Positions 1-64,000 of a DNA stretch of 64,000 nt are shown here, one piece after another. Made by a program: the position numbers and the translations under genes. The stretch spans positions 4,729,663 to 4,793,662 of the forward strand of contig NC_133221.1 of the NCBI RefSeq assembly GCF_040436345.1, read 5' to 3'. The notes below the pieces were generated by a model. It did no database searches and was not told the origin of the DNA. It was given only the letters and a program-made list of their open reading frames with translations. Origin of the DNA: Pagrus major. Its lineage: Eukaryota > Chordata > Actinopteri > Spariformes > Sparidae. Position 1 is the first letter of the stretch. Each line of letters begins with the position of its first letter.

Positions 1-351
1 GAAATAGACAGACTTTAAAGGGAAATGACACCCTCAAATTCCCTTTGAATCCACTCAACATATATAAAAATTACAACAGAGGAGTGGGAGAGCATCGACT
101 GTAGGAGGTCTTATGGCCTAAATAGTGTCATGCGAAAGGTCAGTGGACACGGTTTAGTCTGAGTGACCACCACTCAGTGTAGCACAGAGTGTTGTAGAAC
201 TGACAGCCTTGAAAAGCTGCTGTCAGACTCTCTGTTTCTCTGTCGGACAGATGGGTTGTCCAGAGAGAGTCGCTGTGTGGGAACCTGTATTGTTGTCACT
301 TTAGTTCTGTGTCCCTATTCTAAAGAGAGCTTTGTATTTCTTCCCTCTCAG

Positions 352-3300
352 GTATATGATGCAGTGGCCTGGGGGAAGGATCCTCCAGAGACATGAGCTA
401 GATGCCTTTCTGGCTCAGGCTGTTTCCAGTCAGCTCTACGAACCCGACCAGCTACAGGAGCTCAAGGTAAGACTGCGCTCCCTCATTGTCGGATAATAAT
501 AGGCAACAGGATACAGATGTTTTCTGCATATTTATTTTGAGTCTCCTTGTTTTTTTGTGGTCTTGATTAATCACCTTTGTGCAGTATAATCACAAGATGC
601 ACATGTATTGTATAAGAATAAAGCATCATCAAACTCAGTGGTACAGCTGCTTGATGTTCAGGCATTATTCCAAAAAAGTTTGGACTGGGAAAGTTGTGAA
701 ACGCTCATGATTGGGTATGAAAGTGGTATCCTCGAAAGGCTCAGCTGTTCACCAGTAAGGATGGGGCGAAGTTCACCACTTTGTGAAACATGATTGTACA
801 AAGGATATTATTAGATGGGCTCAGGAACACTTCTTGTCAATAAACACTGTATATATGCAAATAATTACATTCCGTTTATATTTTTATTTTGAACTGGGTT
901 CCAACCTTTTTTGGGAATCAATATGTTGTCGTAATCGACTCCTTTTTGGTGTTACAAGCAAAATTTGTTCATTAACAAGCAACAAAAGGTTTCACACATC
1001 ACATCTTGTCTCCTTTGAGACAAGATGTGATGTGTGCCCACATACCATGTGTTCAGGACTTCACGATTCACAAGTCTTCAGCACCGTTTCTTCTTCTAGC
1101 TTCTCTACTACTCGTCTCCGACTGCCTACACTTTGAAAATGCTGCAATTCTACATTTGTGTGTGTCTGTTAGGTGGAGAAGGTGGATGCCCGTGGCGTGC
1201 AGCTGGCCTCTCTCTTTATGGCCGGCGTTGACACAGCGCTGTTCATCAATGATGTCTGCGGCCAGCCGTTGCCATGGGAACACTGCTGTCCCTGGGGCTT
1301 TTTTGACGGCAAACTGTTCCAGAGCAAACTGGCCCGGGCTGCTCGCGACCGGGCCGCCCTGCTGGACATGTGTGAGGGGCAGGTACGAGCCTGAGTTTTG
1401 TATGTGTGTGGTTTTGTGAGTGAGTTTTTTTGTGTGTGTGTGTGTAGGCAGAAACACCCATTAGCTACACACACTTATCCTTTTAGATGGTCGCAGGTTT
1501 GCCACAGTTGTCTTTCTGCTCTGCAGGAGGAGCTGGTGTCCAAGGTCGAGAAGATGCGTCAGGCAATCCTCGAGGGCATCAACTTCTCCCGCCCTCCGCC
1601 TCCTCCCCCTCCTCTTCCACCTCCTGCCTTCCTCCCACCAACCATGGTGCCCCCTTTCTACCCCATGCCTCCGATCTACCCACCTCGCCCCATGGGCGGC
1701 ATGCCTCCTCATCATCACCCACATCATCCACATCATCCAGCGCAGCACAGACCCAGAGCCTTCCCAGGTACACCGATGCTCTCTTTCCACCTGTTGCTTT
1801 CTCTACATAGACATTTTAAAGCATACTTAGACTTTTAATGGATGTAGACTTTTGACTTTGCATTATGCTCAATTTTAAAGGATAAAACATCAAAATTACA
1901 GTGCAGTGCAAGATATTCCCAAATTGAATTTGATAAAGTAGCAGATAGTATATCTTGTATACAGTTAGTATGTAGTTTGTAATTGGGACAAAGCTTTCAG
2001 GTTGTTATTTGAGACTGTACAATAAGAGAAGACTGTCTCAGTTGTCTTTTCTTCTGTCTTCAGGCATCCAGTCCATCCCCCCTCAGGGAGGGAAACTGGA
2101 GATCGCTGGCATGGTCGTTGGCCAGTGGGCTGGAAACAAACCAATCCGTGGGAGAGGGGGGTTCAACATGCAGGTGGTGTCGGTGGGAGCAGGGAGAGGG
2201 TGAGTAAGATGATGAACTTTTCATCGATACAACTATGACATTCTCGCTCATTAAACCACCAGCTTTCCAAGGTTAAAAACATTGCATATGTTGTCATTAT
2301 TACAATGTTTAAGTCCACTCTCAAAACATTGAAATGCCTTTTAGTCATGGCAAATAGCATTAGCATGCATTAATAATATCTTTTTCTTCAAAGGCAAACA
2401 GGCTGCTGTATATTACTGCTAGAGACAGTGTGCTTATAGAAAATATTTCCTCAGTCTCGGAGCAGAGAGTGGTGGAGTAATTTATGTTTTGCAAGTCACT
2501 GCAGTTACCGGCAATACCTGAAGATAAAAACTCAATTAAGGTAGCAACATTAGCTAGATGGCTAACAAAGCAAATTTAAGAACACATTTCACTTTGCCAC
2601 AATCTTTGGCAATCTAACAATTTTAACTATGCAATCTGCTAGTTAACCTAAGTGGTCTGAATTAAATTTACTGCCTGAGGAACAAAAACAGCAAAGGAAA
2701 AGTTCTGTGTGTGTGAAAGTAGATTTTTAAAAATTAACTACATCAGTTTGGAAGCATCTTGTACATAGCATCCTCTGTCACAGTTACAACACCTTTTAAC
2801 GGTGGCGTGTCTGTTCTTCAGCAGCCACATTTATAATGTAGTTTGTAGTTATTTTACTGCAATTTTCCTGCTTAACAAGGATTAACACAGATTTGCAGCT
2901 AATTTAGATGTGGGAACAGATGCTTCTGGCTGCACTTTTGGATGCTTCCAACTTTGATGATCAGTGTCAATATAGCTGATCTTACAGCACACTTGCTGTC
3001 ATTAACCTGCAGTTATGTTTCTGTCTGACAATGCCATGATCTTAAATAATAATTTCATCTGCAGGTCAGCAGGTTGGTTAAAGTCTTGTAACTTGCTGCA
3101 GTGTGTGTTGGCCAGCAGGTCACTAACACATGTCTCTAGGTGGCAGCATATTCACTAAATGCTTCACCCTCATCTTGCAAAGCTATCTAGCTCCAACAAT
3201 TTCATCTTTTTCAGAGAGATGTAGGCTGCAATAATAGATGACTACATTTTGGGGTTGACTTTTTAATAGGTGGTCCCATTGTAAAGTGGGATTGATGAGT

Positions 3301-3980
3301 GAATTGTCTTGTCAAAGGTCACCAGAGTTGAACGTGAAGTGAACATCCTGCATGGATTTACTTGACTGCAAATTCTGTGTGAAACCTCTCTTGAATACTG
3401 CTGGGTTTGGACCCTAAAGCAGACTACTGATACTGGTTGTGTTCCACATCAACACTTCTTTCCATGTCTTCATCACAGGAGGGGTAAAGAGCTTCCAGCG
3501 AAAGTTAGGGGAGTGAAAAAGACACCTGCCAACAGAACACAGGTACGACACGAGACACAGGCCAAACTTTTACACAAAGCTCTGAAATCTTGCAGTACAT
3601 TTTCCTTCAGGAGCTGTGATCACCAGAGAACATCACAGCTATAAATTCCCTCTGTCACGTTCCTACTTGCCATCACATCTCCTGCTGTTCTGTTAAAATT
3701 CTGTCTGACTGTCCCCCTCCAGACGTCGTCACCGCCCCCACCCAGCTCTCCCCCAAAGCCCTCAGAGGAGGCGGGCTCCACGCCAGAGGTCGCGACTCAG
3801 CAGCTGAACGGCAGCTCAGCAGCCCCCGCCATCGGCCAGCCCTTGGAGCTGGCCCCCCTGGCCCAGCCAATCCCGTGTGCCTTAGCCAGCAGAGACAACC
3901 AATCAGAGGGGGTGGAAGTGGAGGCCCCCTGTTGCCTTGACGACTGCCCGTCAGACGGAGCACTACAGAAGGAGGAGTGA
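352..3980 (+). CDS. fam120c: FAM120 family protein (probably FAM120C), C-terminal part, 5' end outside the window
   Basis: Six exons join in one frame: 352-466, 1173-1382, 1527-1767, 2064-2199, 3479-3542 and 3723-3980 (TGA), giving 341 residues. Every junction has AG/GT signals and matching phase. The protein contains GGRILQRHELDAFLAQA, then CGQPLPWEHCCPW, FDGKLFQSKL and VEKMRQAILEG, the block I remember from FAM120A (constitutive coactivator of PPAR-gamma-like, an RNA-binding scaffold). Exon 3 adds a Pro-rich then His-Pro-rich stretch. Exon 4 has GGKLEIAG and a short Arg-Gly patch. The end is QKEE, like the family's KEE terminus. The N-terminal nuclease-like domain must lie left of position 1. 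FAM120C rather than A or B is inferred from the let-7 and hsd17b10 neighbours, not from sequence. The tail between exon 4 and the stop looks shorter than in FAM120A. Confidence 0.85.
660..925 (+). mobile_element. Tc1/mariner-type transposon remnant in a fam120c intron
   Basis: The ends are imperfect inverted repeats: ATTCCAAAAAAGTTTGGA near 669 against TCCAACCTTTTTTGGGAAT near 900. Between them a short decayed reading frame reads RWAQEHFLSINTV (from about 812), which resembles part of the DNA-binding region of fish Tc1 transposases as I remember them. Most of the transposase is missing, so this is a deleted, inactive copy. Family assignment rests on memory and needs a RepBase or Dfam comparison. 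Confidence 0.55.
993..1036. repeat. Perfect 20-bp inverted repeat with 4-nt loop
   Basis: Positions 993-1012 and 1017-1036 are exact reverse complements around the loop CTTT (1013-1016). It lies in the fam120c intron about 130 bases upstream of exon 1173-1382, just after the Tc1 remnant. It would fold into a very stable RNA hairpin. It may be a recent small palindromic duplication or the end of an unrecognised foldback element. Confidence 0.9.
2200..3478 (+). other. fam120c intron without recognisable feature
   Basis: This intron begins GTGAGT and ends CACAG. It is AT-rich unique-looking sequence in which I see no exon, RNA gene or clear element. Confidence 0.6.
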
Positions 3981-6560
3981 AGGCGTCCCTCCCAGGATGC
4001 ACTGCTCTGAGAGAGTTCTCTGTGTTCGACTGCCTTTCCCTGTTTTTGTAGCCCTGCCTGCTAGCTGTGCACATCATCACATGGAGCAGGAAGTGAACGG
4101 AGGCTCCTCCTCTTCTTCCCTGCTGCTCCATGTGATTGGCTCAAGCAGTTAGCTGTTACTTCCTTTTTAGTTTTCTCATGTGGTTTTACATTGTTTTATG
4201 AAGAGAGGTTTTCTCCATGAGTCTGTAAGCGCCCCACCCCTCAAAAATCCTAAATGCCTCCCTCCTGCACTCAGAGTAAAATAAGCTTGAAGCCCCGCGC
4301 CCCCCCCCCACCCCCCATTTAAAGCCACCTTTTAAACGAGCCCCCTAGTACGTATGAGTATCTGTACAGTTTGAATTTCTTATTTTGTGTTTTAATGGTC
4401 CCATTGTTTGAATCTCTGCACACAGACGTAAAGCTTGCGGTTACGGTGACAGAATGGATGTGGTTTCCATGGTTACAGCATCTAGGCCTGGTCGCCATGG
4501 TTGGTAGTTGTGTGTTGATGCGGTTTGTTGCCATAGCCATCTTGTGCGAGGTTTGTCTTACATGAATTCAGAGAGGTGTTCAGAGTTCGACTCTGGACAT
4601 GTGCAGTGACCCTCGTTCCCCAAACTCTGCAGGCTAGCAGCACTGCTAAACACACAGTGTTAGTATACGTACTAACGACGAACCTCTTTATCGATTGATT
4701 GGTTATCTATCAAAGGAGCACTTCTGCACCACCATGGTATTAGCGTGCTATCTTACTTTGACCTATGTAGCATAGCCTAGTGCTTAGCTGTGCTAAGAGA
4801 CCCCATGAATTTATGCACCTTAAGCCCCAAAGTATGCAAGATATTACCCCGCTCCTAAAAAAAAGAAAAAGTGCATTATTATATTATCCTCCCATCCCCC
4901 ATGTCCCTTTGTCCCAAAGCTTTGATTGTATTTCCCCAACAGATGCACTTAATGTTGTATTTAAATATAATGAATTTGAAAAAGCCCCTATACAGGTTAA
5001 TTGACAGTCTGTGAGGGGTGTCCCCCGCGCGTAAGTAAATCATTATGACATGTAGAACTACATTTAAAGGTAGAGATCTATTTGAGAGACGTCAGAATGT
5101 GAACAGAGTGGTTTCAGACAAAGAAGCACTTTGTTTTAAAAAATGTTAAACCACACTGGACAGTCCTCTACCAGGTGATAAAGAAATGAAAAACTCTGAG
5201 GCACCTTCTGGAGTTAAAGGCCAAAAAGAAAAAGAAATAATGCTGCCCGGCAAAAAGATGGAAATGAATGGTGAGGATTTGGGTAACTGCTGCTAGGCAG
5301 AGTTCCCTTCAGACTGGCCTCACGTTCAATCAAGAACTTTGCAATGAAGCTGAAAGGACTCCTGATTCTACACGTCAAGGATTCCTGCAAATCAGATTTC
5401 TTAAAAGTTATTTCCAAAGTGTATTTTAATACGGCTAGCCGACTGAGGCAGCCAGTGATATAAAAGGGGTGTGGCAACAAAGCCTCAAAGATCCCTCCAC
5501 CCTCTGGTGGTGATTGAGCAACACCGAGAGCTTTTGCCCCGCAGAGCTCCGGTGTGTCACTTTAGACCAACAGGAAGCACTTCCCTGCCCTGAAGTACCT
5601 CCGCCCAACACAGCAGAGGCTTTATGGGTTGGATCACATGACAGAAGAGAGAGAGAGAGGCCTCATGGCGGACCCGAGTGTGCCGCTCACAATCTGAGAC
5701 TTCTAAGATAATGAATTGTTTTATTAGAGCACTTATGTTTGTAGAGAATGAGATGTGTCCCCCATAGTAGATTTCATCTGACTACGGAAATACAACTTAC
5801 CATTTACTGGTAGCACAACTGCAAATGTATAAGCAGTAGACCGACAGATAACTGCCTGAGAGATGCTGGCCATGAACATTGTAATCTCTATAAACTTACT
5901 ACTAAGAGAGGTTGAAATGAGCTCACTATGTTAAAAGAAAAGGCAAGTCAACAAGAAGCACCTTATTTTCTTACTATGTTGATGACTTGTGCTCTATCGT
6001 GTGCCACAAAATTGACATGGAAAAAGCTCTTCTGAAATGCCATTTTGAAGGACAAAACCCTGACTATATATGTAAGTGTTAATGTAGTCGCGTCAGACAT
6101 CCCCTCAGTTATGAACTCAACCATTACAGTGAAACGCTGACAGTTCACCCAGCCATGAGTGTAGGCCTACGCTCATCGTCACGGGGCTGGGCCACGCCGC
6201 CGTCTCTTACACCAACACCAAATGAAACCAGAGGTTCGGACTTCGTTAGCCGATATCGGTAGAGATGAAGCATGTGATTGCTGTAGGTGTTCATAGGTTA
6301 AGAGTAGGTAACAGCGTCGGGCTTAACACAGGACTGTAATACACAGACACCAAGACTAGGCTAGAGAATATAGCTCCACTGGCCGAAATACTAAGTCTAG
6401 AATTACTAGGAGTCATATACTTAACTGCTTTCAACTTTTGACATTAGTACAAATACGTGTATCGCAACAGTACATTGTTAGAAGATGGCTTTTTCTGCGG
6501 CGAGCCAGAGTGTGATCTGGTATACGATGCCCTCTCTTGATTCGCTCGCCAGATAACAGT

Positions 6561-6645
6561 AACACACACACACATACACACACACACACACACATATATA
6601 CATACATATATATACATTCAAAGACAAACACACACACACACGACA
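6561..6645. repeat. (CA)n/(TA)n microsatellite
   Basis: Interrupted CA dinucleotide runs pass into TATATA and back to CA. Two similar CA tracts lie at about 6895-6935 and 7207-7245. The short open frames they create (polythreonine/histidine or cysteine/valine) are repeat artefacts. Confidence 0.9.
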
Positions 6646-8674
6646 GACAGGTATTCAGTTGCATTTGTTACCAGCAGCATTCTCTCTGCTTTTGTGCTGA
6701 AGTGATTTTGTGCAGTTTCAGTTCCCAGTGGAGTGGTCGTCAGTTCATCAGAGATCATTTGGTAACACATTCTACTGACTCTTTAAAAAAAAAAAAAAAA
6801 ATCCCACACGTTCGAGTTTTGCATGGACGGATTTAAAAAGTACACGTTAGAGGTGTCAGGTAGGCACAGAAGCAACCATATATCCACGATACATTGACAC
6901 AGACACACAGACACACAAACACACACACACACAGATACATAGATGTTAAACCCTGAGTTACACAGTAGCTAGTATGGATTAAAAAAAAAAAGTCAACACA
7001 ATACATGATGTAGTGTCCCTCTCTTGTCCTTGTCTGTTTTAGTTCGATAGATATTTGATCAGTGATTTTTATGCTTGTTATCCTAACTCCCCCGCCCACC
7101 CTGCTATGACACTTTCTCACCTCCCCCCTCCCTCTCTACACCCCCAAACTGTTCATTCATGTCTTTTCTCTGCCCTACAATATTCCCCATAGAGTACATG
7201 CAGCCACTCACACACACACACACACACATACATGTACACACACCATATACCCACTGATTCTCATAAAAGCAGCCGCACATAAAACACACTCAGATATTTT
7301 ACACACAGTTAAACTCCCACCCCACCCCGTATCTCAGTTCTCTCTTTCACTCTCTCCACCTCCCTCTCTGCCTCTCCTATAGCCCTTAGGACCGTTTCTA
7401 TTGGCCGTTTTTCTCTTTTTCTCTGTGGGCTGCCCCGCCCCTTAATCAACCCAACTAACAGTAAAGGTTATATTAACGTTGATAATCAGTTTCTGTATGT
7501 ATCTAGCCAGAGTCTGGAAAAAAAAATCAGAAAAAAAAATCAAAAACGGTTTTATTCAATTGTGCAAATGTGTTTTTTCTTACTATTTTTAATGTTATTA
7601 CATCTTCTAATCTAATCCTTCTACCATTGCTTCAGTTAGTACTGAAATACGCTTAGCCAACCTAGAGATTTGAACTGTAATGATTGCGATTTTCCTTACC
7701 TGTATTTTATATGGCATCTTTAGACCACCGTTTATTATGTACGTAAGTAAATATTGCCCGTTTTTTCGAATTGAAAATCGTCGTCTGCACTATGTATTAT
7801 GATTCTTCTCATAATATCCCTGATAACAATTTTGTGGTCGACTCATTATCAATCTAAGCTGAACTCTGCGCCCTTGCACAAAGCAGCGAAACATCTCTTG
7901 TAAACACCTGAGAACCAAAGTACACCTAGCATCCCCCTCTACACCCCTATAAAAGCCCCCATAGTCCCCCGCCCCGACCCCCCGACGTTGATGGTTTGCC
8001 CCCCCGAGTAACAAGTTTTCTGATGAGTATGATTATATATATATTATGACATTACAGCACGTGTGATTTATCTGACAAGTCTGTGAGGCAATGGTGTTTT
8101 TATTTAAACACTGTGGAGACGCAGACAGACAGGGAAGAAGGAAGGAAGTGTGTTTGTGTGGACACAGCGAGCGAGTAGGAAAAATGTTCAGGCTCACCCG
8201 CTCGCTAGCTCACTAGCTCGCTCGCTCGCGCTTAGTTGTAACTTCTCCATTGACTGAATTCAAGGTTGTGTGAACCACCGCACACGTTGACCTCAGATCT
8301 ACACTAATAACACAGGAAGGAACGACACCTGACAAATATGCTTTCAGACGTGCTGGGGTTTTGGCGCCCTCTTTTGCATTTTTTTTCTCACATGTAATTG
8401 TTGTGCTCTCTCAAGCTTGCCTTTTAAATTCTCAGATTCAGAATGATAGAGCAACTTATTACTATACCGAGTCTCTACATGTGTGGGCATGGAGGCTGTT
8501 GAAAGAGGCTGGATTTTCCTCAAATAAACAAATCTGAGATTAGCTGGTCTTCAAAAAAATGTCACAAAAAATGTTGATAAGATAAAGACTTGAACACTGT
8601 TAGTCTATAAAAACGTGAAAGTGATTATTTTTATTGAGGAAAATGCCAAAAGTGGTCTTGTTTCTAATGCTTTA

Positions 8675-9067
8675 TAGAGCTGCAGTGATTAGTTGATTGC
8701 ATGATTAGTCGATTGACAGAAAATAAATCACCCATGTCATTTTTAGAGCAAAAATGCCAAACATTTGCTCGTTCCAGTGCCTGAAAAATGACGATTTCAT
8801 GCTTAACTTTGCCAAACTGTTGGCTGAATGAAACAAGTAATTTGATTTCATCACACTGGGCAAAATTATAAATGGAGAAAACAAGATGAATTGATAATGA
8901 ACATTAAACTGTATGTCTTTGGGCTTTGGACTGTCTCATAGACAAAACAAGCGATTTGACGGCATCATCTCGGGCTTTGATGGCCATGTTATAGACCAAA
9001 CTATTTACATTAACTGAGAAAATAATGCACAGATTAATTGGTAATGAAACGTATCATTGCAGCCCTA
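8675..9067. mobile_element. Non-autonomous TIR element, TAGRGCTGCA family, copy 1
   Basis: It begins TAGAGCTGCAGTGATTAG and ends TATCATTGCAGCCCTA, whose reverse complement starts TAGGGCTGCAATGATA, so the termini are inverted repeats. The interior is AT-rich with no coding potential. Termini of this kind resemble hAT-like miniature elements common in fish. Related copies are at 29104-29893 and 49614-50402, and a worn fragment without clear ends at about 12990-13320. I see no clean target-site duplication here. Confidence 0.7.
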
Positions 9068-9941
9068 GAAAACTTACAACTGTGGGTTTTTACAACAATT
9101 TACAATCCATAAAAAAAAAGGATTTCTGGTTCACTTCCAGGAAGACGCAACGGCCAAAAATCTCAGCTGAAGTTGTCGCGAGGAAAATTCTGCCTCTCTG
9201 TGCCTGACGATGAAATAATAAGAGCATCCTGCCTCACTGCCTACGCAGATGGGAGCTTCACTGAAGAGCTCGACAATGTAAAGAGAACCCAAAGTCCCAG
9301 AATAGAAATGTACTATGTAGTGTTGTAGACGTTAAACAGTGTTATTGTCTGTCATACAGAGTGTGGAAAGGAATCATCAGTTTTGTTGTACCTGTTCTGA
9401 TCTATTTGCAGGATTCTCACAGCATTTTGTCCAGTTTGAATAAAGGTCCCTATTCTGTCTGTCTCTCTCTACACTGCCACTCCCCCCCTCAGAAGCTCCA
9501 GTATAATTCCCCCAGCCCCCTCCATGGTTGAGTCCCAGATAAAGGGCTCGAGTTGATCTTTGTGGGCCAGTTCTTGTCATGGTCAATCACAGCCACAAGT
9601 CTACCAATGCATGTACTTCTGTACCCAGGGCCAACTAAAACTACCTGTGCAGCGAAAAGGGTTAAAATTTATCCATAATATTATTGTTATAGAAATATTA
9701 TCATCATCATTATTGCTGTTATAATTATGGTTGGTATAATTTGTCATCATTGTTAGCATTATGGAAGCACCAGACTGTTTGTGGAAAGACGAGAAAAAGA
9801 AAGCTTTTTTTTTTTTTTTTTTTTTTAAATTGTCTGGCTGTTGGTGGTCTGATCTCACAGAGGGAGGGGAGGAATGGTTCAGAAAGAGACAAAAGATGGC
9901 AGTCATGTTTGTACTGGTTGGGAAATGACTTACAGTGCTGA

Positions 9942-9947
9942 AATAAA
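9942..9947 (+). terminator. Candidate polyadenylation signal of fam120c
   Basis: AATAAA followed within 20 bases by an A-run and then a GT-rich stretch (about 9975-9995), the usual layout of a cleavage site. Confidence 0.5.
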
Positions 9948-10149
9948 ATTTATTCTTTTAGTAAAAAAAAAGTATTTGTTGTGTGCGGTGTCTTGATTTT
10001 TAGATTTACCTTGGCTTCAATTTTGAAAGCGCAAAGACAAATTTGACACCAGTGGGGTCACTTTAAAGACATTGAAAATTGTTTGGTCTAAATAAGTGAA
10101 GAAAGTTTTTTTTTTTTTTTAGCTTTCTGCGGCTCCAGAGGAAGCTCCA

Positions 10150-10829
10150 TTTAAAGATGCAATACGTAAGAATTTTTATTTTATTTGCAATTTTTTTACA
10201 CATCCGTGTTAGCTTGTTAGCTCAGTTAGCCGTGCAGCTAGCCACACTACCAGGGGAGTGTTGGTGTCTACACCACTAGCACAGGAGCTTTGGACCGCTG
10301 GGAGAAAGAGGTTTTCAGGCCCGAGGCTAGCTGGTTAGCATGCTAATTTCCGTAGTTATCTCTTCAACACAAAACAGATTTCTTTGACATAGAGTCAAAA
10401 CTGTTATTCTCTTGAAAATGTTTTGAACTACAATTTACACATATTGCACCGTAAATCTGATAGATTGCCTTTGTGGCTTCAGTGCATTGTGGGTAATGTA
10501 GGCGCCAAGCTTTAAAAAGCAGTCGACTGGTCTGGCATATCACTCTCATATAACGATGCTGGACTCATTTTGGATGGTTAGAAATTGACGCATTAAACCC
10601 AGAGATATCCCCTGCTCTATTCCTCACATTCTTCTTCCTCCTCAAAACCCAGTGACTACATTACCCACAATGCAGTTTAGCCACTGAGTGACATCACTGG
10701 AGGCAATTTATCAGATTACATGCAGCTTCCTCTGGAGCTGCAAAAGGCTTTTTCCCCACATATGTCGCGCTACTCACTCAGACCTTTAAACACACTTTAA
10801 TGTGATAAATAGGTGGAGTTGCCCTTTAA
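10150..10829. mobile_element. Foldback element with TGCATTGTGGGTAATGTAG arms, copy A
   Basis: A 19-base arm at 10483-10501 is the exact reverse complement of 10656-10674. The right end, GGTGGAGTTGCCCTTTAA (10812-10829), matches the inverted end of copy B at 49847-50201. Shared inner text (TTAGCCACTGAGTGACATCA) confirms a family. The left part also holds CTAGCACAGGAGCTT and CTGGTTAGCATGCTAA. Related words recur near 45790-45840 and 56215-56240, which look like fragments. The left boundary is approximate. Confidence 0.65.
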
Positions 10830-10869
10830 CACAGCTTCGTCAGGCCGCGCTTGAAGTCTCGTTGTAGGA

Positions 10870-11560
10870 CGTAAATCTCGCGATATTTCCTCACGTTATC
10901 ACAAGCCCGCTCCGCTAGATGGAAAGATGGCGAGGAGGATCCGCGGAGCCGACATGAAGGCGTGAAGTAAACCAGCCACTTCTTTATGGCGTCTAAAGAC
11001 ACGATAACTTAGGGAAGTATGCGCCTTCACACGGCGGCGGGGAGAAACGGAGGCTTTATAAAGCTGTGAATCACTGCGAGGCAATCTGTTCAAACTCTCA
11101 AAATGGCGACATCTGCTGGACGAACCGTTGGTCCTGTGTTGCTGTGGTTCACAGTCATATCTGTACGCGGTCTTGCCGTTTTTTAAATTATTTTATTTTG
11201 TTGATTAAAGTATGTTTCATAAGGGGGACGACTTTCAAACTGTATACGTCTGTTTTTGTAAAAAAAAAAAAAAAATACTCAGGAAGAGACAACCTCGGTG
11301 ATACGAGCGTGACGTAGCGAGGCCTCGTTTGGGGGGCGGTCACGTGACTTTTGGCGTGGTGAAGCGAGGTATCGAAACATCTCGCTGCGATACTTTTGCT
11401 TTGAAAGGTCGATACCGATGTGCGAGTGGGGTCCCGCTTCGACTGGAACATCCCCGCCGCGTGTACAGATACAGACGACGCTTACAGCAGCACCGGGGGC
11501 CCGGGGCGGACGTGCGGGGCGGCGGATGTGACAGCAGCCGCCGGGACTGAGAGGTCGAGA
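10870..11560 (+). promoter_or_regulatory. Candidate promoter region upstream of the let-7 cluster
   Basis: A locally GC- and CpG-rich block holds TCTCGCGA (10876-10883), AAGATGGCG about 45 bases on (a YY1-like core), a second AAATGGCG near 11100, a CRE-like TGACGTA (11310-11316) and the palindromic E-box GTCACGTGAC (11339-11348). These motifs are typical of TATA-less housekeeping promoters. No protein gene starts here that I can recognise. The let-7 hairpins follow 0.8-1.9 kb downstream, so I infer this drives their primary transcript. CAGE or 5'-RACE evidence is absent. Confidence 0.5.
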
Positions 11561-12287
11561 ACCGCCAATTCCAGCTAGCTGTCAGCTAGCTTGTTAACAC
11601 TGTTGGCTAGCTGGCTAGCTGACTTCCCAAGGCAGACTGTTGTTTGCTGCAGTGAGAAGCTAAATGAACCACCGTTGCAACAGCAGCAAGCTAGTTTTCC
11701 CTCATTTCTCATTCAGTAGATATCGTCGTAATGTCAGCAAAGGGCTTATTTTGGCTAAACTTAGCAGCTAATGGTAACTAGCTTGAGAGGCTGAGATGGT
11801 GCTCAGGTTAGCCTGTTAGCCTCACCTGATTTAGGAAACAAGCTATCAGCAGAAAATGTTAGCGGTCGCTCAGTGAAAGCTGTTGGTTCATTTTATATGC
11901 GTTGGAGGTGAAGCCAGCTCGTCATGTCCTGCTCCTTTTATAGTATGTTTGTTCCTCATGTAGTCTTTTTATAGTGAGTGTGTGTGGTTTTTTTTTTTTT
12001 TTGTTCCTCAGGAGCTCGTTTGGCACTGAAGACCCTCCTCAAGGACAGGAAGCCTCCTGAGAAGTAGACTACATATCTATCATTTTTCTGAGGATTGGTC
12101 ACCTCTTCTCTCACGTCTCATTCTTTCTTTCTCTCCTGTCCCTGTCAGAAATGATTCATCGTGAACTCAGTACAAAATGAGCAACATAACAGGAAGAGAT
12201 TTATTCGATGTTGTGCAGTCAGCTTTTTTTTAAATGTAGAAGAGTGAAGGCATAAATGATCTGGACTCCAGAGAAGAAGGGGAGCTG

Positions 12288-12369
12288 TGGGATGAGGTAG
12301 TAGTTTGTATAGTTTTAGGATCACACCAGATCTGGGAGATAACTATACAGCCTACTGTCTTTCTCACGG
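12288..12369 (+). ncRNA. let-7g: let-7 family microRNA hairpin (fish let-7g type, let-7f-2-like)
   Basis: The 5' arm at 12293-12314 is a full 22-nt let-7 mature sequence with seed GAGGTAG. The 3' arm at about 12343-12363 (CTATACAGCCTACTGTC) pairs with it across a loop of about 28 nt. As I remember it, the mature sequence equals zebrafish let-7g, while the 3' arm is closest to human let-7f-2-3p. Human let-7f-2 is clustered with miR-98, matching the order here. Let-7 represses LIN28, HMGA2 and RAS-type targets and promotes differentiation. Confidence 0.95.
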
Positions 12370-12769
12370 CAACCAAACCATCACCTTCATCAGCCTGTCT
12401 TACATCTTGCATTCAGTTGCCACGGTGACTGAAGCCTCTGTTGCCGTTGGTGACCAACAGTGCTCCAAATTTACATCACGAACGTTGGATTTTTTTCGCC
12501 GGTTATATTCTGTATCACGCCGTCCTGGTGTGTTCCTGGCTGTCGATGAACTGGACACCTGTCTCATTAATGATCTGACTAATATTCAGTCTTTATTGTT
12601 GCTTCATTTTTTTCCCCCTCAGCCATTGAAGGAGAATCTTCTGTTGCAAACATGACAGAATTTTGCACTAAGATACATGCAAATACAACATTTTGATACA
12701 GAATGGAACAAATGTAAATCACAGTTGTGTTTCTACGGTGTGCCGAGGCCGATGTGTTTGTAGCTGTGC

Positions 12770-12862
12770 TGTGGTGAGGTAGTAAGTTGTGTTGTTGTGG
12801 GGTGTGGGATATTTCAACCCCTATTTTGGAGATACAACTATACAACTTACTGCCTTCCATAA
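12770..12862 (+). ncRNA. let-7h: let-7 family microRNA hairpin (fish let-7h type, miR-98-like)
   Basis: The 5' arm at 12775-12796 has the let-7 seed followed by the TAAGTTGT variant shared with miR-98. The 3' arm at about 12838-12858 (CTATACAACTTACTGCC) resembles miR-98-3p, and the two arms pair around a loop of about 40 nt. It lies about 480 bases after the first hairpin on the same strand, so both probably come from one primary transcript. Naming as let-7h follows the zebrafish mature sequence from memory. Confidence 0.95.
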
Positions 12863-14690
12863 TGTGGCGTAATGCACTATTTTCCAGCTTCTGCAGTGTG
12901 CGCAGGCATCCTTTTGAAAGCCCTAGTTGGAGGTAAGCTCGTAATGGTTTACATTTTCTGTAAAAAAGTGTGTATTGTTTATAATTATTTGGAATATTTG
13001 CTGCTTTGTCCTCTGTGCTGTTTTTTATTTTCTGTTTTAAGAAAATAGTGAAAACTGCTCATAAATAGAGATGCTTGTTTTGTCCAATCAACAGTCACAA
13101 ACCCCAAAATATTCAGCTTAAAGTGATTATTAATCAGAGAAAAGCAGCAACCATAGAATGACCGCAGTGTTTGAGTGACAACATTGTTCAGTAGATTGTC
13201 TCTTGGATGACTAATCATTGCACCTTTGGGTTTTGGACTGTTTGTTGGACCAAAGGATGAATCATTTCATCAAGAAATAAGTGACAGTTTAACTGATAAT
13301 GAGAGTAATTAATAAAATGCTTGAGTTTAGGCAGGTTTACTATTTATTTCTCTTCTCCGTTCTCCTTGAAAGAAGACAAAGGGTGTGCCAGAAATCTGAT
13401 TCATTTTATTGTCATCTTTAATAGCCACAGACTCTGAATTTAATGGTAGAAAGATCAGAGGGTATTTTAAATGTTGCATTGTTTTCATCCACTTAAAAAT
13501 AAAGTATATCTTTAAAAGGGTATATCTGATTCATGTGCTTGGCTTAATTTTATATTTGGGCATTTATTTTGTGATCTTTAGCCTGAAAGTTTGGTAAAAT
13601 CTGTGTCAGTGTGTTGAACTACAGGTCGTTAATCTTGTAAACTGTCCATAAACGGACTGTTTCTCAGCGTTTCCCTTGTTAAAGTGTTAAAGCTGCTCTG
13701 TGAACTCGCCTGATAAAAGCTCCTGGAGCATCAGTTGGTCGCCTGAGCTGACCTTGGTGAGCCGCAGGGCCGCTCTGATTGGACAACAGCCTCATATTCG
13801 ATCTGCAAATCAGTCGATAGCGGGAGGGGGCGTTCCCTGAAACGCTCGCCGATTGGTCAAAACTTGACCGAGGTGGGGGGGGCTTAGATTCTGTGCCCGG
13901 AGAGGAGTAATAAGGAAAGAGCTCCCACTCCGTCCGCGGTTTCGTGGACAATGACAAGATTATTTAAGCTTATTTTTCCTCATCAAATGATATTTAAGGA
14001 ATTTGAATTTCGATAAAACTTTATTGACACAACAGAGTTCAAGTACTGAGCCAACTGAATGTGGTTTACAGGTTAAGCATATACAATGAAATAGTAAAGA
14101 TATGGTTAGGCCAATTTAAATAATTATTAGGACGTGCTATTCTGTGAAATATTTGATAGTGAGCCCTTTATTTTTACATATAGTGATAAATCATATTTAG
14201 ACTGGAATGGGAGTCTCAGACGATGGGGCAATTTGGACTTTATATTAAAGAAATATAAAGATGCTATTGGCAAAGCTCAAAGTCATTTAAGCAGCGTTTT
14301 AGATTAACAAGTGGACTCAACAAGGAAAAAATAGGCATTTTCAACTAAATTCAAGAACTAGAGTGAGAAACTTATAGTTTTCATGTTTGTGGTTGACAAA
14401 AAAAAAAGGAAGATCAAGTAAAGTCAGTTTTATTTACAAAATATCACAAATAACAATGATTCACAATTTGTACAACACATCACATCTTTCATTCATACGA
14501 GGAACCCTAATATATACAATTCCAGTCACAAAATGTTGTCTCTAAAACCTGATTTGGAGTCACGACCCACACTCCACACCTGAAGGTGGCGGTAACGCGC
14601 CATTTTGTAAATTTCCCATCACCAAACAAGTCAAGAAGAAGATGCAAAAGGTGACTCCTCTGTCAAATACACGATCTTTGTGCGCGACGT
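12863..14690. other. Intergenic region between the let-7 cluster and hsd17b10
   Basis: About 12990-13320 looks like a degraded copy of the TAGRGCTGCA element family (words such as GGGTTTTGGACTG and CTAATCATTGCA). 13680-13960 is GC-richer and carries ATTGG (inverted CCAAT) boxes near 13776 and 13853 and a G-run. The rest is AT-rich with no gene that I can recognise. Confidence 0.5.
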
Positions 14691-14712
14691 CACGGCCGCA
14701 TCCCGAACCAAC
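14670..14712 (+). promoter_or_regulatory. hsd17b10 proximal promoter / start region
   Basis: GCGCGACGTCACGG near 14681 contains a CRE-like core. The start codon is embedded in AACATGGCG, a YY1-type element often found at TATA-less starts. No TATA box is visible. Confidence 0.45.
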
Positions 14713-16764
<2,052 letters not shown>

Positions 16765-16774
16765 GACCGATGAT

Positions 16775-16808
16775 GTGTGTGTTTCTGTGTGTGTGTGTGT
16801 GTGTGTGT
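16775..16808. repeat. (TG)n microsatellite in hsd17b10 3'UTR
   Basis: Interrupted TG dinucleotide run beginning about 10 bases after the stop codon. Confidence 0.9.
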
Positions 16809-17043
16809 CCACGTTAACAAAAGGCATTGATCATCCAACTAAGAGAACACTTTTACGTCTGATTGTGTGCCTGGTGTATATATGTTGTAGAAAGCTGCAT
16901 ACAGTAAACATACACTGTACTGGAACCATTTTATGAGTGAGAATGTGAGACAGAGTGTGTAAAGATGAGACTGTGCATCGTTCACAGCACTGCAGTACTT
17001 TGTGTGCTCCACTTTGGTTGTTTTGTAAACTGATTCAGATTAT

Positions 17044-17049
17044 AATAAA
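17044..17049 (+). terminator. hsd17b10 polyadenylation signal
   Basis: AATAAA about 280 bases after the stop, followed by a T-rich segment (GATATGTTTGATT), giving a compact 3'UTR. Confidence 0.75.
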
Positions 17050-17069
17050 CCTCTGATATGTTTGATTAT

Positions 17070-18128
17070 CTGCTTCATTCAGGCTTTTTTCTTTGTTAAA
17101 ACCCAGAAAATTGAAGAATTTTATGTGATCACAGTGTCTTTTAAATCATTCAGATCATACATGTTTGACTTTAGAAACATTTCTTTCTTTCTTTCTGTTA
17201 CGACTTAAACTTTCTTGCAGTAACGGTGTACAGTACATTTCTGTTTATTTACAACCACTGGAATTTGCCACAAAACACACATTTTACAATACCTGCATAT
17301 TAGGATTTGAAAATTTTAGGTAGCGATTATTACCAGGCGACAGAAACAAAATAGAAACGGAACAAAAACACAAATGCCAATGTTGAACACAAATAAGGAA
17401 AAAAGAGAATAATAACAATAATAAAATAAATACTTAAGCTACCTTGTATTAATGGAAGGGAACTCAATCTCCAAATTGAAACCTTATATCTTTATAGAAA
17501 TTGTTTAAAATGTGCATCCCTACTGTGAACAATGCAAAAAAAAAAAAAAAAAAATTAAAATAGGTGGCTACATCATGCTAACAAAAATATTTTAAATAAA
17601 TGATAAAATAAAATAAATAATAATAAAATCTATAGTAGTTGTTGTTTTTTAACCTGCCGCTACCCTCCGCACCAGCAGGGGGCAGCAGCGCGCCTCAGCG
17701 CCGCTTGTCGACACCAGAGCCGCCTGTCAGAAGAAGGGAACAGTTTGTCCCACCGGCGTTTTATTCAGCCGCAGAAGGTCGTCGCAGCTTTGCGGCATTT
17801 GACTGCACTGAAAACCGAAACTAGCCTAAAAAAACCCCAAAACTATATTTTTCTTTGTAGCGGGGCTGGTGTCGGAGACGTGGAGTGATGTGAGTATCGC
17901 CGGAAAACAACAGAGGGACGCGGCTGAACGTCGCGTTTGGTCCGGATCGTTATGAAACCGTGTTAGCTAACGTTAGCTAGCTGCGGCGGTTGAAGCTAGC
18001 CGGCTAATGCTAATGTGAATCCTAGCTAGCGATTAATACACCCGCATCGAAGCAGCAAGGGTTGTGTTTGGACCTCGATTGGACCCGGGATCTCTCTCTC
18101 CCTTCCCTCCCTGTGAGTGGCTGGTTTG
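17070..18128. other. Intergenic spacer and coq10a 5' region
   Basis: 17070-17640 is AT-rich with a long A-run (about 17537-17554) and TAAATAA words. From about 17650 it turns GC- and CpG-rich (GCAGGGGGCAGCAGCGCGCC and onward) and runs into the coq10a start, so 17650-18128 probably holds its promoter and 5'UTR. Several GCTAGC/GTTAGCTAAC repeats occur near 17962-18010. Confidence 0.5.
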
Positions 18129-22001
<3,873 letters not shown>

Positions 22002-24650
22002 TCTCGGCACGTGCACGTCCTCTTCTGGCCTTAAACAATACCAACCTTTATTCCCCTTTTATCCACACCAACCTGCATGACGCTGCTTAGTCGCCCATCA
22101 CTTCAAGTCTCCACCGCTACACCTGAAGGTGTTACAGACATCCAACTCTTGTAAGCATTGTGTTGGAACTCTTGCTAGTCATCTCCTCCTCCTCCTCCTC
22201 TTCCTCCTCCTCCTCGTGTCGCGTCTGTCCACTCTCTGTCTACCTCCACTCAGGGATCCTTCTTTTAGCTGAAGGGACCCGTCACTGCTCTTGCTCCACG
22301 GCCGTTACAAGCTGTATTTATGTGAACGAAACAGTAAATCATTGCAACATCACGTCACCAACGGTAGAGAGTCGACTTTTATTTAAAACGCACAGCACAG
22401 TGACACTAAACGAAACATCCTTTTTACGAATAAAAGGTGCAGACTTTTGCTCTCAACTGGGATCAAGTCTTGTAGTCGACCGTGACCTGAAGGCCGCTCG
22501 CCACGCTGACACGTTATAAATCAACGTGCGTCTGTTTTTTAGTTCAGCTCAGCTCCTGGATCAGCTGATTATACTGTATTAGGAAAGCTCGTTCTTTGCC
22601 TTTTTCTTTTTATCATTTACCTTTTATTTCAAATTGAAGTTTTTAATATATATTTTTGACATAGAGTAGAGAACTTGGTGCAAAACAATAATTCATTTCA
22701 TCCTTTTTAATTTTTCCATCAGAGGTTATATGCACATTTTTACTGTTTTATTTGGGTTCAAATTAAATGTGCCATGTTTGAGACGTCGTCGCTGTTTCAC
22801 TGAAGGTCATTTCCTCTTCGGTTAACTGTGCCCTCAGTTGGCTTTGAGGTTTTGGGGAAAGTTAGCTTTAACTTGGCTGTTGTTGTGCTGTGAGAATTGT
22901 GTTTTTGGACAGTGAGACTTGGCCTGCCAATTTTTGACGATGCTTTTATTTTACAGTCCAGCACTCGTTACGATCACTTTGCACACAAAAAAAAGGGGGC
23001 ACCTGGATGAATCCAAGGACACGCTGGAGAAAAAAACTGTGAAATAACGGGATTACATACAGAACGATCTATATCATTATATTCCAAATATATAGTTTTG
23101 TTTCATCTTTAAATTTAAAGATTATCATTTCAGATGATCAGTGAATAATCTGCTTTGAATTATGGAAAATGTATTGATAGTCATCTCATTAATGCAGTGA
23201 TAGAAGCACTTTTGTAACAGGTTATATAAAAAGTTTTCCTGCTCTGCTTTTTTTTACTTCATGCTCCGTCTTCTGAAGGTCACCGGGAGGATGTCACTCC
23301 CGTCACGCACATCCTGCTGGGCTGTAGAATAAAACATTATCAACCATTTATCATCATCTGTCGGTTTCATGCTTATTCTTTTGGGATGTTTTTTGCTTTT
23401 ATTTATATACATTATGATGCATGAATGTAATAAAAAAAAAAAAGAGGCAAATATAGTCAACAACATTTCCAAGTGTGTATGTGTTAAAAAGTACAGTACT
23501 CCGATTAAACTGGGTAATTTTTTAACACATTTTTGCCTCAAAGTTGACGTGGTTTATTGTCTTCTGTTGTCGAGGTGAGAGAGAGTTAATCATCTATGCA
23601 TGAAGAATGTTTGTTCAATCGAAATGAGTCTGTGAATCACTGTTCTGTAAAGAAACAATCACAGTTTAACTTATTAAAAGATTATTAAAATGAGTGTTAT
23701 ACCCTGAAGCAATGTAATAGGTTAAAGGATAAGTTCGCCCAACGATAAGAAATTCAGTCACGATCTACTCACCGACACGCTGATGGAAAGTCAGGTGAAG
23801 TTTTGTAGTCAACAAAACATTTCTGGAGGTATTCTGAACATCTGAAGTATCTGGGGACTTGTTTTAAAACGTAAAAAACTAAAAATTAACACTTTTTTAA
23901 TAATAGCTGTCGCTGCTAAGCTAAAAGCACGAGCTCGACCAAGTGTCAAGGGTGCAAATAATGTCTTTTGACATCAATTTGGGATCTCGGGGCTTCAAGA
24001 GACTACGTTTAAGCCACTTTATGTTTTTTTTCCGCTGTTGTTTTGATGTTTTAAATCAAGTCTCCATCTACTTCAGTTGTTTAGTTAAAACGCTGCAACG
24101 CTGTTTTGCTGCGAAGCTCCAGAAACGTTTTGTGGACGATGAAACTGCACCTGACTTCCCATCAGCACCGAGGTGAGGAGATAATGACTGCACTTTTCAT
24201 TTTTGGGTGAACTTTACCTTTAAGTCTATCTTGCACCATATTGGATTTTTGTTCATATTGTCAACAATTTTGCATCTTCACCTCAAATTTAGAGACATTT
24301 TGTTTTCAGTATGTTTCACGCCAAGTTTTATTATCATAGGTGCCAATACTGTGTCAAAACGTTATTTTTAAGAGACGACAGAATAAATAAAGAAAGTATT
24401 TAGAGAGCGTTACATGATCAGCCCACATCGTCACATTGCAGGTGGATAGATGCACGTCGGTCTGGCCTAGTTTGTATATAAGAAAGGAGACGCGCTGCTC
24501 TGACTGACTGAAGAGTTGCTATATTAGAATATTTTGCCATCGTCTTGCAGTCCAATCACTTTACAGTGCAAGCTGAACATGTATCTTTGTAAATACTGTG
24601 GTTGTGTTTCAGAGCTTTGTTATTTAAATAAAAAAGCAGGAGGAGTTTAC
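22002..24650 (+). other. coq10a 3'UTR, extent uncertain
   Basis: A TCC-repeat tract lies at about 22187-22213. Candidate AATAAA signals occur near 22429, near 23328 and at 24627-24632. The last is followed by a TGTGTGC-T-run, a good downstream element, so a transcript of up to 2.6 kb of UTR is possible. A TIR element (23722-24223) would then lie inside the UTR. Confidence 0.45.
23722..24223. mobile_element. Non-autonomous TIR element (TTAAAGG...GTTC.CCCAA family)
   Basis: The left end TTAAAGGATAAGTTCGCCCA and the right end TGGGTGAACTTTACCTTTAA are inverted repeats of each other with a few differences. The 500-bp interior has no intact gene. TTAA-type termini suggest a piggyBac-like or similar miniature element. 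The family is not confirmed. Confidence 0.7.
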
Positions 24651-26884
24651 GTCTGTGTGCAGTTTTTTTTACACCACACGTTCCTGCATTTCTTCTTTCA
24701 GACTTGCAGAAAGAAAATGTTTATTTAGGCGTTAAAGTTTTGTTCTGGACGTTTATTTAGATTCCCTCGTTTGTGTATTTCAACACAGTATCAGATAATT
24801 GCTTTAAAAAAAGTTAATTGTCTGAATGCAAGTCATTTTTTTACCCTCTTCACCTTTTACAACCCACAAATGAGTTTTTTCTTAAACTACAAGACAGAAA
24901 TCTTCACTTCAGTCACACAAAACTTCCTATTTTTATTCCTATCCCTACTCTTAAGGGTTTTTTTACAAAGGGATTTGTTCATATATCGTTCATAGCTTGA
25001 TTAGCAGAACATCTTATTCCAAAAAACATACCCAAAAATAAAAAAATAATTGTCTTAGCGTCAGAAATCAAATGAGGGAGTTTCACAGTGATTTCTATCA
25101 GTTAAGAAATGTACCCTGTTCACCTGCAGTGTCTCCCACTAATGTTGACTGCAAACCATTTTTTAAGGCTGTTTAAGGCTTTAAATTGAGTTTCCTGAGC
25201 AGAACTGAACTTTGTCGCAGTGGAGAGAGTGAAGGTGCAGTGACGGAGGGCGGACACAGCTGACCGACACGAAACCAGAGCGGGGCGATGGTATGTGGGC
25301 CAGTTATTTATAACAGCTCACAGGAGAGGAGACTATTCAGACATCTCTTCTTTCTCGATCGTGTCAATTGTATTTATTACACAAAACTGAAGCCTCACAA
25401 AACGTTTATTGTCACAGAGGAAGACATAAAGCTAAATATTAACCCCTTCATACATTAAATATTAAAGAGCAAAGTAGTTTATATGTTAAATCATTTTATT
25501 CTCAGTAAACAAGATGAGTAAAAACATCTTTCTTTCTCAATAAGAGATGTTTTTTTGCACGACTGAAAATACACCTGTCCTCTCCGAGGTATATTCTGCC
25601 TGTTGGTCCTATGTTTACATAACATTTGAAGACTATTTCATTAAACTACTGAAGTGTAAATTATATTGTAATTTTAAATAAACAAACAGAAAAGGCAGAA
25701 TATCCCTTTAGTGCATGAAATCCACCTGATGTTAGTAAAATCTGGATAAAAGTGTTACACCTTTAGCTGATTTATTTTATTTTTTTTTACCTCAGAATAA
25801 AAAGGTTTAAGATATTCAAGAGGTACTTTGTGCATCTTGTCTCTCCTCATATCTCATAAATTGGGTGCAGTGGCGGCTTGAAGGTTAGAGGAGCGAGCTT
25901 GTGACCGAAGGGTCGCTGGTTTAAATCCCTGGGTGGAGAACATGAGTGAACCCTCCCTGAATAAATATAGGTTAAAACAAAAAAGACAAAGACGTACACA
26001 ACTGGAATTGTGGACAAGATTTTGGAGGTCCGCCACCTGGTGATCGGGACACGGTCCTCAGACTTAAATGGTTTAAAACTGCTTCCAGATATCTGTCCAC
26101 TGTGGAGGACACCATGCACTGAAGGCTTAATGACACATTCAGATTTTAATCCTGCAAACACAGATGTCACTGACGTTGTGATGACTCGACAGAAAATAAA
26201 TGACTGTGGACTCTTTAACTTTATTGATCCCCGAAGGGAATTTAGGTTACCGTAGCAACTGAAGACGTGGAGGTTAAAGACTTGAGACAACTCATCTGTG
26301 TTCACTGCGTGTTGTCAGTTGAGTGTTTTGGAGTCTGGCTGTCAATATTTCACTCTTTAAAAGTGACGGAGAGGGAATATCTTGAAAATTAAGAAAGCTT
26401 TTGTCAGATTTATTTCACTGAATCTCAAAAGACAAATTCATTTCATCGATATGTGTGTAGGTTGGATAATGTTAATGTTAAGACTTCAGTATCTCGGGTG
26501 TGGAGAAAGTGACGTGACTCGACTGGCTCGAGGAAAAATGACTTGGGACTTGAATCATGTCAAGTACTACGTTTAAATGTCCTAACGTCAGTAGTCATCT
26601 GCTGTGCGTCTTAACAAAAGCGACTCGAGGTTTACAGAGCGAGAACTTGCTTGTTAACAGAGTCAAAGTGTTTTTAGCAGGTAGCAGTGTCATCCTCACG
26701 TTACAGACATGACAGGAATTCTCATAAAACCCAGAGAGAAACATCCATCACCTCAGAGGTCGGTCACGACCCTGACCTCTCTTCAGCTGCGTTTCATTAT
26801 TCACAAACTACAAGACGACTGGGATTAAAGAGCAAATGTCCTGCTTTATTTTACAGCCATTTTCATATGCTATAAACAAAATGA
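24651..26884. other. Intergenic region between convergent coq10a and cs
   Basis: No protein gene is recognisable. It holds a tRNA-type SINE (about 25866-25990), a retroelement-like tail with CTTTATTGATCCCCGAAGGG (about 26216-26236), and AT-rich DNA. Confidence 0.55.
25866..25990 (+). mobile_element. tRNA-derived SINE (head region)
   Basis: An RNA polymerase III type head is visible: an A-box-like GGCGGCTTGAAGGTTAGA (about 25872) followed by GAGCGAGCTTGTGACC and a B box GGTTTAAATCC at 25918-25928, then an A-rich stretch (TAAAACAAAAAAGACAAAG). Spacing of the boxes fits a tRNA-related promoter. The downstream piece to about 26250 may be the same element's body or a separate retroelement 3' end. 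Confidence 0.65.
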
Positions 26885-28852
26885 GACAAAGAAAGTGTTA
26901 ATAAAAACCTTTATTGTTTTTCATTTTTTGTTAGGTTTTTTTCCAATATTCACTCTTCAAGCTTTTCTTGCCCTTGTGACCCGTCCAGCCCCATCATCCC
27001 CCCCGAGCGTTTCTCTGATGAATCCATCTGCAATGAATTCTCCCGGTTATCATGTACGACCCTCACGCTCCTCTACGATCAAAATAACCACGTCTCCCGA
27101 ACAAACCACACGGAAGAACACTACGATAAAAACACAAACGCGCCTAGTAAAGCCAAAAAAAGGAAAGAAGGTGGTAAAGCAGAGCAGAGCTGAGCGAGCT
27201 ACTGACAAACACGGCGAGAGTGGTGTGGCGGGAAAAAAAAGAAAAAAAAAGAAAAGAAAGACGCGAGAGCTTTTTTTTTTAAGCTACACAAAAATGGAGT
27301 GTTGACAAACCCAGAGCTTAAGAGCAAGCTTGAAACATTCAACACCTGAAAACAGCACCGGCTAAGCCCACAGAGCTAGGCGAGAAACCGTGTATATACA
27401 AGATAGCTGCAGGTTTTTATTTATTTTGTTCGTTGTCAGAATTTCACAGTGACCAGTGCGACTGAACGTTACAGCAAATCTGGACACTTCTACACTGTTG
27501 GTAAACTATGGTAATCATTGTGGTTATTACAAGCAAGTGATCGCACAGAGCTCATACATTCAAGCTATACATATATATACCTATGTACACAAAGTATAAA
27601 TAAAACCACAAAATGAGAACCCCAAAAGATTATAATTTTTATACATATTCAAACACCAAAAAACTGTAAAAAGGGACACAATCAACCTGGGAGGGTTTCT
27701 ACTGCTACAAATTAGGAAATCCAATCAAGCAAGTGCTCATTTTGGAGTAGTTGATGTTTAAAGCGCTCTCCTGTGGGGATAAAGTAACAAACAAACACTC
27801 AAATAAGACGGGACTTTAACCAGTACAAAGCCCCCCTATCCCACGTTTTTCATTCAAGCTTGCTCTTAAGGATCGACGACAGGCTGCCAATTACAACACC
27901 CTTTGCTCAAATATTTACTGTTACTGTACATTATTTTTCTACCATTCAGAAGACCCCTTTTCTGCAGGGAGACCCATAAAAATAGGAAAGCATGATGACG
28001 AAAATCATTTTTATAGAGACAACACAGTTATTTTGATCATAGAGGGGAATACAGGTCATCAGTAAAACAGAAAATAATACAAGTTGGAGGAAAAGAAAGA
28101 GGGGAGACCAAAGATTTAAAGGGGCAGTATCTTTTAACTGATTTTTATCTTTTTAAATGTTTATTGTTATGTTTGAGGACCTTTTTTTTTATTATTCTAA
28201 ACTGGAGTGTTCAATAAATGGGAGTGAAACTGGGTGGGATGTCATCTGGCAACATTGCATAGAAGAAACTAAGTTGATAGTCTTGATTAGGGGAAAGAAG
28301 AAAAAAAAACAGGTAGTTTGTTTGTGGGATAACCTCTAAAACAAATCACTGCATCAGCCAAAAGCAGCAAAAGGTTTGATTTAACTTTAGATCTTTAAAC
28401 GAATACAAAAGGAAGTTTATTTCACTCCCACAGTTCCCTTTGAATGCCAACTTGCCTATTCATAGTTCAGACTCGGTGCCCAATGACAAACACGCAGGCA
28501 CTGCACAGGGAAAATCTTAGCGATGCTAGCAGACGTCTAATGGGACATAGTTTGAGCCGACTACGGGTTACATGTATGTGTGTCTGAAGTCTTCGTCTCT
28601 CATGTTCCAGATACGGAGACACGATGAGAGATGTCACTGGTTAACTAAACACACTCAAACACTAATGGTTGACGATTTTTTTTTAAAAAAGGCCCTTCTT
28701 TTGTGAAATGACATTAAAAGCGTACTGTCTCTTTGAATCCCATTGAATCCCTGGGGTTGGAAATGACAGGGGGTCAACTTATGTCTGCTGTTTGATATTT
28801 GCACCTCCTCCCACCCTTCACACTAACCCCCCAGCTCCTCTCAGGTGGTTCT
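26885..28852 (-). other. cs 3'UTR
   Basis: On the minus strand, AT-rich DNA follows the cs stop for about 1.95 kb and reaches AATAAA (plus-strand TTTATT at 26910-26915) followed by a T-rich segment. A lysine-rich plus-strand frame at 26895-27305 is an artefact of A-rich sequence. Confidence 0.55.
26910..26915 (-). terminator. Candidate cs polyadenylation signal
   Basis: AATAAA on the minus strand, with AATAAAAACC repeated close by in the other orientation. It is the first well-placed signal after a long signal-poor UTR. Confidence 0.45.
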
Positions 28853-31800
28853 TCAGCCCGACTTGGCTCCCACCAGTTTTATCAGTCCATCTGTGCTCAT
28901 GGACTTGGGGCGCTCCAACGGGAAGCCCAGAGCTCTACTCCACACCAGCTGAGCCAGCACGCCGAGGGCTCGGGACACGCCGAACAGCACAGTGTAGTAG
29001 TTCATCTCGGTCATGCCGTAGTACTGCACAGACGGGGCAAACAGAGACAGGCATGTCAGGATCTGTACTGGCTACCATACGGTGGCAAATGTGGGATTAA
29101 AAGTAGGGCTGCATGATATATTGTTTCTGCATCGACATCGGACGTGTAATGTCAGGTAAGGCAAATTAACTCAAATCCTGCTACAGCTTTTCTTGCTGCT
29201 CGAAATTTGCACATTTTCCACGACTAATCTACGAGAGAAGTCCGTCTGATATAGCATAATTTACTCTCATTTAAGGGGTTTGTGGTTGGCATGCAGGCTC
29301 CACACAAACAGTGCTCAAGTGGCTTGAGCAGCCCACAGCGCCGCCATCAGGACTGTCGGACTGGCCATTAGGATTTCCTGCATTTCTTACCAATGGCCAG
29401 TCCGACTATGTTGCTGTGTGTGCATCCTTGGAGACTTGTCACAGAAATGAAGAACTTTGAGCAACAACCAAAAAGAGCTGGCAGGTGAGAGCATAATCGA
29501 AGCGTCACGTTGTGTCCCCGGGTATTACAGTGTATTTAGGGCAAATGTAAGTCTTCCAGAGAACCTGATATGGAAAGGGCAGAAAAGAGGACGCTCGCAG
29601 CTTGTGAGAAAAAGTCACGGGACACCGAAGACTAAAGAGGAAAAGCGCTGGCAGTCCTGGATGTGTGTTTTTCCCCAATGTGAGTTGCGCGTCTGATAAA
29701 ACCTGTGATATGTCTTTTTTTGCGGTTGTGAACTGGATTCGGACGGACTAAACCATTGACCATCCACAAAATGGACCAATTACCAAGTGGACTGAACTCT
29801 GGAATGCGTCTCTCATACGCACACCGACAACAATATTGAACTTAGTGTTGTCTATTTACTTTTGTCAGTTTTTTCTTCTATCTTGCAGCCCTAACTTAAA
29901 GCCACCGTGTGTGTCTTACCTGCAGCAGCACTCCGCTGTGGGCGTCGACATTGGGCCAGGGGTTCTTGGCCTTACCCTGCTCCAGCAGCACGTTGGGCAC
30001 AATCTTGTAAAGCTGGGCGACCAACTTGAACATGGGGTCGTTGGGCAGGTGCTTCAGGGCAAACTCACGCTGGCAGGTGTAACGTGGGTCAGTCTTCCTC
30101 AGGACGGCGTGGCCATAACCGGGCACAACCTACGAAGACGGAGGACAACTTTGCCTCAATCTTTGAACTGCACCAGGATTTTTTATTTAAATCTTTGCAA
30201 AGTATTTTTACACCAGCTATTAAGTGTTCATTAAAAACAGAAAAGACAGAAACGATATCAAGTTATAAAGAACAGACTGAGGTTTATCAAAAAAGGCTGG
30301 ATAAAAAAAAATAATTTAAAAAAAAAAATCGCTTTTCATTTGAATGAATTAACATCAATGATAAATTCCTGAGATGGATCTCTGAAGGTTTTCTGCCACA
30401 CTGGCTGGTAAATGTTTGTATCAAAATAGTCACGTATTAAAAACTACGCTGAGAGTCTCTGCGGCACGTTGATGTAATTTATGGAAGCGCTGCTTCGGTC
30501 CTCTACTGTGTCAGAGTTTCACACACAGGGACTTCATGATGCATTCAGGTGCACATTATAAACTCTGAACTCTATATCTGAACGGCCACAGACATTGTTT
30601 AAAACTTGAAAGTATATTTTTTTTGGTGTTGAAATATATAGGCCTATATCTGTTATTACTGTCTTGCTCTTTCACTACATTATTTTTAATACTTGGATGC
30701 TAAAATCAAAACAACATTGCCTTCTTTTCTCTTCACAGCCAAATAACAACAAATGTCCAAAACCACTGAATTCTTAAAGTAAACATTAATATTGTTAATA
30801 ATGCAGCAGGTTGGTGGGTCTGTTATATCCTGAACTAAATTGTAATAAAAATAACTACAATAGGTTGTGGGAGTGGCGTCTTTACCCTTCCAGACTTGAG
30901 TGTGTTCCAGATGTAATCCCTCATCTTCTCATCGGACACCTCTCCGCCCATCTCCTTCTGCAGGGCGGTCAGCCACACCAGCACCTCCTGTGACACGAAG
31001 AGGAAAAACCTTGTTGAGTTAAGTTCAAAACAGTGTTTAGAGTATAAACAGTAAAAATACCGCAGAAGGGAGTGTGGCAGCAACTAGTAAACAGGTTCAC
31101 ACACCTACGCCTCATGTTTGAAAGAAGCCACAATTAATTTTACAATACAACTCTGGCAATATGTCAAAATGTTCAGTATGTGAGGAAACTAAGAAGCAAA
31201 CGAGCACCAAAACTGTCTCGGAGACATTGTCAGACTGTTTAAAAGAGGCCCCGTACAACTATTTGGCTAATAATAAAACAGATTGAATAAAACAGACATT
31301 ATTGAAGGTGGAGCAGGGAGTTTTGACAACTTGTGGGCTTGCTGAAGCAGCTGTGGAGATGAACTTAACTCCCAAAATAAGCTTTACAATTCAACACTGA
31401 GGCAGCATCCTTCTCCGTTGTGTCATTATTTTAATCCCCAGTTCTGTTCACTTGCTGTACTGACAAGTGCCACCGTGGTGAGGAGGAAAAATACAACGTT
31501 AACCTGAACTGTCACGTCGTGTGAAAAGAGCCGCCATTAAATTGTTCCAATAGACGTTCGTCAGGAAATTTTGACTTGTCATTGTAAGAAAAGCACAGGT
31601 GCTACCCCGACAGTGTGACAGTGATCCAGCGTGCATAATTACCAGGACGCCGAAAGTGAAGCAGCTAAAATAATTCAGCCGTCGTTAAATTTAATGTAAC
31701 TGAGCTTTTCCTACTGGGACATGTCAAAATGTCTCCTGTGGAAAAAAAAAAAAGCCGACTGGGAGACGACTTGAAGGGTGCCAATAAATCACAGTGAAAA

Positions 31801-34800
31801 TAACGATTAGCTCTGTACAAACCTGATTGGCCAGGCCGTGAAGAGGACCGGCCAGACCATTCATGGCGGCGCTGAAGGACAGGTAGGGGTCAGACAGAGC
31901 ACTTCCCACCAAGTGGCTGGTGTGGGCACTGACGTTGCCTCCTTCATGATCACTGCAGCACAAGAAAACAGTCACAAATTACAACATGTTGGCGTTCGCT
32001 ACATCTGAGCTCTGAGTGGTGAACGGAGCCTGTTGGTCCGTGTTGCATTTAACCGTTTCAAATTAACAACATCACAACAGAAAGACACTGATGTCGTCAC
32101 TGCCGCTCCTTTTCAGGAAAATCATTTTAAATGGGTCGTAACTAATCACCCGTCTCCATGGTAACCAAGCAAATGAAGGAGAAGCTTGTTCTGGCTTTAT
32201 CAGACAGATTCTCCCATGACAGAGACAGAAAAGCCCACGTGTTTGAGCAGATCAGCGAAGGGTCGTGCTTTCATCACCCTACACACAGTATATGCTTGTT
32301 GTTAGCTGTGCAGTCGACCCTCCGTTAACATTGTGTTATGCAGAATTATTTCTTCTCACCACACAAAAGTGCTTAATCCCAGCGCTTTTCTGCCAGATAA
32401 GAAAGCCAATAATGGGCACAGGGCCTAACATCTTTTGATATACGTCAGAAATAACAATTCTCATTTCAACATGTCATCCCTTTGATTCTTTTTTATGTTA
32501 AATACATGGATAAAACCAATATTATCTTGGGCACAGAAAAAGATAATCTGTTTGAAGTGGTTTCCAATTCTTCAAACACCTCATCTGAGTTTTGTTTCAA
32601 GCTCGACATTTAAATTAACATGAATATTGTCTGACTTTGATCAAACTGTGACCAGAAACAGCAACGCAGCACAAATCTAGCTAGTTTATAATCCGATGTT
32701 TCAAGTCGTACCTGTGGATGGTGAGGTAGAGCCTCATTAGCTCGGTGAACTGGGCGTCTCCGTAACCCAGCATGTTGGTGAAGTTGTGGGACCAGTCCAG
32801 GTTGGAGTCGATGGCTCCGATGCTGCTGCCTTCGCGGTACAGGTTGCGGTAGATCTTGGCAGCAATGCAGGGCAGCTTGGCGATCAAGTCCATGGAGTCT
32901 TCGTAGACAAACTAGGGGAATACATGTAAAAGGGTTTGGAACGAGAACAATCTACAACCATGCCTTCAGCTCTGTGAAGCTGTAACACTCTTTACACAAC
33001 AGAAAAACAACATTGTTGGATTTAAAAAAGGGATTAAGAGCGTGAATCTGTAACACGTTCAATGGCAATCTGATATTTCACTTTGGACAAACATTTCTAT
33101 CCTAGCGCCAAGCCACCAGCCTGTTTTAAAATGAGACGTGTCGACGTGAACTCACCTCCCAGTACTTGGACTTGTGGACGCCCTCAGAGTAAGCCCGTGC
33201 GAAGCTGCTCTCGCTGTTCAGAGCGGTGATGGCAGCACTGAACTGAGACATGGGGTGCAGGTTTGTGGGGAAGTTATCCAGCATGGTGACAACGTGGGAG
33301 GGAAGTGCTGCTCTCTTCGCCCACTCTTTGGAAACCCAGTTCACCTGGAGGGACAGAAACACACAGTAATGCTTTTCTGCTCCTTCTGAATCAGATTTGT
33401 TGTTGGAAATGCACGCGACAGAGATACATGCACAGATTTAGTTGCAACTTTATTTTCCCAGCAAATATTACATACAGTGCCACAGTAGTGTACAACAAAA
33501 GTATTTGCTACGTGATATCATCCTTAGCTGACCTCTTTTTGCAGCAACAGATGCACTAAAATTAATCATAAAGACCAAAGGGTAAAAGAGGTGAAAGCTA
33601 TTCCCTCCAGGGAAATGTTGCAGTCAGCTAAAAGGACAAGGCTTATCGGTCATTATCCTCCTATCACCCTTCAAGGAGATAGCAGACATCAACAAAATGC
33701 CCATTTAAGGTACAGACTAACTCTTGTTTTATAGTTATATAATAGTGTCTGGTTTATATAAGACAATGTCCTGGAGTCATAAATAATTGACTACTCATTT
33801 CCAAAACTTCTGCTTGCCAAACATTTTGAGATTAACCTTCCCATGTTAATAACAAGGTAACACTGGTCCTGTTACCTCTCACATTATCGAGCTCCTTCTT
33901 CAACAGAAGCAATTATAATAAATATTTGATTTTGAAAAGGCTGAAATGGTGCGGGGGGATTCTGTCAAAATCTGACAAGCACTGTGTGAGATACCAGGAC
34001 GGACAGATGGATGGCGAGAGAACGAACAGCTGCCTCATTATAACTACTGTAGAATAATCTTTGCAGCTCCAGCGATTTTTTTCCGACTCACCTGCTCCTC
34101 AGTGGGCACCTGTCCTGTGACCAGCAGCCAGAAGAGGCCTTCAGGCAGCGGCTCGTCACCTCCTGGAGCTTTAGGCAGCAGCTGCTGGCACTCGGGAATG
34201 CTGTAGCCCCTGAAACGGATGCCCTGTGTATCAAAGGAGAGGGGGGACGTGACACAACGTGAATATACATATTAACATTATCCTGAAATGCCCCGTCAAG
34301 TGAGTGTTGGCAAGCTGCCACCATCAGCTCTGGCTCTAACAATGAATCTCGATAATTCAATATCTCATTCCACGTGGTGGCCAGCCAACAAGATATACGA
34401 CAGCAATCCCATTCTGGGACTAAAAACTCGCAGCTTCAGGAGGAAGGCAATCAACATAAGTGCCTACGAGGCGGGCTCATCTCCAAATGGCAAAAAAAGT
34501 GTTTGAATAAGATCGCTGTAAGAATCATAATACTTTGTGCCACTTTCTGAGGCATACTGACCTCGTCGGGATCCAAAACAGAGGTCTCGTACACCAGACC
34601 CTTCATCCCCCTCATACCTCCATAGACCTGTGGATGAAAACAAGCAGACAGAGATTTAACAAAGAGAAAACTGTCTTGTTAGCACTAATCTCCAAATCCA
34701 GGATTGGATTTGACTCGTCAGTTCAAACATTTTTTTGCTATGATATTTATAGACTATACTTCCTTTGTAAAAATAACAGCCATATATTTTTCCTGGCTTT

Positions 34801-36110
34801 TTTCAGCATGTGTATATTCTTGCAGCGGTTGCCGATGGTACCGGTATTATATGTTGTTTGGGCATACACCGTTTATTATTATTTATATAAAATCTATATT
34901 TAGTCAGACGACGGACGCCACAATTACAAACTGAAGGCGTCTGCTCCATGTAGCAGCAGTACAGTCACAGCACAGACTAGCAGGACTCTTTTTTTACTTC
35001 TGACGTGAGGCTAAGGAGAGTTGACTGACAAGATGACGGCGGATGATTTGTTGTCAGAGCAAAGGCGCCTATGTGGCAATATTCCCGATTTACACCGAGT
35101 GCTACGGGGGAATCTGTCATTGTTAATAAAAAGGGAAAACGAGTTCTGTCCCACACTGAGAAGTTGGAGTTGTGCAGCCTCTCTCCCGCAGCACTTCATT
35201 TAACAGCTCCTTCTTGCTCCATTACTCCCACAGACTAAATAAAAAACTACTCTGACATATTTCAAGCTGATCCGCTGTCAACAAATGCTGCAAATTAATG
35301 TTGTTTTTCACTGCAGACGGAATTTAGATCAACAATCACAGTAAGTGCTAAATTCACTGAACACACCGCATACTGTAAGTAGCCTACTTCTTAATAAAAG
35401 TCAACTCATGATTCTCCAGTTAAGTGTTTTTGTTAGCAGTTAACTTACACAAAGCTTAAGTAATGAGCACCATTTCTCGTAAAAAGCCCAATGTAATCGT
35501 AACGCCGGTGTTGACACAAGCTTATTCATTGGGGTGAATAGTTCATCACAGCAGCAGCCCCAGTGTGTGGGGGTGCGTTTGAAGCAACAAGTGATATTGT
35601 TCTCTCTCTTCGGACGGAGCTGGACGCCTGCAAGAAGACTCGCTTGGAAGGAAAGGAAACCGGGAGAGTCGCTGATCCTGCTTTTGCTTTTAATAATTGA
35701 AACCGAGCGCTAATTACAATTGATTTTCGATTCCCAATCGACATCATGACACCCCCAGTTAACACATACAGCTATGTGTTTGCAGTTATTAGTATTGGAG
35801 CGCAAATCTATTGACTGAAACTCAACAACTGCCAATTTTGGTAATCAACAGCTGCCAAGTCTTTTACCTAAATCCTATATTACATAAAGCATGTAATACC
35901 CTGCAGTGGCAAGCTTGAATACTAATAATAAATAGATTTACATAACAGACAGCAGCTTAATCAGGCCACAGCTTCATGTTTCCTTTTTGTTGTTACAGGT
36001 GAAACAGATCTATGTCAGGACCAAAGAAATTCTTCCAAAATGCCCATGGCAACTATCCAGGGGGTCAAAGATGTGCGACTGAGAAAACATGATGGTGTGG
36101 TTGCTGCAGT

Positions 36111-36146
<36 letters not shown>

Positions 36147-39100
36147 GGCAGGGTACAGTAAAGGTCTGAGTGACTCAGCTAAAACGTCTCTGTTGGCAGA
36201 AAGCAGCGCAGCTTCATATTGTGACCTCTGAGGGAGACGACCGAACAGTGATACCTGACACAGTAAATACGACCGGGCAGGCCTGGGCAGATTAGGAAAC
36301 GTCTAATCTACATCATAGCTGAAAGCCTACATGCTCCTTCTTATAATCAAATGTGTGTCTCTGCTCTAATTGTGTTATAAGCCCTCGGCAACAATCCCGT
36401 TTATTTTGTCCCGCATCTCGAGAGTGACTCACCATGTCAACAGTAACTTGTCCTATGTTGGTTTTGCCATACTGTTGTTTAAAGTTCTTGATCCTGGTCT
36501 GTTCTTTAGGGATAAGGTCCGACAGAACATCCTTCAGATTCTGCAGAAACAGAACATTTTAAGTCAGCCGCGCACTTGATCAAACATCTAGTCTGACAAT
36601 ACAACACATTCCTCCAATGTGGGTTAATTAAACAGACTCTACGCAGACATCTAATGAAGGAAATTGATCTGTAGCTCCACAGCGGTCAGCATTTTCTATT
36701 AATACACAGAGCTAAAACAAGCGGCTCACAGACGACCACTTTGACTTCAGGATACAAACGGGGAAACAATTGAAGCATGAAAACAAATTTGTAGTGAACA
36801 GAACTTACTGTTGTTGATGCGCTGGCATTTCTGGCTGCCACGAGGAAGTAGGTGGCATTCTGTACAAAAAGACATGAAATATAATAAGATTTTGAGTATT
36901 AGTGGCACAAACACAAACCCTTAAAGGGCACAGCAGCATTTCGAGCTGATGGACTGAGATAACCCTGCAGCAGTTGAATATATTTTGGACAAAACGGACT
37001 TCCTCTCAGCCTCTCCTCACCATATCACACATAAGAGAAAACCAAAACAGACTTGAAATCAATCGACAATCACTTTATTTCTCCCCCCTGCACAAGGTGG
37101 CTGGGCAGATCTCTACCTACTGCAACAAGTAACAACTGGTGAAATCTATTCACAAACCGAAGCCTCATATCTGACTGTAAATGATGTGAAGATGTTCTGA
37201 GTCATATAAATATTGCTCCTTTTCTATCAAACAGCAGAGGGTGTGCTTTCATACAAATATACATGTACAACTGATTAATGTGCTCAAGTTTTCCATTTCA
37301 ATTTCCCAATATTTCTGACACTGTTGTCAAAGAAACTAGGGAGTTTCCTCAGATCAGTTGAGTCAGTTGAATAACTCCTTCATTTCAACACATGGCAGGA
37401 AATAGAGCGATTGTTTTGGATTGTAACCAGAGGGCCTTGTAATTGACTGAGACAACTAGTATTAGCATGCTGACATGCGGCATGGAAAAACTGAAATACG
37501 ACACCAAGGTAAACAAACTGCACGTTTGAGAACCTGTTGTATGACTGAGATAAGTCTGGAAATACTGAAGGTATTTGCCCAAACGAGCTATGTAAAAATC
37601 ACCCAAACATTTCTCTACGCTTGGGTTCTTAAGCCTTTGGACTGTTGCAGGAACTGAGACAAGACTCAGGGATGTAAGAGAGATTAAAAAACTACTGGTC
37701 CTGGCTATGAAAGTGTCTGGAGGCGAGTAATCTCTTCGAAAGCTCAGTGACAGCAGTGAGAAGTTGAGCCTGCTGTCGCTGCCACTGAAACAGGACTCCT
37801 CCCGTCAGCTTATTAAAATCATCAATGGCCGAGGGAGGAGTCTGGGGGACAGCTGGCTGGCTCTGCTCCCAATGGGATCCCCTCCCCATATCTACAACTG
37901 GTGAGACTGGTTAAAGGACTGACGGGGCTCGGGCTGAAACAAAAGGTAGGACCTTGCGTCACCGCACACACTCCACACAGCTGAGAGATTATGTAACAGC
38001 TCAGGGTCTTAAATATAGAGCGCCGGTTTCACTCAGTCACTCCACTTCCTTCCTGGGAGAAAGGTTAAAGCTACTACACTGGACAGAGCAGCATTGGAGT
38101 CAGAGAAAATGGTTAAATGGAAAAACACAAATTGATTCATCAGTAACTAAACACTGGCTTGGACAGGAAACGTGGTCGTAGAAATCACAAATTGTGCGTC
38201 GTCGTTTAGTGACACATTAACTACAACATGGGAGAATCTCTGCATTTCTTCAAAAAATCAATCTCTAAACCCTCAGAAATCATCTGTTCAATTGATTTTT
38301 CCTCTTTTTTTTCAGCAGGAGAGGAAGATGTCATCTTGGCATTTGGCCACAAAATATCTCCTTACACAAAAGGTCAACTTACTCTTGTTATTATCTGAGG
38401 CGATAAACTATTATGACTCCACCACGTGTTTTCTATCCTTGTCTGCATCTTGTGGATCATGTGATTTTAAGTCATATTCAGAGGCAAAAGTTTTTTATGC
38501 TTGCAGCGTCTTATCCAAGAGCTCACTAATAACTCTCCCGAGCAAAGACTACAACTGATAACAGAGACAGGGTGAGCGTGACACAGGTTAACTTTACATA
38601 TTCCTAATTGCAAGACTGATAACAGGGACACAACACCCCCACCACACCAGTCTGTACAGAGTTCAAGGAAGAAAACCATTTCGTCACTCATTACTACTTG
38701 CTTGAGGTGGAGGTGGGGGTGGGCATCTTGTGGGTTATCAGACATTTTTCAGTAGTGGATGACAAGTTGATATGAGGGGTATGAGTAGTCTGGGCTGAGA
38801 GGTCAGTGGAGTAAGACAGTAGGTTGCAGTCGCTGGAAGGTTACAGTCAGCATGGAGGGCACTTAGTTCATCACTGACAGGAGGGTTGGATAAAACATAC
38901 TTATCAAGGTGGTATAATTATCACATACTCAATTAAGTAAATTGGGAAATTAAACTGTTAAGTTGTGTCAATGGAGGTTACATATTTTAACCTGGAGTTA
39001 GACGCCAGAATATACAGTAAAACAATCCTTTCCACAGCGTTGCATAACTACTGAAATGTTGAATATTGCACAAATTATTTTCAGGACTTCATTAAAAGAG

Positions 39101-39706
39101 GTGACATTAGATAATGGGCTGATATCTTAACGTGAAGGTCAACGAGGGTGGTGGAGAATTACAAAGTTGAAGCTGAGTGTATAAGCTACCACAGTGTATA
39201 TACAATCGATGGACAGTAATTATCCTTTACTAATAAAAGAGAAACGTGACAGGGGGGAAGACTTAACGTAGCCCCAAGCTGACAAGGTCTCCTCACTTTC
39301 AGGTTAGAGAAACATGCCCAGGCGGTGACAATACCAGGCCAACACAGGGAGGGAGCAATGCTAACGTTAGCTTACAGTTCACATGTAACTCAAACAGCAT
39401 CCCCTTGAAATACAACACGAAACAACGGCGACTTTTATACAGTTTGAAACGCAGTAGAAGGTACTAGCCACGCTCTGGGTCAACAGCATTTCACAATGTG
39501 GTTAACAGCGCTAAGCTAAGCTAAGCTAAGCTAGCTAACGTCAACTAGCTTGCCGTTAGGCTACGTCGTTAGCCGGCTAGCCTAGCGGTTAGCTTCCAAG
39601 GTAACGTCCACAGTTTGGATAAAGTGGCGTCGAGGCTGTTTTATTGTTCTCTTACCTTTGAATTGAGCAGTTTAGGCGCTAGCCTGCTGACGGAGAGGAA
39701 GGACAT
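28853..39706 (-). CDS. cs: Citrate synthase, mitochondrial
   Basis: Eleven exons in minus-strand order: 39706-39656, 36859-36809, 36540-36433, 34627-34562, 34223-34092, 33344-33156, 32911-32712, 31952-31823, 30987-30886, 30129-29920 and 29023-28853. They give 469 aa (human precursor 466). The enzyme condenses acetyl-CoA with oxaloacetate in the mitochondrial matrix, the first TCA-cycle step. Exons 1-2 encode an Arg/Ser/Ala-rich presequence ([17 protein letters not shown] then [11 protein letters not shown]). The catalytic residues are His304 (GPLHGLANQ), His350 ([14 protein letters not shown]) and Asp405 (PNVDAHSGV), equivalent to pig His274, His320 and Asp375 with the same 46- and 55-residue spacing. 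All junctions are GT-AG and in frame. The C-terminus is less conserved (LVGAKSG). The gene is complete and appears functional. Confidence 0.98.
29104..29893. mobile_element. hAT-like TIR element in cs intron 10
   Basis: The ends TAGGGCTGCATGATA and TATCTTGCAGCCCTA are inverted repeats. The flanks ATTAAAAG and ACTTAAAG agree at 6 of 8 positions, consistent with a decayed 8-bp target-site duplication as made by hAT transposases. A 79-codon frame inside (29457-29696) has no recognisable transposase motif. A perfect 15-bp stem (29355-29369 with 29392-29406) lies in the interior. The termini match the elements at 8675 and 49614. Confidence 0.7.
34650..35770. repeat. Repeat-like DNA in cs intron 3, element not resolved
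   Basis: AT-rich DNA with words seen in fish transposons: GGTTGCCGATGGTACCGGTA near 34828 and TCGATTCCCAATCGACATCA with TGACACCCCC near 35728-35754. Two 60-residue frames overlap in opposite orientations at 35011-35203, which argues against a real gene. I cannot fix ends or family. Confidence 0.3.
36112..36141. repeat. (GT)n microsatellite in cs intron 3
   Basis: A near-perfect GT run of about 15 units. Confidence 0.95.
37692..37889 (-). other. Unrecognised 65-codon open frame in cs intron 1
   Basis: On the cs strand, an ATG with G at -3 and G at +4 opens a 65-residue frame with mixed, natural-looking composition ([36 protein letters not shown]). A TATATTTAAG on the same strand lies about 125 bases upstream (near 38010), and a possible acceptor ends about 20 bases before the ATG. 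I do not recognise the protein. It could be a nested microprotein gene, the last exon of something decayed, a transposon-derived domain, or chance. Confidence 0.25.
39511..39530. repeat. (CTAAG)4 short tandem repeat
   Basis: Four CTAAG units followed by CTAGCTAACG-type words, just inside cs intron 1. Confidence 0.9.
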
Positions 39707-39930
39707 AGTGTCTGTGTAAAAGTCTTATTTCCACTTATTCTTTACAACTAAGGAAGCCGCTGCCCGTGCACCGCGGAGTTGGTTGAAGGTGCCCCTCCAG
39801 AAAGCAGAAGGTTGAAGAGGGATTCTGGCCCGCACGCAGCGGCGGTGTTGATTGGACGATTGGCCGCATCGGTGCAATTGCGTAGTCGGCTTTGATTGGC
39901 TGGAGGGCCATCGGGTGTACGCTGATTGGA
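39707..39930 (-). promoter_or_regulatory. cs promoter with four CCAAT boxes
   Basis: Read on the minus strand, CCAAT occurs at 39851-39855, 39859-39863, 39895-39899 and 39925-39929, about 145-225 bases upstream of the cs ATG in CpG-rich DNA without a TATA box. Clusters of NF-Y sites are usual in housekeeping promoters. The exact transcription start is not visible. Confidence 0.65.
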
Positions 39931-40502
39931 TCAGAGGCCCACCCTCTGACTGTGACGACAACTGCAGATCAGGATGTGTTCAAGAGCAAGTTGAACAATC
40001 CCAAATGTGCACTTCATCTGTTGGAGCTAAACTCACTACTTAAATCACTTAAACTTAGTAAATTACAAAAAATGTAATAAATAAGAGCAACTTTGAAACT
40101 TATACCCTGAAACCTCTGTCTAATGTCTATATTGATCTATATATGTAATCATCTGTGTGTCTACTTACTTCATTTTTCTGTATTTAATTTTCATGTTATT
40201 TTTTTTAAACATATATTTATTTGTACTCTCCTTGTTTAATGTCCTTATGTAGCTCTATTTTCCGCTTATATTTGTTTTGTATGTGCTGCTGTTCGATTTA
40301 CCTTTAGTCTTTGTAAACTATTTGCTTTTCAATACAAAAAAAGAACAAACTTTAAAAAGATACTGATGACAGCTGGATAATATATCAATAATTCTTCTCT
40401 ACATCTACATCTCTTCATTTTGATTTATTAGCTTTAAGTGCACAGGTGCAATAAAGGGCATCGTGCATGATTCTCCAAAAAAAGCGACTCTTAGTTTGCT
40501 TC

Positions 40503-40836
40503 TTTAAAGGGGCACGACGTAGTTACGGAGAATAAATTCAAGGTCTGAATTTAATATTTCCAGTATTAATGAGGCAATAACACAAACTCAGACATATTTG
40601 TTTTTTCCATAACTGAATAAACAAGCTGTTCTCAGAGAAAAAATGTCTGATTGAAGCTAAAAAGGTGGCAGGGTCCGCCATATATAAACAAAGTGAAATT
40701 GTGTCGTCCTTTAAGATCATTTAAGGTCAGAGAGTTTGTTTATTTAGTTTGTTTAGGCATAAAACAATCAGTTAATGAAGATCTTTCTCTTCTGATTAAA
40801 ATTTCTTTCCCCTAAACTACATAGCGCACCTTTAAA
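40503..40836. mobile_element. Non-autonomous TIR element (TTTAAAGG.GC family)
   Basis: The left end TTTAAAGGGGCACGACGTAG and the right end, whose reverse complement reads TTTAAAGGTGCGCTATGTAG, form imperfect terminal inverted repeats about 330 bases apart. The interior has no coding potential. It lies between the cs promoter and the 3' end of the DPP-like gene. Confidence 0.7.
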
Positions 40837-41229
40837 AGTCTCCACTATTTTAAAATGTGGCATCAAATCGGTTATTTTGCCTGTAATCCTAGCCTGCACC
40901 TTTATATTATTTATATCTGTATTGTGCTGGTTTTGGCACTCAGTATGAGCATATGTTACAGTCAGTCAATGTTGGCAGGTGCTATAAATGGATCCCTTTC
41001 AGACCTGCTTTAGAAACCCTATTATCAGTGACCGTGATCTTTGTAGGAGCAGTAATAGCAGATAATCATTTATGTGAATGTCACAATCATGCTTCATGCA
41101 GAGATCAAAGTCAATATTCATCCACGTATTTGATAGGTAACTTGTTCATAACAATAGTTATCCCTTAAAATGACTCTGTTAGACCAGAGATGTTCAGTGA
41201 AGGAACCAAAGAAGTTTTTTTTTGCTGTA

Positions 41230-42377
41230 AAACAAGAAGTTCAAACTTTATTGTCAAGGATTGTTGGAAAAAAGGAGTAGCCGGTCGTTTAGAGTCAAGG
41301 GCATTCATTTTTAAACCAACTGCATGCAGTTTACCAGTATGGCTTGACTGATCGTTTGATGGTCAAGCCTACTGTCCACTACCCTTGTGAGATACTATAA
41401 TGGCTCAACGGTTTGTCCAAAGACATAATTTAATTCTGCAATACACAAGATATGATTAAAATGCCAGGATGTATCAAAACAGAGACATACTGCACTTCCA
41501 GATACAGTTCATACACAGGCCTACATGGACGTTCCTGCAGTCATCTTGAATCAGAGCTTGCTGTGTAAATAGCCTCAGTTGCATTCTCATTCTTAATCAC
41601 ATAATGCAAGAAATGCTGACAAAACCAGTGGATAAAGTCCACAAAATGTAGTTGGCACATTTAGGATGATCCATATGCTTCGTTATACTTTACTGTAAGC
41701 CGGGAACACACTGTACAACAGACCTAAAATAACTCAGATCTTATAATGACATCTTGAAGATTGTGGGGAGTCTTTCCAGGCCAGCGGGGCCAGTGTATCC
41801 AAGTTATCTGAGAGTTTACGATCCAATCCCTAGTGTTTGAATTTGTACTACTAGAATCTGCATTAATCTGTAGCGGTCCGAGCTGCTTTAATCAGAACGC
41901 TGTATTGAAAACCAACCGCAGGTATTTTACGCGGTCGTTAAATGTATTCGTTTTCATAGGTCATAAAGGTTTTTTAAGTCTTCCAGTGTGTTCCCAGCTG
42001 TTGGCAGATTTTGCACTTTTAACCCTGATGGGTGAGACTTGGACCTGCAAAACACAGAAGATGCAATGTAAACTAATCACCATCATGCAGCCATTACGAC
42101 ATGCATGTTTTAAAATCTCTGTAAACTTTTTGGCACATCAGTAGCCTTCTGGACCGCATCATCTCAGGTGAATTTTGTAAACAAACGGGGGCCTCAAACA
42201 TACAGTATAACAGCAGAAATAATCGTGTGCAACAAGGTATACCATACATCAATGTTTCCAGAAGTCATAGGAGGTGATCTGATGTGCTTGGTCCCCACTC
42301 CTGTGCTCTTGTGCCATATAATCCAACCCAAGGTAATGCATAAGATGGCATACAGTCTTTAGATAGTCCCTCTGGGC
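41230..42377 (-). other. 3'UTR of the DPP6/DPP10-like gene
   Basis: On the minus strand, 1.1 kb of non-coding DNA follows the stop and reaches AATAAA (plus-strand TTTATT at 41247-41252), with A-rich then C-containing sequence beyond. No exon is seen. Confidence 0.55.
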
Positions 42378-45300
42378 TCAGTCGTCTTCTTCCTCGTCGT
42401 CCTCTATGGGATCTATGAGGATGCTGTTCTTCAAGCAGGTCTGGAGGTAGTTCGCCACTGTCCGCTGGAAGTGCTGGATGCTGCGCGGATCTCTCAGGAC
42501 GTGGCCCTCGTCTGGGTACAGCTGCAGGGAGTAGTTGGCTTCCACCTTCACCAGTCGGCTCAGGAGCTCAGCGCTGTGCTGGAAGTGGACCCTCGCTTTG
42601 GGGCAAACACACAATGAAATTAGAGGTGAAGAAATATAAACACAAGAATGTAATTTCTGGCACTAGGGGGCTCCATCAAAACAAAATATAAGACATTCGC
42701 AGAGTGTTTTGTGGGGATCAGATTCTGCTCTGATCCAGAGCTGTTTACTGAGGAGAGCTCAAAGATGAGTTTTTACCTATTTGGATTAAAAAATAGATTT
42801 ATCTTCACTCCTGTTTATCGACCTGACTGACGCAGGCATCCGCAGAGGTGACCCCCGTTATCTGCGTTTATGTCACCTTACTGTAATGTTGACTGCTGAC
42901 TGGAGCTGGAGGGGAAATGTACTTTATTTCTTGGAGACATTACTGAGAGGAGAGGAGGGAAGAAGACAGAGAGTGTGAGAGTCTGAGTCTCTGCTGAGCG
43001 CCACATAGTGAGAGTTGACCTGAATATAAACACACTCTCCTCTTGTGCCTCACGTTAGCTCACAGCTAATGTAGTAAAGTAATGTGGCTGTTTGTGGCAG
43101 ATAAACACTGTGTGAGAAAGGCAAATAAACGCGGATGATCGTGCTGTCAGACTTGTTTTTCTGGTGGTGGTGGACGCACCATTAAACAACCAGTACTGTA
43201 GAAAAAAATCTATCTGATGCGACAAGGTAATGTTTTAACGGCAACCTAATGAAGTTTTATGACATTTCAATACAGAATTCCTACATATTATATCTTTAAA
43301 CCATTTTATGTCTCTGAAAATAGACTTTTTGGAGAGTTAAAATATTCAGGCCCTCCAGTTTTCAGTATTTACATCTGGACTGGCTGATGCAGACACACAT
43401 ATTTGCTTCCTAATTGGGTGTTTATGTAGCCTCATTGGCAAATGTGGACTATGTGTGGAGTATTTGAGCTGTACATTGATGGAATTAATGTTATATTGTC
43501 TATATTTAGAAAGACACAAGCAGATATTGCTAATACAATGCTTGTGCAGTCTTGTTTCTTTCCCTCATCATTTTGTCTTTTCTTCTACAATCAAAGTAAA
43601 AGCAACCTTGTAAGTACCAACCACTGAGTAAACAATCTGTATGTGAATGCTCATGTGAAATGCATTTTCAGGTGTGTTGATAAAGATGGAGTTTATTTCT
43701 GGCACGGCGCTAAAACGCTCTCCTGGACAGAGATTGTTTTTGTTTGCAAATATACCCGTGTACGCGTGGACTCAGCAAAAAATTTGAACAAAATCTCACC
43801 ATCTGCAGTCCCATGTAGAATAAGGAAGTTCTCATCTTTCAGCTTGTTTACCTCCTCCAGCAAAGAGGCGGTCTGAAAAAGATATACCATCACATTACAT
43901 TTGCTTCATCATGTGGCACCTCACCTCGCTGAAACTAAAGCAATCTCACACAACAGCCCTGCAATAAATTCCACCATCATAAAAGTTTAATTGTTCAGTT
44001 TTTGTTGGCACTGTTTGAGAGAGGTGTTGATTTAACTTTATGGTCATCTTGGAGGCTGTAGACTGAGGTGCAGCTGAATTGTATTGCATTATAAAGAGAG
44101 ACGTTTCTGTTATTCAGTCTCCCCCGTTTATATAAAAATGGGGTTTTCAAAATATTAGAAACATCTCTCACCAGACGAAGCAACTGCCCCTCGAACTATA
44201 ACTGTCACAATGACCATAAAGTTGAATCAGCACCTCTCTGAAACAGTTTCAATAAGAACTGACCATTACAACCATCACAGGGATTTAAAAACCATTTCCA
44301 CCTGAATACTTCAGAGCATTAAGAGCCTCACCGAGTAGGCGTGCTCCTCCTTTGCTGGAAGGCCGAGATACCTCTCTGAGAATGCGGCGCCTGAAATAAA
44401 GTGGAATAACTTTTTAACTATCTCACCGAATGGGTCTCAACTTCATCACTTTTCCCGAGGCCTCAATGTGTGAATAATTAAAGACGTGCTCTCGACTCAC
44501 TGTAAAGCCTGAAGTCAGTTACCGGGGCCACGGCGGCCGTGCATTGAAAGAGCTTATCTGTTGCAGCTAACATCTTGAGGGCTAAATAACCGCCGAACGC
44601 CTGGCGGGAGAAAGAGAAAAAGTGTTAAAACAAGAAAAGCATGTGACAAATTTGAAGGCTGAGTGTCCAGATTTAAACAACGCTGTAACCTTGCCATAGA
44701 GGACCATCCGACGATCGTCAATGTAGGGCAGTTGCATCAACAACCTGTGGAAATGTAATAAAATCACGTCAGTTTAATAATTGTCACATGCCCGTTATAT
44801 AGCTTTATGTTTGTTGCATAACTGTACTGACTGCACAACTCCAAGATAATCTTTGACTCTCAGCGAGCCGAGCTTGCGTGAATCCACAGCGGTTGTCTTC
44901 TGCCCGCGGCCGACCCCGCTCCTGCCGTCCACCCAGGCCAAGGCCACGTTGTGTGTGCCGGAAAGGACCTGAGGCCAGTCGAGGGCAAATTCCTCTGTCA
45001 CCGACTGACTGCCTGGGACGCCATCGCTGAGCAACAAGACAAACCGGATCACTGACAGTTGTTAGGCATGGAAGTAAGACAAAAAAGGCTTCTATAAGTT
45101 GCACAACTCGGTGCCTTCAAATAGCCCTTAGCTGTGGTTTAGCGTGCTTGTTCAGTGACCCTTACACAATGATGAGGAGAGGGTGCAGGTTGGCCTCGTA
45201 ACCCTGAGGGAGCGATAGCTTCAGGTGTAGATCTGAGGAATGCAAACAGAGGTTAGACAAGGTCGACCGCTAGGACTGCTCCTGCATTTAGAGCCTCAGC

Positions 45301-48300
45301 CTGAAATACATGTGAAGCACACACACGTCTGTGGAAACCTTTAAAAAGTAGCTCAAGACCTGCTCGATCTATTTTCTAGTTTGTGTCCCTCTCTCTGCTT
45401 TAATTGAGTCTTGTGCAGAGATGGGTAGTAATCGTACTTACACTTTCAAAACAGGCTCGTTACTTTAGTTTTCATGTATTTGAGGGAAATTATTATTATT
45501 TTTATGTCACTTTTCCGACATCACAATCAGTGCATGTCACGCACGGCAGACATAGCGAGTCGAAACAACGTGCTCGAGACACTTTACCAACCCAAAATGT
45601 GGCTATTTGACGTCCTGGGAATTAGACTCAACTATCAACTATCTCTGTGGTGCGTTCAGGAACAGCTGAGACAAATCTTACTGATTCTTGAATTATATTA
45701 ATATGACGTGTGGTTCAATAAGCTTTGACCAAACTCTAATAACTACTACTAACTCTTAAAAAAAAGATTAAATATATGAGTTTAGTGTTGGTGTTTACAC
45801 CGCTAGCACAGGAGCTTAGCTGGTTAGCATGCTAACTTCAGTAGATACTGTATCTCTGCAACACAGCAGACGTCATCATGTACAAACTATGTTATTTCTT
45901 CACATTCTGTTGATAATGTTTTGTTAATTTTTGTAATGTTCTGTCACAATATTACATTTTCACCGCATGATTATCACGGTTAAACAAATTCATGATAATG
46001 AAATCATTTCAATATCTGTAGAAATTTGAAAAACAAACATCCCGTCAATCAAATCTATCTTTAATTGTGTTTTCTGTGTGTTTTGTGTTTTTCTACACAA
46101 GTTTAGGGAGGAGGGAGACAGAGTCTGTAACCATAAACTGGAAAGAAAAGCCCACAAAAATAACAATTACACTTTGCACTTCAATTGCTTTGCTTTGCTT
46201 CTTTGTTTTGACAGCAGGGCCGGGTGTACGTGCATAGTTGTGCATGTCAGCAATTCTGCAGAAAGATAGTTTGTTGCTGAGTCACATCCTGAGGACGTCA
46301 AATATCGACCCTCTGACCTTCTTCAGTCAGAACCGTACACATGAACCAACATGCAGGGCCACGCTCTGAAAGAAGACTTGCCGCTGGTCCTTGAGGGCAC
46401 GCATGAGTCACACCAATTAGCTAATCACCAAATAGAAGAAATTACTGCTTTGGTTGGTACTTAACCTTATTTGTGTCTCCAAGGGTGAGATACTAAGCCA
46501 CTGATTACTATAGTCAGACTGCTTGAGAAAAAAACAACTTGTGAGTGTGTTTGTGTGCTCAAAATGCTTAATGTCAAACCATCCTGTAAAGCTGTACCGT
46601 GGTTCTCTGCTGGGAGCGTCCTGAACAGGGTCTCAGGGAGCCTCTTGTCCTCCAGAGCTCTAGATAGAGGGCTGTTATCCTCCAAGACGACATATCCTAC
46701 AGGAAATAAAACAAGAGTGTGACTGATCATCACTGTAGCTCATCAGATGCAGATTAAATCCTCATCATCACTGAGGAAGCAGCTGTAACTGCGAGCCACC
46801 AACAGAGAGCAGTGTTCACAAGCGAGAGTACTGAATCCATACTCTGGTGGGCTTGAATATATCGCCGCCTGCAGGCTGACATGGGGAACTGCAGACAGCC
46901 TCTGTATGTGTGTCTATGTGTGTGTGTGTGTGTTTGTGTGATTATGCTATTAGCCAGACAAGCAGATGTAACACTCACTGGAGGGGTCCTTTGTACTGTG
47001 AGCTGTCACTTTAGGGATCCCCGGGCCTGGTGAGGTTTTCAAAAGACAACATTATTAAACTGTCTGAGCGGCGTGAAGCTTTTTCATATTCTCTCTCAAG
47101 TGTGTGAATGCGGCGTCTTCTTGCCTAAGCAGTAGAGGGTGAAATGGGTTTGATTGGGGCTGAATACGGCTTTGAAGAAGCGACATCCATCTATGAGGTT
47201 ACAGGAGATGCACTGGCGCTGAAACACTCCATCCAGGTCCACACTTGGGGGAAGAAGAGAATAAAGGGTTATTGACCACACTTAAGAACAACACGACGGT
47301 CTGAAGCGGTTTGATCGGCTCCAAGAGGTCAGTGGATTTCTAGGATATTCAGGGTAAGCGTCGGTGTCTTGAGACAAACTATTCAGACAGCTGACTTCTA
47401 AGAAACAGATGGAGTTCAATAAGATACGACATAATGGTTGTTACACAGACTGCGAGCCTCTAATGTCCCTCTGCACGCAGCTGCTTACCAATTTCATACA
47501 ATATTAATCACAGAACACATTTAAAGACGCCATTGTCCCTCCTTCTCCATACTACTGTCTAAGCCCAAAGCTATGTAAGCTATTAAAAAGATACGAAACC
47601 TTGGAAGATGGGACCATAAGTCTGAGTGACTCAGCAGCACAGAGGGCCCTCGTCCACTAAGTGTGTTTTTTTTTTTTCTGTTATAAATGTGTCAAATCAC
47701 CTCTTGGCCTCGAGCGTCCAGAATAAACATTCACATATCCAAACATTAGCGGGCAGTTTCTCTTCTGAATGTCGGTTTGTTGGTCCAAACTGTTTCAGTG
47801 TCTATCAGATGGATTTCAGTGGCATTTTGTGAAGACATTCATGGTTTCAAGATGATGAATCCCTGCACATTTACGTCTGAAGAAGGGCTTGAGCCCAAAA
47901 TCTCACATGTGTAGGTAATAAATAATAATAATTGAAATAATGTAGCATTACTGTAGTAACTTTTGTGTTACCTTGACGTTTTGTCTCGCGCCATCAACAG
48001 TTTTATTTGTCCTGTATTTTATGACCAAACACTAACTAACGACATTTCCATCAGACCTTTTTGTTTGCCACTGCCTTTTATTGTTTCTTGACGTCTTCCT
48101 ACTTGTTTTTAATGTCTTTTAGTGTAATTTTAAAGCACTTTGAGTTGCCTTGTGTCTGAATTGAGCTATACAAATAAACTTGCCTGCCGGGATGCATGCA
48201 TTTCACCGTGGACTGAGTGTTTTGGTACTTTCTCATTATTTTTATATCACCTAGACTTACTTTATAATAAAAAAAAAAGACATGCATATCTCACTTTACA

Positions 48301-51300
48301 CATTATGGGGCCTTTAAAGTTGGACTGTTGAAAACTGCTCCACAGGGCATTGTATTTCTCGGATTAATGATAATATTCTGTCTGTTTAGTAGCATTTGAA
48401 GCAGTAGCATCTGTTCAAGGCTGTATGAATCGTGCTTACCTGTAAAGGTGTCTGCTCTGCCTGGATTCTTCTGTGCTCAGGAAGTAGCTGACGAGGAGAC
48501 AAATCAACCGCAAGTTATTCAACTCGGCAGATCACCTTTGGGGTATCTTCACTTCATCATAATTATTCAGGATATCAATTATTCATGGACAGAATCAATC
48601 CACACTTATTTACATAACCCCCCGATGTTTATAAAAATAGGGTATCGCATTTAATTTGTAAATCAGCTTTAGCGATGGTGATTTAAAAACATCAGAGGAG
48701 AGGATGCACATCAAAGTATGTTGACTAATGACTTTTGTGAGAGAGAGCGACTTGTTTGGAGGCTAAAAAGCAGAACCGTCCCGCGGGCTTTGGGCCTGCG
48801 AACGAGATCTAAGATTGACTGTCCTTGATTCCCTGTGATGCTCACACACCTCAGTCAATCAGTTCATGAGGGGGTTTCTGCCCCCAGCAGGATAAAGACA
48901 GATTTAAGCAATGATCTGCTCTGCTGAAGTGTAAGTAGTCCTTCGGCCTCTTCATTGCCACGAGCACAGTCGGGATCAAAGCCTTTTCCTATTGGCGAAT
49001 TAACCGCGATCGATGATACATGTTAAAATGGCCCCTTTAGTTATTTTTCTTACGTGTACGACTCACCTACAGTCTGACCCGGCGAATTAATTTGCCTCCT
49101 AGTATCCGACGGGTCTGCAATTTAATCTCACCTTACAGCGAGACATGATCATTTTAATGATGGCCACTATTCTGCTCTCCCCCCCCGTCACTTGTACATT
49201 AATACCAAGGAGCTGCAGGCTGCTAAAGGCGCTGAAGGGTGATTCACCCCGTTCCCACACAACGTGGCTCTCATACATACATTTTTCCAGCCTTCTCGTC
49301 GAGGGCGCACAGCAAGGTGACGTCCCAGCTCCCTGATGTCAAGAAGCGAGGAGGGACGGAGGGGATGGCAGGCTGCGATTGCACAGAAGAAACAGAGATG
49401 AAGAGGAATGTCGAAGCAGGCGGATGCACAGAGTAAAAATAGGTGCAGCGATACAGCGAGTGTGTGTCAGGATGGAGGTTCAAGGCACTGACAGCTAGAG
49501 AGAAGAGAGAGTTCAGAAAGTGTCATTTCATTTTTTATTTTTAACATTAGGACTGAAGATAGAGAGGCACGGGAGAGGAAAGGTCATTTCATGGACCGAT
49601 ATTGAGACGATATTAGAGCTGCAACGATTATTCGATTAAAACATTTGCTTGTTTCAGCTTCTTAAAGGGTAACTTCAACAATTTGCCACATTAAAGTCTG
49701 TTTACAGGTCGTCAAATGTGAAAAATGCTCATTTCATTTTCCCAGAACCCAAAATGTCGTCATTCGATCGCTTCTTTTGGCAGACCAACAGTCCAAAACT
49801 CAAAGATTTATCATAAATGACAAAGAAAAACAGCAAATCCTTACATTTAAAGGGTAATTCCACCAATTCCACCAGTGTGTTTACAGGTCTTGGAAAGTAC
49901 TTCTGATAAATTACCTTCAGGGATGTCACTCAGGGTCTAAGTTGCATTGTGGGTAATGTAGGTTTTGAAAAGCAGTCCACTGTTGGACTCACTGTGGACG
50001 GTTTAAAAACAAATGATCAGAATCAATACAGCAGAACCAGAGATATCACCTTTCTTATTCCATGCATTCCTCTTCTTTTTCAAAACCTACATTACCCACA
50101 ATGCAACTTAGCCACTGAGTGACATCACTGGAGGTAATTTATCAGATGCAGCTTCATCTGGAGCCACAAAAGGCTTTATACGACTTAAAGTCACCCTTTA
50201 AATGTGAGGATTTGTTGCTGTTCTTTGACATTTATCATAATAAATGAAGAATCTTTGGGTTGTGGATGCTTTGGTTTGACATAAAAAGCAATTTGAAGAC
50301 GTCACGAACATAATTGTTTTTATAATTCATGGACCAAAAGATGAATCAGGAAAAGTAATCAACAGAATAATTGGAAATGAAAATAATCGTTAGGTGCAGC
50401 TGTTGACAATAAACCTTAAAACACACTCCCTTTTAAATGCCAGATTCACTTAATCCTTCAGTAAAGAAAAAAGAAACATGATGTCATTCTCCCCTGTAGA
50501 GAAAATGTTTTCAAAAAGAAAATGACATCAAACATTTTTTTAATTACTCCGCTGAGGATGAATAACTTTCCAAATTGAAACGAACTGAAATGAATTCCCT
50601 CAATAATGTAAAGGGCAAACCAGCGTTAAAGGATTAATGAGCAACATGACTTATTAGATTAAAGTGGTGCTTAAGTAATTAGGGAGAAAACAAATGCAAA
50701 CAAATGGCCTCAGTAATAATAGAAGAGGAGGACACTGTGAGCAAACACGACCTTTGTGTCCGTCCTCTGTAATCACACTGTTTTATGTGAACCCTCTGCT
50801 GAAATGTTAACGACCAACTTTGTCAGAGATTATTCGAGGATGACACGAGGGAGCGAAAGTTAACTGACCTGAGCTGAAAGACCGGCGATGTGGTGAAACT
50901 CTCCCCGAGCGCCTTGTTTGGCTGGCAGGACTGTATAAAACACAGAGCCGTCTGCTGAGAACAACGGCACGTCCTGTCGAAGAAAAAGTCCTGAGTCAGA
51001 GGACGGACGGTGGTGATGCACACGAACTTTATGAAAACGTGAGCAGTGCTTACCTGACGCTGGTTTTGCATGATGTCCATGGCCATTTTGTGTTTCTGTT
51101 GATTTAAAATCACACAACAGAGCTGAGTTAAGAAGCTGTAGGGGCCTAAATGCTGGTTATTTGATGTTTGCTTGAGTAATTCAATGATTTAAGTTCGCAA
51201 GTTAAACAGTAATCTACATAGATGAAGAAGGAAGTGGAAGGAATATACAGGTTGATATATCCACAGTTCATATTTACAGTGTTTTTTTAACCTTAAGTAA

Positions 51301-54300
51301 TGTGAGAGTGGAGTCAGACAGTTTTTATTTATTTATTTATTTTTTTACCTCAGCTGTCAAACGTTTCTGGCTTCAGTAAATCTGACAACTTTTGAAATGA
51401 ACAATTATTCTGCAGCACCTTTTCTTGTGTTGAAGTAAACTTTTTTAACCCTGTCGAACGGTCCGTCAGAGCATCAAGAGAAGGTCAGAGGTGGAAGCAA
51501 CAAAGATATAACAATTTGTTACCGTGCTTCAGTAGATTCATTTTGCTGACAACTGTTGACTTTTCCTCCCTACGTCTGAACACAAATACCTGAACTTCCT
51601 CCTCCTTACATTTTCAAAAGAGGCACGTTACTTTAGTTTGAATGCATCTGAGAGGAATTTATCGATTATCATTATTTTGCCTCGTTACACGCCGCCTTCC
51701 CGACATCACAAGACTGATTTCAAGCAATCAGTGCACATCACGAAAAGACGTAAGAAGACAGAAACAGACAGAGAGGGAGACTGGAACGGGCTCGGGACGC
51801 TTTACCAACCCAAAATGTGGCTATTTGACGTCCTGGGAATGAGACTCAACAATCAACTATCTTTGTGGTGCAGCTGGGACAAAATCCTACTGATTCTACC
51901 TTTAAGTTTAATAGTCTTTGAATTATATTAATTAGACGTGAGCTTCAATTAGCTTTGCACAGAAATGGCTGGTAGAAATGTCCTTCAGAGGGAGACTTTG
52001 ACACTTTGAGTACTTCTCAGAGCCTGTACTTTATTACTTTTACTTGAGAAAAGAAGCAGAATCAGTACTGAAGTATCTGTACTTCTACTTGAGTAAACAA
52101 TCTGTGTACTTTTGCCACCTCTGGCTGAGGCTTTACGTATTGGACACCTACAGCAGCATTGAATATATGAACCTTATTACGCATATTGATTATTAAATCA
52201 ATAATGAATCATTGGTTAATGGCCACCTGGAATCTATGAGGATTTTACAGGAAAAAAGGAAAACAAGCAATAAAATACTGCGGTACACCGCTGAAAATTC
52301 TTCTCATGCAGCAAATGACCTTAAATATTAATCCAGCCGGTGGACATTCGAGAGCTTAAGGAAATCAATCCTGACTCCCAACACACAGTAGAAGAAGCAA
52401 AAAAAATTCTATTAAAGCCGTGTGTAGCAGTGGGGTCCGTTCGGATTACTAATGTGGAACGACTGATGACCGCTCACCTCGGAGCATGCCCCCGTGGTGG
52501 CCTCGCACACACACAGCACCGATTGGTTCTGGGCACGATTCAGCCAACGAACCGCGAGGCGGGTGCTGCTAATCCAAGTCACCATGGAGATGTAGCTGTC
52601 TCTGAAGAGGCGATGCAGAAAATGATACACGGGGAAAAAAAGATTGGAAAGTGGTGCATGAGAGAGAGAGGAGCAGTGAAGGGGAGAGAAGAAACTTGGA
52701 TGTGCAATCATTTCTGACAGGTGGTGTCTAAAGTCTTCTTGGTTTATTCTGTTTTTTAACATTCACAAAGATGTAGTACCTGGCCCTGAGGGAGTCGGGA
52801 GGCATCATCTCCAGAGTGTGAGCTGGACCATATAGATTCACCACAAACAGACTGACTGATGGGATGCTTGAGCCTGCCTGTGAGGCACAAGAAAGGAAAA
52901 CAGATGATCAAATACACTCATGAAACATTTAGAGTGTAAATTTTGGCAAATATTTTTAGTTACGCTCGCGCTCAAAGCCGATCTGTCGATCCACCAGTTT
53001 GTTCCAGACCAATGAACTGCCATGAAATCTGGTGCAGATATTCACGGTGTCCAGAGAGTTAATCCTAGCCATTTTGATTGCTCGCCTGACTTCACTGATT
53101 GCTCCACTGGCAGGTTGAAATTTTCACGCATCAAGTTAAATATCTGAGCAGAAGACCTCGTACAGACTTCCATGGCGTCCAGAGGATAAATCCTAGTGAT
53201 GTCGGTGATGCCTTGAGATGTCGTCTAAGTGCAACCATGAGGCTAAATTGTAAATTTGAGTGAAACGTCTCAACGGCTGAATGGATTGCCATCACAATCA
53301 TTCATGTTCCCCTCATTACCTGTAATAACTTTGGTGATCCATTAGTTTTTCATCTTGCGCCATCATCAAGTCAAAAGTCACCTTTATAGTGGAAGCACTA
53401 AAAAGTGACGCTGCCTCATGCATCTTAAATTTTTCATGTGTAACATTAGTAAAGTGACTATTACCAGCTGTTGGACCGGTGAAGCCGAGGGTGAGATATG
53501 CCTTCTCGTATTTTCTTGTCCCCCACTTCGGGAACCACTGATTTAGTTTATGACAAAAAACCAAAACTGCCTCACAGAGTCACTAGTGTGGCTGTAGATT
53601 TTTCCATTTTTACCTTGGGGTAGGGGAAGACAACATTGGACGGGTAGAGACCACCTAAGAAGTGCGGTATTTCCATCACAGGTGTGGCAGAGTTGTTGAT
53701 GGTCAGGTACGCCAGCCGGGCCCCGTCCATGGACCACCAGTGGGCAACATATGTCAAGAGCACTTCCTCTGTTTTTAAAAAGGCCGTGTTAGTTGTTACT
53801 TTCAAACTCAAAGCGCTCACCTGTTACTCACGATTATTGTTGTAAGCTTCATTTTACAGACCCTACCTTCATAAATCCAGTCAGAGAGCCCGTTCACCAC
53901 GTTCTGCTCCTGTTCGGTGGTCGTGAGGCGCAGAGGTTTGCCGGTCACGCTCGGCTTGTAGTAGATATCTCCGTCGAACACATAGGCCTGGAGTGAGCAG
54001 CGGAGACAGACAGTGCCAATCCATTATCAAAGACAGTGTGTTTGCAGGCGTCATCGCTGGCTCGCCTGAATCTAGTGTCGGACGCCGTCCAAGAGTGAAT
54101 GAATCATCGTCCAGCACACACACACACACACACACAAGTGAGAGCCAATACATCTTTACTCTCCAGTTAATATGCTGCAGATGAGCACCGACATCGCAGC
54201 ATCAGCCAATTACATTAAACGGAAGGTAGATGAATTATATTACGAGTGTAAAACAACCCCATTATAGCAACACGGTGACTGCAATAACCTCTAAGCTTCA

Positions 54301-57300
54301 TTTCATACTGACAAAGACATGAAAACACTTATATCATTATGAAAATGGTGCCAATGGAGGCTCTGTTCACACACAGAACACATTATATAGATTGTCTATA
54401 ATCTTCTCATTATATTGACGGGCAGATGACAAAGACAACGCATCGATTGGGTAAATGAGGAAGTGCCAGGCGTACCAGCTGGTTCCCCTGCGGTCCCCAG
54501 GAAGCGTATTGTAGCACTGCCTTCTCTTTCTCCGGAGGGTTAAGCTCCTGCAGATCCCTGGAACACACACAAAAACTCAGACATAAGCCCATCCGATGGG
54601 GACGAGTGTCCTGTTTTTCTAAGCCCTCTGAGGTCCATCCATGCCCTGGCCCTGAACTTTGAGAGAGATACTGTACTGTGAGGACAAAAGAGCAAGATGC
54701 AGAGAAGGAAAAAACAAAACAGAGAACGGGGGTTGGTTCATGCAAGAGTGCAACATTTCTTTTTCTTTATTTCTAGCTGCGCTTATTATCTTCCTCAGGA
54801 CAGGCAAACATGTTCCTCCAAGGCATACTCAGGCAATGATCAATGCTGCAGGTCCTCCTGAAACCCCTTTTTTTCAGAACCAAGCTCCAGAGAACATCCA
54901 CAGCTACTTTTTTTCCCACTGATATAATGCTGGATATGAATCTCAGGCAGTGAAATCTGAAGTACAGAAAGTGCAAACCTTACGTCTGGATGTGAAACCT
55001 GGAAAAGGACACTGACGAAATGAATGCATGTCTGACAGAAACATGAGGTTCTGATTCAATGAGACACACTCTGGGGGAGGTTTTTTTTTTTTTTTTTTTC
55101 AATCCGCCGGTCTGCTTGCATCGGTAACGCTCATGCCCAGTGCAGCCCATGCATTAGCATACATGATTCCACCTACCCATTAGCCACAGTGTAGATAGCA
55201 TAGGAGGCTGTGAAGGACTGAGAGAACACCTGAAAGAGGTAGAGGATATCATGCACACAGGTGTGCCGCACTTAGATGACAACACACACATATTTCTAGT
55301 CCTCACACACATGTATAGAGAAAGTTAAATGCAAATGAAAGAAAGGCTGTGAAGGACGCTGCAGAGGAAAAACCTTACAGTAAAGCAATAAGCAACGAGA
55401 GGCTGTGTTTGCATCCTCCTCTGAAATCACTGCAAAGCACCGCACCGCGTTGCTTACTGCTTTAATAAAAAGGCAGCGACACCGTTATGCTTCAAGATTA
55501 GAGAGGAAAATGTTGAATCAACCCCTAAATTATTCTATTAATCATATTTTTAATGCAATTAAAGGTGTAAAATATGCGCTTGTGTTCAGCATATCACCAG
55601 AAAAACCGACAGCTGCCGCTCTTTGCTAACTGGGACTGAACACTGAGCCTCAGATGGTGGAAAATTTAAGTGTTGAAAATCCTTTTGATGCCCATTTTAT
55701 CTTATTTTATCCCATTTTCTCATTACTACTTTGATCTTATGTTCTGCACTACACAACTCAGGGAGATGCATCGCTGTTTTGTTGTTTTGCACAATGACAA
55801 TAAAGACTTGAATCTTGCAACCCTATAATATGGAGGTGATTTACAGCAGCTCTGACCAGGACTATGACCCTGGGGATGAGAAGATACAGCAGGCTGGGAC
55901 AGTAGGGGGAAAAAAAACGGTGTGTCGAGCCAGAGTATTTTCACATTTATTCAGTGAAGTGAGGATTTATTACGACCGAACCAGAGATGCTCGTGGAAAG
56001 ACAAACCAAGATTATTTTGGCCAGCTTTATTTTGTTTGTGTCAGGTTTGAATTAACGAAGCAATTAAGCCTTTCTTAGTTGTTTATATGAGCAAAGCTTG
56101 AATTTAGAAGGTGTGCGGTTGTATTTTTCTGTTTAATACGGCAAAACAAATGCAAAATATTGACTTTCTTGACATTTTTTTGAGTTTATTTCCTTTATTT
56201 TCAACACTAAAAGCTGAGCTGGTTGGCATGCTAATGTCAGTCTCTGCAACACAATACAGACTTCCTTGACACAACGTCAACATTATTGTTTCTTCGTAAT
56301 CTTCACAGTTTTATAACACGCTTAGTTTGTATGATCCATTAATCCACTTGCAGCCGTTTCATCGATATTACATCATTATTGTGATCACATCTGAATAACG
56401 GGAATTTGAATCCCGTGCACCCTTGAGACTTGAGTGAAGGAGACGACATAAAAGTGCAGAAACAAAGACAGGCATTCTTCTTAAATAGCATCATTACGGC
56501 TAATATCCTTCCCACTGAGATCTACTGTGGCTGGCAACTCTGTCGCAACCCTGACACTCCCGTCAGCAGCTTGATGATTAATTAAATTAACACGCTGAAG
56601 AAGACTAAAGGATCTGAATCGATGACTGTGCGCATGTGCATGTGTGCGTCATCGATCACAGCATTACCTGATGAATTCTAGGTAATATATTGATCGGTAC
56701 CGCCTCTTTTTCTGCTCAAGCAAAAAATGGGATGGATGCAGGCTATTTGCCCCCGCTGGCCCCCTGGAAGCCAGAGCCTCCTGGAAATCCCCTCCCTGAA
56801 GAAATTAAATGTCACATCCTCTATGCAGCACACTTAGCAGTGAAATTGGATTTCTCTCTCTGTGTTGTTTGTCTGTTGTCAGGAGATTCATGGATGGAGT
56901 GATGCAGGAGGTAACCCTGCAGGGATAAAGGAGGGGAAATAAACTCTGAGGCTATCTAAATGAAATTGAAATCTAATTGTGGTGTGAGGGTCTGAGCATG
57001 AAGGGGGCACAACAGTGTGCACAGGAAAAAAAAAAGAGCTGCGTTACAAGAGAAAATAGCTGCGAGAGAACAGGAAGAGGAAAGGATTGAATCGGTCAAA
57101 CGGGAAAAGGACAAAGTGTGGGAGGCAGATAGAGAGAAAGAAACAAAGACAGGAAGAGAGGAGGGGGGGGAGAGGCGGCCGGAGATGACGGATCCTCGCC
57201 ACACAGCGAGTCGGAGGGGAGCATCACTCTTTCGAGACCAAAGGGGGGCAGCATCGCCAAGAGCCGGCGTGTTCAATCAGCTGTTTATGATTTGTTAAGG

Positions 57301-60300
57301 AACCCGCAGAATCTGCTCATGATTTTACATTATGGAGCTGGTGGCGGAGGCTGTGCGTTATTGTGCGTCCGCGTGATAAACAGACAGAGAGAGCGAGAGC
57401 GTCTGTCTCGGAGAGGCGCGGTGAATCCTAATGTGGCTGCCAGAAACATATCATAAATCCTCCAGATCGCTCTTCTCCTCCGCTGCTACCCACCCCCTCC
57501 TCCTCAATCTGTGTCTCCAAAACGAAAGGGGGGTGGGTGGTGGGAACAACACGCACAGATTGAACACTCGTGAGAAGATGCTGTGGGATAACGTGACAAA
57601 GGAGACGCGACGAGATCACAGCACCTTCAACACGAGCGCACTGACAAGCATCCTTCCGTCTCAACCTCGTTTTCTGCCTCACAAGCGTTTCAGAGCAGCG
57701 CCACACAATGCGCTGTCTTTGGTAACAGCACCCATCAGCGTTTGCTGCAGAGTGCAGACTCGACTCCCCCCTTGGCATTTTTTGTTTGTCCCCCTACACG
57801 ACACTGTCTTGGTCCGTTTTTGCCTCTGCTCATCAATCCCAGAAGCCTCCACCATCTACTCCAAACTTCATCCCTCTTTTAAAAAAATAAATATGTAGGT
57901 CTTCTCCTTTTCCTCCCCTCCCCTCCTGCAAACAAACCTGTTTAATTCAAACCAAATTTCCTGCAGGAAATCTAGCTTCTCTCAGGTTCCTATGTGGCCA
58001 AATCCCAAACTCACTTCTACCTATACCCTCTTATCAAAACCCATTTATTTTCACACAGCAGGCAGGAACCCTCCCCAAAGCCCTCCAGAGCTAATACAAC
58101 ATCCAGAGAAGCCTTTTTAACTTTACACACATCCATTTTCTCTGTACTGCAGCCTTTCTCCTTTTAGCATCTCTGTCATTCTTTGATAACCATTCTGATT
58201 GATTTCAACTGGGCAGTGTATCTAAGGGCAAATGGTGCATAACCCATTTTTCTTCCCACCCCCTTTTTTTTCTGCTGCGAGTGGCTCTCTCCTCTGTTTC
58301 TCTGCCACTCTCAACAGCGTGCCTGCCTCCTCTTCCAAAACAGCAAAGCCCTCGGTGCCTGGTTGCAAACTGCTTCAGTCAGCACAAACCCCCCCCAGAG
58401 ACAGACGGGGAAAAAAGTGATTGAGAGTGAGGGAAGATGAAGTGGGAGAGAGAGAAGACGGGCAGCTAGAAAGACAAGGATCCTCAAACACACAAACAGA
58501 CATATCCATTTTAGAAAAACGCACAGATGATGCCAGGTGGCGTCTCCACACCGCTGTCCCTGATTTTCCTCGAGCGTGAGTATACACATGCTGAGCATAC
58601 AGATGAGGTGGCAGACAATTCCTGCTGACATCAAAGGAAGTATGCTAATGGACGTGGCGTGAATCAAACCCAAAGAAGAAGAAGATCTGAGCCCCCCGGT
58701 CGCTACCGAGATATCTGAAAACTGATTGGACGCATGTTAAACCCGCTCAATAATTCAGTTACAACGAGGATGCACTGTGTTTGTGACGACTGCTGTAGCA
58801 CAGCAACAGGCTGCAACAGAGAAAAGATATGATACGCAGTGATTAGAGCAAACAGCAGATCTCCAAAGTGAAGCCACAGAGAGAGCGCAGCGGCTGTGAC
58901 TCGAGAGCAGCGAGATCTGACTCTCAGATATTTTAATAAAAAAACGTGGGGGAATGTGCCGAAGGGCTTTCATTTCCCCCCACTAATTCAGTTTTCTCCT
59001 CCTCGCCCATTTACTTGCACATTACACAACTTTGCCTGCCCTTTGAGGAACGTCTCAACTATTTATTAATGGTGCGGGTGTTTACAGAGTGAGTGTGTGT
59101 GTGGAGGCACTGAGCTAAGTAAAGGATCTGTGTTTTGTGTCTGCCCCGACGCTTATCTCGAAACCACCTGCGATTGTGATTCTCGTCAGCTTCTCATTAA
59201 AATTCTCCACTAGCAGAGCGATTTCATTACTGCAGCTCCAACTTTACCTCTTCATCTCCTTGACGCCCCCTTCCCTTCCCTTCCCTTCCCCCCACGCCAT
59301 CCACTTCACACTGATCACTCACTTCCAAAGCTTTCCTCAAACCCCACTGCACCTTCCACCCTCAGCCAGTTTAAATATTCAACCCCCCCATATGTTATTC
59401 CAGTCTAAAGACTGCTGCAGCTGCAGAACCAGCAAACACACACACACTCTCCTCACACCTCTGCTCTGTTGTTTCTTTTGGATCTCTGATTCAGACACGT
59501 GGAGGTGTGTGAGCAGGCAACAGCTTTGTCTTTGATAACTTGTGGATAATTTATGGCCCTGACTGTTTTTTCTGAGGCTTGATGTGTCGCCGCTCTGGAA
59601 TAAATCTGGAGTCGACTTGACATTTAGAGGAAAACTCACCGGTCGAATGTTGTACGCCAAGAGGACAAACCTCTTGTCCGCAGACACTTTGAATTTAGTC
59701 GTGGTCAGGTCCTGTAGGTAAAACAGAAAAAAAAAACAGAACAGACAACATCAGCAGCAGCTTCGATTTGCTCTCCGGTGGATGAAGTGGGTTGGGTGAC
59801 AGCACTTGGATGTTTTTCTTCATAACTGCTTCGTATCGACTGCTGACAAACTGTGTGATTTGTCATGTGGAGTTCCTGGCGTATTCTCCCTGCATCTCCT
59901 TTTTGGGCCAATATTCACTTTCTTTTACCTCTATTTTTTTGGTCTTTGAGTTAATATCTGGCTCTTTAGCTGCTAAATGCTCCATTACGTTCACCAGCGA
60001 GCCTCTAACTGTTTCTGTCTGTCATTTGGAGCTGAGCAGGTAGTTTAAGGAGCTAAAAACTAGCTAACTCTGTCTGATATCACCATGTTGGCATTGCTCC
60101 TAGACGATCATTGTTAATGTTGTTTCAGCGCTATCAATGCAACCGAGCAATCAAGCTGTCATGGCTGATGTCATAGTTTTTAGGACTCATGGTGTTGTCG
60201 CTCCAGGATCACTTAATTTCTAATTACTTATTATTTATTTTCTGTTTTCTGACGCTGTTTGGTTAGGTTTAGGAAAACATGGTTTGGCTCCTTCACAACG

Positions 60301-63300
60301 TTAAACACATCTTTGAAAGGAAATTGTCCAATGTGTGTATTTTTCCACAAGTCGCAAAGTTGTGACGTTACAGAAACGTGATTGGGAAGTTTGTCGTACA
60401 GCTAAACAATGAGATAAAAGTCGTAGGTCAGTCCTGTTATTGTCAATTAAGAAACAAACTATCTTTCCACCAGCCTCAACAAATCATGCTTTTTTTTTTG
60501 TCTCAAATCTCTTGTGACACTCGTATTCATGAATATTTTCTCATTATAAGGACAGTAAGCAAGAGACAAACAATTATCAGGTGATAGAAAACACAGAATC
60601 AGGATACGTTTCCCTAATTTCACTAAAGAAATATCACACATGGCAAAAATATGACTCAGTGGATAAGCATGAAGCTTTTCTCACGAGTAGGTCACTTTTT
60701 GGAGCAGATGCTGGTGAAAACAGCACAATAACATGACAACGTTTGTACTGGTATTCAAAGTGGATGTTGCCGTTTTAGTGACATATAACCAAAATGTTCT
60801 GGGTTATAAAACACAGGAGAAAGGTCCTGAACAAGTCCAGGTGATACTTGTTTTAAATTACATTATTTCTGTAAGTGAGAATCACTTTTTGACCCTGATT
60901 TTGTGCTACATAAAAAAGTTATTCCCACTGACTCTGAAGCTGAATCCCAAAGTTTGACATTATGTACAGCTAAAAACAACTGCCTCAGCAAATTATATAT
61001 TCAGGGAATCCCCATGTTTGCTTGGTATTCACACAAGAAACTATCTTTTTCTTGAATTATCAACAGCATCAGAGATAACAAACACAGAGGAGAGACTTCT
61101 TTTCAACCCTGACAACACAACCCTGCTCCGAGCTCCTCGGTGATGACCCATATAAGTCTGTCAGTGTCGAGCAGAGGCGGCGATGATACACTTGCTCGGG
61201 AAAATTCTCTTTGAAGGCACATGTTGAGGGCTCACAGAGCAGCCAGATTGGGGGGGAAATGAGCTGATACTGTCACTGCCAAATCTTTTTTTGTCTCAGC
61301 TGTGGGTTGTGGCACAGTGGGACTCTACAGCTTCACTCTCTCTCAATCTGGATGCATCCACTCTGTACTTGGATGGCCAATTTGTCCAGCTGTCTGCGCG
61401 TGGATATGAGGCCAATCAATGCTGATATCTTGTCCCCTCTCCTCATAAGCTGTGATGCTAGAAACTCACCAGGGAGCTGTTGTCCAGGAGAGCCGTGGTG
61501 AGGTTGCTGTTGAGGCTGAACGACAGCACGTGTCCTTCCCTGGTGCGGACGGCCACTTCGTTTTCTGACAGGGTTAGGACAGTTCAGAGAAAACAGTCCT
61601 GTGTTATTACAGCGACGACTTAACTCCACAAGAGAGAGAAGACGGTTACAAGGTCTGCAAACCAGCGGCTCGGTCTCAGGTGAGATCATTAAAGAGGGCA
61701 CTTTGTCACTCAGGAGTAATTAGCGAGCGAAAACGGCGATTATTACCGTTCAACCAGGCCACGCAGGGGTCATGAACTTTGAACTCTTCACTCTCCAGAT
61801 CCTCCATAGTGAGATGGGAGCGGAGCAGCAAGTGAGATTCATCTTCAGAGGCAAAGAGACAGAGTTAATTAGTTCATCAGATAAAGTCATGTCATGTTTA
61901 AAGAAAAGCAAAGTCTGGAATAGATTTCCGCTCCTGCCTCGGATTCATTATTTGCATTTTTAAACGTCACTGTCGGTATCCATCAAACAAACTTTATTTA
62001 TAAAGCACCTTCAGAACAAATCAAAGCGTGATTCAAAACGCTTTACAAGTGATTGAAAATGCGTAGGATGCTGGAAAACAAACATGGATTTAGAGACTAA
62101 TCCCCCTCCCCCCCGGACAACAAAACAAAAAAGTGAATCGAATAAGACAGAAATAAATATGAGTAGTCAAAATAATTATGGATAAACAATAGAAGATAAA
62201 ACAGGCTATGTTGGCCCTGAGGATCAAAACACAACAACATTTCAGAGAACACAAGAACGTTTTCCGATGTTTAAAATGTTTCTGTGTTTTGTGAAATGTT
62301 ATTGGGTTGTGTTTTATTAAATGCTGTTTTACGAAACGTTGTGAAACACTGAATTGTTTTCTGAATTACTGTTGTTTTATGAAATGTGGTTACTTCTGAA
62401 ATATTGTGATTTTTAAAACATTGACTTGTTTTCCAAATCGTTGTGTTTTCTGAAAGATTGTTGTGTTTCCTACACTGAGGGCCACCGTAACAAGCAATAA
62501 AAATAATAATAAAAATAAGATTATAAAAATACTACACATAAAATAGATTATAATTAAAAACTAAAATGCTTATAAAATAAAAATACAATAAAATAATAAT
62601 GATAAACAATAAAATGTTGGTAAAACATAACAGAACATTTGTCAAATAGTTGACCACATTTTGCCTCCTTTTAAAACAACTGTTCGCCTTTTTGTGAAAT
62701 AAACTTATAGACGTTTTGTACGTTGAATATGAAGCTACAGCCAGCAGTCGCTTACCTTAGCTTAGCATCAGGTTTGGAAGCAGAGGGAAACAGCTAGTTA
62801 ACTTTTTTGTCCAGTGGCCAGTGGCTGGTGAATGTTCAAATTTTACCAGCTACTTATCGTTTCTCGGCCGGCGAGAGGAGCAAATCTTCCAGCCACTTGC
62901 TTATTTTACCGGCATTTGGCCCGTGGCTGGTGCTTATTGAGAGCCCTGCCCACAGGCATCTCTAAAGCTCACTAATGAAGATGTTACACTCAACTAATTT
63001 GTTTAATCTGTACCAAAGCGTAAGGACAACAATTTTACAGGAGTTTATGATCATGGCTGGGAGCAGTAACTTCTTGGATTTCTCTCCTGGTTGCCTGGAA
63101 ACTGCTCCGTGAGATTAAAACCCTCCACAAAATGGTGATTGTTGGTGTTTGTACAGATAAAACCAAAGATAATAAAACAAAGATATAATGTGTTAATTAA
63201 TGAGCTTCAGGGGGGCTGGTGGAAGGATTGTGTTACCTTTGGAGAGCCAGGCTGGCCATTATTTCCAGTCTTTGTGCTAAGCTAACTGGCTATAGCTTCA

Positions 63301-63582
63301 TATACACCCTACAAACGTACGAGTGGCATCGATTTTCTCAGTGAACTCTCCACCTTGAATCCACATGAGCCTATTTTCCCCAAAAGTCACAGCGGTCCTT
63401 TAATTCCCCACATTACAGCTCCTCTCTTGACTTTGTGGCTTCTACTTTGTCCAACCGCTCTTCTCACCTGGCGTGAGGAGGATGACGGACAGGATGACCA
63501 GAGACATGACAGCCAGGATCACCACCATGGCGATCCCGATGCCTTTCCAGTTTCGCGGAGGACCGTCTGAACTCCCCAGGTC
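42378..63582 (-). CDS. Inactive dipeptidyl peptidase, DPP6/DPP10-like (N-terminal exon outside the window)
   Basis: I could join 24 exons in frame (high to low): 63582-63468, 61842-61747, 61564-61470, 59711-59640, 55229-55177, 54557-54476, 53987-53867, 53768-53614, 52877-52780, 52601-52478, 51095-51054, 50973-50869, 49372-49281, 48487-48440, 47243-47125, 47026-46979, 46696-46598, 45232-45166, 45026-44832, 44744-44690, 44600-44501, 44390-44332, 43872-43800, 42595-42378. This gives 776 residues. DPP6 and DPP10 are type II membrane proteins that modulate Kv4 potassium channels in neurons. Visible are [11 protein letters not shown] and one membrane helix (about residues 15-36), a beta-propeller ([28 protein letters not shown]), the Cys pair of RQCISCN, and an alpha/beta-hydrolase end with HGTAD and YPDEGH. 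The nucleophile position is Ala628 (YGKAFGG); Asp704 and His736 remain. The acidic tail ends EDDEEEDD. It matches DPP6 in some exons (PGSQSV) and DPP10 in others (LRLTT, KIYFLSTE), so the orthologue is left open. Confidence 0.9.
45416..45700. mobile_element. Partial copy of the CAGAGGTGG element in a DPP-like intron
   Basis: It begins CAGAGATGGGTAGTA and shares with 51486-52123 the words CGTTACTTTAG, ACCAACCCAAAATGTGG and GACGTCCTGGGAAT (about 45581-45650 against 51799-51870). The right end is missing or displaced. Positions 45780-45860 then carry fragments of the foldback family (CTAGCACAGGAGCTTAGCTG). Confidence 0.6.
46913..46940. repeat. (TG)n microsatellite
   Basis: Interrupted TG run in an intron of the DPP-like gene. 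A similar CA run lies at about 54115-54136. Confidence 0.9.
47123..47124 (-). other. GC splice donor (GC-AG intron) of the DPP-like gene
   Basis: The exon 47243-47125 ends TGCTTAG and the intron begins GCAAGA. The next exon starts after CACCAG at 47026 and restores the frame as CLG-PGIPKV, which matches the family. No GT occurs at or near this junction, so the GC donor is the only reading that keeps the protein intact. Confidence 0.8.
48126..48180 (+). mobile_element. Retroelement 3' tail (LINE/SINE type)
   Basis: TTAAAGCACTTTGAGTTGCC followed by GAGCTATACAAATAAA is a 3' end pattern I recognise from fish non-LTR retroelements. Only the tail can be delimited. Confidence 0.5.
49614..50402. mobile_element. 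TAGRGCTGCA family element, long foldback, copy 3 (interrupted)
   Basis: It begins TAGAGCTGCAACGATTA and ends with AATCGTTAGGTGCAGC, inverted repeats as in copy 1. The two halves are roughly complementary over much of their length: TTATCATAAATGAC and AGCAAATCCTTACATTT on the left mirror AAATGTGAGGATTTG and ACATTTATCATAA on the right. The symmetric centre is split by a second element at 49847-50201. Confidence 0.7.
49847..50201. mobile_element. TGCATTGTGGGTAATGTAG foldback element, copy B, nested
   Basis: A 19-base arm at 49943-49961 is the exact reverse complement of 50087-50105 and identical to the arm in copy A at 10483. The outer ends TTAAAGGGTAATTCCACC and GTCACCCTTTAA are near-inverted. 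It sits inside the element 49614-50402 close to its axis of symmetry. Confidence 0.75.
51486..52123. mobile_element. TIR element with CAGAGGTGG ends
   Basis: It starts CAGAGGTGGAAG and ends TTGCCACCTCTG, a perfect 9-base terminal inversion. Near the right end it contains GTACTTTATTACTTTTACTT and CTTGAGTAAAC. The 640-bp interior encodes nothing recognisable. The same family is partly present at 45416-45700, in another intron of the same gene. Confidence 0.75.
55230..59639 (-). other. Large intron of the DPP-like gene
   Basis: The largest intron in the gene. It holds a retroelement tail ending GACAATAAAGACTTGAATC (about 55700-55815), fragments of the foldback family near 56215, an inverted ATCGATGAC/GTCATCGAT pair (56618-56626 and 56648-56656), a purine-rich then CpG-containing block (57030-57430), and a CCCTT repeat near 59270-59290. 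No exon of another gene is convincing. Confidence 0.5.
59712..61469 (-). other. Intron of the DPP-like gene without clear features
   Basis: AT-rich unique-looking DNA between two short extracellular-domain exons. I see no RNA gene, repeat with clear ends, or nested gene. Confidence 0.5.
61985..62050 (+). mobile_element. Retroelement tail
   Basis: AACTTTATTTATAAAGCACC and AAACGCTTTACAAG are typical words from fish non-LTR element ends. From 62200 to 62480 there is also an irregular series of GTTGTGTTTT/TGAAATGTT units, a degenerate tandem repeat. Confidence 0.45.
62700..63320. mobile_element. Foldback-like repeat with GCTAAGCTAA core
   Basis: The left end (GTACGTTGAATATGAAGCTA near 62719) and the right end (TAGCTTCATATACACCCTAC near 63293) are imperfect inverted repeats. 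TTAGCTTAGC near the left and GTGCTAAGCTAACTGGC near the right strengthen the match. Elements with TAGCTTCATATTTA ends are frequent in fish as I recall. It lies in the intron after the membrane-helix exon of the DPP-like gene. Confidence 0.55.
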
Positions 63583-64000
63583 CTAATAACACAAGAACAA
63601 ACACACACAAACAAGTTGTTGAGAGAAAGGAGGACAATAGTGCTGCTTCATTTCCATAGTCTCACAGAAATGTCTCCCCGACAGGCATATTAGTACAGTC
63701 AGCCTCTGGGGAGTTTGAGACAGTCTCCTGCATCAGAGAGATCCCGCTGAATTAGACTAATTTTCCATATGAGAACTGCATAATATTGTTGCATATGTGC
63801 GATCCGACTGTAATTGCAGCAGTAATTTTGGCCGCACCATCATTTTTCTTTATCATCGCCTCATTTCACCTGTTACATGACTGATGAGCCAGCCGGTTTT
63901 GCTAAAACAGAGGGGGGGGGGATGGGTGAAGATACCGTGAAATGTGTGGTGCCTGAAATTACAATCTGCTTTTACAGAAGAACATACTGCTTTAGTAGAC
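63583..64000 (-). other. Start of upstream intron of the DPP-like gene
   Basis: From the acceptor before the membrane-helix exon to the window edge there is AT-rich intronic DNA with a short G-run near 63912. The cytoplasmic N-terminal exon or exons, which differ among isoforms in DPP6 and DPP10, are not seen. Confidence 0.6.

Follow-up and report, generated by a model that had tools for sequence, protein, structure and literature searches.

DPP6 and DPP10 have lost their enzymatic activity and modulate a potassium channel of the brain; a third relative of the two is not known from humans. A literature search found a third member of the DPP6/DPP10 family in no title among the matches listed. 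According to excerpts of three papers, the transmembrane region of DPP6/DPP10-type proteins binds Kv4 (PMC4873792, PMC8566240, PMC9409431). The excerpted text of the first also describes fly DPP10, a protein from the same wider family, as a Kv4 auxiliary subunit (PMC4873792).

The window, that is, the whole stretch analysed, covers 64,000 nt of contig NC_133221.1 (4,729,663-4,793,662) in the Pagrus major genome GCF_040436345.1. It contains a DPP6/DPP10-type gene on the minus strand (63582..42378), whose 24 exons join into a single open frame of 776 codons plus the stop. We read this gene, with a probability of roughly 0.78, as an intact third gene of the DPP6/DPP10 (dipeptidyl-peptidase-like, DPLP) family, the 2R counterpart of DPP6 and DPP10 on the DHH/RACGAP1/CS chromosome, whose product would carry a dead ectodomain and, by inference, modulate Kv4.

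All exons lie on the minus strand. Exon 1 of the model (63468..63582) encodes the juxtamembrane and transmembrane segment, where 19 of 28 residues match the transmembrane stretch of human DPP6, against an identity of 43.4% for the whole protein. The spliced model continues with exons 2 (61747..61842), 3 (61470..61564) and 4 (59640..59711), followed by exon 5 (55177..55229), which has Ser at the position of DPP4 R125, and exon 6 (54476..54557). Matches to PF00930 are found in exon 7 (53867..53987), which ends in DWIYE, in exon 8 (53614..53768), which retains the Glu-Glu motif, and in exon 10 (52478..52601); exon 9 (52780..52877) lies between them. Exons 11 (51054..51095), 12 (50869..50973), 13 (49281..49372) and 14 (48440..48487) lead to exon 15 (47125..47243), and exons 16 (46979..47026), 17 (46598..46696) and 18 (45166..45232) complete this part of the model. 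The splice sites are GT-AG throughout, save for a GC donor after exon 15. Exon 22 (44332..44390) separates the exons of the active site described below. The last exon, 24, with the stop (42378..42595), is undivided, whereas all five dpp6/dpp10-like paralogues read have an intron before YPDEGH. The splice phases of the window gene could also be used for modelling paralogues.

Upstream of the model, no convincing candidate for the first coding exon is found within about 30 kb; codons for MNQTA, an example of the variable DPLP first exon, are absent from this interval, and no other first exon was recognised there. This gap and the long branch of the protein in the tree (0.62) would suit a dying gene or pseudogene with a frame open by chance. 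Such a reading is very improbable, given that frame and splice sites are intact over 24 exons, that the GC3 of the joined coding sequence is 0.70 against an intron GC of 0.41, and that the transmembrane stretch is nearer to DPP6 than the protein is as a whole.

The window protein shares 48.5% of its residues with human DPP10, 43.4% with human DPP6 and 33% with DPP4; between human DPP10 and DPP6 the identity is 52.8%. A phmmer search against the PDB gives 817.6 bits for DPP10, 776.6 and 772.9 bits for the two longest DPP6 chains and 419.2 bits for the best DPP4, scores that exclude a chance resemblance. In its DPP4-type propeller and hydrolase sequence the protein is thus nearer to DPP6/DPP10 than to DPP4, as far as sequence can tell. 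The first-pass annotation had described an exon-by-exon mosaic of DPP6 and DPP10, which is not seen. Among the 23 exons alignable to both human proteins, DPP10 is nearer in 18 (several by one residue) and DPP6 in two; two are ties, and for exon 2 the aligned lengths differ. On these counts a mosaic is rejected.

The genome contains two dpp6-like genes (chromosomes C19 and C21) and three dpp10-like genes, two on C9 (C9 plus and C9 minus) and one on C24. C9 plus is a second divergent dpp10-like gene.

The GWSYG elbow of the active DPP4-like peptidases, with its serine, is replaced by GKAFG (G626-K627-A628-F629-G630). The K|A pair straddles the boundary between exon 20 (44690..44744), which ends in G-K, and exon 21 (44501..44600), whose first codon, GCG, encodes Ala628 at the position of the catalytic serine. 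Exon 19 (44832..45026) begins with Asp at the position of DPP4 Tyr547. The triad residues Asp704, carried by exon 23 (43800..43872), and His736, carried by exon 24, are present. The elbow, the Ala and the retained Asp and His, all noted in the first-pass annotation, are borne out by the 24-exon model. Relative to DPP4, the changes are S630A, W629K, Y547D, Y666F, R125S and Y631F; Y547D, W629K, the loss of S630 and Y666F are common to the window protein, human DPP6 and human DPP10. The protein is, by its residues, a catalytically dead peptidase of the DPP6/DPP10 type. The serine position is occupied by V on C19, A on C21, A in C9 plus, G in C9 minus, D on C24 and A in the window gene. The Ala had been taken for a different loss of catalysis, a view that is unsupported because two further paralogues have Ala and DPP6/DPP10 carry the remaining inactivating changes as well. 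As a hallmark of the window gene the Ala is likewise ruled out by C21 and C9 plus.

A maximum-likelihood tree of 13 proteins (582 columns) places the window protein outside the DPP6 clade (support 100/100) and outside the DPP10 clade (92/81; 89.7/85 without the outgroup). The phylogeny proposed for the joined protein thus upholds a branch outside both clades, and is compatible with several positions of this branch: the AU values are 0.749 for a basal position, 0.505 for a sister of DPP10 and 0.336 for a sister of DPP6. A position as sister to human DPP10 is not rejected (0.262), nor are trees 12-14 of the 14. The SH test is milder than the AU test and rejects only trees 7, 8 and 10 of the 14. 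A teleost dpp6 duplicate is ruled out, since the AU test rejects the window protein as sister of teleost dpp6 with the 13 taxa (p 1e-42) and, without C9 plus, under two models (3e-07 and 6e-62). In the latter data set, a sister position to the whole DPP6 clade is not rejected (0.158 and 0.194), and direct pairing with C9 minus or with C24 is rejected (p < 0.004). These tests support the conclusion that the window gene does not belong to teleost dpp6 and did not arise as the duplicate of one of the two main teleost dpp10 genes (C9 minus, C24). A deeper link to DPP10 may exist, as the AU test does not reject it.

This link bears on another explanation, in which the gene is no 2R ohnologue and instead is a fast-evolving, fish-only copy of dpp10, arisen in tandem or translocated ahead of the teleost duplication. 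DPP10 is the nearest human relative, both in overall identity and in the 18 of 23 comparable exons, and C9 plus is a precedent for divergent dpp10-like copies. Once C9 plus is removed, a tree with the window protein as sister to the C9 minus/C24 pair is not rejected (AU 0.115 and 0.22), and the case against a DPP10 placement is weaker. On the other hand, each of the five placements tested beside or inside teleost dpp10 is rejected with the 13 taxa (p 0.0325 to 0.0001). Furthermore, the one-residue deletion after YPDEGH in human DPP10, C9 minus and C24 is absent from the window protein, although C9 plus also lacks it, and the gene, a neighbour of racgap1 and cs, is carried by the third hedgehog chromosome and not by C9 or C24. 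A fish-only copy is, on balance, quite unlikely.

The neighbourhood, like the paralogues, was studied in this one fish genome. The placement beside citrate synthase (cs) in the first-pass annotation proved right: two exons tested within 28856..32911 (minus strand; this range is not a full gene model) score 36.6 and 23.2 bits with PF00285, one above and one below the cut-off of 27 bits. Among ten ORFs taken from the window's first 42 kb, these two exons were the only ones that Pfam recognised, and the ORF 21813-21998 had no match in a PDB search. Further neighbours are racgap1 and a bin2/bin1-like exon. The human RACGAP1, BIN2, DHH and CS genes all map to 12q13. One hedgehog locus each is found on C19 and C21, with the dpp6 copies, on C24 and C9, with the dpp10 copies, and on C7, with the window gene; engrailed genes are found on C19, C21, C9 and C24. 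C7 is the one hedgehog-bearing chromosome without a PF00930 match besides the window gene, which, together with the branch outside both clades, agrees with the third paralogue first suggested. The distance from hedgehog to the family gene is 2.5 to 18 Mb (12.3 Mb on C7), so that the co-location is at the level of the whole chromosome, and on C7 alone it could be a chance event in about one case in 24. The name dhh for the C7 hedgehog was reached solely by exclusion; with its N-domain, SHH and IHH of the PDB score above DHH.

A 2R origin of the window gene is the most likely explanation. The two early vertebrate genome duplications would have produced DPP6 on the SHH/EN2 chromosome, DPP10 on the IHH/EN1 chromosome and the third gene on the DHH/RACGAP1/CS chromosome. 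The third gene would then have been lost in mammals, which fits the known human members of the family. If so, it would complete the DPP6/DPP10 set beside SHH, IHH and DHH, and the shared substitutions would suggest that the dead active site is older than the split of the three genes. Fish genes annotated as dpp10-like may then not be dpp10.

Such a third gene would encode a membrane protein with one transmembrane pass and, outside the cell, a catalytically dead DPP4-type propeller with an alpha/beta-hydrolase. By analogy with DPP6 and DPP10, Kv4 modulation is its likeliest role and a plausible one. The conserved transmembrane helix would pack against S1-S2 of the Kv4 voltage sensors and accelerate gating, and the ectodomain would dimerise and support export, as has been reported for those two proteins. 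Alternatively, the third ohnologue could have departed from Kv4 towards another partner (another channel or adhesion), with the ectodomain as its working part. Its identities to human DPP10 and DPP6 are slightly below their mutual value, and Y631F and the loss of the last intron are its own and speak for a separate history. Nevertheless, in comparison with DPP6 the transmembrane stretch, the region of Kv4 binding in this family, has changed less than the whole protein, and such a departure seems rather unlikely. A third vertebrate DPLP class of the DHH/CS paralogon, retained by this fish at least and lost toward mammals, with a divergent ectodomain that regulates Kv4 or another channel in a way that mammals lack, is possible and is offered tentatively. 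A third ohnologue would be a natural variant for testing which ectodomain features Kv4 modulation requires.

Among the known systems, human DPP10 (DPPY; PDB 4wjl) has in common with the window protein the DPP4-type sequence, the lost serine, Y547D, W629K, Y666F, the kept Asp and His, and the HGTAD and YPDEGH motifs. It differs in more than half of its residues (48.5% identity) and in the elbow, Gly-Tyr instead of Ala-Phe. Human DPP6 (DPPX; PDB 7e8b, 1xfd) has the same dead-enzyme changes; however, human and fish DPP6 read HPTAD where the window protein reads HGTAD, and mammalian DPP6 has a four-residue insert before TFTC that the window protein and the fish dpp6 copies lack. DPP4/FAP have exon phases like those of the window gene, enough to model fish dpp4/fap-like genes from it, but are 30-33% identical, and their catalytic Ser, Trp629, Tyr547, Tyr666 and Arg125 are all substituted in the window protein. 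Fly DPP10, likened here by description alone, keeps the serine and digests peptides according to the excerpted account (PMC4873792), whereas the window protein lacks this serine.

The window gene lies between 63582 and 42378 on the minus strand and comprises 24 exons in a single frame, encoding 776 residues and a stop. The product starts just ahead of the transmembrane helix and ends in an acidic tail. All introns are of the GT-AG type but one, which has a GC donor after exon 15, and the GC3 is 0.70 versus a GC content of 0.41 in the introns. The first coding exon, upstream of the range annotated in the first pass, was not found in approximately 30 kb. Exon 24 is undivided. The intron before YPDEGH is present in the dpp6/dpp10-like genes of chromosomes C19, C21, C9 (both) and C24, and the frame of the two dpp4/fap-like genes also departs from the protein near the same site. 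Therefore, it is most simply explained that the window gene lost this last intron.

A search of the Pagrus major genome (786 Mb, 25 contigs) with PF00930 gave 25 matches at ten places. The dpp6-like genes are located on C19 and C21, the dpp10-like genes on C9 (two) and C24, and the dpp4/fap-like genes on C24 and C9; further places, one on C11 and one more on C21, are putatively assigned to dpp8/dpp9, and the tenth is the window gene itself. Exon-guided alignment making use of conserved phases yielded models of seven paralogues, some of them incomplete; the dpp10-like models are without exons 1 to 3 or 4. The C9 pair is placed tail to tail at about 31.09 Mb (plus) and 31.15 Mb (minus; stretches L019-L027). 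The plus-strand gene is the diverged one, with 27-75% identity per exon in the 18 exons compared besides exon 19. In exon 19, 57 of 64 residues are identical, the DNA is 92.5% identical over 199 bp and the match ends within 2 bp of the exon edges, which looks like an exon-limited conversion. The C24 dpp10-like gene (18.22 Mb; stretches L007, L028, L029 and L033) has the elbow GEDYG, with Asp like DPP6, and an extra intron appears to split its exon 19.

Among the PDB chains, the window protein matches DPP10 best (817.6 bits), followed by DPP6 (at most 776.6) and DPP4 (at most 419.2). It is 48.5% identical to human DPP10, 43.4% to human DPP6 and 30-33% to mammalian DPP4 and FAP and the two fish dpp4/fap-like genes; human DPP10 and DPP6 share 52.8%. 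The elbow reads GKAFG and Asp704 and His736 are retained, as first annotated. The alanine had also been taken as a separate catalytic loss, which does not hold: the serine position is V in C19, A in C21, C9 plus and the window gene, G in C9 minus and D in C24. Alanine is thus rejected as a diagnostic mark of the window gene. All these members, together with human DPP6 and DPP10, share Y547D and the loss of S630, and all have lost W629, to Glu in the case of C24 and otherwise to Lys. Phe takes the place of Y666 in every family member except C9 plus (D), and R125 is retained in C9 minus and C24. Since inactivating changes are common to the paralogues and to human DPP6/DPP10, the active site was, most simply, already dead before these genes split, and the residue at the serine position would have drifted afterwards.

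A tree of 13 proteins (582 columns, LG+I+G4) unites the dpp6 pair with DPP6 (100/100) and joins human DPP10 to the dpp10 genes (92/81). The window protein falls outside both clades, basal at 73.9/65, in line with the proposed third paralogue. Fourteen fixed trees were compared by the AU and SH tests. The AU values are 0.749 for the basal position, 0.505 as sister to DPP10 and 0.336 as sister to DPP6. Placing the window protein beside or inside teleost dpp10, at five positions, gave 0.0325, 0.00011, 0.0287, 0.000721 and 0.00157, and the sister position to teleost dpp6 gave 1e-42. The sister position to human DPP10 is not rejected (0.262), nor are trees 12 to 14 (0.14, 0.374 and 0.53); a value of 0.0439 rejects tree 11. 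By the milder SH test, only trees 7, 8 and 10 of the 14 are rejected. With the long C9 plus gene left out, the tests were repeated under both LG+I+G4 and LG+C20+F+G4. The window protein as sister to the C9 minus/C24 pair (0.115 and 0.22) or to human DPP10 (0.176 and 0.218) is then not rejected, and as direct partner of C9 minus or C24 it is rejected (<0.004). Taken by themselves, the sequences therefore exclude a dpp6 gene and a dpp10 copy that arose simply by duplication in teleosts; some older links to DPP10 would still be compatible with them.

The chromosomes also bear on the origin of the gene. Hedgehog genes (11 matches) occupy one locus each on C19, C21, C24, C9 and C7, the chromosome of the window gene, and engrailed genes (4 matches) are found on C19, C21, C9 and C24. 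One hedgehog/engrailed pair thus shares the chromosomes of both dpp6 copies, the other those of the dpp10 copies, and the fifth hedgehog that of the window gene. The hedgehog and family genes lie far apart, at 2.5 to 18 Mb (12.3 Mb on C7), and therefore the match is between chromosomes, not between neighbours. The name dhh for the C7 hedgehog follows from exclusion; against PDB chains its N-domain reaches 280 bits for SHH, 266 for IHH and 245 for DHH, so that the score does not demonstrate this identity. The window gene is adjoined by racgap1 (top PDB match, Rac GTPase-activating protein 1). A DUF1295 (steroid-reductase-like) gene (L039:8473-8847, minus strand) lies between racgap1 and a bin2-like exon, which matches bridging integrator 2 by only a slight margin over BIN1 (4.2e-9 versus 1.8e-8). 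Citrate synthase (cs) is also near, and downstream of it, at window positions 16549-16761 (plus strand), lies the C-terminal exon of hsd17b10 (3-hydroxyacyl-CoA dehydrogenase type 2). Two exon-like plus-strand ORFs with high GC3 were observed in the window, 1173-1391 without a Pfam match and 21813-21998 without a match in Pfam or PDB; the ORF L040:1296-1526, near the DUF1295 gene, also had no Pfam match. In human, DHH, RACGAP1, BIN2 and CS are at 12q13, SHH, EN2 and DPP6 at 7q36, EN1 and DPP10 at 2q14 and IHH at 2q35. The pattern is that expected if the window gene is a third 2R ohnologue.

PMC3366920 speaks of two DPP6/DPP10-type (DPLP) genes, and among the papers listed from one open-licence library no title points to a third; the window gene may be present in databases under a 'dpp10-like' name. 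Its transmembrane stretch is identical to human DPP6 at 19 of 28 positions. The simplest expectation is that the protein would be a membrane-anchored, catalytically dead, putative Kv4 partner. In published work, Kv4 binding is mediated by the transmembrane region, and in the voltage sensor it is S1 and S2 that the DPP6 helix touches (PMC8566240, PMC4873792, PMC9409431).
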